Shown here one piece after another: positions 1 to 64,000 of a stretch of DNA of 64,000 nt. The notes under the pieces are model-generated. The model did not search any database, was not told where the DNA came from, and was given only the letters and a program-made list of their open reading frames with translations. The translations under genes were made by a program, and so were the position numbers. Every line of letters starts with the position of its first letter. Position 1 is the first letter of the stretch. Origin of the DNA: Plumapathes pennacea (taxonomy: Eukaryota; Cnidaria; Anthozoa; Antipatharia; Myriopathidae); NCBI GenBank assembly GCA_964036295.1, contig OZ038464.1, positions 4,157,501-4,221,500 on the forward strand. The letters run 5' to 3'.

Positions 1-400
1 AGAACTAAATTGTGCTGATTGACGTGCAGTAGTTGCATTCCTTGGCTAGTGTCATTTTGTCGACAGTATTTTGCACAACTGTCGGAAAGAAATGATTGAA
101 GTGAGTCGTTTGTGAGCGTTTTGTAATCTTTACTAAATGTTCTTCGATTAACTGATTTTTGGGGAATACATGACCGTACAGCCGTCCGAATATAGCCTGT
201 GTTGTTAGGATTTTTCCTGATTTGTTCTGCAACATGTTTATGTTGTGCTAGTCCTAATTCTCGTTTGATTTCCCGTTTGAAGTTCCTATAGCCGGTCCAT
301 GCCAAACGACCATTAGTTCCCCTCGCTAACTTCCGCAACTCGATTATGGTTTTCATTGGCGCACGGATCTCACTATTGGCCAACTTCATTTTTTAACTTG
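1..400 (-). pseudogene. Non-LTR retrotransposon reverse-transcriptase relic in copy A
   Basis: Read on the minus strand, it codes WTGYRNFKREIKRELG... and, in another frame, HFNHFFPTVVQNTVDKM. Both are typical of the linker between the endonuclease and reverse transcriptase of LINE elements. A frameshift separates the two parts. The same relic sits at 43,374-43,810 in copy B, so it was inserted before the duplication. It is not a channel exon: its frame does not fit the phase of exon 14. Confidence 0.65.
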
Positions 401-719
401 TTTAAGAATGCATGAAGATCATGGATTTGATTGAGTAAAAAATGAAACCATGAAACGCATTTAGTTTTTCTTCACTACATAGAACTAACGTGTTATGAAA
501 GAGAAATACAGCAAAATGGTTCAGTTTTTTTTTTCTTTTTTCAATTAAGTTACTGGAAATGGAAATAATATTAAACAGCCTGCATGATCTTATGTATTTT
601 TACACAGCCATGCGATCATGTTTTTCAGTGGTAACATGAGATTTATCCATGTGAAAGATAGATTTACCTATTTGTTGTATTTGGATATTATCATAGAAAT
701 GTTTCCATTTTTAACATAC

Positions 720-798
720 CTCTAATTGGAAATGAGGCGCCGTATTTTGAACGGTACTCTTCCTCTAACCAATCCATCAGTTCTTTCATGGATTCAGT
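720..798 (-). CDS. TRPC-like copy A, exon 14 (last in window)
   Basis: The 79-nt exon (phase 0 to 1) codes TESMKELMDWLEEEYRSKYG then ASFPIRG, a short acidic helix. Acceptor CCCGACAG, donor AGAG|GTATGT. Its phase-1 end matches the first SPRY-side exon of copy B (43,298), so copy A probably continues the same way beyond base 1. Confidence 0.7.
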
Positions 799-3700
799 CT
801 GTCGGGGTAAAAAGCATACGTAGGAATATAATAAGTTTGTGTGTGTACGTATGTACGCATACACGCTACGTCTATATTTAAGCAATATAACACGAGTTTC
901 CATGTCTATGTACTCTTATATAAACACGCGGGATGTTGGGAGAACACGAGAAAAAGTTCAAAATCACAAGCCGCTTCGGCGAGTGATTTTGAACTTTTTC
1001 GAGTGTTCTCACAACATCCCAAGTGTTTATATAAGAGTACAAAAACATGGAAACTCGTGTCATATTGCTTTTATAAAATAACAAAGCTTTTATTACCTGA
1101 TAGAACTTTATATTGAAAATGATCAAGTTCAAGATTCTCCCGAAAACCGTCAAAACGCACGCTCGTCCAATCGGAAAGTCTGTTTCACGGCACTTGGCTC
1201 AAGTCAGTCCATGAATGAAAACGGAACACCACTCGCGTTCACTTGAAAGAGTTGACAGGCTGCTAAATGAAGATGAATTTCACAAGAATTGTGTCGGATA
1301 TTAGTACCGCTGTTTGTCAAGAATTCAAAAGAACCGGCGAGAATGTTCTGAGCCGTCAGGTTTCAACTTTCAGGACAACGGTGTCACTCGACGTAAACAT
1401 GTCTGCACAACAACACTATCCTGCCGAAGAAGGTAGTTTGTACATTTGTTTGCTTTACTTGAGCATTACATGAGCTCTGCCGGACGACAGTCAACTCCAT
1501 TGAATCGACTCAACGGCTTTTGTGCCACCGAGCCGACAGCCGACCCTGCTTCACTAATTGCACATGATTTGCACACGGCTTCGGCTTCACTATTTGCTCT
1601 AATAGCCCACTGCAGTTTTATAACACATGAATCTTTGAAGTAGGGGACGACTCGCAGTCTTTTTATTTCAGAATTCGTCATTTCCATGTCTCTGTACTTA
1701 TTTATAAAATGGTTTTTTAACCAATCAGAGCGCGCGTAGTATCATGGCTATTTTATAATTATCTACATTATAATGTCTATGGTAGTTGGCTGTGGGAAAC
1801 TCTTACCGCAATTCATTTGATAATTGTATATATGCTGATATATATATTTAATGCTCAAAGTTGTGTACTAATATAAACAGTTGTTTGCAAACATTCTGAG
1901 CCCTCAGTATATATAATCAGTATATACAAATATTGAGTGCATTCTGGGAAGATGTATATTAACCCTTTCACTCCTAAGAGTGATCAAGTTCAGTTTTCTC
2001 CTTCAGTTTCTCACCAGAAATAAATCATATAGTAAGGAGAACTTGGCTTTTGATACCTTGCTCAGATAATAGTTGATTAACCTATTAATTCTCACTACAT
2101 CACTCACATATTTTACTCTTAAAAGGTTGGGAAAATCTGCATTATGAACTTGGGAGTAAAAGGGTTAAGAGCTCAAAATGTCCGCAAGCATGTCGCCGGA
2201 GCAATTAAAATGGCATGGACAGGAATTACCTGAAATTCTTGGTCGTCAATTTTTGTTTTGCTTGATTGATTAGAAGAATCTTGATTCACTGGATCTCCAT
2301 CTCGACACTTGCATTTACCTAAAATAGAACCCGACAAACTCCAGCAAACTCCCAAATCAAATCAAAATCTCGAACTGAAATGCAAGCGCCAACGTTTGAT
2401 GTGCGCACACAAAGAGGTTATTACACGAGAAGGAGTGCAATACGGCGAAGTATTTTTACGAGTCGGTTTTATTTTTTCGAGCCTGCTTCAGGCGAGAAAA
2501 AATAAAACTGACGAGTAAAAATACAGCCGTATTGCACGACTTTTCGTGTAATAAATTGTTTATTACACGACAAACGAAGCAGGGCAAACATTCTCGCCGC
2601 GCGCAAAATGGAACAAAAAAATGGCGCGTCCGTAAACTGCTTGCGAAAACCGATCACGTAAGCTAATAAGCCAGTTGATCTGGTTCCTGACGAGTGCAAT
2701 ACGCTCCCATTTTTGCACTCGTTTTGGCCCGTATTTGCACTCGAAAATGTGAAGTCGTGTAATAAAGTGCTGTTAATCAAACACCAAAAGTGAATCTAGA
2801 CAACGCAGACCGGTAGACCGCGGCCGATGCAGGAGGGAGTTATGGAACCCTGACAGGGTGATAACACTGAGACCATACGAATCTAATCCATCGTCCTTTG
2901 TTTATGTGAGTAAAATGATTTTGTATTAGTCAACACCTTGTTACAATCATAAGCCGTTATATCGATTTCCTCTATAATACGCACAGCTCTTTAATGTGGA
3001 TACTAAATTTTTGGCCCCTTAGTTGTCCGTATGAGAAAGATTTGTTTGCATGTCATTATTTTAAAGGTTTCATAATAGTTTTCGATAGCGTTTTGCTACT
3101 TACAATAGCCTTTTCGCACGAATCTGTAAAGCGCCATACTTGGTAAGCTCACAATATTTAGTGGGACAGGGATTGGATGGTAGTCCCGGTACGTTCGATA
3201 AGCGACGCACCTTTTGAAACACCATTCGGCTAAAGAATTATCCTGTGAACAAAAGGAAGGTAATTCCATCAGGATGAAATACTCTCTGGTATATGTGATT
3301 CTATTCCAAAACCAAAACCAAAACCAAAGAAGTTGATTAGAATTATCTTTAGGGGATTCAATTAAGTTTTGAATCAGTCCCTAAATGGCACCCAGTGTTG
3401 TAGAACAACAATATATATTAGGCAGCAATATGGGGCATTTGAAAGAAATATAGTTTGGTGGTGGTAGATCCATTTAAAATATTTGAAGCAAAACAATTCA
3501 CTGGTAGTTTCACTTGATTGAATACACACTGTCTTGTAAAATGTTTAACAATCGTGACGATTATTTTTCCTTTTCTCTTTAAAACTTAAAATTCTGCCTA
3601 TTTATTCTTAATTGCACTTAAAATGGTTGCACATGCAAATGAAATGGTGTTCAATAATTACATTTTGAAGCTCACGCCGTTCATTTGTCTTTCCAAGAAA

Positions 3701-6700
3701 ATAATATTTACCTCCACACCTTGGTAGACGTTCGACAACAGAGCTATCATCAGGTTTACCAGGAGGATGACTGCTACTACCAAATATATCGCGTAGACTA
3801 CCCACATGACATTAAGTGACGTAGCGTCTGAGGACTCGAAGTTGCTCATCTCGGCTAATCCAAAGAGAGACCAAGCAAGATGCCTGAGGGTGCTCCACCA
3901 ACTAAACGAAAAGGTATTGAATGTAAAAATATTATGCTGGATTATTATCACTGTATTATGCGGCTAGATTATTGTTACCGACTTGACCTGAAATAATGAA
4001 CTCATTAACAACAATAGAATTTAAATTATCTGGGAAAAATATCTTGTTGTGCAAAAAATATGTCATTGTTTTTACCAATCAGCAGTGGCCGCCATGCAAA
4101 CCTCCTATTGTACGTTTTGGGATCTGATTGGCTGAATCACGCAGATTGGTACAGTTCAAATTACTAAAAGGCATATAAATCGCGTGCCTGGTGGCACGAT
4201 GAAGCAAGAAGTATCGGCCATGTTGGATTCTACCTTAAAGTGCAAGTAACATGGATGTGACATTTGATGTTATTTTTAATAATTCTAAATATCTATCAAC
4301 TTCCACTGACGACTTTCGTGATTTGAGCCTCACATCGTATTTTTTTCTGGCCTCGAAAATCGATTTTCCGTCTTCCGGTCAGAATTCCTTTCTCAGTCTC
4401 TCGCGCGGTTGTGACGTATTAAGTTGTACCCGGAGCAGAACAAGAAGCGTTTACAATGACTGCGTGCTCTCTTTTTTGCGCTTTTAAAGCTTCCCGCTAA
4501 CTTCTAACTGGAAAAAAAGTCACTGAACAACCAATTAGTTGTATTAGGCTGCTCGAAACAAGAACTGGCGATTCAACAAAAACAAAAAGCCACTTACCAC
4601 GCAAACCCTCCTTTCTTGCAAGCAATCAGCCTAGGAAAGAAAAGTTAAACAAATTATCTATATATTATATATAAATTGAAAAAAGTTTGGTCTTTCTTGG
4701 ATCATCAATATATTTCATTGTTTTAATTTATCAGAATAGTGATTTTTTGCTTCTAATTAAAAGAACGTGAGCAGTGCTCACTTTGCTTAAGGCCCTGTTA
4801 CACCATGCAATTTTCTCAGCAACTTGTCTCGCAACGGTCCGTACGCCTACAAATTCTGCAATCTGATTGGTTCCCTGGCCGTGAAGTTTTTTTTTTCCGA
4901 TATCTGCCCACGGGCACTCGCTGTATCTTACGTAATGTAACGCGGCTGATTTAACTTTGTTTGCACTTCAAAGTCTTCTTTTAAACTGAAATTATGCACT
5001 CTAAAATTGATTCAGACAGTGTAAGAAACTCGTTGAGACAATACGAGGCGGAAACGGAAGTCAAGAAGAACACAATTACCTCCTATCAAATTTTGACAGT
5101 GTTGCGAGCTAGCCGACTTCATTCATGAATTTCGTCGCAGTGTCTTCGGATATAATATTCTCCGCTTTCAGTCGCCAAACATGCTAGCCAAAAACTATAT
5201 GGGATGAAGATGATTTCACAGAAAGGAAAAGGACGTTGGAACTGAGTTTTCGGACGACATTTGCAGTCAAAGGAGTCAGGAATTCAAATCTTAGCGTGTT
5301 GACTGAGGAAACCAAAAGTTGTGTGGAAACGTATTTGTTTGTGGCCAAAGCTTACTCTCCAAGTAATTGCTGTACAATGGAAGTACATGTCTGGTAATGT
5401 GCAGCAACATGGACATGTCAACAAGTGTAAATGTTTGCCAGTGAGTCATTTTGAGACGTTTCGGATCGAAGCAAGCCGGTGCACTGCAGTGAAAGCAAAT
5501 ATGGCGGCAGCGCGAAAAGTAGTCAATTCATCATATAGTGGACGTTCAGGTATACCTCATAATTCCTTGGTCATCGTTTCCTAATTTGTATCAGGTGTCG
5601 TTTTCCTACCGAACACGGTTTAGCTTATGCAGTTCATCGAGCTCGCGTTCCGTGTTAATGTGTTTTTGACTCGTTCATTTTCAACATTTGCAAGTCAAAA
5701 AATGAAAGGGAAAAATATAGAAGTGTTATTTACCGGGCTTCGGCAGTCCGTATGATCAAGCCCTCGGGCATAGTTTTTCTCTTTTCGGACCTCCCGCCCG
5801 GTAAATAAAATAAATTTATTGATTATACAGTAGATTCTCACAAGATTGGTGTCCATGGTGACCACCACTGCAAATCGTTATGAACGAACATTTCGCGAAT
5901 GATATGTCCATGCTTCATTTGTTATTGTTTGTTTGTTTGTGTGCTGTTTTTGGTTCCTTTTTTTTTTGGAGGAGAGGGATGATACCTTACTAACATAGAA
6001 ATATTATTACGTACTGTGCGCTTGCTTCCTCTTCCGAGGCAATGTACGACCACTCCGTCATGAATATTTTAGTGATTGCGAATGAAAATGCCAGAATCGC
6101 TACCAGGAACTGCCAAAACATTATCACAGTTTGACCAATGATCTTTAGCAACGCGATCTGCATGACTCCAGTGCTTCGCATGGACTCGAGAGCACTGCCG
6201 AAAGCTCTCACTATCAGGCACAGGGTGTTCAGGCCGTACAGGTAGTTGGCCGCGGTGAGAACGTGGTTTTGGTAAACTGAAGCCGACGACAAAGTGACCA
6301 AGCGCAAGGCAAAGACAGCGACGAAAATCAACCCAGAAACAAAGTCCAGTACATTCCAGGTATCACTGAAACAAAATACATTAATTTATACAAACTAACA
6401 TTTATTTATCTTTCTTGTGCAAACAATCAGCTGTGCAACACTCTAAAATATCGTGTCATTGTTCCAACAGAAAAAAAGGCAAATGGTTTAAACCCAGGAA
6501 TGTGAGCAGTAAGTTTGTTGTGATCGTCCAGGTGAGAGTAGCCTTCATGAAGACTGTTGTTGGTGACTGACGTTTAGACTCCCTGAGCGGAAGTCATTTC
6601 AGAGTAAAGTGAAGAGGTTGCGTAACCATAAGACGACAAAATGGACCAATCACATCAACGACCAGATATATACCTCCATCTTTTCATTTGACTTTGAAGA

Positions 6701-9700
6701 TGGTTCCGCTCAGGTTGTTGATAAGTTAGTAACCAACAACAGTCTTCTGGAGACTACTCTCACCCAGACGATTACAACCAGCCTACAGAAAACAAAATGA
6801 CGTTAAATCTCCCTTGTTTCTCGCGGATGCGGCAAGCTTAAAAATGGAGTTGTTTTTTTGGGTCGAGAATCAGCACACAGTGATTGGTTCATATCATCAC
6901 GTGATATGCGATGACGTAAAACCGCCGCCCGGTTGGCTCAGTTGGTTGAGTGCCGGTCTTTCATGCGGGAGGTCGCGGGTTCGAACCCCGGCCGGACCAG
7001 CACTCGGGGTCTTAAAATAACTAAGGAAAAGATGCTGCCTTTGTTTCTATCAGCAAATGGTAAGATCTTCACGTGGCTCGGATGACTACGTAAAATGGAG
7101 GTCCCGTCTCCCTATACTTCTATACTTAATTACAGGGGGAGGTAAAAGAACCACTGAGGACGTAAACAAATTTCTGGCAGTGACCACCCTCAGTGCCTGT
7201 ACTCCACAGTAATATGGTGAAGCCAAATTGTTGCTGAAAAGCCCCTTGAGGGGAGCATAAATAAAAATATGTATGTATGTATGTATGTATGTAATTGACT
7301 TCGCTAAACAACTCGAGAAGTGGCCAGTGAATATTTAACAATTATTCGCCGAAGTGGAGGTGAATAGCGGTGGATATTTACCGCTATTCACCGACACTGA
7401 GGCGAATAATTGTTTTAGTATATACCACACAGGTATAATAGCCAACTCCCAAATAGTTATTTTATTTCCGACAAAATTGCGCGCCATTTCGTTTTACCGG
7501 AAGCCGCCGGGAGGTGAATAGTACTTGATATTCCGAGATTGAGGAGCCAATCAGAGCGCGCGAAAAGCACTATTCACTTGTGTGGTATATACTAATGCTC
7601 ATTACATGTGTGTAAAAGTTAACTGCATTTAATCCAAACTCAACACCGTTGGGCTCTGTGGAACATGTACGGATAAACTGGATTTTTGGGAACGATTTTG
7701 GCTTGCGTTCTTAAGTTTGCCGCGGAAGCTTTGGGAATAGCCGTAAACAAATGTTTGATGGATACCGCTTAAGGATTGCAAATTTCTCTGTCGCCGCTAA
7801 ATATTTAGTCCCGACGAAACTTTCTGTGGCGGCACGAAATACTTCTGGGAAGATAACAGGCCGAAGACGGAAACCAAAGCTACGATGAGCTTTAGCCGCA
7901 AGACAATGGCGATTTATGCTTTACTCTGTACATGACATCTGTTGCCTCATAACATTCTTCTGCTTATCGTACATTGCCTGTTGAAACGTTTCTTTCATTC
8001 GATTATGTAGCCTTTGTTTCGCAATGGTCATTGTATACCAGATATGAAAACTACACCAAAATAGTCCTGAGCACTGAGTTTGCAGTCACAAATGACTGAA
8101 CACACTGTGAACAAAACCGCAATAATATTGTAAACAAGTGTCGTATTACATTCCTCGCTTTCAATTTTATATTTGTTACAGAACACGAATACTCGAAAGC
8201 CTAATAGAAGAAACGTATTCAGTTAATAAAAGAAAACACAAAAGTATTGAAGCGAAGTCAGAATACTGCACAATGTGCTGGTAAGCTGAAGCCACAGAAT
8301 AGGGCACAAAGGCCACGGTGGTAGCGGGCATTACCCCTTGATCTACCAAAAAAAAAATAATAATAATAACAAAATAAAAAAATTGTGAGCCCAAGTAATA
8401 GCAGCCATGGACAGCTGTTTCGGCCTTATTAGGCCTCGTCAGCATGGCATAGCTATACTTGGGCTTGGGTTCCCACATTGAAGTAAAATCAAAAGGCTTG
8501 TGGGATGTGGCTTAATTTAAATAATCAGAATACTGCACAATGTGCTGGTAAGCTGAAGCCACAGAATAGGGCACAAATGCCACGGTGGTAGCGGGCATTA
8601 CCCCTTGATTGAAGCGAAGGCTGGATTAATCGTGGCCTCTGGCCAGAAATAAGAGTCGAAGTCAAACTGTCAAAAATCGATTGTGCATAAAAAGATATGT
8701 CACACATTCTCAAAATGCAGGGGATGGCTGAATTTTTGTAAAATCCGGTTTTTGGTTATTAAAATATATTGACATATTCCCTGCCCAACTGGTCCTGTAT
8801 TATTTAAGTTCCCATTTTACAGTACGCGAAAGTTACACGAAAGGTAGCGCCGGGTGGTGTTTTTGACCGAAATTTGCTTTCGTGTAACACTACGGCTTGT
8901 CCCTACTTTCTATTTTAGTTTATTCTGGTCTCGACGCAACTCACGCCGCGAGCTCACTGGCAACGCCAGTCTAGTTTTTATATAAAATTATTGAAAAGTT
9001 CAATTAATCTTCTAATAGTCATGATCATAAACATAGGTTCAAGAGAGCGACATAAGCAACATCTCTAAACTAACGTGCTCCCCGAGACCATATAAGATTT
9101 TGAACCCCAGCCCGCCCGCAATAGGCTCTTTGCACGGGAACTGGCACGAGTTTGAAAACGAGACCGACCTGGCAAAACTTAGAATTTTGAAAATGCAACT
9201 CCCCAAATGAAACATGTGCATCTCCTCTGAGGACGTCTTGGTGCTTTAGAGATATAGGAAACTCTCTTGTTTGATTTTTGGCGACTTTTGTGCCAGGATA
9301 GCCTCGTTTGAATCCAAGTAGGCGGCACCGTGCAAAGAGCCCATATGGCGCATATTATGTTGCAAATTGAAGAACCATGATATTTCACGAATTAAATGTA
9401 GGTTTTACTTCGTACAACATCATTCCGCAACTTGTAACATGTGGTGGTAATGCGCGAAATTTACGGTGCAACGACCAACAGTAGCTTATCCTCGCAGAAT
9501 CATTGCACTAGTTTTATAAGTCATCAGACTGCTTGTTTTATCCGCGAGAAAAATTACTAAACGAAACATTACCACATTATTCATTGTTCATATTACATTA
9601 ATTGGAGGCAAGGAGAGAGAAGGGCAAGGGAGTAGCTTAGTCAATTTCCACATAGGAAACATTATAGTGAAAGAAATCAAGTAAAAGAGTCAAGAACATA

Positions 9701-12700
9701 AAAGAAAATAATAGAAAACGAAAGCTTAAATCTTTGACTATGGTGGGAGAGAACTGTATCGTAGCAGCTACACCACATGTAATCGTTAAAATGGTCTTAC
9801 CTAAAGTACAGGGTAATGCATGTTTTCCTTCTGTCCTTCCAACATGTAATGTCTTCTCTCTCTCCGTCTTTTCTCTGACTGTCTTTTTTCTTTTTGTGTT
9901 TTTTCTTTCTGTCTTTGAAAAACTGATCCAATTCCATTATAATCCGTCCCACAAAGAACACGATGATGGCAAACTCAATTCCTCTGAGTGAAATGGTGGA
10001 AGTTGAGAGGCAGAGGGCACAGTGGAGCAGGAGAAGGACAATATAACTGATAGTGTCCCTCACAAAGACAAAGTAAGGTGTAAGGAAGTAGTGCTTGTAC
10101 GACTCTGTAAAAAGAAACACAAAACTAAATCAACAACTACAAAAAAAACATAGAAAAATCGCAACTAATAGTAAAAAGTGAAAAAATATATACCAGACAT
10201 ATTTAATTTTGATTCATTTAGGTATGACATAACTGAGGGAGTCTGGGAAAGAGCATTACACACAGACGCAACGCGTATTATCATTATCATGTACTATATA
10301 GCGGGACTCCAGTAAAATAAGGGAAAGTTCAGCAAAGTTCACAAATTTGCAACTTAAGCCCGTTCCATGGATGAGTGACCGCCAGGTAGTACTCTGTATC
10401 GAATAATTTCTTTTTCATTTATTGCTGCTTCTTTCTGCGACCAACTGCTTCTTTTATTTTCCTTTGCCAAATTGCAAATCGTGGAAGTCTGAAAGATTAT
10501 CTGGGATTTTGCATGAGATATTAATTTTGACCCCCGATTCTCTATATTTGTAGACATCCACTGTGATTCTTCACGTTTAGCATATTAATGGCGATTAGCA
10601 TATTTAATGGAGGCGGGACGTTTCGAAACCCGCTCCGATATGGACTCGCTCTAACGCTCTACTGTTACCCAACAGTCTATCGTCATGGTTAAACAAAATT
10701 ATCTAACTGCTGAGGACATCAAAACGATATGGACAAAAGAATTCCTACTGAGCATACGCCGAGAATTCAAACTTGAAATGGAATCAGTAAATGTGCACAT
10801 CAAGGAGCTCAACGCTAAATGCCAAGATATTGAGAAATCCCAGAAGTTCCTATCCACAAAATATGACAAGATTCTAGAAACCCTTCAAGAATCCAAGAAA
10901 CAGACGACTACCCTGGAAGGAAAAATCCAAGGCCAGGAAAAATACATCTCTCACCTGCAACGAATTGCCTACGAAGTCGATTGCACAATCGATGAAATAC
11001 AACAATACCTCGGAAGAGACAGCCTTGAAATTACTGGGATTCCGGTCTTGCCGGCTGATAATCCTAAACAACTGGTACAAGAGGCTGCCACCTTACTTGG
11101 AGAAGATATAAATGAAGCCAGATCTCTACAGCACACCGACTTCCGACTTCCCCCCCAAAAATGTCAAAGACCGGCTTATCATGAAATATATTCATCGGGA
11201 CACAAGAGAACTAATCTACAAGAAACGACGACACCTCAAGGGAAAAACGTGCATGTTCCATTAGTTCACAAGGAACTTGGCTCAAGCTTGTCAGCTAGTG
11301 CTGGAAACTCAAAGATCCACATTAATGAAAGTCTGACCCCATACAGGAAGCGACATAATTTGGAAGAATTCTTGGCTTCAAGAAGAAACGCAACTAAAAG
11401 TATATCTGGACCGCAAATGCCAAGATTCTTCTGAGAATCAGACGCCTCACGCACGCATGCCTTCAATACTCACGACCAATTTGACGAATTCCCTGGACCA
11501 GATTGCTCAACAAACGGTAGGAAAAAAAATAGAATTCTATTCTACATGTATACAAGCTGATGGCGGAAATCGAACGTAACGTAAGTGATGTACCTTTTTT
11601 CAACCTTTCTCACAGAAAATTTAACATTACAACTGGCAATTGGTCTCATGAGTTTAGCGTTGATACTGATTTATATGATCTTATCTCAAATCCAGATAAA
11701 TGTGATGAATGTGATTCTGATTTAAGGCTCTCTATACCTTCATCAGAATATTACTCAATCTCTAAATTAAACAAAACAATCAATAAAGCCGGGGCTAAAT
11801 CTCGTCACTCCTCCACTGTCCCCGAGGGAAGCGAGGGAAATAATCACAACGCTAATGCAGTAGTATCGCCTCATTCGGAGACTCCAAGCGTGTCGCCATC
11901 TCGAAATTTAATGTTCGTCAGTCAGTTTGTCAGTTTGTCAGGCGGACGACCAGGTGCCTAAGAATGACGTATAAGCAATGACGTAATAATTATCGATTAG
12001 CGTCTCCGGCAGTGGTTTTACTGACCAGTGGTTAATTTTACTGACAACAATATTGTACGTAACTGCGTTCACGAAAATGAATTTGAAAACTGGAAAACCT
12101 GAAACAAAACAGTCTCGCGAAGCTCGTCTTCAAAAAAGAAGGGAACAGGCACGGGCAAGGCGAAATCGTGAAACGATCGAACAGCGCCAAATACGTCTGG
12201 AGAAAAGACGACAATCATGTTATGATCGACAGCATCATGAACAGAAGCGTGCCGAAGAAACGGCTCCGCAAAAAAGAACAACGCTTGAAAGGAAATCGGG
12301 AGCTTCAGAAGCAAAAGCGGGCCGAAGAAAATACTCCGCAAAGAGAACAGCGCTTGGAAGCAAATCGGGAGCTTCAGACGCTGTTTTGTGTTAAACTCAG
12401 ATAATTATTCAGAAAGGACAAGCAACAAAGGTTAGTCAGTGGTAATCGAACAATCACCGTGACAAATATATTCTACCCGTATCTTGTAACTCGATCACTT
12501 CAAGAATTTATTAGAATCTGTATGCTGATCATTTTCCCTCGAAGTATTGTTTTAATACGCTTCTGTCGCCGGGGCTACCATATTCGCTCAGAGCAATCGG
12601 AACTTGGAGTCTTGAATGATTTAGTCAGATGTCTTATTTTTCTTTCAAGACTAAAGCTGTAACAAATGCTGTAATCTGACATGCGGTGATTGCAGCGAGA

Positions 12701-15700
12701 ATCATTCACAAGCCTTTAGAAAGGTGACTTAGGTCTGAAGCCCGTGTATAATTTGAAGTAAACCGTTTAAGTTTTGCTTTGATTCTGGGAGAAATCATGC
12801 TGTTTTGAGCGGGTTCACATACAAAACAATTCGAGCTCATTAAATATGCATGTCTGAGTCTGGAGCATGGAGTCCAGAGTAAAAAAAATCGCACAGGAAG
12901 CCTATTTAATTGTACTGCCTATGAATTCAAAATTGGAAAATCAGTGTGCCTTCTTTCCCGTACTACGGCGGCCGACCAACTTCAAATTTAAGTATTAAAT
13001 TTTGAGAACGTGCTTGGCAGACTGTATGAATTAATTTGACGTGCCGACCGTGGGAAATACGTACGGCGTCACGTAATCGACACCTTTTTCAACGCAAAAG
13101 TATGGCACACACCATTCTTTTTCTCCTTCCTTTGCGTGTAGCACTTGACTTCGAAGATTGGGTCAACATTTCGGTAAAACAAAGTCTACTCTTGTTGGGA
13201 GCATCAAAGTAAAAGTCCCATCAATGGCAGAGCGAGGGGGTATCTGGAGACTGCAACGGGTATCTGCGATTATCGTATTTCTAGTCAATAGGAAGAACAT
13301 GCTCGTATCTCACAACGGTGTTGTACAGGCAGTCAACACGGTATAGAACAGAATCGCCGTTCGAATCGGAGTTGTCAGGCATAAGCTCTTGAATAATGTT
13401 GAGAATCCATGTTTTAAGTACTCCGATCGCAGCCATATTGATGCAACACTCGCCCCAGGTTATCGCGACCATCGAACATGAATTTGCATACACGCATAAC
13501 AGAATTTCATTCAGGCATAACCGAATTCCATTCAGGCATAACCGAAGCCATTTGCGCATAACAATTCCATTCAGGCAAAACCGAATCCGTTTTGGCATAA
13601 CAGTATTCCATTCACACAAAACCGAATCCGTTTTGGCATAACAGTATTCCATTCACACAAAACCGAATCGGTTTTGGCATAACACAATTCCATTCGCACA
13701 AACCCGAATCCGTTTTGGCATAACACAGTTCCAGTGTGGTACAAAAAATAAAATCTACAAAAGGATAATAGAATTTAAAACTGGATATGGCGGTATAAAT
13801 CACCCCTCATACCTAGTTAGTTAAAAAATTAAATTATTCAACACATTCTCCCTTGGGTTATCTGAACACCCACAAACAAAATGAGGAATGCTTTACGACC
13901 CTTCATGAGCAAAGTATTCATTTTGAGAAAAGTTAGCAGCACAAACCAAAACTGAACTCCAAACCACATTAAATATTCAGCACGTGCGGCTACGGCACTG
14001 AAGTTCCGCGAATTTCAAATTCTAGTTTTAGAGAAACTAAAGCTCAACTTATATTATTCATGTTGAAATTTACATTGCAGTGGTTTTATCTGGAGATTGA
14101 AAACTGAGGCTTGGAGTTAGAAGTAAGAGTTTAATTTTGTAATAAAAGCGCGAGTGTTTGAACGTTTCTGATGCACGCGCAGCTGTCATTATGCAAATTA
14201 TATGTTTGATAGGGGCGGGGCTCTCCATAAAACTGAACTAACTAAAATTGTAACAATAAAACATCTGCATCCGAAGTATTTTTTTTGTTAATAAGAAAGA
14301 AAGTGTTACTCCTTACTACCAGCTTCTGCAAATTTTGAAAGTAATATCTTAAATCATAAAGTTTCATTACTCACACATAAAATCCTAGTAAATGATAAGA
14401 CAAAGATCCCTATCATCTTTTATGACTATATAATGCCTGCCCAGAAATCCATTCATATAACACAAGATTTGGTACAAGACAATATTCATAGACCAACTGC
14501 CAGAACTAATTATGGAACAACAACTTTTAATTCCTTAGCTTCACAAATTTGGGAAAAAAATCCCTTCTGATATTAAACAATTGTCTACTTCCCCGGGCAA
14601 ATAATCGCGACCATAAAGCCGCGAGTGAATAATAGTGTTCAAACATACAGATAAGCATACATGTAGTTGCACTGTCTCCAGCGGCAGCTTCATACATCAC
14701 TGTAAAAACCGTCGACTTCCATTGGCAGCATCGTGCATCAATATCAGGACCGTCGACTTCCCTTGGCAAATAACCACGACCATTATAAAGCTGCGTTTCG
14801 CGTAGTTTAAACATTGTAAACAGCTTAATGTTATAACTAGACGTTGTGTAATGAACGAAATTTAATGTGGGTCTACCGCCGCTGTTGTGTGACTTTGTAA
14901 GTGAGACGAACAGACGCATAATTCAATTGCCTACATTTGTGGATCTTAAACATTCAAATCTTGAAAACACAAGATCCACTTAGAAGAAACGTGACCCTTT
15001 AATAATGTAGGATGCATTCTTTTTAAGAGAACCAACCAGTGTTATTGTTGGTTAGAGCACTAGTACACTGGCCAACGCCAGGCTTGCTATGTAAAATCGT
15101 ATTATAGCTTTCGTCAATAGTGTGAATAAAGAAATCTGAAATCTGTTGCAAAATAGGAGTAATTCGCCCGCTCAGAAGCTGACGTATTTTGGCCAAGACA
15201 AAATGGCGGATGGTTTCCATTTGCCTTTTCTCGTTATACAAAATGTCCTGAATCGGATCTTTGATCATTATTCATCAAATAATTGTGAGCACAGCAGCTT
15301 TTTGGCGTTTTTCTTAGCCTAAGATTAACAATAACGATGTTCGTATACCGGACGGATAATCGGATACTAATGAAAGACACTTATATTACTTACCAAAGGA
15401 ACTCTTGGATTCTGAAACCCAAAATACGATATAAGTAAGAAGATATGTCACAAACAACAAACTGCTAAGATAGTAATTATTTTACGTTATTTATTTATAT
15501 TTTTTTGGCCAGCAGCAGCTAGAAGCTCACTGACTGGGACAAAAACGCCGTGGTGATGTGAGGACGTTTATTTTGCTGGAAAAAACCTAAACGCTCCACG
15601 AGGAGACAGGAAAAATAAGTGGTGAGTTTTGAATAATATAACTTTCAACGATGTGTCGGTCGCAGTTTGTGATGAAATGATTTTCTTTTAGTGCCATTTT

Positions 15701-18700
15701 GCCTTCTACATTATTGCATGTGTAAGAAACTTATTCAAAAGAATAGAAAATACTCTAAGTTACAAAGCAGTTTCTTCTGGAAAGAGATAAGACTACAGTT
15801 TTTTTAAATCTTTAGTGAGCGAGCAAGGGCGAGTTCGAGTCGTTCACCGAATAAAGTTCACTGCAGTGTCGTTGTTTGACACACGCTATCGGCCATTTCA
15901 TTTAGCTCAGAACAAATTAGTATTTATCTGGGCAGTTGGTTCGACAAACGCTTATTTTCTTTCAAGATTTTCAAATCGGCAGAATTGTAAGCTGTTAATT
16001 GAATTTGATGTGAAAACAAACGTACGTAATTCATGCCTAATCGCAATTGATGTTGTTGAATGAACGAGACGAGTACTCATTGTGGCCCCGTGTTTTTCAT
16101 AACTTACGGTACGGACCAAGCAAACGAGGTTAATAAGATATTTATTATATGGCTTTAAACCTTTCGGTAAACACAAAACAAGGCCCCAACGAGTACTCGT
16201 CTTGTTCATTCAACAACAGCGATCAGGCATGAATTACGCACGTTTGTGCTAGTGTTCAGCGTGTTTTCATGATACTGAGAAAAGAAACTTCTTTTAGATG
16301 ACAACGTTTACGTACGTAAAGTGTGTACAACGATCCAAGCTTGAGCCCTTAAAGAGCCTCCCTCAAGCATGATCCTTCACGCGCTCCAACGTCATTTTCG
16401 AATTTCGAAGTCGAAAATGGCGTTGGAGCGCGTAAAGGATCATGCTTGAGGGAGTCTCTTTCATGTCTGGTTAGCTTCTACGGCGCTAAAATCCAGTGGT
16501 ATCCCAGGGGACATTTCGACGTTCAGTTTCTTTTTTATTTCAGTGACACTTTTACAAACTAAATTACCTCTAATCTTCAAATCGAATGGCAGCGGAATCA
16601 CATGGTTGCTTTTTACTTACCTCTCTCCTTCAATGTTATGTGGTGACACATTCCGAACACCAAAAACAAGAGTGGGAACAATAGTAGGTCAGGAATTGCC
16701 CAAAGATGCAAAAAAGCCCATTTCCACCATCCTTTTTTGTCCTTGTCCTCTAGGGAACTGCCATACCACTTTTTGTGGATCAAATCATAAACCACGGGAT
16801 GGGCAAGGAACTGTCAAAATGCAACAACTTCAACTGCTGTTCTTTTAAATTTGTAACTATAAAAACGGAATTCTTGTTCTTGAAAAGGAGGCACTGTTTC
16901 CTTAACAAGACTACCCGCGAAGCTGTCATCAACAACTGACAAATTGGCGTGTAAAAGACCTCTCATTATTTATCGTAGGGACAGGATGGGGAAGTGGGGG
17001 GGGGGTTTGGGGGTGTAGGATTTGGGTATGCCGGAATATAGGTAATTAATATAATTCCCTGATTCACGTTTAAAAACAACTGTAAAGTTTCATGCTGCTT
17101 CCTGTACCCCCTCTCCTCATTACGTTCAAATTGTAAAGATCGTCCCTTTCGTCTATACATAAATGAGTGATCTCCCAGTTTCTCATCTCAAAATCGAGTG
17201 AACCTCCCCCCCACACAAACACACGCACGCGCACACACACCCGCCACACACACACACACACACACATGCACGCACGCACACACACATACGCACAAACACA
17301 CACACACACACACACACACACCACCACCACCACCAAATAAAACGTGTCTTCATATTCATGATTTGCATTTATAAGGGCTTTAAATTTTTAAAGAGCCTTG
17401 TCGAATAACTGTAAAAATTGCTAGATAATTTTCCGAAGACGTCATGATTGTGAAAATCATGACCAATTTGCGCCAAAATTGTAAAGAATTATAATGTTTC
17501 AGTCAATCATATAATATATTATTTTATTACCTTCTTTTGGTTCTTGTCTATTGTCATGTCCACCAAGGCATCTATTTCCTTACTGAACACTTCTTGCTTC
17601 TCCTCATGTGTCTTCAGGGGGTCTAACAGATGAAACGCAAATGCCTCTACATCCTTTTCCAGTTTTCCTAACTGATGTTCATAGATGCTTTGGGTTTTGG
17701 ATAGTAACTTTAGCTGGTAACTGACCTGGACAAAAAATAAAAATGTACATATAAGCAGTTTCGCACCATATTTCCAGCCTTCGTTCCACTTCAGTTCCAT
17801 TTTTCAGATATTGTACCTTGTATAAACTGGAAGCGAAACAATTCCATTTCTTGAAGAAGGCTCGAAAAAAGAAGGACTCGTAAAAATACTCCGCCGTATT
17901 GCACTCCTTCCCCCTTTACTTTTTTTTATAATTTCTCTCGATTTTGCAATTTTATCTGTTATGTAAAGTATGTGCTGCTTCCATGTGAGGTTTTAAAGTA
18001 AAACGGTTGCAGGACCTTCTCGTACCAGACTTCGAGTCGCGCGGACAAATACAAGGGCCTGTTGCACAGGCTATACACCAAACAGACTGACTGAGGAACA
18101 TTAAATTCCAAGATGGCGACTCGCTTGGAGTCTCCAAAAGGTGTAATACTGCACCATTAGCGTCGTGATTACTACCCTCGCAGGGATCGGGTATAAAACC
18201 TCGGTTAATATGAATGCTGATAATGTTCCATGTGCTTTGCTTTTGAGGTAATACACATATTTTGCTGTTAGTACGTAAACTATAGTTAAACCCTCGCCTA
18301 CCTCAAATGACATTTCGAAGGAGTTACGATTAACCTTCATAAGACTACGTGGTGTCACCAACTCATGGATGCTTTCAAAGTTGCACGGGCGCGAATTCAA
18401 TGCGGCCATCAGTTCATCTTTAATAGCTGTACATTGGTTAAAGAAAACATGGCATTGTTTTCATGTAGAGCTATGAGATAATGTTCTTTGTAAAATGAAT
18501 ACACTCATTTTAACTAAATCTACGTTGCAGCAATTATAGGGGTTCGGTCATTAGTTACGCATGCCTCTTTTTAAAATAACGCTGCGCGCATATTCAATAA
18601 GCTTCAACGGCTAATTCAATTTGTTTTGTATGTGAACCTCAAAACAGGATAAAATTATTCCAAAATCAAAGCAAAACCTGAGGGGTTTACTTCAAAGTAC

Positions 18701-21700
18701 ACGGACCTTACCTCGCTAGCTTCTGCGGCACTCAAATCTAGCCATACGTCGAACGGCTTGTCAACGGTTTTCATTGCATAAATCGCCGCCGGCTTAAATC
18801 GCAACAAATTTATCGAATAGACAGCTTTCCCACCCGACAGATTTTACTAAGTCTTGAAAGAAAAAAGAAGTCGTCTCACTAAGTTCCGATTCTGCTGAGA
18901 GGAATACACTAGCTGAAACTGTCGACAGAAAATTATTCATTGGATTCGTGTTTGAAATCACTGGCCCATAGCATAAACAACAGCAGGCTTTAAAATGGCT
19001 AGCATAACTTGCCGTATTCAATGATTTCAAAACAAAGAGCAGTCTTGATACAGTCCTCATGCAATTTGCGAAAATTATCATTTCCATTGCAGCGCCCGTG
19101 AAGAGCAAAACATTTCGGCAGTGGATCCAGTAAATTTCATTTAGAAAGTAACGGTGAAGTTTGCTTTGGCGACGGCTCGATTTCCACCGACTGAACTTTG
19201 CTTTTCCTTCCTGATAATGTATCTAAGTTTTAAGACAAACTACGTGGCATAATGTGTTTTGTTGTGCTCGAGCTTCGCTTCGCTTCATTCGCCATTAATC
19301 AAACTTGAAAACGTTAGCTTCACAATTTCAAGTTTTGAGAACTGAGCTACCGCGCGTCAACAGCTCCTACAGACCGAGCCCCTTTAATGTGTCGCCTACA
19401 AGCCTTTACCACAGAGGCACCATACTCAGGGGCAGATCGTGGGGAACCCTTAATCAGCCCCTGTATCTCTCGGAGGATGCACAGAGGCACATCCTCGTGA
19501 CCCTTATCTAGCATGTTTAGAATTTGATATATAAATTTATGACCCATCAAATATTTCCTCCCGCGCGTGATTGGTGGAATCGTGACACGTGACCGAATAA
19601 CGTCCGCTCACGAGCGGACGTTATCAGCGAATAACCCCCGTCTGGCAAACTATCGCAGTTTATGAACAATATCCGAACACAGTTTTATATATTGATCACA
19701 AAAAACCATTACGAGATGACTACCGCGGAGGACATCAATTCATTTGTCGAAAAAGCAGTTCCAGAAAGCACCAAAGAGCTTCACAGTCCTTGCGCCATTA
19801 TTTGCGCTGCGAGAGGAAATAGTTGAAGGATAATAAGGACAATAAGCTACTTTTGGCTTCGGAAATATGCACGGATAATTGTCCTTGGAAATTGTCTGTT
19901 CCTCGAAGCTCACACTTGCCCTCGAGCGGCTCGGAACAGATAGTATCCTCGGACAATTATCCGTGCATATTTCCGAAGCCAAAAGTAGCTTATTGTTTAT
20001 GTATCTTATTAACCGAGTGCACGGTCCGTACCGTAAGTTATGGACCGAGTTTCCATAGATCTGCAGCACTTGTTGTCAATGACGACTGAGGTCGCAAGCA
20101 AATTTTTCCTCGGATGTTTTCCTTCTTCGTAACGGTCATTTTTCTAGATTGTATAAGCTTTCCCCGATTATCATAATTTAACATTGGGTATCCGGAATGT
20201 TTAAACTTCCCATTGCACTTCTGGGCCTTCTATGACAAACGTTTAGCAACTTTTCGAGTAATCATTTGCGATCCACATGTACAAACTAATTTTGCGGTCC
20301 GCACAGTAAGTTATGGACCCGTAAAATTGACCAATCAGAACGTGCGTAAAATCAATTTGCGGTTTGTACAATAAAGTATGGATCGGTAAATTGACAAATC
20401 GTAGCGTGCGTAGTATCAGTGCCATATAATAAAACGTATTACAAGCACCAGTTGGTAATAGTCAAGCGGAAAAGAAAAACAACTATACTGAAATAATAAA
20501 TAGATAAAATATTATATCATAATTCGTAGCATGTGGTCGAACATTTAAACACGGGCCTCTGGTTCGGGAGAATTGGGCAACCACTCCCTATGCCTCGACT
20601 TTAAATAAATATATTTATTTAGTTATTTTATTTATTAATTTTTTGTATATGAGTGAAATTAAAGTGCCTATAATGGCAAAAATATTATTGTTAAAATCAT
20701 GTCTACGTCAGGTAACTAGTTGACTAGTAGAATACTTCTTGTTTTGAATGTTGCGCTTATGAGTTATGAAGGTTTAAACTTCGAATATGTTAATGACGTT
20801 AATGACGTGACGTTTACCCAGAAATAATCTATTACACAAAAACTTGCTGGTGGAGATAAATGACACTTTATATCCGAAACCGTGTTCAATCACAAGGAAA
20901 AAGAAATGACATAAAATGCCTGGGTAGACGTCACGTCATTAGCATTTTAATAATTTAAATTTAAATAAATAATTTAAATAAACAATAAACTACTTTTGGC
21001 TTCGGAAATATGCAAGGATAACTGTCCGAGGATATTATCTGTTCCGAGAAGCGAACAGTTCGCTCTCGGGCAAGTGTGAGCTTCGAGGAACAGATAATGT
21101 CCAAGGACAATTATCCGTGCATATTTCCGAAGCCAAAAGTAGTTTATTGTCTTTATTGTCCTTCCAATATTTCCTTTTGCAGCGCAAATAATTGCGCAAG
21201 GACTGTGAAGTTTTTTGGCGCTTTCTCAAACTGCTTTTTAAGCAAATGAATTGGTGTCCGCCTCGGTAGTCATCTCATAATGTTTTTTTGTGATTAAATG
21301 TGTAAAACTGTGTTCGGATATTGTCAATAAACTTACAGCGATCAGTTCGCCAGGCGGGGGTTATTCACTGATAACGGTCACGTGTCACGATTCCACCAAT
21401 CACGCGTGGGAGGAAATATTTGATGGGTCACAAACCTTCACAATTTATAGGCGCAACATTCAAACCAAGAAATACTTTACTACTGAACTATTTACCAGAC
21501 GTAGAATCGATTTGAACAATAATATGTTTGCCATATAGGCACTTTAATTATTTAGAACGTACATTTTCTGCATATTTTATGAAAATATACAGGAAGCATT
21601 GTCTGAGTATTGCAGTACTTGCCTTCAGCTTCCTTTCTGTCATGATCCGTCACATCATGCCCATAATCTGAATCTGAAAAATTGAAAGATTGATGACAGA

Positions 21701-22721
21701 TCCGACTTTGAAACTAGCAGAACATTCACGATAACTTTAATGTTATATTTTCATCATGTGTACTTGTATATTTTGTGCGCCGATTATATTAAAGTGTATT
21801 GTTCTGTATGTGAGAGTACGAGCGATGCTCAGCTTTTAGTAAATTGTCATACCTTAATTTCTAGATTTTACTTTGTTAATAAAGTTTTCCATTTTTTTTA
21901 CCTGCATGGTCAAGATGGTTATATAATTGTGTTACATAAATCATCATAAACTGATGCTACACTGATAATATTTATCAACGTTTCGCCTCGCAGTACAACG
22001 CGCACGTGCAAACGGCCATGTAGCGTTGTTTATTATATAAATATCGATCAAATTTCCAGAATAAAGACATATCTCACAGCCTTAATTTCCTCTTAGAACT
22101 TGCAGTATTCAAAAATCGCGTGCACAGTGAACATATATCATTTTTATCTTTCAATTCTAAAGATGTCGCGCGCGATGAAAATATCTGTCCTTAAAACTGT
22201 AGAAATCCTGGTATTTCATCAATATCTGTATAATAACTTACGGTTATGGACCAAGAAAACATGTGGCTGCTAATGAACATTAAAATATATTATGTGGCTG
22301 GTCCACTGGTGTGCAATATGTCTACTATTAAAGCTTACCCGGGAACACACTTCGCTTTAGACTGCGAGCAGTCCCTCCAATTTTCCTCTAGGATCGTACT
22401 GCAAGAGTCCAGTTGCGAGCGCGAAAGAGTATGGCGTGCGGGAAGTGTGCCTCCCCTCCCCCTCCCCTGCCTCGCCCCACTTTCCGTGCGCCTTACTCTT
22501 CCGCGCTCGCGACTGGGCTCTTGCAGCACAATCTTAGAGGGAAAATAAGGGACTTCTTGCAGTCTACAATTGCTTTTACCTTCAGGATTAATTTCGCTGG
22601 GGATTGAAGAGATGGACTCACCACTTTCCTCTAAGTATTGACTTTGCTTATCTTCTTCGACCTCCTTTGTTGATGCCACCTTGTCGTCACAAGACTGATT
22701 TTCAGTTAGTTGAGAATCCAT
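720..22721 (-). CDS. TRPC-like cation channel, copy A (3' end outside window)
   Basis: This is a multi-exon gene for a TRP-family, TRPC-like plasma-membrane cation channel. Proposed exons, in transcript order: 22721-22580, 21673-21623, 19507-19410, about 18831-18712, 18426-18302, 17725-17531, 16810-16621, 10104-9801, 6365-6011, 4614-4598, 3901-3712, 3532-3514, 3229-3104, 2318-2230, 798-720. Domain order is an acidic N-terminus, a pre-S1 segment with the FLAHP motif, S1 to S6, a pore with FGLAE, and a TRP box starting EWCF. Splice phases agree from exon 5 to the last exon in view. The exon 4 borders do not agree with their neighbours, and a stop lies in frame just inside the expected start of exon 4. 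The last exon ends in phase 1, so the gene continues left of base 1, where copy B has SPRY exons. No ankyrin repeat is recognisable. Confidence 0.8.
882..1069. repeat. Foldback element (long hairpin)
   Basis: Near-perfect palindrome of about 188 bp. The arms begin CACGAGTTTCCATG and end CATGGAAACTCGTG, and the loop lies around GCCGCTTCGGC. Pieces of the same family (CACGCGGGATGTTGGGAGAA and relatives) occur at about 25,990-26,040 and 39,880-39,920. It lies in the intron upstream of copy A exon 14 and is absent at the matching place in copy B. Confidence 0.7.
1708..1760. repeat. Dispersed small element, CGCGCGTAGTATCAT family
   Basis: A short piece carrying TATGATACTACGCGCG (inverted here). 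Related copies lie at about 25,860-26,040, 39,795-39,850 and 42,930-43,140, each with AACCAATCAG or GATTGGCTAA next to it. This looks like a high-copy miniature element. Confidence 0.55.
1964..2168. repeat. Miniature element, 'AACCCTTT...AAAGGGTT' family
   Basis: About 205 bp with complementary ends (TTAACCCTTTCACTCC and GGGAGTAAAAGGGTTAA). The inside contains TTCTCACCAGAAATA and GAACTTGGCTTTTGATA. Related copies are at about 31,960-32,520, 32,755-32,945 and 34,515-34,790, with an end fragment at 27,590-27,640. Confidence 0.65.
2230..2318 (-). CDS. TRPC-like copy A, exon 13
   Basis: This 89-nt exon (phase 1 to 0) codes CKCKCRDGDPVNQDSSNQSS then KTKIDDQEFQ, a cytosolic linker. Acceptor TATTTTAG, donor CAG|GTAATT. 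In copy B the 3' half is replaced by about 550 bp of other sequence. Confidence 0.65.
2418..2556. repeat. Foldback element with TTATTACACGA ends
   Basis: An inverted repeat centred near 2,485. The arms carry GAGTGCAATACGGC and GCCGTATTGCAC, followed outward by TTACACGA and TCGTGTAA. Related pieces follow at 2,560-2,770 and recur near 17,880, 49,950-50,045 and 53,030-53,090. Confidence 0.65.
3104..3229 (-). CDS. TRPC-like copy A, exon 12 (TRP box)
   Basis: The 126-nt exon starts EWCFKRCVAYRTYRDYHPIP and continues VPLNIVSLPS. The Trp in E-W-x-F and the P-V-P-x-N-x-x-x-x-P motif correspond to the TRP box and following segment of TRPC channels. The acceptor is TTCTTTAG and the donor TATT|GTAAGT. 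About seven differences from copy B were counted by eye. Confidence 0.85.
3514..3532 (-). CDS. TRPC-like copy A, candidate 19-nt microexon after S6
   Basis: A 19-nt exon (codes TVCIQS plus one base) bounded by TTACAAG and CAA|GTGAAA. It converts phase 0 after S6 into the phase 1 required by the TRP-box exon. The same 19-nt unit with both splice sites is present in copy B. It is inferred from phase and conservation only. Confidence 0.45.
3712..3901 (-). CDS. TRPC-like copy A, exon 11 (pore and S6)
   Basis: This 190-nt exon codes the pore helix and selectivity filter (WWSTLRHLAWSLFGLAEM). S6 follows (AIYLVVAVILLVNLMIALLS), then NVYQGVE. An FGL-x-E filter and an LxNLMIAL gate helix are hallmarks of TRPC-type channels. 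Acceptor TTTCGTTTAG and donor GAG|GTAAAT are clear. Confidence 0.92.
4598..4614 (-). CDS. TRPC-like copy A, 17-nt microexon before the pore
   Basis: A 17-nt exon (codes KGGFA plus two bases) bounded by GCAAG and GCGTG|GTAAGT. It changes phase from 0 to 2, which is what the pore exon needs. Copy B has the same 17-nt exon. A longer version starting at an upstream AG would put the pore exon out of frame. Confidence 0.6.
6011..6365 (-). CDS. TRPC-like copy A, exon 9 (S3-S5)
   Basis: A 355-nt exon, phase 2 to 0. S3 begins DTWNVLDF, the usual W-N-x-x-D signature of TRP S3. S4 lies around LYGLNTLCLIVRAFGSALES, and S5 around FWQFLVAILAFSFAITKIFM. It ends CAGTAC|GTAATA. The reading frame is intact. 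Confidence 0.9.
6927..7300 (+). repeat. tRNA-derived SINE in intron of copy A
   Basis: The first 73 bases fold roughly as a tRNA. There is an A box (TGGCTCAGTTGG, 6,934-6,945), a B box (GGTTCGAACCC, 6,978-6,988), and an acceptor stem GCCCGGT pairing imperfectly with GCCGGAC. An unrelated body of about 300 bases follows and ends in a (TATG)n tail at 7,262-7,294. That layout is a SINE, not a functional tRNA gene. It lies within a block of about 2.15 kb (6,826-8,974) absent from copy B. Confidence 0.7.
7330..7412. repeat. Small foldback element
   Basis: Palindrome with arms around ATTATTCGCC and GGCGAATAAT and an inner pair GGTGAATAGCGGT / ACCGCTATTCACC. It lies directly next to another inverted-repeat element. 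Confidence 0.65.
7414..7594. repeat. Miniature inverted-repeat element
   Basis: Bounded by TAGTATATACCACACA on the left and TGTGTGGTATATACTA on the right, about 180 bp apart. There is no coding capacity. Confidence 0.65.
8257..8609. repeat. Direct duplication of about 85 bp around a dispersed repeat
   Basis: The segment starting AGAATACTGCACAATGTGCT occurs at about 8,261-8,343 and again at about 8,527-8,609 with one or two changes. The intervening DNA (8,345-8,525) carries GTTTCGGCCTTATTAGGCC and may be an insertion that duplicated its target region. Confidence 0.6.
9801..10104 (-). CDS. TRPC-like copy A, exon 8 (S1-S2, expanded S2-S3 linker)
   Basis: This 304-nt exon, phase 1 to 2, codes S1 (near TPYFVFVRDTISYIVLLLLH) and S2 (IEFAIIVFFVGRIIMELDQF). 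A linker rich in Lys, Asp and Arg follows (DRKKKHKKKKDSQRKDGE). The copy B exon is 241 nt, so copy A carries 63 extra bases (21 codons) in the cytosolic S2-S3 linker, in frame. The donor is TTTAG|GTAAGA. Confidence 0.85.
10685..11793 (+). mobile_element. Non-LTR retrotransposon 5' part (ORF1 and start of ORF2)
   Basis: ORF1 starts at 10,685. It codes a long coiled coil (residues about 15-100, rich in Glu, Lys and Gln), then SLEITGIPV, typical of the RRM-like core of LINE ORF1 proteins. At a C-run near 11,151 the frame is lost. The next frame continues DRLIMKYIHRDTRELIYK, so ORF1 is broken by an indel. A second frame from 11,560 (MAEIERNVSDVPFFNLSHRK, then SEYYSISKLNKTINKAG) resembles the start of ORF2 before the endonuclease. 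It stops abruptly near 11,793, where a different repeat begins. It lies antisense in intron 7 of copy A and is absent from copy B. Confidence 0.65.
11800..12400 (+). mobile_element. Helitron-like fragment (5' repeat plus start of Rep/helicase-type protein)
   Basis: A repeat with GACTCCAAGCGTGTCGCCAT (11,815-11,962) is followed by a frame from about 12,076. That frame codes a strongly basic coiled region (REARLQKRREQARARRNRET, then IEQRQIRLEKRR). This kind of Arg-rich start is common in Helitron helicase proteins of invertebrates; that assignment is from memory of the family. The frame shifts near 12,240. The same two parts occur in the same order, reversed, at 51,080-51,680. Confidence 0.5.
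13490..13735. repeat. Tandem repeat, 41-bp unit with degenerate 20-bp subunits
   Basis: Four units spaced exactly 41 bp start at 13,581, 13,622, 13,663 and 13,704 (CCGAATCCGTTTTGGCATAA ...). Shorter degenerate units (CATTCAGGCATAACCGAA) precede them. No protein-level constraint is visible. Confidence 0.85.
14280..14575 (+). mobile_element. Non-LTR retrotransposon 3' coding end (relic)
   Basis: The plus frame contains PIIFYDYIMPAQKSIHITQD, then ARTNYGTTTFNSLASQIWEK. This matches the C-terminus of LINE polymerases, where a Y-G-x-x-x-F-x-x-x-x-x-x-x-W pattern is usual. It may belong to the element whose start lies at 10,685. Confidence 0.55.
16020..16245. repeat. Foldback element
   Basis: The arms carry GAGACGAGTACTCATTGTGG and the inverted ACGAGTACTCGTCTTGTTCA, with outer matches GTACGTAATTCATGCCT / AGGCATGAATTACG. 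It lies in intron 7 of copy A and has no equivalent in copy B. Confidence 0.7.
16351..16461. repeat. Copy-A-specific hairpin element
   Basis: A near-perfect palindrome whose arms begin AAAGAGCCTCCCTCAAGCAT and end ATGCTTGAGGGAGTCTCTTT. The flanking sequence is continuous in copy B (CTTGACCCTTAATGTCTGG near 51,887), which gives an empty site. Confidence 0.8.
16621..16810 (-). CDS. TRPC-like copy A, exon 7 (pre-S1)
   Basis: This 190-nt exon, phase 0 to 1, starts FLAHPVVYDLIHKKWYGSSL. It continues into a hydrophobic segment, AIPDLLLFPLLFLVFGM, ending near HHITLKER. The F-x-AHP...WYG pattern followed by a hydrophobic helix is the pre-S1 region of TRPC channels. Acceptor TTTTGACAG and donor AG|GTAAGT are both strong. 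Confidence 0.85.
17205..17336. repeat. CA/CAC microsatellite
   Basis: An imperfect (CA)n tract of about 130 bp ending in (CCA)n. The matching place in copy B (52,508-52,540) has a C-run and (CCA)n instead. It generates spurious long Val/Cys frames. Confidence 0.95.
17531..17725 (-). CDS. TRPC-like copy A, exon 6 (cytosolic helices before pre-S1)
   Basis: A 65-codon exon, phase 0 to 0, containing EHQLGKLEKDVEAFAFHLLD and ending ALVDMTIDKNQKK. It runs straight into FLAHP of the next exon. In TRPC channels the helix before pre-S1 has the same position and a similar ending. Acceptor TTGTCCAG and donor AAG|GTAATA are clear. Copy B has an exon of identical length. Confidence 0.75.
18055..18190 (-). 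repeat. Dispersed repeat related to the Helitron-like 5' end
   Basis: Contains the reverse complement of the segment at 11,815-11,962 (GATGGCGACTCGCTTGGAGT here). The equivalent in copy B is at 54,045-54,165, so this insertion predates the duplication. Further copies are at 51,570-51,680 (-) and 61,190-61,320 (+). Confidence 0.6.
18302..18426 (-). CDS. TRPC-like copy A, exon 5
   Basis: This 125-nt exon enters in phase 1 and leaves in phase 0. It contains FESIHELVTPRSLMKVNRNS. The acceptor is TGTACAG and the donor GAG|GTAGGC. It is conserved in copy B. It forms part of the cytosolic N-terminus. The sequence does not match an ankyrin repeat well enough to call one. Confidence 0.65.
18712..18831 (-). 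CDS. TRPC-like copy A, exon 4 (5' border uncertain)
   Basis: The frame codes YSINLLRFKPAAIYAMKTVD then PFDVWLDLSAAEASE and ends at GAG|GTAAGG in phase 0. It is well conserved in copy B. The only plausible acceptors in copy A place a TAA in this frame immediately after the splice. The next exon needs an incoming phase of 1, so either a piece is missing or a different donor is used. Confidence 0.45.
19410..19507 (-). CDS. TRPC-like copy A, exon 3
   Basis: This 98-nt exon enters in phase 1 and leaves in phase 0. It contains the stretch DVPLCILREIQGLI. It follows the sequence CATGCTAG and ends TCTGTG|GTAAAG. It is open in copy A, but copy B has 8 extra bases and a stop. The product is not recognised. 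The polypyrimidine tract is weak, so this could also be conserved intron sequence. Confidence 0.45.
19540..21430. repeat. Inverted pair of repeat arms in intron 2 of copy A
   Basis: The left arm (about 19,540-20,020) and right arm (about 20,985-21,430) are inverted copies sharing GACCCATCAAATATTTCCTC and more distal sequence. Each contains its own foldback of about 165 bp (19,830-20,000 and 20,985-21,160) with GGCTTCGGAAATATGCA arms. The left arm has a 34-codon frame starting MTTAEDINSFVEKAVPESTK, which resembles the N-terminus of recombinase-like transposon proteins (weak). DNA between the arms (20,430-20,600) also occurs in copy B at 55,505-55,935, so the arms are separate insertions, not ends of one element. 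Confidence 0.6.
19590..19626. repeat. Perfect short palindrome
   Basis: AATAACGTCCGCTCACGAGC followed by its mirror GGACGTTAT. It lies inside the left arm of the inverted pair and is missing from the right arm. Confidence 0.7.
21623..21673 (-). CDS. TRPC-like copy A, exon 2
   Basis: This 51-nt exon has phase 1 at both ends and codes DSDYGHDVTDHDRKEAE. The acceptor is a TTTTTCAG tract. The donor is GC, not GT (AAG|GCAAGTAC), and the same GC donor occurs in copy B. Confidence 0.55.
22398..22530. repeat. GC-rich hairpin in intron 1, shared by both copies
   Basis: The arms are GTTGCGAGCGCGAAAGAG and CTCTTCCGCGCTCGCGAC, with a C-rich loop. Copy B has the same element at about 57,352-57,500 with a longer C-run, so insertion predates the duplication. 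Confidence 0.7.
22580..22721 (-). CDS. TRPC-like copy A, exon 1 (start codon)
   Basis: The exon opens with ATG and codes an acidic, serine-rich N-terminus (MDSQLTENQSCDD..., KEVEEDKQSQY). It ends at a GT donor (GAAG|GTAAAAGC) in phase 1. Copy B has the same exon with the same donor and clear protein similarity. An AG just upstream of the ATG could be an acceptor, so an untranslated exon may lie further upstream. Confidence 0.65.
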
Positions 22722-22740
22722 TATAAGGACACTAGCACTT

Positions 22741-24775
22741 CTGCAAATAAAATATTTTGTTTACCCTAGCGGCTTTTTGTCAAAATGGCCGATTTTGGCC
22801 AAAAATTGAAAACTCTTGAAACTTTCAGGAAACTTTCCTAATGAGAGCCGTTTCATTTCTATATTGACTACCTGAAAGGCTTTCCAAAATCATTTCAGTT
22901 TTTTTTCCGTGAGTAGGCTACTCTGTCAATATCGACTACTTTTCAAAATGTTGGATATTGTTAAAAATTTGAAGTCTGTTTACATGCAAAAACTGGATAA
23001 TTTGACGAAGTCTTCAAACATGTTGCTAACTGAAAACAGTCGTTTTGGAGACACCAAAAATACCAAACACAACAATAGTTTATAAATACATCACTTTATT
23101 GTCAAATCACTAAAACCCTTCGTCACTAAAAAAATCTGCATTTTGCTGATCAATACAATATTTATTTGTAGCTATACAGTTTCGGCTGCTAAAGACTTGA
23201 TCTTGACGGTCTGAACTTGCAGTCTACGCATCACAGCCCTCTTGCTACGAGATTACGTCAGATTGGCTGATTTTCTCCGTGTGCTTTGCCATAGCCCATT
23301 ACTGGTCACCAAAACGACCATCAAATTGCCCACATTAGGTCACAAGTTGATTAGTGTTATAATAATATAGATGCAAAAATACTCCATTCTGATTGGCTGA
23401 GAACAGGGTGTTATATTTAAATTAGTGTGCAAGTGTGCAAAAAAGGTTAATCAGGTGTGCAAAAGTAGTTAATCAGAGTTTATTGCACAGAATAATTGAT
23501 TTTGCGTACTCCGTTGCCATGACAATCACGCAAGTAAGTCGCAAGCTCAACTTTTGCATCGAGCGAGAGATGCCCAAAACATAAACAAAGGAGCCATAAA
23601 AGTTTAAACTAGGAAATTCAAACGAACGAAATCGACTCTAAAACATGGACGAAAATGCCTGTAAGAAATTCGGGGAGGAGTGGAATTATCGTCAAATGAA
23701 AGTGGAAATCTACGAGCCCGAAGTCAAGTTATGTTCAGAGATCAGCAAAGTGCGAAACCATCCGCAGCGGGAAACGATACGATACGATACGATAATCTTT
23801 ATTTAAACACGATAAGAGTTTAAGCATCAGCTTGTGGGGTCGTGGGAATAGTCTGAAACTTCAAGAGATCATCGACAGGTCGTGATCAGTAAACTTAGTA
23901 AGTTGATTTCTCCAGTTTCGATCCAGTTTCTTCTTCTGAAAAGCTTGTTTGTGAAAGTTTAGCCGCTCAATGTTCGTGAGTGTGTCGATCGTCTCTGCAG
24001 AACTTTATGACTGAAGCTTGAAGGCTTCACGAGACGATAGCAATTTTTTCACTGAACAGCAGCTTCAACCGGGTTTCATAATCTTCGCTAAGGAAATATA
24101 ACTATATAGACTTGCCGTAACTCGGGTTTCTCTTCCTTTCGATGATTGTCTGCAGCCAGTTATGCCGTTTTAGCGGTTCTGCTGTTCGGTGACTTTCAGC
24201 CATAACGTGTTCCATAGCAAAGCTCAGGGTGGTGCACGCAGCCAGTCGAAAACCCACAGTCTTCGGGCAGGCGGTCTTTCCCCTCGCCCCCACCCCCCTC
24301 CCCCTGCCCCGTAATTTTGTCACTCGACCTCAGTCTCCCATCTGCCATCAGTACAAAATGGCGCCCGTGAACACCGTTCAACCGCATCGAATGAGACCGC
24401 CAGCTACGCAGGCTAGGATTGAGATGTACTGAGCGCCGAGTTCAAACAATTTGTTGATAATCGTGGCAACTTTAATTCAATTGAGACTCACAAGAAATTG
24501 GGGAGGGTTAGGTCGTGCTCAACTCCCTCTTTTCTTGAAATATTAAAAAAAATCGCTTCGTCAGTTCAAGAAGGAATACTCGTGTCAACAAGAGTTAATT
24601 GCGTGGCAAACATTTTGAGCTACAGAAATCGAGTTTGCGCCCTTGGAAAAACAGAAGGAATTAACGCGCCCTGTATATAACTTTTCCGAACCAGACTGTA
24701 ACTGCTCCATAGTACAATTCAGTATACATGCTTGGATAGCTAATAAAGCTTAGATGGCGACATTTTCTCTCAAAT
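22741..24775. other. Upstream region of copy A, no gene recognised
   Basis: The first 100 bases match copy B upstream sequence (AAAATGGCCGATTTTGGCC at both). The rest differs. It holds a short repeat (ACGATACGATACGATA, 23,785), an unrecognised frame of about 50 codons from 23,645 (MDENACKKFGEEWNYRQMK) and a short C-rich stretch near 24,290. No splice-bounded gene was recognised. Confidence 0.5.
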
Positions 24776-25187
24776 TAAAGCAGCAAACATGACTTGAATA
24801 TCGCCTGGAGGTCTCAACAAAGAATCAACAAATAATTTCAATCGCATAAGCATATAATATTTATCCCATATTTTCTTGAACTCATCAGTCCCACGTACAT
24901 GCCATAGGATACTGATTCAGTCAGTCATCTTGTGCAAAGGTCAAGCAATATAAAATTCGTCCAATGATGTATTTCTTATCCACAAACCAGTTCCGAATAT
25001 CTCTTCAATCTGTCTTCATGGCATGCCATCGTCCTTGTTATTTTTTTCGCATTTCATTTGTGTCCGTATTTAAATTCTCATTTTCTGCGTAGAAAATTGC
25101 TTGAAGTCTAACAAATTAAAGTTAATACAGCTTTGACTAAAATTTCACATTCACTTATATCTGCCTTCTTGATTTAAACGGATAATT
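24776..25187. repeat. Distal part of the segmental duplication, A side
   Basis: Sequence from AAACATGACTTGAATATCGC to GATTTAAACGGATAATTA matches 60,785-61,190 with scattered substitutions. It then diverges abruptly, which marks the outer limit of the matching block. Confidence 0.75.
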
Positions 25188-25189
25188 AC

Positions 25190-26066
25190 TGTATGTTCCT
25201 AAGACTGTTCGCACATATGACGGAATAATAGGAAGGCATACAAAACAGAAATGTATCCATAGACTTTTTGACTATGGCTTCTCGACAAATTAGTCGCGGT
25301 TAGACTTACAGAAGGGGCGAAGCCTGTTTCTTACCGGATATCTATTCGTTCCTCCTGGTCATAGTGTTTCTTGTCGTCCAAAGCTGTTTACGAGTACAGA
25401 ATATAAAAATAAATTATGCCTGTGATGTATTGGCGCTGAAAGCACGAGATCGAATTAATTTTTCTGTCAGTTACCATGCCCAAAGCAGTTACCACAGGCA
25501 ACCTCAAGCTGATCGAATTGTTTTTCTTTTCTACACACATCGCGGCACTTGTTGAAATCTAATAAGTTCGGAAAAGTTTGACCGAAAGATTCCTGTCCTG
25601 TTTTGAGAATTGCAACTGACTATACTTATGGTTCATGAGTGTGTCTTATCGAAGAAATGAGACGGGCAAATGAGACGTTGGCTTTTCAGTACAGTGGCTC
25701 TTTAAATATATTCACAGCACGTTCGACCTATCACCACCAAGAAATTAACTTTTAAATCCTAGAATCTGGACTTTCTAACTCCTAAAATGTAACACAACAA
25801 AACTTGCTGTCGCTACTGAAGTGAATACAATTTCGCATTGGAGCACAATTTAACAAGATATAAAATATCTATGATACTACGCGCGTTCTGATTGGCTAAA
25901 TAACCGTATACTACAAGCTGACGTGAGATACGTGATGTATTTTGTTGCCTAATTACTTTATTTAAGAAATGTGTAACGTGCTCTCGTGTAATATAGCCTC
26001 ATCTAAACACGCGGGAAGTTGGGAGAACACGAGAGTAGCGTGGGGAAACCACGACACATTTTCTTG
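25190..26066. repeat. Intergenic repeats, no gene
   Basis: 25,390-25,520 (GGCGCTGAAAGCACGAGATC) resembles 28,560-28,700. 25,860-26,040 belongs to the CTACGCGCG small-element family. No exon was recognised. Confidence 0.5.
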
Positions 26067-26070
26067 TTAA

Positions 26071-27588
26071 GGTGGCTCCATAGGGTTTTCAGACGCAATT
26101 TCGCGTGGGCACCAAAATCACAATGAAATAAAAACCCGACTTTCGTAATTCTTTGGAGAAAATCTGAATTTAACAGGAAATTCTAAAAACTCGGAATAAA
26201 AACAATTTACGATGCGTGCACGACGAAGAAACCAAACTTGCAAGCCTTTCAATCAAACTAAGTACACGCCGGCTTTACTTGATCGCCGATCTTTATCACT
26301 TTTCCTTCGAATGTATATAACTCTATTGAATTAGTTTGAAAGTATTGTTTCTGCACATCCTGTCAGGCCAATAACTAAACAAGCAACACACGATGAAGAA
26401 GTTCTACAATTCAGATTTTATTCTGTTTGACTTTGAAATGAACAGCCGTGACAAACGCGGCTCAAACGGTCATTTCGGCAATCATCAGTTGCAATGGACA
26501 AACCAGCACATTCGGCCTAGTCACAACACTTACAGCAATTCTTGGAAGTAAGCAAACTTAGACAGAAATTATTGGCGTTGTTATGAAGCTTTGCAAATCC
26601 TACTAACCTGCAGAGTTTGATCCCGTGTCAGTCTGTGGCATATTATCTCAGGTGAGCAGTCGCAAAACTAAATATTCACGAACTGTACTGAATAAGTATG
26701 AATGAACTTGATGGGACACAACTGCCAACAAACTTGTTGGGAGCTAGTGGACTAGCATACGACGGCTTGAACTGACGACTTTCGAACGGTCTTCACGGCT
26801 TTGTATTGAAAAGGATTGAGTTGTTGAACAGCAAATTGTTCGAGACTTCGCCAACAGTAGTTCGCACAGCATAATTCGTGGCTGACATCCAGTACGAGCT
26901 TCTCAAGACAGAAATTCAGGAATTGCATGGTGTTTCCTTTTAGCTTCGCACCAAGAAAACTTGCTGTACTTGCTGGCGTGTGATCGCCGCTTTCTCCTCG
27001 TGTTTACAATTACGGCTAACGCATGCGCACTTGTCGACCTTGTCGAGTCAATATTTTGCATTTGATGGCGCAATACGCACGTAAAATATCAAGTTTTTCT
27101 CTGCATTTTTCTCGAGTTTCCTTCGGTGAATCTGTCTTAAATTTTGCAGGCAAACGAAGATTATATCCGGTTTTGTAATATTTGATTTTAATGGAAATTT
27201 ATGGAGCAGAATTTTTTTTATTTGCAAAAAACATAAATTGACAATTAGCTCGAATCCGCTCCTCTAACCCCAACTTTTTTTCACAGTTATGTTTACCTTA
27301 TACAAATCTCTAAACATACTGAAAGTTTCAGAAAAATTCACCGAAGAAAACTCCAGAAAATAGAGCAGAAAGTTTGAAAATGGGGTGGAAGACCTTTTTT
27401 TCAAGGACATATTGTTTCCATAGCAACCACACTAACGTGACAAAAGTAAGATGTATACGCAACAGACCTTTCGAAACATCTACCCTGCAAATTTGATCAA
27501 GAAAGAATATAATGAAATGAAAATATGACGGTTTTGGTGTCATAAACTAAATACAAGCAAGTGCAGGGAAATACCCTATGGAGCCACC
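26071..27588. mobile_element. piggyBac-like non-autonomous DNA transposon
   Basis: The ends are exact 16-bp inverted repeats: GGTGGCTCCATAGGGT at 26,071 and ACCCTATGGAGCCACC ending at 27,588. Both are flanked by TTAA (26,067-26,070 and 27,589-27,592), the hallmark target duplication of piggyBac elements. The 1,518-bp interior has no frame longer than about 70 codons and no transposase. It is inserted in a copy of the small AAAGGGTT-family repeat. Confidence 0.8.
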
Positions 27589-28019
27589 TTAAAAGGTTGG
27601 AAGAATCTGCATTTTGAGCTTGGGAGTGAAAGAGCTTGGAAACTTGTATCACTGTTTGATATTTTGATATTCCATTCCGTGGTAGGAACCTCTGTCTTGC
27701 AGGGTAAAGCACTCGTAACGGTGTTTATAATTCATAAAGCCTGGTTTTCACGAGCGACGAAGTGATTCGCGCGAGTAGAAAAATAACTTATCCAACATAT
27801 CGATCTAACAATTCAGTACACTTGCATCCTGGAGAATTTGCCTAAGGTATAACTTCAAGCATTTTAATAGCAATAAAACAAATATGCAAAAATAATATAA
27901 TTCACAAAAAACGTTGTTAAGACGCCAGCTGCAGTCACTGTTTGCCACGCAAACCATACGGCAAACTGATTATTTTTGTTACTGCATTTGCATCTGTGTT
28001 GGACCCAAATTCGCTGCCT

Positions 28020-29200
28020 CAGTTTTTCCAGAAAGTGTCTAATTTTATTCCAAGCTCTATTTTCAAAAATAATTCAAACTAAGCCAATAAAGACACAATT
28101 TTCAAACAATTTACACCAACATTTTACATTAAAACACTGAAGTGTCTCGATCTAGTCTCACTCAAACTCCTTGAGCAAGTTTACTGTGAAAACATTTCGC
28201 GTTCGGTTATGTACTCCAATATTCTCGACATACAGCCGCACAATTCTGCCTCGAACCATTACTTTATAATGTATCTTACCTCGCTGTTCATGAGAATGTT
28301 GGTGAAGATGTTGCAAATCTCCTCAGAACTAAACGAAATAGAAATGACATTAGAAAATGTATATTTACCTCGGTAGACGCTGTTGGTATTGTGTACACGC
28401 TGACATAAGGAATGCAATAATTTACATCTTTCTAAAGAATAGGTCGCATAAACACTTGTAATAGTTCACTATTAGCAACTGATGTTGCGAAGCAAGCCGT
28501 CTTACCAATTCTTTGCGATGCTTTAATTCCTCCTGATACTTGTAAGTGTTTCTCGTGGTTCTAAGCTTGTAGTGAATACAGAATAGACATGTAAATGACG
28601 TTTGTGATCTTATGGCGCTGAAAGCACGAGATCGAATAAATTTACTATGTCAGCTACCATACCCAGAAGACGTTACCACAGGCAACCTGAGGAGGTCACA
28701 CTCAATCCTATAATTTATTACGGAATATTTTTAAACTCCGGCCAGCTTCAGACACTATCTGCTACACATTAACCATACAAACTGACTAATTTTACTATAT
28801 ATACACTGCGTCATTCTCCTGAAAAACGCTCTATTTAGTTAAGTGTCTAATTTTATTTCAAGCTCTCTATATATCATAGAAGCTGCTTCAAACTAAGCCA
28901 ACAAAGATGTTGTAGTTTACACAAACACTTCACATTCAACCACTCATCCATAGTTTTCTCGAGTTATTCGAGCTATTATGCTGTGAAAATTTTTCACACT
29001 CGACTCTATACTCCAGTATTCTCGAAGTCATATAATTATGCCTCGAGCTATTCTGTTATAAGATATCTTACCTCGGTATTTCTGCGACTGTTGGTAAAGG
29101 TGCTGTAAATCTCCTCAGAACTAAACGAAATAGCATTGACATTATAACCAATATAAATGTATTTACTTCGGTTTTATTATGTGGAAGTAAGAAACGCTGA
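28020..29200. repeat. Local tandem duplication with a candidate exon in each unit
   Basis: Two divergent units (about 28,020-28,720 and 28,840-29,200) share CTCCTCAGAACTAAACGAAAT and nearby sequence. Each contains a 49-nt minus-strand segment with TTTCGTTTAG before it and GAG|GTAAGAT after it: 28,328-28,280 (codes SEEICNIFTNILMNSE) and 29,120-29,072 (SEEIYSTFTNSRRNTE). They could be upstream exons of copy A or remnants of another copy. The parent gene is not recognised. Confidence 0.4.
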
Positions 29201-29365
29201 CATAATATCTTACATCCTTGTTTGATTCCCTGCAGAACACTGTCACTTTTAAAACCTCAATAATTTAGATTCACTATTAATCCGGTTGCATGGATGGCGT
29301 AAAGCAAGGTGCCTTAAGAAATGGCCTACTGGCTCACTGCTGTTGTGAAATGGCGAAGCTGAATA

Positions 29366-29366
29366 A

Positions 29367-29456
<90 letters not shown>

Positions 29457-29513
29457 ATAGATAAGTAAATAAATAAATAAATAAATAAATAAATGAATAA
29501 ATAAATAAATAAT
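29366..29513. repeat. (AAAT)n microsatellite
   Basis: About 148 bp of AAATAAAT repeats with few interruptions. The long Ile/Phe/Tyr frame on the opposite strand is an artefact of it. Confidence 0.97.
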
Positions 29514-29519
29514 AATGGA

Positions 29520-31300
29520 CTCTACAATGATCGGAATGATCAGTAAATGTCGGTATGTCATACCGGGACTACCGATCTTATAATCGCAAAGCAATTAAAG
29601 CAAGTCAGAAAGTGCACGTTTACACTATTCAATACGAATTATTCACTTTATTTGTGATTGAATATTAGTCAGCGTAACAACTCCTTGAAAGGAAACAGCC
29701 CAAGATGTGCCGGATAAAAAGAGGTCAGATCTGAAATAGGCTTTGGAAAAACAAAGTGACATTTTGGTCTAAAATAGGGCAAGGGTTTTCAGGACCGGGC
29801 GGCACACTCCCACCCAAAATTATGATGTCTGTCTGTAAATAATTATTTTCTTTGGGTATATTAATTCTGGCGCTCGGCTGGCACAGTTTCCAGCCTTTAA
29901 TTTCGTTTTCCTACATAGCGTCACATTAAGCGGAGCACAGCAGCAAGAACATTTGTACTGATCTTTAGATTTTAGCGACCGACCAAAATCCGGCCTATAC
30001 GTTTCTTTATAATTTGGCGAGCTGCCTGTGGTAGACTCATTGTTCGTTCTAAACTCAATAGGTGGGATTTTAAAGAATTAAGAGCAAATTCGTGTAAATA
30101 TCACCTACGCCGTGCATGGTAGAAAAATCAAAATTATCCAAACTTTGTCATGATGAAGGCTTAATGTATCTAGTTATAAAAATATAAGTTTTGGTTCGTT
30201 CAGTTTCTTATTTCATTTTTGCGGCAACAGTTCCTTCCCGGTGCTCTGCGAGAAGACAAAATCAACCTAAAAATAATGCTTCCATTATCGGCTCTAATGG
30301 AAAAACTGGGATATAAACATAACAGCTTAAATTATGGCATGCGAGTGGGGTTTTTCTCGTATGCATAAACGTTGTCAAATGTAAATTTGATTAAAACTAA
30401 AATTTTTGACCGATTTTTTAGTATTAACCACTTTGAGCGACGTTTTCTCGCGCGAAAAATATGCTAATTTCATCAGCAAAAATTGCGTCCTGGTACATGG
30501 CTTTGCAATTAAAGACTATGTTCATCGGCAAAAGCAATGTTCCTTCTGTGATTCTGTGAAATAAAATCATGGGGTAAATGAAATGGTGAATTTTGGAAAC
30601 GCCAAGTATACATGGTACTTGCACCCAAAATGTGACTTGTGACCTTTGAAGACGCGTGACATTCGAAAACAATAACAATACGTGACCGCAGCATTTTTTT
30701 GGATTTTACGAAATCGTTGTACAAATATCGCCTAGATTTAATGTAAGAATTGCCAAAAGAGTGTTCAGCTGAAGATGAGACGGCAATTTCGCCCGAAAAT
30801 GTTCTTTCTTTGATTTGACGATTTGGTGGTTCAAGTTTACAAAGAAATTTGCATTTGTAACGCTTGGAATTAAAGTTATCTCTTATTTGATTTTGAATGA
30901 ATAAACGGAAAGGGCCGATGTATCTGTTTTTATGTAGGTCTTTCTCACTTCAAAAAGGACGAATTCGAGATTTGCCGTATTAGAAAAAATGCTTGATCAA
31001 CCGCACGTGTCGATTTCATTTTATCGTTTTAGAAAGCACCAGTATCCCCGACTATCAGTTATTTTGGTTCTATTTTCTGTCGAAAAATTCGTAGCTTTAT
31101 AATTGTGCATTAACTGTCAACCTTATGTAATAGGATCACGTTCCGTGTAGTCACGTCCCATCTTAAGATTCGTGTTACGTCATCAATTTTATCTTTGTTT
31201 CCATTTATTACCGTACAAGGATTGTATTCTCTATTCATCTAGTTCGGAAGCGCCTAGGAAATGCCTATGATATTTTGTACTGTTCGTAATCAATAGCCCT
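29520..31300. other. Intergenic, nothing recognised
   Basis: AT-rich DNA with only short open frames. No splice-bounded coding segment, tandem repeat or inverted-repeat element was seen. Confidence 0.5.
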
Positions 31301-31472
31301 ATTATTCTGTATGATATATTTATCCGTGCATCATTCGATTAGTTCAGGGTTAGACTTGGGCATTCCCTCTGTAAAGCCATTTTGTAGAAGCTCGGGAATA
31401 AAGTATCTGCCATCTGCCCATTATTTGACAACATCGACGGGCTTAAGTCAGTGGTGGTCTTTTCGAAGCACC

Positions 31473-31656
31473 ATGGCTTCGTGTGGGTATTCTCAAATTG
31501 TTGGAGGACCTTGTGGCTCAAGTCCAGGCAATCCAGCAATTTCCCAATGCGTGATTGTTGGTGAGTACCGTAAAGATATCAAGGCGCATTTGAAAAACCA
31601 TAAAGTTCTGGACTCTTCCCTGGATTCAGAGGCGAGGCTCTTGCTGGCACGGGCAG
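31473..31656 (+). CDS. Possible first exon of an unrecognised plus-strand gene
   Basis: A frame from ATG 31,473 codes MASCGYSQIVGGPCGSSPGN..., then CVIVGEYRKDIKAHLKNHKV, and ends at GGCAG|GTAAAT in phase 1. A stronger donor (GTGAGT) lies inside it at about 31,560. The second half faintly recalls the start of TYW2/TRMT12-type tRNA-modifying enzymes, but this is too weak to name. No following exon was found. Confidence 0.25.
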
Positions 31657-31959
31657 GTAAATTATATATTTTTGATTCTACGATTTCCGTTACCCTGGGC
31701 CCACTTGTTCAAAGCTCAGTTAGGCTAATCCTGAATTCGAAATGTTCCCATTTTGTGCGTGCAACGCATCTTATGATTACTGTACTTTTTTTTCCAAGGT
31801 ATTTTTGAGACAAGCGACGTTGTTCTTGTTGTCACGATATGCCCACGGCACCACGACACATTTGGCATTTGATGGCGCTGCAACAGAAGGAATTGCACGT
31901 ACCCGAGTGAGTGGGCATCGCACAAGGCCGTGAAAGGAGACCGCGGGATTAACCTTGAT

Positions 31960-32520
31960 GGAGTTTCTCACCAGAAATACAGTATACTGTACATATCAAA
32001 CGTATGGAGAACTTGCATTTTTTTGATAACTTGCTCAGAAGACAGATGATAGCTAAACAAACTACAGTTGAGGTAGAATTTAGGTCAAGGGAAACAAGGA
32101 TCAGCTGGAAATAGCAGGGAGTTCAAAATAACCGAGTTCGAAATAGCCAATAGAAAATGACTGGAAAAATGATGGTAAATTGATGGGGATTCGTCTTGGA
32201 TTTTGAAAGGCAGAGACTTCTAACTGAGTTCAAAATAGCAGGGTTTGACTGTACTATCAATTCTCCCTGATACGTCATTTTCTTATCAAATGGTTGGGAT
32301 AATTTGTATTCTGAAGGTTGACCTTTCAAACTCCCAACTTCATAATGCAATTCTCCCTAACGATCCAAGCAGAAAATGTATGATTGAGTGATGTAGTGAT
32401 AATATTCTTGGTATTTCAGCATTCATCTGAGCAAACTATCAAATGCCAAGTTCTCCAAACTGTGTGACATATTTCTGGTAAGACATTGGACAAGAATATT
32501 AAAGCTGATCACTCTAGAAA
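31960..32520. repeat. Miniature-element copies of the AAAGGGTT family
   Basis: Carries the family's internal words in both orientations (TTTCTCACCAGAAATACA at 31,965; GCCAAGTTCTCCAAACTG at 32,443). This suggests two adjacent or nested copies. It is the first DNA after the last CPSF3 exon apart from another copy at 32,755-32,945. Confidence 0.5.
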
Positions 32521-32754
32521 TATCATTCTATTACAAATCTTTGTTCGCAGTGGAACTAAACTCTCTATTCACCATTTTATGGCACAAAACTTGAAAGTAT
32601 TGGCTTGGCTCAGACAATAATAATATTATTTACCAAGTCTTTAATTAGGCCAGAAAGTGTCAAATTCACTAGCTGTATGCTATCAACAATTTACTATAAT
32701 TTATAAGTTGTGCAATGTTAGGATCAACTTAAACTTTTCTTAGACCATTAACTC

Positions 32755-32945
32755 TTTCACACCCAAGCTCAAAATGCAGACCCTCCCAGCCTTAACAGGA
32801 AACTATGTGAGTGATGTAGTGAGAATATTGATAGTTTATTATAGCTATCCTCTGAGCAAGGTGTCAAAAGCCAAGTTCTCCTCACTGTATGATATATTTG
32901 TGCTGCCAAAACTGAAGGAGAAAATTGAGCTTGATGACTCTTGAA
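32755..32945. repeat. Miniature element, AAAGGGTT family
   Basis: Starts AACTCTTTCACACCCAAGCT and ends AGCTTGATGACTCTTGA. It shares the internal segment CTCACTGTATGATATATTT with the other copies. Confidence 0.6.
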
Positions 32946-33109
32946 TAACCACAAATTAAACACTGTATTATTCTAGCTCAGAGAGTCACCCTACTTTGAC
33001 ACTTCTTTGACATATTTAGTTCACACATTCAAGTCTGTGCAGTTGTTGTGTAGATCACATTAATTTTATCATTCAACTTGTGTAACAATACAAAGCTTAC
33101 TTTACTTAC

Positions 33110-33139
33110 CTCACTTTGACATAATCTGACAACAGCCAT
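33110..33139 (-). CDS. CPSF3: CPSF3 exon 6 (last found)
   Basis: 30 nt coding WLLSDYVKV plus AG. Acceptor CTTCTAG, donor GAG|GTAAGT. The donor is strong, yet no exon continuing into the expected segment was seen downstream. Confidence 0.85.
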
Positions 33140-35390
33140 CTAGAAGTAAATTAAAGTACAACATTACTGGGTGATACCGGTACGTTTAACACATGTGAAG
33201 GGGGCAATAAAAGACATGCTACTGGTCTACCAAACTTTAGGCCTTTAGGTTTTACTTGAGTACTTTAGTGAAGAAGAAACCTGCACATTTATTTTCATCA
33301 TGCCCTGCATGTGACTGAATCTCTGCATCTCTGTCTTTTTACCCCTCTCAATCTCTCTCGCCTGACAGCTGATTCACCTGTAGATTGCTTTTGTTGCATG
33401 AGTCATGAAAACACGTCCTTTAAAGGTGGTCTGGGAATAAACACAAAAACAGTCAGCAGAAGTCAAAAGAAATCATTTGAGGAATTTCTGTTAGGCAATT
33501 TTACAGAGTTTCCAAGTTGACTTAGAATATTATCACACATGTGCTTTTAAACTAAAATACATGCATACATCTACATGTATGTGACTGTATGGATGTTATT
33601 CAGAATTTGCACAATTTATGATGACTGCTGACAGTGAGTTGCACTCTGAAGTTAACAGCAAATGAGCTCTCACCTTTTCCAGAAACCAAGGTAAAGCTCC
33701 ACAGTGGTCTAAATGAAAACTAAGGGTACAACATTTAAATTAGATACAGTAAACCAAAAGTATGTTACAATGTATCAAGCATCTGTTAAATTATAAATTA
33801 ATACAACAACACTGTACTGTGTGTTGCTTCCTGCTGGCTGTGGGAAAAAATAAACAAAAAAACATGGAAGAACCTGCAGTATTTCTCACAGTTGCTGTGC
33901 TCAGACTATGAACCAGTGCAGGAGGTACATGTAAGAGACATCAGGAATGTGGGATTTGGCAGTTTTTCTTGTTGTCATCATGCATGATCTGACCTCATGT
34001 CCACCCTATCCATGTTTCAGAACATTTGGCACTGTCGGTCCTCTATAACACTATTTATTTAATAATAGAGATCTTTTTTTTTTCTCTGAGCTGGATAAAA
34101 GTCACAAGTTTACAATATGCAAATAAAAGTTATGAGCATTCAAATTAAAAGCTGTTAATCAGTTAATTCTCACCACTGTTAAATCCCCATTTTTTTTTGG
34201 AGGGGGGATGGATGCAACTAGAGCCTTCACAATCCTATTATGGCCAGATTTCATCAGTGAGATGTAATAAAAAAGCAGTTAATAAAACCTGTAATAACTT
34301 ACTGACTAACAAGCAGCAGGTCAATTTCTGCTGTATCAATCTCATCAAGAAATGGCAGTGACTCCAAGCCTGTCATCCCAGGATGAATACCACAGTCCAG
34401 CTATAAGCACAGTAGATGAGACAGCAAAGATACAGTGTGGTCAGTATTCTACTATCTGCATAAAACTGCATGTGAGAAATTCTCCAAACATTCTTACATG
34501 TACATGCATTGTGACTGTACTTTAACTCCCAAGATCAAAATGCAAATTCTCCCAACCTTTTTATAAGAAATGTATGAGTGATGTAGTAAGAATTTGTAGA
34601 TTAATCCGTGATCAAGGTATCAAGTTAAGTTTTCCTTATTGTATGAATTTACCTTAGTAAGAATTTATAGAGTAATGAGCTATCACGTGATCAAGGTATC
34701 AAGTTAAGTTTTCCTTACTGTATGATACATTTCTAGTGAGCTGATGAATAATATTGAATTTGATCACTCTTGGGAGTCAAAGGGCTGATCAGTTGATAGT
34801 CACACAATACAGTTTTTGCATGGGACTGCACTACCGGTAATTATACATTGTGAACGATATAACAACATTCTCCTGTATAGCACCATAAATGCCACGTGGT
34901 AGACGTCAAGCTATTAAGCCAGACACTTGCTTGTATTGTAAGTGGCACGAGCCAAGAAAAGAAAAATCACCAATGAGCAATTGGATCTAGATTGTACTGT
35001 AGGTATTGGGATGGGTACTTCATGGTCACACTCTTAATTTACGTACCATGACTTTCTTTTCTTTGAATTCCAGAATGTGACATGATCGTCCCACCTCTTG
35101 CCCAGCACCTCTGAGTACATGAACAAAAACAACAAGATGCAAAGTAAATAATGTATGATCGATCATGCACAGAACCATGCCTCGAGGAAAACCTCACAGA
35201 CAACATATTTTTCGAAGTCCACGTGAGCCCAAGTCATAAACGCAAAAACGTAAGCCATTTTCAGAATGCAAACCAAGCAGGGGAATTACTTAAAACAAGG
35301 TACTCACAAAGGAGTAACAGTCAGGAGATCGCTCTCCTCTGGAGGAACTGCTGACTCTGATTTCCTTTTCGTCGTTACAGGCGCCGCCAT
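33110..35390 (-). CDS. CPSF3: CPSF3 (CPSF73) 5' part, six exons, rest not found
   Basis: CPSF3 is the nuclear metallo-beta-lactamase endonuclease that cleaves pre-mRNA before polyadenylation. Exons: 35390-35308, 35110-35047, 34400-34303, 33719-33674, 33430-33378, 33139-33110. They splice in a single open frame and read [76 protein letters not shown] and LSDYVKVS. The H-x-H-x-D-H metal-binding motif is intact. About 124 residues are covered, against roughly 680 in the family. After the GTG AG|GTAAGT donor no further CPSF3 exon was recognised to base 1. Confidence 0.92.
33378..33430 (-). CDS. CPSF3: CPSF3 exon 5
   Basis: 53 nt coding [17 protein letters not shown] plus AG, strongly conserved in the family. 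Acceptor TTCCCAG, donor ACAG|GTGAAT. Confidence 0.92.
33674..33719 (-). CDS. CPSF3: CPSF3 exon 4 (H-x-H-x-D-H motif)
   Basis: 46 nt coding [15 protein letters not shown]. It carries the second and third His and the Asp of the zinc-binding motif. Acceptor CCCTTAG, donor AAG|GTGAGA. Confidence 0.92.
34303..34400 (-). CDS. CPSF3: CPSF3 exon 3
   Basis: 98 nt, begins LDCGIHPG and ends EIDLLLVS plus CA. The split His codon is completed by the next exon, giving the first His of the H-x-H-x-D-H motif. Donor TCA|GTAAGT. Confidence 0.92.
34515..34790. repeat. Miniature element with internal duplication, in CPSF3 intron 2
   Basis: Starts ACTTTAACTCCCAAGATC and ends GATCACTCTTGGGAGTCAAA. An internal stretch with GTGATCAAGGTATCAAGTTA is repeated at 34,608 and 34,683. 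It lies between CPSF3 exons 2 and 3. Confidence 0.6.
35047..35110 (-). CDS. CPSF3: CPSF3 exon 2
   Basis: 64 nt, codes [20 protein letters not shown] plus M. This is the opening strand region of the metallo-beta-lactamase fold, very close to animal CPSF73. Acceptor GTACTCAG, donor ATG|GTACGT. Confidence 0.9.
35308..35390 (-). CDS. CPSF3: CPSF3 exon 1
   Basis: The start chosen is the ATG at 35,390 in a good context (AAAATGGCG), coding [20 protein letters not shown]. An in-frame upstream ATG at 35,417 would add nine residues. The donor is CCTTT|GTGAGT in phase 2. Confidence 0.85.
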
Positions 35391-35819
35391 TTTGAAAATG
35401 CCTCTATGAGCCCGCATTATTCCGGTCAGCTCTTGTACAGACGCGACGCATTCTGGGACGGGTGAATTCCTCAGCTCAGACAAGCGACGAAAAGAACAAA
35501 ACGTGCACTTCCGGAAAATAGCTGAGCATGGGGAGGTAAAAGAATGAATTACGATATAGCTATTTGAAATGGTTTTGAGATACGTGTTTAGTATCTTCTC
35601 GTACAAAAAATTGGAAAAGTAAAATGGATGTATGGCTTCCGAGCTGGTTTATTAGAGATGGGTCAGATAAATTGATGGTTGCATGCATGCATGGACAATT
35701 TAAGAACTTATTTAATTTCTTGTCAATCTTTAGGGTTATTCAACCAAGGAAACTGGCCACCATATGGACCTTTTGGAGGGTGTTGAGTTGGCCTAGCCAT
35801 GCTTTGAAAAACCGGGCCC

Positions 35820-36900
35820 AGGTTGTGTGGGGTTCTCAGACCAAAATTTAGGAATTTTGACAGCATACCAATTTGTGAACCAACACAGACCAAATGCCAA
35901 AATAAGCAAAATGTAAACTTAATCTATTCCAGACTTGGACGGGAGGAGCATCGCCAGAAATTTCAGACATCCGGTTGCGCCATCTCGGAAGAGGCATCAG
36001 GTTTCACGCTGACAGCCGCTCAAGAAATAACAAAGAAATGTATGGGATCTGATAATAAATTGCGCTTCTCGCTTAACTGAAGCACGTTCGTAAAAATGTC
36101 TGGGCAGCATTCGGAAGAGGGAAGCTTCCTAAACACAACAGTACAAAAAATATTTATCTCCGGTAAAATTTGATGTGTACTTTTTTGAATTTAAAATTTC
36201 GGCCGACGTAAGAAGGGATTGATAGCAGAATACGCTCAAAACCGGCTACTGTCACTTTTTAAGCTGCATTTAATACAAGAACCTTGGGTAAAACGCAAAA
36301 TGTCTACCCCGTACCTGATTGTCGAAGGATTGAACATCTCCTGTGAAGCCTCAGTCAGTCCCCTGGAGCAAATTCGATGTGTACTTTTTGTGCTTGAATT
36401 TGCACTTCACAGCCAGCCATGGCGAATACCTCCCGTGAAATACGCTGACTTCGGATGTTGATATTTTGGGCTGGGAAGCTCCAAATCGCATGAAAATTGC
36501 ACCAAAAGAAAGCTAATTTCAACTAGGTCGTTCAGCGGCACGTCTCCTAAACGTAGCAGTCTCTTTTTGAACCGGAGAAACCCATCCCTCCCCCACCCCA
36601 CTGAGGCAAAGTACGTAACAATGTTGAATGTGTGAATGGCGCATGCTCATACCGCACGCCGCTGGGAAAGACCGGAAGCAATCGTGGACGCAAAATGTCC
36701 GGAATTTCTGGCGATGGGGAGATCTGGAACTGAAATCCCTATTGCAGACCAAAATATTCGATTTTTGACCTATTTTCAGACCAAAATTTAGGATTTTTTG
36801 ACAGCATACCAATTTGTGAACCAAGACCAAAATTTATGATTTTTGATCTAATTTCAGACCAAATATTAAAATCTCCGGGCCTTATTCCAGACCAAAGGAT
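35820..36900. repeat. Intergenic dispersed repeat, no gene
   Basis: The phrase GACAGCATACCAATTTGTGA occurs at 35,860 and 36,791 in the same orientation. Between them, CGCCAGAAATTTC (35,952) and its inverse GAAATTTCTGGCG-like sequence (36,700) form a loose inverted pair. No protein was recognised. It probably consists of transposon fragments. Confidence 0.45.
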
Positions 36901-38640
36901 CAAAATCAAAACCCTAATTTAGACTAAAATGAAAAGGCATTATTAGACGCGAACGAAAATTTGTTTTCAGCTGAACCAGATAAAAAGATAGAATTTTCCT
37001 GGGGCAAAGCCTATTGCTGACAAACATAACATGAAACGCACAGTTGGCGACTTGCAAACGTAAAAACCTTTAGAACCTTTAAATCTTGTTGTGTAAAACC
37101 GCATATTTAGTTGACAGTTCTGTTCGTGCCAAGAAACGCAAGAAGCTTCTTGTTTGCTTTCTGCATTTCCGCCTCGCCGGCTGAGTAAATATTCTTTTTT
37201 AAACGAAAACAGATTAGTGTGAGTGTTAGGCTTGGATAAATTCTGCTGGCATAAAATTTTTAATCGGTAAGACAAGGACATGCATAACAGTTGAAAGAAA
37301 AATGAATAAAACAAATTCAAAACAAATCAAATATATATTGTGATTCGCCTAACGTTCGCTAAAACGCGCCCCGCATCACACGCTCTGAAATATAAAGTCA
37401 GCTACTACCTCGCTCTCAGACTCGGGTAACGCAGCCGCGTAGAGCTGGGGGCGAAACCATGCACGGCAAGAAACTGGGGCGAGCCTCGAACCGAGCATAA
37501 TTCGAGTATGATTTTGTTCCCCGAGCATAATTTTGAGTATAATTCATGATATTTCCGAGCACTACCGGCAGCCATAATTCGCCAATTTATATTTTACGAG
37601 CATAATTTATCCAAACATAATGGGCGAGGCCTGAGCCTCACTATGGTATGTTCAAGGTACCAAAGGATCAGGAACGGCTGTTTTCTTTTTAAAACTACTT
37701 TATTTCAAACGACACACAGCTTACAATGCAGATCTCAATTTATCTAATCTATTTTCTGACGCCAGCTAATTGGACGCTATCAAAGTTAAAGAATCAATAT
37801 GGATAAAGTGATAACATCACCACTTAGCAACTGAAAACTAAAAGACACACACTGCCATCTAACTTGAACTTTTATGGTTCACGAGTAGTAATGCCTGCCA
37901 ATAGACTGGCGTGCCTCAACAACTTAAGACTTTAAAACCTAATGAAATCTCAACTATTAAATGCTGTATTTACTAGGGCTGTACTTGACTACTAGGACTT
38001 TAAAGCTAATAAAGTCTTAACTAGTAAATACTATAAAAGTTTATTGACTGTAAAACTAATAGTCTCAACTAGTAAATGCTATAAAACGTACTTGACTACT
38101 AAAGTTGCGTTGTCAACAAAATTAGATTGATAAGCATTACGTCAGGGTTTAGGAGTTTTAAATAAACTCATGCATTTGAAACTCATTTAGTTAGGCCACG
38201 CAAATTTTGGCTTACGCGTTATTACACACTCGATTAACTTTAGGAATAGTACTTTGTAGCCGCAATTTACACTCTAAGATTATCAAGTATATGATGACAA
38301 TATTCAGTCACGTCTGTCAAAGTCATTAGTACTAATTTAGGTGGTATTTGTACCAAAATCTGTTCCGTGACACGAATAAGGTGGAGCAGAGAAAAACGCG
38401 TTTATTGACGTGTACTTTTGTCAATATGAGTTCTAAATGTCTCCCTCGCCTTCAGTTCGCTTTCGAAATGGAGAATTTTTCAAATTAAAGTTTTGCACTA
38501 GGTTGATATGTTCATTGAAATGTAACCTGTTGTTACAAACATTTTGTTTTCAGAGAGGTATTACTCTTTGTTCCTTCTAGTAGTTCTCCTCTACTGGTTG
38601 TTCTCTTTCTCTTCTGGCCGCTCTCTCTCTCTCTCTGTCG
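36901..38640. other. Intergenic, degenerate repeats only
   Basis: 37,500-37,640 has several CGAGCATAATT words. 37,920-38,110 has three or four degenerate copies of a unit of about 55 bp containing CTCAACTAGTAAATGCTATA. 38,610-38,640 is CT-rich. No exon was recognised. Confidence 0.45.
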
Positions 38641-38646
38641 CTTATA

Positions 38647-39123
38647 AGCCCCATGCACACGAGCAAGTTTTCTATGACAAGCTTTCAGTAACAAATAACT
38701 TGCCCGTGTGTACGGTGGAACTTTCTTTGACAAGTTTTTATGCAAATTTTCTTTGTTTCTTTTTACTTCTGACTTAGAAATCCATAAGCTTTTCGCGTGA
38801 TCTCTAACCCTAACCCTCTGGTATAAGACTTTATTGTAATATAAATCTGACCAATTCAAAGACATATATTCTTGTCGGTGTTGTGGGCGCGGCCATCTTG
38901 ATAATGCGAGCACACCATGCTCGCAAATGAAGACCCGGGAACTAAAAGTTATCCAAAAAACTTTAACAAATTTTGATAAGTTTTGACAAGTTTTCCTTGT
39001 CATGAAAAATCTAGTACGTAAGCCTTTTCAGCAAATGCATTTTTCATAGAAATTTTGGCCAATTTTTCTCATATAAACGAGCAAAAACATATTGTCATAG
39101 AAAACTTGCTTGTGCATGGGGCT
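38647..39123. mobile_element. Non-autonomous element with long terminal inverted repeats
   Basis: The left end AGCCCCATGCACACGAGCAA and the right end (reverse complement AGCCCCATGCACAAGCAAGT) match over about 30 bases, including TTTTCTATGACA. The 477-bp body has no transposase. A long minus-strand frame across it is incidental. No clear target duplication was seen. It lies about 180 bp beyond the stop codon of TRPC copy B. Confidence 0.75.
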
Positions 39124-39303
39124 CTGTTTAAGCCGAGCAAAGCAGCTGCCTTTGTTTGTCACTTTCTCAATTTTACTGATTTGTAGAGATAGGATTTGTG
39201 CATATTACGTCCAAAATTACGCACTTACACTATATTGGAAACTAATGGACTTTCAAACTTAACGTTAGCAACCTCTGCCTGGTATCCAGAGTTCCAGATT
39301 TGT

Positions 39304-39465
39304 TTACTTGCTGTCTTTCTTCATTGCACCTTTAACTTCCAACAGCATGTCCTTCATCTCATCAATTTGAGACTCAAATTGAGATTTTAGATCGCGAATC
39401 TCCCCCTTCACACCTTGAATCTCTCCTTTTACTCCTTTAAGGATGGATTGGTCAAATGTGCCCAT
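39304..39465 (-). CDS. TRPC-SPRY copy B, last exon (C-terminal coiled coil, stop)
   Basis: 162 nt coding MGTFDQSILKGVKGEIQGVK, GEIRDLKSQFESQIDEMKDM and LLEVKGAMKKDSK, then TAA at 39,304-39,306. Heptads suggest a coiled coil that could mediate assembly. Acceptor TGTTGCAG. Confidence 0.85.
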   Translation of the reverse strand: MGTFDQSILKGVKGEIQGVKGEIRDLKSQFESQIDEMKDMLLEVKGAMKKDSK

Positions 39466-42400
39466 CTGCAACAGACAAATACATAAACAAAGTCGGACTG
39501 GCGTTTTAGACGCCGCTCCTCGCCAACCTCGTTCCCAGGCTGGGGCTGGATTGAGAGAAGAGCCTGGGAACTAGGTTGATTCCTCGCATACACCAAACGT
39601 AATGCAAATTAGCAAAAGAAAGCATTGTTTGAGACAATTGGCATCAAATGAACCGGGCGTTAAATGTCTTCGTCCGTCAATGACGATTTGTATCATTGTA
39701 TTGTTACCTCAAGTTTGATAGTAATGGCGACAAACGCTGACCAATGGAAGTGGCGTCAAGAACGAATTTCTGCGGTGCCGTCAATACATTTTTTATAAAA
39801 TAACTATGATACTACGCGCGTTCTAATTGGTTGAAAAGCCGGTAATTATTTAAAATCAACATAACACACGTTTCCTGAAGTGGCTCGTGATTTTGAACTT
39901 TTTCTCGTGTTCTGAAAAGTCCTTGAATTTGTGTAGCGCCTTGGAAAGCCCTCAATTTTGACAACAGTCCTAGAAAAATTAGAATGTATTGAATGAACCG
40001 AGAAATAAATCGATTGGCAATTTGATTCTGCAGTCGACAAGTCAAGTGCCATTCACGGAACAGCATTGGGGAAAACTGTTCAGAAACAAGGCATCACTGC
40101 AGCAGGAAATGCACTTCAATGCTAGAACAAGTAAATACGGGCTAACCGCTTTATTTTTAATGAAAGATCTGTGCCGTACGAAGAACTATTAGAGAAACTG
40201 GGTCTGACGACTCTTCAAAATCTAAGACTTTTAAAGATAGTTTGCACTGTCTTTAAGACATTGAATCATCCACAAGCTCCAAGCGGTATCCAGGATCTCA
40301 TAAACAAAAGAAACACAAAGTACAACCTCAGGGGAAATGAAATACTGAACCAACCCAAAGTCAACACTACTACGTACGGACTACGATCATGGAGGCACAC
40401 AGCCCCAAAACTCTAGAACACGCTACCAAATCAATTAAGAGTACTAAACACTTACAAAACGTTCAAAAGTCATCTAAGAAAGTTAGAGTTGACGAAGATA
40501 TAGTAATCTGGGCAATTTCCTTAAGCATTGTGGATAGCGGTTCGTTCTATAAGAAGTAATTCTAGGCATTTCAACCATTATTATTGTACCTAGTTTTACA
40601 ACATTAAAACATCCTAGACTTAGTAGAAATCTAATCAAATTTAGGTCAGGGTAGGTTAGGTTAGGTTTTGTTTTTGTTTTTGTTTTTGCTATGTTTATGT
40701 TTTTTTATGATTTATTTTTTATTTTTTATTTTTTATTTTTATTAATTTTAGGGTGATGGGCCAAGGGTGGGTAGTGAGTTGGTCTATTTTAAGTAAATTT
40801 AGGCATCTTAACTATTACTATCTTATTCCTAATACTGCCAAGCAGTATCTTATAATGTAATTAGAGTAGTTTTGTGGCATACCTGTAAATTAGCTGGACC
40901 ATCCAGCATAGGAAGATCCTTGGAGCTAAGTGTATTGACCACGTTAAATAAAGTTTATGTTATGTTATGTTGATACAGTCACTTTGAGGAGAATATTAAA
41001 AACTGAAATTCTTTTAAGAACGCTAAACGTTCTATTTGGACCAACCAGGTAATTTTAAGTCCTCGAAAATATTAAATTGGCCTTGAGAAGCCCTTGAAGT
41101 TCGATTTGAAAAATCTGTACGAACCCTGCTTTACAAAGGAGAATTAAACGACCGATATGTCGAACCTACCACAACCCACCGTATGGGTGACGAGACATGC
41201 CAACTTTGGAATGTACTCACGCTAAACTTTACTTTGATTCCTGCGCTGTGCATTGCAATGCAAGGATAAAGTTGTTCACCACTGTTTTTGATACAGGTTT
41301 TTCCGACTTCTCTTCTATTCAGACTGAAAGTTACAGGAACGTAGCCATCTTTCTCTTCATGGAAAAGAACTTTGCAGCCGACAAGGTCTCCACTGTATCC
41401 CAATGCGCCTAGATTAAAAGATAATGCAAGTAAGTTCACCAAAGATTAAAGGTTCAATTACTTGGAACAATATCGAATTGATATAGTATATTTAAATGTT
41501 AGTTCAAACGAACGACGTAAGCATAACTGTATACATTCTATTGTCTGTCGCCTCTGTTTCATGCCTAAATGAGAACCTTGACGCGCAAGTATAAATAATG
41601 CGTGAAGATAAGTCAATGTTCACACTTTTTTCTGACGAAGGGCGGACGCCCAAAACTTATGGGGTGTTTACATGATACCGTATGACTTATATTGCGGTAC
41701 GAGATATGTTTTTGTACTACGTTTACATCGGAGGCCGTTGTACCAGAATGACGAAGATGCTTATGTGTGCCTAATAATGCTCGTCGGATATTTCGTTTCG
41801 ACCCCCAAGAGGTACTAAAATTGGCGTGGCTCGAGCGCATTTTGACCCCTAAAAGTTACCAATAAAAACATACCAATATAATAAAATTCATTCGACTGAC
41901 ACCCGACCCCTAAACGGTAGCACGTCACATAAAATTGTCAGCATTTGATCTTGAGCACCCTAAACGGTACCAAAACCCGTGATTTTGACCCCTAAACGGT
42001 ACGAAGGGCATCCCCGTTCTTTTTTATATGGAGTTACCCCCACCCCCCGACATCTCACGTTTACCACTACGACAACACAGTCCAAAATTAGTTCTCACAG
42101 GGACTATCATTCAATTGCGTGTCAAAAGATCAAACCTGGCAGCTCTCTGCCAAAGTTTCTGTGTTTTTCCTCAAAAATCCTTCCGTCGTCAAGGTGATAT
42201 CCTACAGATTTGTCAAGCCAGCCTGGAAATACCGTGAAGTCTTGATGGTCGGACAGAACAATTCCAACTCCCAACATCCGGTCACTGCCACTTTCTTCAA
42301 TTAACACCTTCGAGAACAAACACACTAACTATTAGACTTTTGTAATAGTATGCAAAACCGAAGTTATTCTAATGTCCCCCTCTAGTTCCTGTAGGAAAGC

Positions 42401-56100: not shown

Positions 56101-57696
56101 ATCATTCGAGTGAGCTTGCATTTCACAAATTATTTGGCATAAAATGTGTTGGGAAGCGCGCGTTGTAGCGAAAACGAGCTGCCATATTCACACAGGTGGG
56201 AAAAACTGCGCATGAGCAGATACTTATTTGTAGGCAGTTATTTGCAGGTGACGTAGTAGTCTCTCGGCCAATCAAAAGAGCGATAAAAAGTATCGAATGA
56301 TAAAGATGTTTATTTATATATATATTATTTATTATCGTTGTATATTTTTATGAAAATATACAGGAAGCAATGTCTGAGTATTGTAGTACTTGCCTTTAGC
56401 GTTTTCTCTGAAAACACCTGTTGCATCATGCCCAGAGTCTGAAAATTGAAAGATTGATGGCAGGTTTGACTTTGAAACTAGAACAACATTCACGATAATT
56501 TTAATTTTATATTGTTTTTCCACATCTGTGTATTTGTAAAATTTGTGCGCCAATTGTACTCAGGTGTATTGTTTTGTATGTGAGAGTACGATCGATGCTC
56601 AGCTTTTAGGCCCCGTTTACACTTGAAAACTGTTTCGGATACAAAGTATCCGGATACAAAGTTCCCACTTTCGATTCCGGATTCGTTTTCTCTCCGGATT
56701 CACTAAAAATGACCCCAGATTCACAAAAACTAGTGTAAACGCTTTCACGAATCCGGAAACAAATGCTTCGAATCCGGATAAATTCGCTCTAGTGTAAACG
56801 GAGCCTTAGTAAGTTGTCATATACCTTAATATGTCTAGTTTCTACTTTGTTATTAAAGTTTTTGTATTTGCTTTTAGCTGCATGGTCAAATCTATGTTAT
56901 GCAGTATAACTCATCACAAACTGATAATATTTATCAACGAACGAGTCAGAGATTTCGTCAACACGAGAAGATATCCAAGCGGCCATGTAGTGTTGTCTAT
57001 TATATAAATATCGATAAGATATCCAGAATAAAGACGTATCTCGCAGCCTTAATTTCCTCTTAGAACTGACTGTCTTCAAAAATCGCGTGTACAGTGAACG
57101 TATGATTTCACTTGTAAAAATACCGAAAATGTCAGTTTTTAAAACTTGAGAAATACTGGTATTTTATCGATATATGTATAATAACTTACGTTTACGGACC
57201 AAGAATACATGTGGCTATTAATGAATATTAAAATATATTCTTTAACTAGTCCACTGGTGTGCAATATGTCTACTATTAAAGCTTAGCCGTGGAACACCAA
57301 TTGCTTTAGACTGCGAGCAGTCCCCCCAGTTTTCATCTACGATCGTACTGCAAGAGCCCAGTCGCGAGCGCGAAAGAGTATGGCGTGCGGGAAGTGTGGC
57401 CTCCCCTCTCCCTCCCCCCCCCCCCCCCCCCCCCCCCCGTCCCTGCCTCGCCCCACTTTCCGTGCCCCTTACTCTTCCGCGCTCGCGACTGGGCTCATGC
57501 AATACAATCTTAGAGGGAAAATAAGGGATTTCTCGCTACAATTGCTTTTACCTTCACGCAACAATTCCTCGATGAGGCTTGAACCCATGGGTATATTACT
57601 TTCCTCTGAGTATTGGCTTTGCTTATCTTCTTCGACCTCTTTTGTTAATGCTACAATGTCGTCACAAGACTGCTTTTCAGTTAGTTGAAAAGCCAT
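39304..57696 (-). CDS. TRPC-like channel with C-terminal SPRY domain, copy B
   Basis: Exons in transcript order: 57696-57552, 56438-56394, 55482-55377, 54808-54680, 54392-54274, 52884-52690, 52191-52002, 50307-50067, 48920-48566, 47061-47045, 46509-46317, 46240-46222, 45592-45467, 45310-about 45265 (3' border unclear), 44215-44137, 43298-43177, 42572-42450, 42307-42136, 41408-41221, 39465-39304. The channel core (pre-S1 to TRP box) is open and in phase. After the linker exon at 44,137 the phase-1 end fits the exon at 43,298. SPRY exons and a stop at 39,304 follow. Two unresolved defects remain: a stop in exon 3, and an exon 13 interrupted by foreign sequence. The channel would sit in the plasma membrane with SPRY in the cytosol. 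Confidence 0.75.
40150..40975 (+). mobile_element. 5'-truncated LINE, 3' coding end and tail, antisense in intron 18
   Basis: The frame from 40,171 codes NTKYNLRGNEILNQPKVNTT, then TYGLRSWRHTAPKL, a stop, and NTLPNQLRVLNTYKTFKSHL. This is the standard C-terminus of LINE polymerases, with a Trp codon changed to TAG. The 3' end is TTAAATAAAG followed by (TTATG)n at 40,955-40,975. Confidence 0.8.
41221..41408 (-). CDS. TRPC-SPRY copy B, exon 18 (SPRY end)
   Basis: 188 nt, phase 1 to 0, codes GALGYSGDLVGCKVLFHEEK, then FSLNRREVGKTCIKNSGEQL and YPCIAMHSAGIKVKFS. It contains the F-x-x-N-x-x-x-V-G and Y-P-x-I strands that close a SPRY fold. Acceptor AATCTAG, donor AGC|GTGAGT. Confidence 0.92.
42136..42307 (-). 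CDS. TRPC-SPRY copy B, exon 17 (SPRY core)
   Basis: 172 nt, phase 0 to 1, codes SGSDRMLGVGIVLSDHQDFT, then PGWLDKSVGYHLDDGRIFEE. The G-W-x-x-x-S-x-G-Y-H-x-D-D-G-x-x-F string is the SPRY signature as seen in RanBP9-like and ryanodine-receptor SPRY domains. Donor CCAG|GTTTGA is weak but fits the phase. Confidence 0.92.
42450..42572 (-). CDS. TRPC-SPRY copy B, exon 16 (SPRY start)
   Basis: 123 nt, phase 0 to 0, codes LWTGHHGIKIEGNTLTFRDE then VDEDCNVRYKKPLTRASPM. This is the first strand region of a SPRY domain. Acceptor GAATATAG, donor CAG|GTAAAA. Confidence 0.85.
42930..43140. repeat. Small element, CTACGCGCG family, intronic
   Basis: Contains TATGATACTACGCGCGTCCT, then an inverted pair around AATATAGCCTCATCTAAACA / TCTAGATGAGGCTATATTA. 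Confidence 0.6.
43177..43298 (-). CDS. TRPC-SPRY copy B, exon 15 (helical linker)
   Basis: 122 nt, phase 1 to 0, codes ESMDRVENSMNRIHHESVES then QRMINLIMHQMFADEESFDA. Heptad-like helix between channel and SPRY domain. Acceptor TGTTTCAG, donor ACAG|GTAATA. There is no initiator or promoter evidence for a separate gene start here. Confidence 0.8.
43374..43810 (-). pseudogene. Retrotransposon reverse-transcriptase relic in copy B
   Basis: Equivalent of the relic at 1-400. It has a two-base difference (GGCTGTATAGG against GGCTATAGG) and other indels that break the frame. It lies in the intron between the linker exon and the SPRY-side exons. Confidence 0.65.
44137..44215 (-). CDS. TRPC-SPRY copy B, exon 14
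   Basis: 79 nt, phase 0 to 1, codes IGSMEELMEWLEDKYRSKYG then SSFPIRG. It is the last exon shared with the visible part of copy A. The G left over at its end joins AA of the next exon to give Glu. Confidence 0.75.
45265..45330 (-). CDS. TRPC-SPRY copy B, exon 13 (3' part diverged)
   Basis: Starts after CTATTTTAG (CKYKCRDGDVMNQDSSSQSR) and matches copy A up to CAATCAAG. Then about 550 bp unlike copy A follow, before the homologous donor side reappears at about 44,710 (AAG|GTAATTCCTGG). A segment just before that donor, after TTGTCCAG (about 44,762-44,711), would code TEKDELIFLQDYYHGKK and could serve as a separate exon. The donor of the first part is not identified. Confidence 0.4.
45467..45592 (-). 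CDS. TRPC-SPRY copy B, exon 12 (TRP box)
   Basis: 126 nt, starts EWCFKRCVAYRTYRDYHPIP, then VPLNIVSIPSMVLYRLVRK. Donor TTTTT|GTAAGT. Confidence 0.85.
45681..45999. mobile_element. Miniature inverted-repeat element present only in copy B
   Basis: The ends are GAACCGTTTTCGGATGACTG and CAGTCATCCGAAAACCGCTC, 319 bp apart. Copy A reads straight through at about 3,288 (CTCTGGTATATGTGATTC). A further partial copy is at about 60,590-60,660. Confidence 0.8.
46222..46240 (-). CDS. TRPC-SPRY copy B, candidate 19-nt microexon
   Basis: Codes IVRIQS plus one base, with the same splice borders and length as 3,514-3,532 in copy A. It supplies the phase needed by the TRP-box exon. Confidence 0.45.
46317..46509 (-). 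CDS. TRPC-SPRY copy B, exon 11 (pore and S6)
   Basis: 193 nt, one codon longer than in copy A (extra acidic residue in the pore-S6 turret, near ESSSNDSSLNV). The filter is SLFGIAE and S6 contains AVILLVNLMVALLSN-type sequence. Acceptor TTTCGTTTAG. Confidence 0.88.
46917..47040 (+). mobile_element. LINE 3'-tail insertion present only in copy B
   Basis: About 124 bp ending (ACTAA)n, inserted between AAAAGCCACT and TTACCACGCG. Those are adjacent in copy A (AAAAGCCACTTACCACGC near 4,586). It sits immediately beside the 17-nt microexon donor. Confidence 0.75.
47045..47061 (-). CDS. TRPC-SPRY copy B, 17-nt microexon
   Basis: Codes NGGFA plus two bases. Bounded by TTGCAAG and GCGTG|GTAAGT. It changes the phase from 0 to 2 before the pore exon. 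Confidence 0.6.
48566..48920 (-). CDS. TRPC-SPRY copy B, exon 9 (S3-S5)
   Basis: 355 nt, the same length as in copy A. S3 begins DTWNVLDFVSVLIFFVVFAL. S4 and S5 follow, ending near TELSYITSEKNAGAQY. Donor TAT|GTAATG. Confidence 0.9.
50067..50307 (-). CDS. TRPC-SPRY copy B, exon 8 (S1-S2)
   Basis: 241 nt, phase 1 to 2. S1 near YFVFVRDTISYIVLVLLHWA, S2 near FAIIVFFVGRIMMELDQFF, then DRKKKYRPWQYITLYF leading into S3. This is probably the ancestral linker length. Copy A is 63 bases longer. Confidence 0.88.
50385..50710. repeat. Dispersed repeat, second copy at 63,640-64,000
   Basis: Shared words include CGAAGATCGACTTTGCT, GTGCGACAAA and TAGCGGCCGACTGG, ending AAGCGGAAAATAAACAAGAA. It lies near the Helitron-like piece at 51,080-51,440 but is not clearly part of it. 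Confidence 0.65.
51080..51680 (-). mobile_element. Helitron-like fragment (5' repeat plus basic N-terminal protein part)
   Basis: Reverse-orientation relative of 11,800-12,400. The minus frame codes REARLQKRREQARVRRNRET, preceded by the GACTCCAAGCG repeat (51,570-51,680) and a (CA)n tract at 51,530-51,560. The opposite orientation from copy A shows independent insertion. Confidence 0.5.
52002..52191 (-). CDS. TRPC-SPRY copy B, exon 7 (pre-S1)
   Basis: 190 nt, starts FLAHPVVYNLIHKKWYGSSL and ends with a hydrophobic segment, LLDILLFPLMFLVFGMCHH. Matches TRPC pre-S1. Confidence 0.85.
52505..52545. repeat. C-run and (CCA)n tract
   Basis: A run of about 20 C followed by CCA repeats. Its length is likely uncertain in the assembly. 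Confidence 0.9.
52690..52884 (-). CDS. TRPC-SPRY copy B, exon 6
   Basis: 195 nt, phase 0 to 0, contains YEHQFGKLEKDVQEFAFHLL and ends DALVDTAIEKNQKK. It has the same length and borders as copy A. Confidence 0.75.
53170..53412 (-). pseudogene. LINE reverse-transcriptase relic, catalytic FADD region
   Basis: The minus frame reads LFADDTNLFHFNKDINELDT, then (shifted frame) WLEDNKLPINVKKTKYILFK, then CKFFGVIID. The F-A-D-D motif is the polymerase active site of LINE reverse transcriptases. Broken by at least two frame changes. Part of a block of about 770 bp (53,171-53,940) absent from copy A. Confidence 0.8.
54045..54165 (-). repeat. Dispersed repeat, duplicate of 18,055-18,190
   Basis: Contains GATGGCGACCCGCTTGGAGT and TAGCGTCGTGATTA as in copy A, so it was inserted before the duplication. 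Confidence 0.6.
54274..54392 (-). CDS. TRPC-SPRY copy B, exon 5
   Basis: 119 nt, phase 1 to 0, contains NFEDIHELVTPRSLMKIKRN and ends at GAG|GTAAGC. It may start nine bases further upstream at an alternative acceptor. Confidence 0.65.
54680..54808 (-). CDS. TRPC-SPRY copy B, exon 4
   Basis: 129 nt, phase 0, codes LPGGKAFYSINLLRFEPAAI then YAIKTVDKPFKVWLDLSAAE. It is open, unlike the start of the copy A exon. The GGG|GTAGGG end is phase 0, whereas the next exon wants phase 1, so this junction is unresolved in both copies. Confidence 0.5.
55377..55482 (-). CDS. TRPC-SPRY copy B, exon 3 (disrupted)
   Basis: 106 nt against 98 in copy A. Relative to A, 8 bases are added after CTGCCCCTG (sequence GGTCTTAGAGG). 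This brings TAG into frame and shifts what follows. The flanking splice sites are kept. Either this copy is a pseudogene, or the exon is skipped or not coding. Confidence 0.4.
55690..55780 (+). repeat. tRNA-like sequence, probably SINE-derived
   Basis: An A box (TGGCCGAGTGG, 55,696-55,706) and a degenerate B box (GGGTTCAATATTC, 55,759-55,771) spaced as in a tRNA-Leu/Ser with a long variable arm. Stems are poor, so it is not called as a tRNA gene. Confidence 0.5.
55949..56096. repeat. Foldback element in copy B intron 2
   Basis: Palindrome of about 148 bp with arms CAATTATTGGACGAGGTTGA / AACCGAGTTCAATAATTG and a centre around GCCGATGCCGGAGGCAGAGGC. Confidence 0.7.
56394..56438 (-). CDS. TRPC-SPRY copy B, exon 2
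   Basis: 45 nt, phase 1 to 1, codes DSGHDATGVFRENAK. It has a GC donor (AAAG|GCAAGTAC), as in copy A. Confidence 0.55.
56609..56805. mobile_element. Harbinger-like miniature element, TTA target duplication, copy B only
   Basis: The ends are GGCCCCGTTTACACT and AGTGTAAACGGAGCC, 197 bp, flanked by TTA at 56,606-56,608 and 56,806-56,808. Copy A has a single TTA at 21,836-21,838 in the same context (CAGCTTTTAGTAA). A 3-bp TTA/TWA duplication suggests the PIF/Harbinger group (inference). Confidence 0.85.
57552..57696 (-). CDS. TRPC-SPRY copy B, exon 1
   Basis: ATG exon of 145 nt coding MAFQLTEKQSCDDIVALTKE then VEEDKQSQYSEES, ending in phase 1 at GAAG|GTAAAAGC as in copy A. An AG 20 bases upstream of the ATG could end a 5' untranslated intron. 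Confidence 0.65.
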
Positions 57697-57715
57697 TACG
57701 AGGACACTAGCAGTC

Positions 57716-58480
57716 CTGCAAATATAACGTTTTATTTATTCTTATGGTGTTTTTGTCAAAATGGCCGATTTTGGCCAAAAACTGAAGACTCTTGAAACTT
57801 TTAGGAAACTTTCCTAAAACGACACAACAACAACAGAAAGAAAAAAAAACCACGAGTAAAAATTCCGCCGTAAGCCGGTTGTTTTCAGAATCCAAAGAAT
57901 GTGAGTGATGACGCGAAGCCGTACGGGCGTGCTGACTTGAGCTCCGTAGTTTCCATTGAATTATGACCTTGTGAAAACGTATTTGAACCCCTTGCTATAT
58001 CAATCTACGGTTTTGACGATTTGGTTCAGCTTGTGGAAATTTCACTGGTGTTTCTGTGTACTTCATTTTGCTGGATTCTGGCCTAACGGAAAAATCCCTG
58101 AGCGCTCGTGAAACCGTAGTAGGCGACATAAGGTTGTCATGGTAAAACGGTTTTTTTGTTTCAAACGACTTCCGCGCATGCTGAACATCTGCACGAGCTT
58201 TGGAAGCTGCACGCTCACTGCTATGGCGGCTACCGGACTCCTACTATTCCTGCTCGTTTCAACCTCTACAATCTCATCACCAAGTCTGAAGTTACACAAG
58301 CCTAGTTACCAAACACCCGCAAATTGCCTGCGGTTAGTGCGGTTTACAGGACCACTTCCACACGGTCCAATTAGCTGGAGGGTGCAGTAGGACCATTATA
58401 ATTAGAACCATATTGCACAGAAGAGGCCGCGGTAAAACGTTTGCTTCAAGCAGGATCATCGTGAAGAAAAGATTCTTAAG
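57716..58480. other. Upstream region of copy B, no gene recognised
   Basis: The first 120 bases match copy A upstream DNA, then the copies diverge. A frame of 83 codons at 58,139 (+) has no recognisable family and lies next to retrotransposon relics. Confidence 0.45.
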
Positions 58481-58489
58481 GATCTGGAG

Positions 58490-58810
58490 AAAGTCCACAA
58501 TCTACATTGCATGACAGAGAGAAAAGAGCTTGTGTCTATATTGTCTACTGAATGAGTAAGGCGTTTGATTTCCTTTGCCACTCCCTCATCATAAAAAAAT
58601 TTGAAGCCCATGGCTTCAGTAGCGGTTCATTGAAGCTCATGCGGTCATTTTTTCACTTCAAAAGGTCAACAGAGTAAAAATTAATGGCGTTACAAGCGAG
58701 TGGAAGGAAATGACACGTGAATGTCCACAAGGTTCGTCCTTTGGACCTCTACTATGGAATCTGTTCCAAACCGACATGTCTTTTCGCGTCAAAAACGCAA
58801 ATCTCAATTA
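58490..58810 (+). pseudogene. LINE reverse-transcriptase relic
   Basis: The plus strand codes MSKAFDFLCHSLIIKKFEAH, then GFSSGSLKLMRSFF, and after a frame change CPQGSSFGPLLWNLFQTDM. These are the D-M-S-K-A-F-D and P-Q-G-S-x-x-G-P-L blocks of LINE polymerases. Stops and frameshifts are present. Confidence 0.85.
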
Positions 58811-59339
58811 AAATCTAAAACGTTTTATCGCGAAATAAATACACACAAACTCAAAAAGTGTACTGAATACGGCAAGCAGCGACCGTCAGATTGATCAGTC
58901 ACAACGTGGGCGCCTCAGGAAAGTCGACCTCCGGATGTATATGGGCATGGGCGGGCAAAAGCATGGTGAGAGGATCTCTTTGAGCACCGCCTTCCGATTG
59001 TTCGATCAATTTGGAAAATCGCTTAGAATGCCAGTATGTAACGGTCATCCAAACCATTATGAATAACGTGTTGTTCCCGTTTCCAATTTTTGTCATTTTG
59101 TATTGTTCTGATTTTACTCAATTTGCTCGGAACTGAACCGGAAACGCCGATATTGATAGCTCAGTTTCCGGAAAGGAAGCGCCGGCCAGCTTTTGTGACT
59201 AACACTACCTCTGGGAAAAATGTCAGGTAATGAAACTTTGTGATCCAGATAAACTGAATATTAATATCGTTGGGTCAGTGCTTGCGGCTAGTTCTGCGGT
59301 GCATATTTCTCAGTTGACTGCGCTCTTGCAATATCGCTG

Positions 59340-59633
59340 TTTGTTATGGGCAACGATCCGTCTCAGACAAGTAAAACTGCATTGGAAGCCTTAGAAGAGA
59401 TTGAAGTACAACTTCACAGGATTCCTGCTCGTTCGCCGGACTTGAATCCTATAGAAGTTCGAAGCGCAAGCGATTGAGTTGCAAATTGTTAAAGAATCTT
59501 TTAATGAATTTAAGAGTAGAGTCATTCGCACTCTTGACTCTTTAAGTTCTAAAACTATCGATCGCACAATTCTACGTATGCCCAAGCGCATTGAGGAGAT
59601 GTTGTTGTCCAAAGGAAATAGGGTAAAGTACTG
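59340..59633 (+). pseudogene. Tc1/mariner transposase C-terminal relic
   Basis: The plus strand codes GNDPSQTSKTALEALEEIEV, then HRIPARSPDLNPIE, the SPDLNPIE block that carries the last acidic catalytic residue of Tc1/mariner transposases. After a frameshift near 59,460 it continues LQIVKESFNEFKSRVIRTLD and RMPKRIEEMLLSKGNRVKY with a stop. The N-terminal half is not seen. Confidence 0.8.
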
Positions 59634-59639
59634 AAGATG

Positions 59640-60784
59640 AAAACAAAAATGCGGTATTGTTTTCTGTGTTATACGAGATTACACTATAAACTCCAACGGT
59701 CATCAAAATCATGCATCACTGGAGTCAGTGGAGCTTGTAACACAACACCATAATATAAACCAGCGCTTCTCCATCTCAAACTGCGTATTATGTGTGGCCT
59801 AAATCCAACAATTCTCCTTTATATCACTAAGAATTGATTTATGGGTATATGATTAATGTGATTAACACGAAAGATTGTGGAAAATTACACGAGATGCCCG
59901 AAATTTCACATTTCTCCATCTGAGCATAAATGTAAAAATAGAATTTGTGTTTAATCTGCTAGCTACAATTTGCAGAACAGCAATTTTTGGACAATCCTAC
60001 AAACTAAGGCAAAAATATCGGGACAGTTTGAACAAAAGAGCCATTACAAGGACTTCAGCATCGCCCCCCTCCCGCTCCCTCCCCCTCCCACCCCCCACCC
60101 CCGTCGCAGTGTTAAAATTTTTGGAGACAAGTGCTGTAAGATGTTTACCTCATACCTACTTTACAACATTGAAAGAGGGAAGAGAGAATCTGTCATAGAC
60201 ACGTATGTGTGAGTGCAAAGTACGACAACATCGAAAAACGCTGATACATGATACACTTTCGTGGAGTGTCCTACATAATTTTGATCCGGATTGTAAGTTT
60301 ATCTCCCTTCACGCTGCAAAACCATTTTAGAGTAGTCATCCTACCTCAGCACCGTTTAAAAACGCAAAAATCATCTTCATTTAAGTTTTTAGTTTTTACT
60401 GAGTGTCTATATAAAATTTCACCTGATATGCAAAACTCCAATTTCCTTGTGCACAATTCATGTTGTAAAAAACGCATTAAACTGACTTACAGTTGAGTAT
60501 TGAGTTCTAGTTTTGAGTTTATTGCCGTTACAAGCGCAGAAGCTCTTGTCCCGAACGAAAATATGCTTACGCACCAATTTGAAGTGTCTTATGGAACCGT
60601 TTTCGGATGACTGTCGAAAATAATGGTGTGATTGCTTTGGTTTTGCGTTTGCTACACTTTTTGACTAGTCCAGTTTAGCAGCATTTTTGGCCAATCAAGA
60701 ACAAGAAGCAAAACTTGATTGCGATTTCCTCACGCAAGAAAGCAAGTAGCGATGGCGTGTTCTCGGACTGCTGATTGGTTTCTT
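59640..60784. other. Intergenic, nothing firm
   Basis: A C-rich tract at 60,060-60,110 and a partial copy of the GTTTTCGGATGACTGTCGAA element at 60,590-60,660. No gene was recognised. Confidence 0.45.
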
Positions 60785-61190
60785 CTTCAAAGTAAAACAT
60801 GACTTGAATAGTGCCTGGAGGCATCAAGAAAGAATCAACAAAGAATTTCAATTACATAATCATATAATTATGCTTATCCTATATTTTGTTGAACTCATCA
60901 GTCCCACGCACATGCCATAGGATACTGATTCTTTTTGTGCAAAGGACCAGCAATATAAAATTCGTCCAACGTTGTATTTCCTATCCACAAATCAGTTCCG
61001 AATATCTCTTCTGTCTTTACGGCATGCCATCGTCCTTGTTTTTTCTTTTTCGCATTTCATTTGTGTCTGTACTTAAATTATCATTTTCTGCGTAGAAAAT
61101 TGATTGAAGGCTAACAGTTCAAGTTAATACAGCTTCGACTGAAATTTCACATTCACGTCTATCTGTCTTCGTGATTTAAACGGATAATTA
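60785..61190. repeat. Distal part of the segmental duplication, B side
   Basis: Matches 24,776-25,187 and ends where a copy of the Helitron-related repeat (61,190-61,320) begins. Confidence 0.75.
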
Positions 61191-61320
61191 TCCTTGAGCG
61201 TAAGCGAGGGTAGTAATCACGACGCTAATGCTGTAGTATTGTCTTATTTGGAGACTCCAAACGGGTCGCCATCTCAAAATTTGAACTTCGTCTGTCAGTC
61301 AGTCTGTCAGGTACGACCTG
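61190..61320 (+). repeat. Dispersed repeat related to the Helitron-like 5' end
   Basis: GGAGACTCCAAACGGGTCGCC with CAGTCAGTCTGTCAGG downstream, as in 11,815-11,962. It is followed at 61,350-61,430 by sequence that is the inverse of 53,430-53,500. Confidence 0.6.
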
Positions 61321-61446
61321 CAGGCGCGGATACTCAACAGCTCAACTGCTAACCGCCATGACAAGCGATGTAGTACGAACGGAAGTGATTTTGCACAACA
61401 AGATGCAGATACAAGGCCAAGCAGTTCGACAAGCAATGATCCTTGG

Positions 61447-62573
61447 AGCCTCACAACGAAAAGACGCCTCATAATGAAAAGTTGCCTCATAACGAAAAGT
61501 CGCCTCATAATGAAAAGTTGCTTCATAATGAAAAGTCGCCTCATAATGAAAAGTCGCCTCATAACGAAATATCGCCTCATAATGAAAAGTCGCCTCATAA
61601 TGAAAAGTCGCCTTATAACGAAAAGTCGCCTTATAATGAAAAGTTGCCTCATAATGAAAAGTCGCCTCATAATGAAAAGTTGCCTCATAACGAAAAGTCG
61701 CCTCATAATGAAAAGTTGCCCCATAACGAAATATCGCCTCATAATGAAAAGTTGCCTCATAATGAAAAGTCGCCTCATAATGGAAAGTCGCCTTATAACG
61801 AAAAGTGGCCTTACAATGAAAAGTTGCCTCATAATGAAAAGTCGCCTCATAATGAAAAGTCGCCTCATAATGAAAAGTCGCCTCATAATGAAGAGTCGCT
61901 TCATAATGAAGAGTCGCCTCATAATGAAAAGTCGCCTCATAATGAAAAGTTGCCTCATAATGAAAAGTTGCCTCATAATGAAGAGTCGCCTCATAATGAA
62001 GAGTCGCCTCATAATGAAAAGTCGCCTCATAATGAAAAGTCGCCTCATAATGGAAAGTCGCCTTATAACGAAAAGTGGCCTTATAATGAAAAGTTGCCTC
62101 ATAATGAAAAATCGCCTCATAATGAAAAGTTGCCTTATAATGAAAAGTTGCCTCATAATGAAGAGTCGCTTCATAATGAAGAGTCGCCTCATAATGAAAA
62201 GTCGCCTCATAATGAAAAGTTGCCTCATAATGAAAAGTTGCCTCATAATGAAGAGTCGCCTCATAATGAAGAGTCGCCTCATAATGAAAAGTCGCCTTAT
62301 AATGAAAAGTCGCCTCATAATGAAAAGTCGCCTCATAATGAAAAGTTGCCTTATAATGAAAAGTTGCCTCATAATGAAGAGTCGCCTCATAATGAAAAGT
62401 CGCCTTCTAATGAAAGTCGCCTCATAATGAAAAGTCGCCTCATAATGAAAAGTTGCCTCATAATGAAAAGTCGCCTCATAATGAAAAGTTGCCTCATAAT
62501 GAAGAGTCGCCTCATAATGAAAAGTCGCCTCATAATGAAAAGTTGCCTCATAATGAAGAGTCGCCTCATAATG
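61447..62573. repeat. 18-bp minisatellite with 270-bp higher-order repeat
   Basis: About 62 tandem copies of GCCTCATAATGAAAAGTC with common variants (TTG for TCG, AAGAG for AAAAG, TTATAA for CTCATAA). Blocks at 61,781 and 62,051, and at 61,891 and 62,161, are identical variant patterns exactly 270 bp (15 units) apart. A 17-bp unit near 62,405 shifts frame. Several frames on both strands stay open because 18 is a multiple of 3. Confidence 0.97.
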
Positions 62574-63020
62574 CGCCGATCAATGCGAAAGTTCAACATC
62601 CCCTCCCCGGGCAACCCCCGAGAATTTGAACTTTTGAAGGTTGGCTTGGTCAAATGCCCGCCCCCTGGGCCAAAAAGGCGTTCAAGTGCCCTACCCTAGT
62701 GTCAGATTTGGTGGTCAAATGCTCCCTCCCCCTCCCAAGGACAAATTTTTTCGAATCGATGCGTACATCGCCACGAGACTCTCTTCAACACTTACACTTT
62801 TGGCTCGCTCCTCATTGGCGCTGTAATATTTGTGGTCAGATAAACACTGATAAACCGTGCTCCCGTTGTTAAAGCTCTTTGAAATCGCTTGTTGTTCATG
62901 ACTTCCCAGCGACCTCTCCTTATAGGCCGCCTCCACACTAGTCCTATTTTATTTGAAAACGCAACTTCATATTTTCGTTGTGGGGGGGGGGGGATGTTGA
63001 ACTCTCGCATTGATCGGCGC
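62574..63020. mobile_element. Non-autonomous DNA transposon inserted in the minisatellite
   Basis: The ends GCGCCGATCAATGCGAAAGT and (inverse) GCGCCGATCAATGCGAGAGT continue to CAACATCCCC. The 447-bp element is flanked by ATAAT on both sides (62,569-62,573 and 63,021-63,025), and minisatellite-like units resume at 63,021. Confidence 0.8.
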
Positions 63021-63140
63021 ATAATGAAAAGTCGCCTCATAAGGAGAGTAGTCGCCTCATGGTGAAAAGACGCCTCTTAAGGAGTAGTCGCCTCATGATG
63101 AAAAGACGCCTCATAAGTAAAAGTCGCCTCATAATGGCTG
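63021..63140. repeat. Degenerate minisatellite units beyond the insertion
   Basis: Units such as AAAAGTCGCCTCATAAGGAG and AAAAGACGCCTC continue with variable length (18-24 bp) and then fade. Confidence 0.8.
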
Positions 63141-64000
63141 ATCACATGCCAAAATGTCATAATTTTATGACAAAATGTCATAATTTCATGTCATAATGTA
63201 TGTTTGAATTTTGAACCTAATAACGCGCCATACGATTCCTGACATATTTGGATAATTTCGCTGACACATGGAAATGCTATGAAGTTTCTCGCTGTGTTTG
63301 TTGGCACACTGTATTCAAGGATGAAATGTAACCGGCTTGAAGTGCTTTCGCCTTCTGAAGGCCATTAAAGTAGAAAATACCCGGCCAGGGGCCACTGGTT
63401 TCTAAATTAAACAATTACAGTCTATTGTATATTATTGTCTGAGTGGCCGGGTTTGCTCGCTCAACACAATCGGACCTTCTATTATCTAATGACTTGATCT
63501 CTTTTTTCTGTCAAAGATTTTAAATTCGTCAAACACGGTTTGAAAAGTTGTTGTGTTCAAAATTGGATCCTTGCCAAAATTCACCTTCGGAAGCGTATAA
63601 ATAATAAGTGACTCTCGCTTTCAAAAAAAAACATACACGTTTTTGGTTAGGATACAGCGCTGGTGGAGCAACCGCGGCTTTTCTTACAATCCATAAAATT
63701 TTAGGTATCGAAGATCGACTTTGCTGACTGTACAAAACTGATCGAGTCGCGATTCTAATTGCGCTTTTCTAGGCTTGCAAGTCTCGGGAGTATTCTGTAG
63801 TTGCGTGTAAAAGTTGTCTCAGCAAATTCTGGAGTTCAGTTAGTGTCCACGAAAACTTGCAGACTGTGCACGTTGTTTGAACTAAACCCGGACTGCCGTG
63901 CGACAAAGATTCTTTTTAGCGGCCGACTGGACGTCGCTACACAACCATGGCTTGTAAAAAAAAATCAAAATAATTTCCAAGCGGAAAATAAACAAGAACC
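63141..64000. other. Intergenic, ends in a dispersed repeat
   Basis: 63,145-63,200 has short repeats of ACAAAATGTCATAATTT. 63,640-64,000 is the second copy of the repeat at 50,385-50,710. No gene was recognised. Confidence 0.55.

Follow-up and report, generated by a model that had tools for sequence, protein, structure and literature searches.

A TRPC-type channel with a C-terminal, diversifying SPRY domain, predicted from a tandemly expanded gene family in Plumapathes pennacea

The minus strand of the window, a 64,000-nucleotide stretch of P. pennacea DNA (C3:4,157,501-4,221,500, within a genome of 290 Mb on 24 contigs), carries 16 phase-matched exons, E1–E15 and E9b, whose spliced translation is an 841-residue frame with a single stop at its end. 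The modeled protein runs from a TRPC-type channel core through linker helices and a SPRY domain to a terminal coil. All junctions have AG acceptors and GT donors except at E2, which has a GC donor, and each of the exons E10–E15 has a single open phase, the one supplied by the exon preceding it. We call this gene copy A; its exons, in the order of transcription, are as follows, and related copies (A2 and B to F) are described below.

57552..57696, minus strand: E1, the most 5' coding exon recognised (MAFQLTEKQS...), ending in phase 1
56394..56438, minus strand: E2, short exon whose donor is GC, phase 1-1
54274..54401, minus strand: E3, N-terminal linker helices, phase 1-0
52690..52884, minus strand: E4, linker helices of TRPC type; E3 and E4 together match TRPC4 from residue 203 onward
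52002..52191, minus strand: E5, pre-S1 region (FLAHPVVYNLIHKKWYG...)
50067..50307, minus strand: E6, S1-S2 with the GRIMMELDQ motif
48570..48920, minus strand: E7, S3-S5 (DTWNVLDF...)
46317..46509, minus strand: E8, pore (FGIAE) and S6, phase out 0
45467..45605, minus strand: E9, TRP-box region (EWCFKRCVAYRTYRDYHPIPVPLN), phase 0-1
44705..44757, minus strand: E9b, linker exon, 3' part only in copy A, phase 1-0
44137..44215, minus strand: E10, linker helix exon, phase 0-1, with the same phases in a relative on contig C4
43177..43298, minus strand: E11, helical (coil) exon at the channel-SPRY joint, phase 1-0
42450..42572, minus strand: E12, SPRY exon 1, phase 0-0
42136..42307, minus strand: E13, SPRY exon 2, phase 0-1, bearing the six best-supported diversifying sites
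41221..41408, minus strand: E14, SPRY exon 3, phase 1-0
39304..39465, minus strand: E15, C-terminal heptad-like coil with stop, end of the 841-residue frame

The exons named in a first-pass annotation of this stretch are all present on the minus strand where it placed them, and the three SPRY exons and stop-containing coil exon that it described join in matching phases into the 841-residue frame with its one terminal stop. At the 5' end, the frame of E1 stays open upstream to 57,735, and additional 5' coding sequence is possible. The exon search of the copies gave an E1-like first exon for A2, B, C and F but none for E. E2 is optional, as E1 joins E3 in frame too; it has an exon match only in the near-identical copy A2, and copy C has a similar translation. 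The pre-S1, S1-S2 and S3-S5 labels of E5, E6 and E7 follow what we take to be the TRPC topology. The coil encoded by E15 varies in aligned length among the copies (53 residues in A, 46 in B, 42 in C, 79 in D, 42 in E and 60 in F).

The linker required one correction. The TRP-box exon (E9) and the linker exon (E10) of the first-pass annotation are both present, but the former leaves off in phase 1 whereas the latter has to be entered in phase 0, which calls for an extra exon, E9b, between them. Copies B, C and F have E9b intact, running from phase 1 to 0; in copies A and A2 an insertion breaks it, and in copy E only its donor side was found. Its 3' part in copy A keeps an acceptor and the correct phase, and we infer a splice through E9b in this copy. 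The broken E9b of copy A spans window positions 45327-44705, and the insertion within it is missing from B, C and F.

The channel half has TRPC4 as its best match in the PDB (E 8e-24), with TRPC6, TRPC5 and TRPC3 next and the best TRPM match at E 3e-13. It aligns with TRPC4 residues 203-668, a segment covering the linker helices, pre-S1, S1-S6 and the TRP-box region, and the Pfam Ion_trans family scores 33.2 bits on the copy A channel half against a cut-off of 25. The TRP box, EWCFKRC...PIPVPLN, matches EWKFAR...TLPTPFN of TRPC4 and is retained in all five copies compared; helix- and coil-like exons, E10-E11, come after it, as judged by eye. The pore was first described as FGLAE-type, which holds for copies B, C, E and F, but copy A itself reads FGIAE. 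The Ca2+ site of TRPC4, which we take to consist of four residues (E and Q in S2, N and D in S3), falls in motifs that are retained in five of five copies examined, on a by-eye comparison with the TRPC4 line in which HMMER gaps lie close to these motifs. A Pfam search of the channel-half exons gave no ankyrin match, and an ankyrin consensus searched with phmmer against the 261 same-strand open reading frames in the 16 kb upstream of E3 reached a best E of 1.8; a more distant ankyrin exon could have escaped this 16-kb search. As no ankyrin repeats were found, we name the protein TRPC-type and not a canonical TRPC. The gene model has linker helices, pre-S1, S1-S6 and TRP-box region in common with the TRPC4/TRPC5 group but differs from it in the ankyrin repeats, of which none were found, and in the FGIAE/FGLAE pore of its copies, and in the TRPC-SPRY model the SPRY domain and a second coil come after the first C-terminal coil.

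The SPRY half is closest in the PDB to SPRYD3 (E 6e-19), followed by RanBP10 (2e-5) and RanBP9 (3e-5). A family-profile search gave SPRYD3 (PDB 2yyo) at E 1.2e-21, RanBP10 at 1e-5 and RanBP9 at 3e-5, with the 2yyo alignment spanning profile positions 4-159 of 161. By Pfam SPRY (PF00622, cut-off 26.3 bits), copy A just misses the cut-off at 24.9 bits (E 2e-5), copy F reaches 25.5 bits and copy C 26.4 bits, and when copy C is joined by hand, both cut-offs are passed in one chain (Ion_trans 32.0, SPRY 26.4 bits); copy F has 29.9 bits for Ion_trans beside its 25.5 for SPRY. SPRYD3, RanBP9 and RanBP10 are soluble proteins, and by sequence they share this SPRY domain, whereas here the domain forms the tail of a putative ion channel and has diversified at specific sites. 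Ryanodine receptors, which are Ca2+ channels of the endoplasmic reticulum, also bear SPRY domains, in their large N-terminal cytosolic part. In contrast, the core here is TRPC-like and the only SPRY domain found lies C-terminal to the TRP pore. Kinship of this SPRY half with that of ryanodine receptors was considered and rejected, with no ryanodine receptor among the nine PDB matches at E up to 1.

Copy A is one of a tandem series. Within the window, the channel half of copy B (E1 to E10) occupies positions 1..22760 of the minus strand, and its E11-E15 lie to the left of the window at C3:4,153,767-4,156,633. A self-comparison of the window by blast aligns copies A and B in colinear pieces of about 81-94% identity. 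The frame of copy B's E6 continues past FKDRKKK into extra lysine-rich residues. In the flanks and at C3:6.71-6.77 Mb, the search brought the number of full copies to six (A, A2, B, C, E and F), in all of which E3-E10 and E11-E15 follow in sequence along a single strand, and added a partial copy, D (C3:4275780-4278954), that consists of E11-E15 only. Copies A2 and A lie inside an apparent recent segmental duplication of ~35 kb (C3:4113575-4148498 and C3:4192357-4228685) that is about 98-99% identical over most of its length. The aligned E3-E15 stretches, with E9b left out, contain no stop in the six full copies and the partial one. E4 of copy F, at C3:6722661-6722856, has an apparent frameshift, with 4 bases where one codon is expected between tblastn pieces, so not every copy need be intact.

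More broadly, the arrangement recurs across the genome. At 25 of 26 places matching E7, spread over four contigs, a SPRY exon lies 3.0-11.2 kb downstream on the same strand, where SPRY means a match to E13 or E14, places that match only E11, E12 or E15 are left out, and the counts are lower bounds, 89 of 161 first-look candidates having been scored for E7. The sole exception is a 599-codon open frame on contig C6 with 23% identity. Four SPRY places are without an E7 match: C3:3,769,575-3,771,090, C3:4,016,127-4,017,605, copy D and C6:22,480,637. Upstream of the first of these, a later search located a TRP-box exon at 3,766,124. On these gene models, the predicted channel–SPRY fusion is a genome-wide rule and not the accident of one locus. 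The tandem copy in the window, the size of the family, the lack of ankyrin matches and the diversification of the SPRY domain all go beyond what the first-pass annotation had described.

A diverged relative on contig C4 (C4:3,134,930-3,137,875), whose pore exon is 48% identical to that of copy A, carries the comparison further. Its pore exon, TRP-box exon (phase 0-0), E10-like exon (0-1), E11-like exon (1-0) and E12-like exon (0-0), each between AG and GT, form one chain in which the phases 0, 1, 0 and 0 are kept from the TRP box to SPRY, and a match to E13 starts at the end of the stretch. No separate E9b was seen in this relative, which has one exon fewer and reaches E10 in the same phase. 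Used as a query, this chain recovered pore, TRP-box and E12-like exons at the three other C4 loci, in unchanged order, and an E11-like exon at two of them. Splice-site conservation among the close copies was dropped as proof of splicing because it is weak: their E10-E11 introns are still 83-93% alike where aligned. For the same reason, the C4 relative weighs more than the close copies against a division of the locus into two genes.

Diverged copies on other contigs repeat the order of the exons, their strand and their chain of phases, and a fused TRPC-SPRY channel, as the first-pass annotation had proposed, is therefore by far the best reading of the gene model. That annotation had also recognised neither a polyadenylation signal nor a start signal between the halves, but the intron between E10 and E11 contains a single AATAAA, at 43,782, and E11 has an in-frame ATG as its third codon in all seven copies. 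The hexamer does not exceed chance, as composition predicts 1.5, and we set it aside as evidence of a polyadenylation signal; the ATG, together with a copy D that is without a channel half, makes a SPRY-only product possible. Carried to its full extent, this possibility would turn the locus into two adjacent genes that are always duplicated jointly, one for a TRPC-type channel and one for a SPRY-coil protein with the E11 ATG as its start codon, and the E11-E15 content of copy D and the single hexamer could be read in the same way. We consider such an arrangement very improbable. E10 ends in phase 1 at 44,137 and E11, at 43,298, is open in phase 1 only, as first noted for this locus; the same phases occur in the C4 relative, where the E11-like exon lacks an ATG among the first 25 codons and has its first Met at residue 26; order and strand are kept at all but one of the 26 E7-matching places; and the hexamer count is below that expected.

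A less radical alternative, which we treat as a minor though genuine possibility, has both forms being made, with intronic polyadenylation yielding a SPRY-less channel and splicing yielding the fusion, and with duplicated 3' cassettes such as copy D serving as alternative SPRY ends of the adjacent gene, copy E. The position of the AATAAA would suit the first part of this proposal, yet its frequency is no higher than composition gives. The cassette part draws on copy D, whose E11-E15 contain no stop, whose E11 is preceded by ~0.6 kb matching the E10-E11 intron of copy B and is open in the same phase as the E11 of copy E, and which is separated from copy E by a stretch in which no channel exon was found; this idea, however, comes from one locus. 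It is scarcely credible that the array consists mostly of pseudogenes. The interrupted E9b of copies A and A2, the apparent E4 frameshift of copy F and the partial state of copy D would fit decay, but seven copies are free of stops in their aligned E3-E15 stretches, copy A reads through as 841 residues, and the single-omega estimates are 0.38 (linker) and 0.56 (channel half).

The two halves of the gene model differ in how they have changed among the copies. Pairwise dN/dS values, taken without the near-identical A-A2 pair, range from 0.28-0.61 in the channel half and from 0.46-1.18 in SPRY; the linker gives 0.16-0.78 among full copies and 0.18-2.5 in short pairs with D, and the E15 range, 0.28-3.0, is too noisy for use. 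Comparison of site models M1a and M2a, run with code written for this analysis, shows that the SPRY exons are under site-specific diversifying selection among six copies (2dlnL 42.9, p 5e-10); under M2a, omega is 6.3 for 18% of sites and 0.34 for 81%. In 60 null simulations under M1a, the maximum 2dlnL was 7.4, and none reached the value for SPRY. Among five copies, the linker shows no site-specific diversifying selection (p 1.0), and diversifying selection in the channel half does not reach the 5% level (2dlnL 4.9, p 0.09), with a lean in the same direction as SPRY (39% of sites at omega 1.5). The SPRY signal is concentrated in E13 (2dlnL 36.6, p 1e-8), is weak in E14 (7.6, p 0.02) and is not significant in E12 (1.9). 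Of the 161 SPRY columns, 23 have a posterior above 0.7 (nine in E13, eight in E12 and six in E14), and the six sites with posterior 1.00 are E13 positions 9, 11, 23-25 and 31, which fall within the two segments ESGxxRx and HQxxxVxPGWx. Varying stretches of this kind are ligand-binding loops in other SPRY proteins. A literature search for the binding loops of RanBP9 gave no match, and the varying sites here are candidate binding loops.

Exchange between copies could produce a similar signal. The SPRY alignment has an M1a lnL of -1371.9 on its own tree and -1411.6 on the channel-half tree with D placed beside E, and this far worse fit points to exchange between copies. Hence the apparent selection might be an artefact of gene conversion, with SPRY a relaxed or static assembly scaffold; a single omega of 1.0 over all SPRY sites would agree with relaxation. 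We think this unlikely. E13 alone, on its own tree, still gives its 2dlnL of 36.6, the five topologies on which the SPRY exons were evaluated agree (2dlnL 42.9-60.8), and the uniform-looking omega conceals about four-fifths of sites held at 0.34 beside the fast-changing class at 6.3, with the six best-supported sites all in E13.

We consider it probable that the locus encodes one member of a tandemly expanded family of TRPC-type channels with a diversifying, presumably cytosolic SPRY sensor, a domain that would bind a protein ligand and control or place the channel. The following steps are predicted from the gene models. Four subunits would assemble as in TRPC channels, and four SPRY domains would hang in the cytosol below the pore, between two coils, since TRPC topology puts the C-terminus on that side. 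Each SPRY domain could bind a protein ligand via its fast-changing segments, and ligand binding could open, close or place the cation channel. A repertoire of channels with differing cytosolic specificities would then arise as copies duplicate in tandem, exchange sequence and come under selection in their SPRY domains.

A bolder extension, offered tentatively and with fairly low confidence, is that two dozen or more TRPC-SPRY genes might form a repertoire of cytosolic recognition channels, their SPRY domains diversified by selection and inter-copy exchange and perhaps supplied in part by alternative SPRY cassettes. Every channel would then convert binding of its own intracellular protein (self, symbiont or pathogen) into a Ca2+ signal, by analogy with the diversification of B30.2/SPRY domains in the immunity-related TRIM or fish NLR proteins. 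If the TRPC-SPRY genes are expressed as read, an ion pore would be coupled directly to a binding domain that is changing under strong selection, and it would become testable whether Ca2+ channels serve some animals as diversified receptors for recognition in the cytosol. The family would also constitute a natural domain-swap set for studies of C-terminal control of a TRPC pore.

Titles and abstract beginnings of the matches listed on SPRY with TRP, ion channels or cnidarians, or on TRPC in cnidarians, contained no TRPC-SPRY protein; automatic database annotations of such proteins may well exist. A study of the coral genus Montipora reports an expansion of a TRPC6-like family (PMC9145168); the word SPRY is absent from its main text, as it is from the main texts of PMC13183375 and PMC11526382.

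Two further features of the window are of minor interest. A plus-strand open frame of 259 codons at 10655-11434 has no Pfam family above cut-off; its weak matches are chiefly to coiled-coil families, and it may encode a mobile-element protein. At 61448-62573 an 18-base unit is repeated in an array (62.6 copies with 90% matches), and a similar array is present in the sister duplication at C3:4,138,929-4,139,928.
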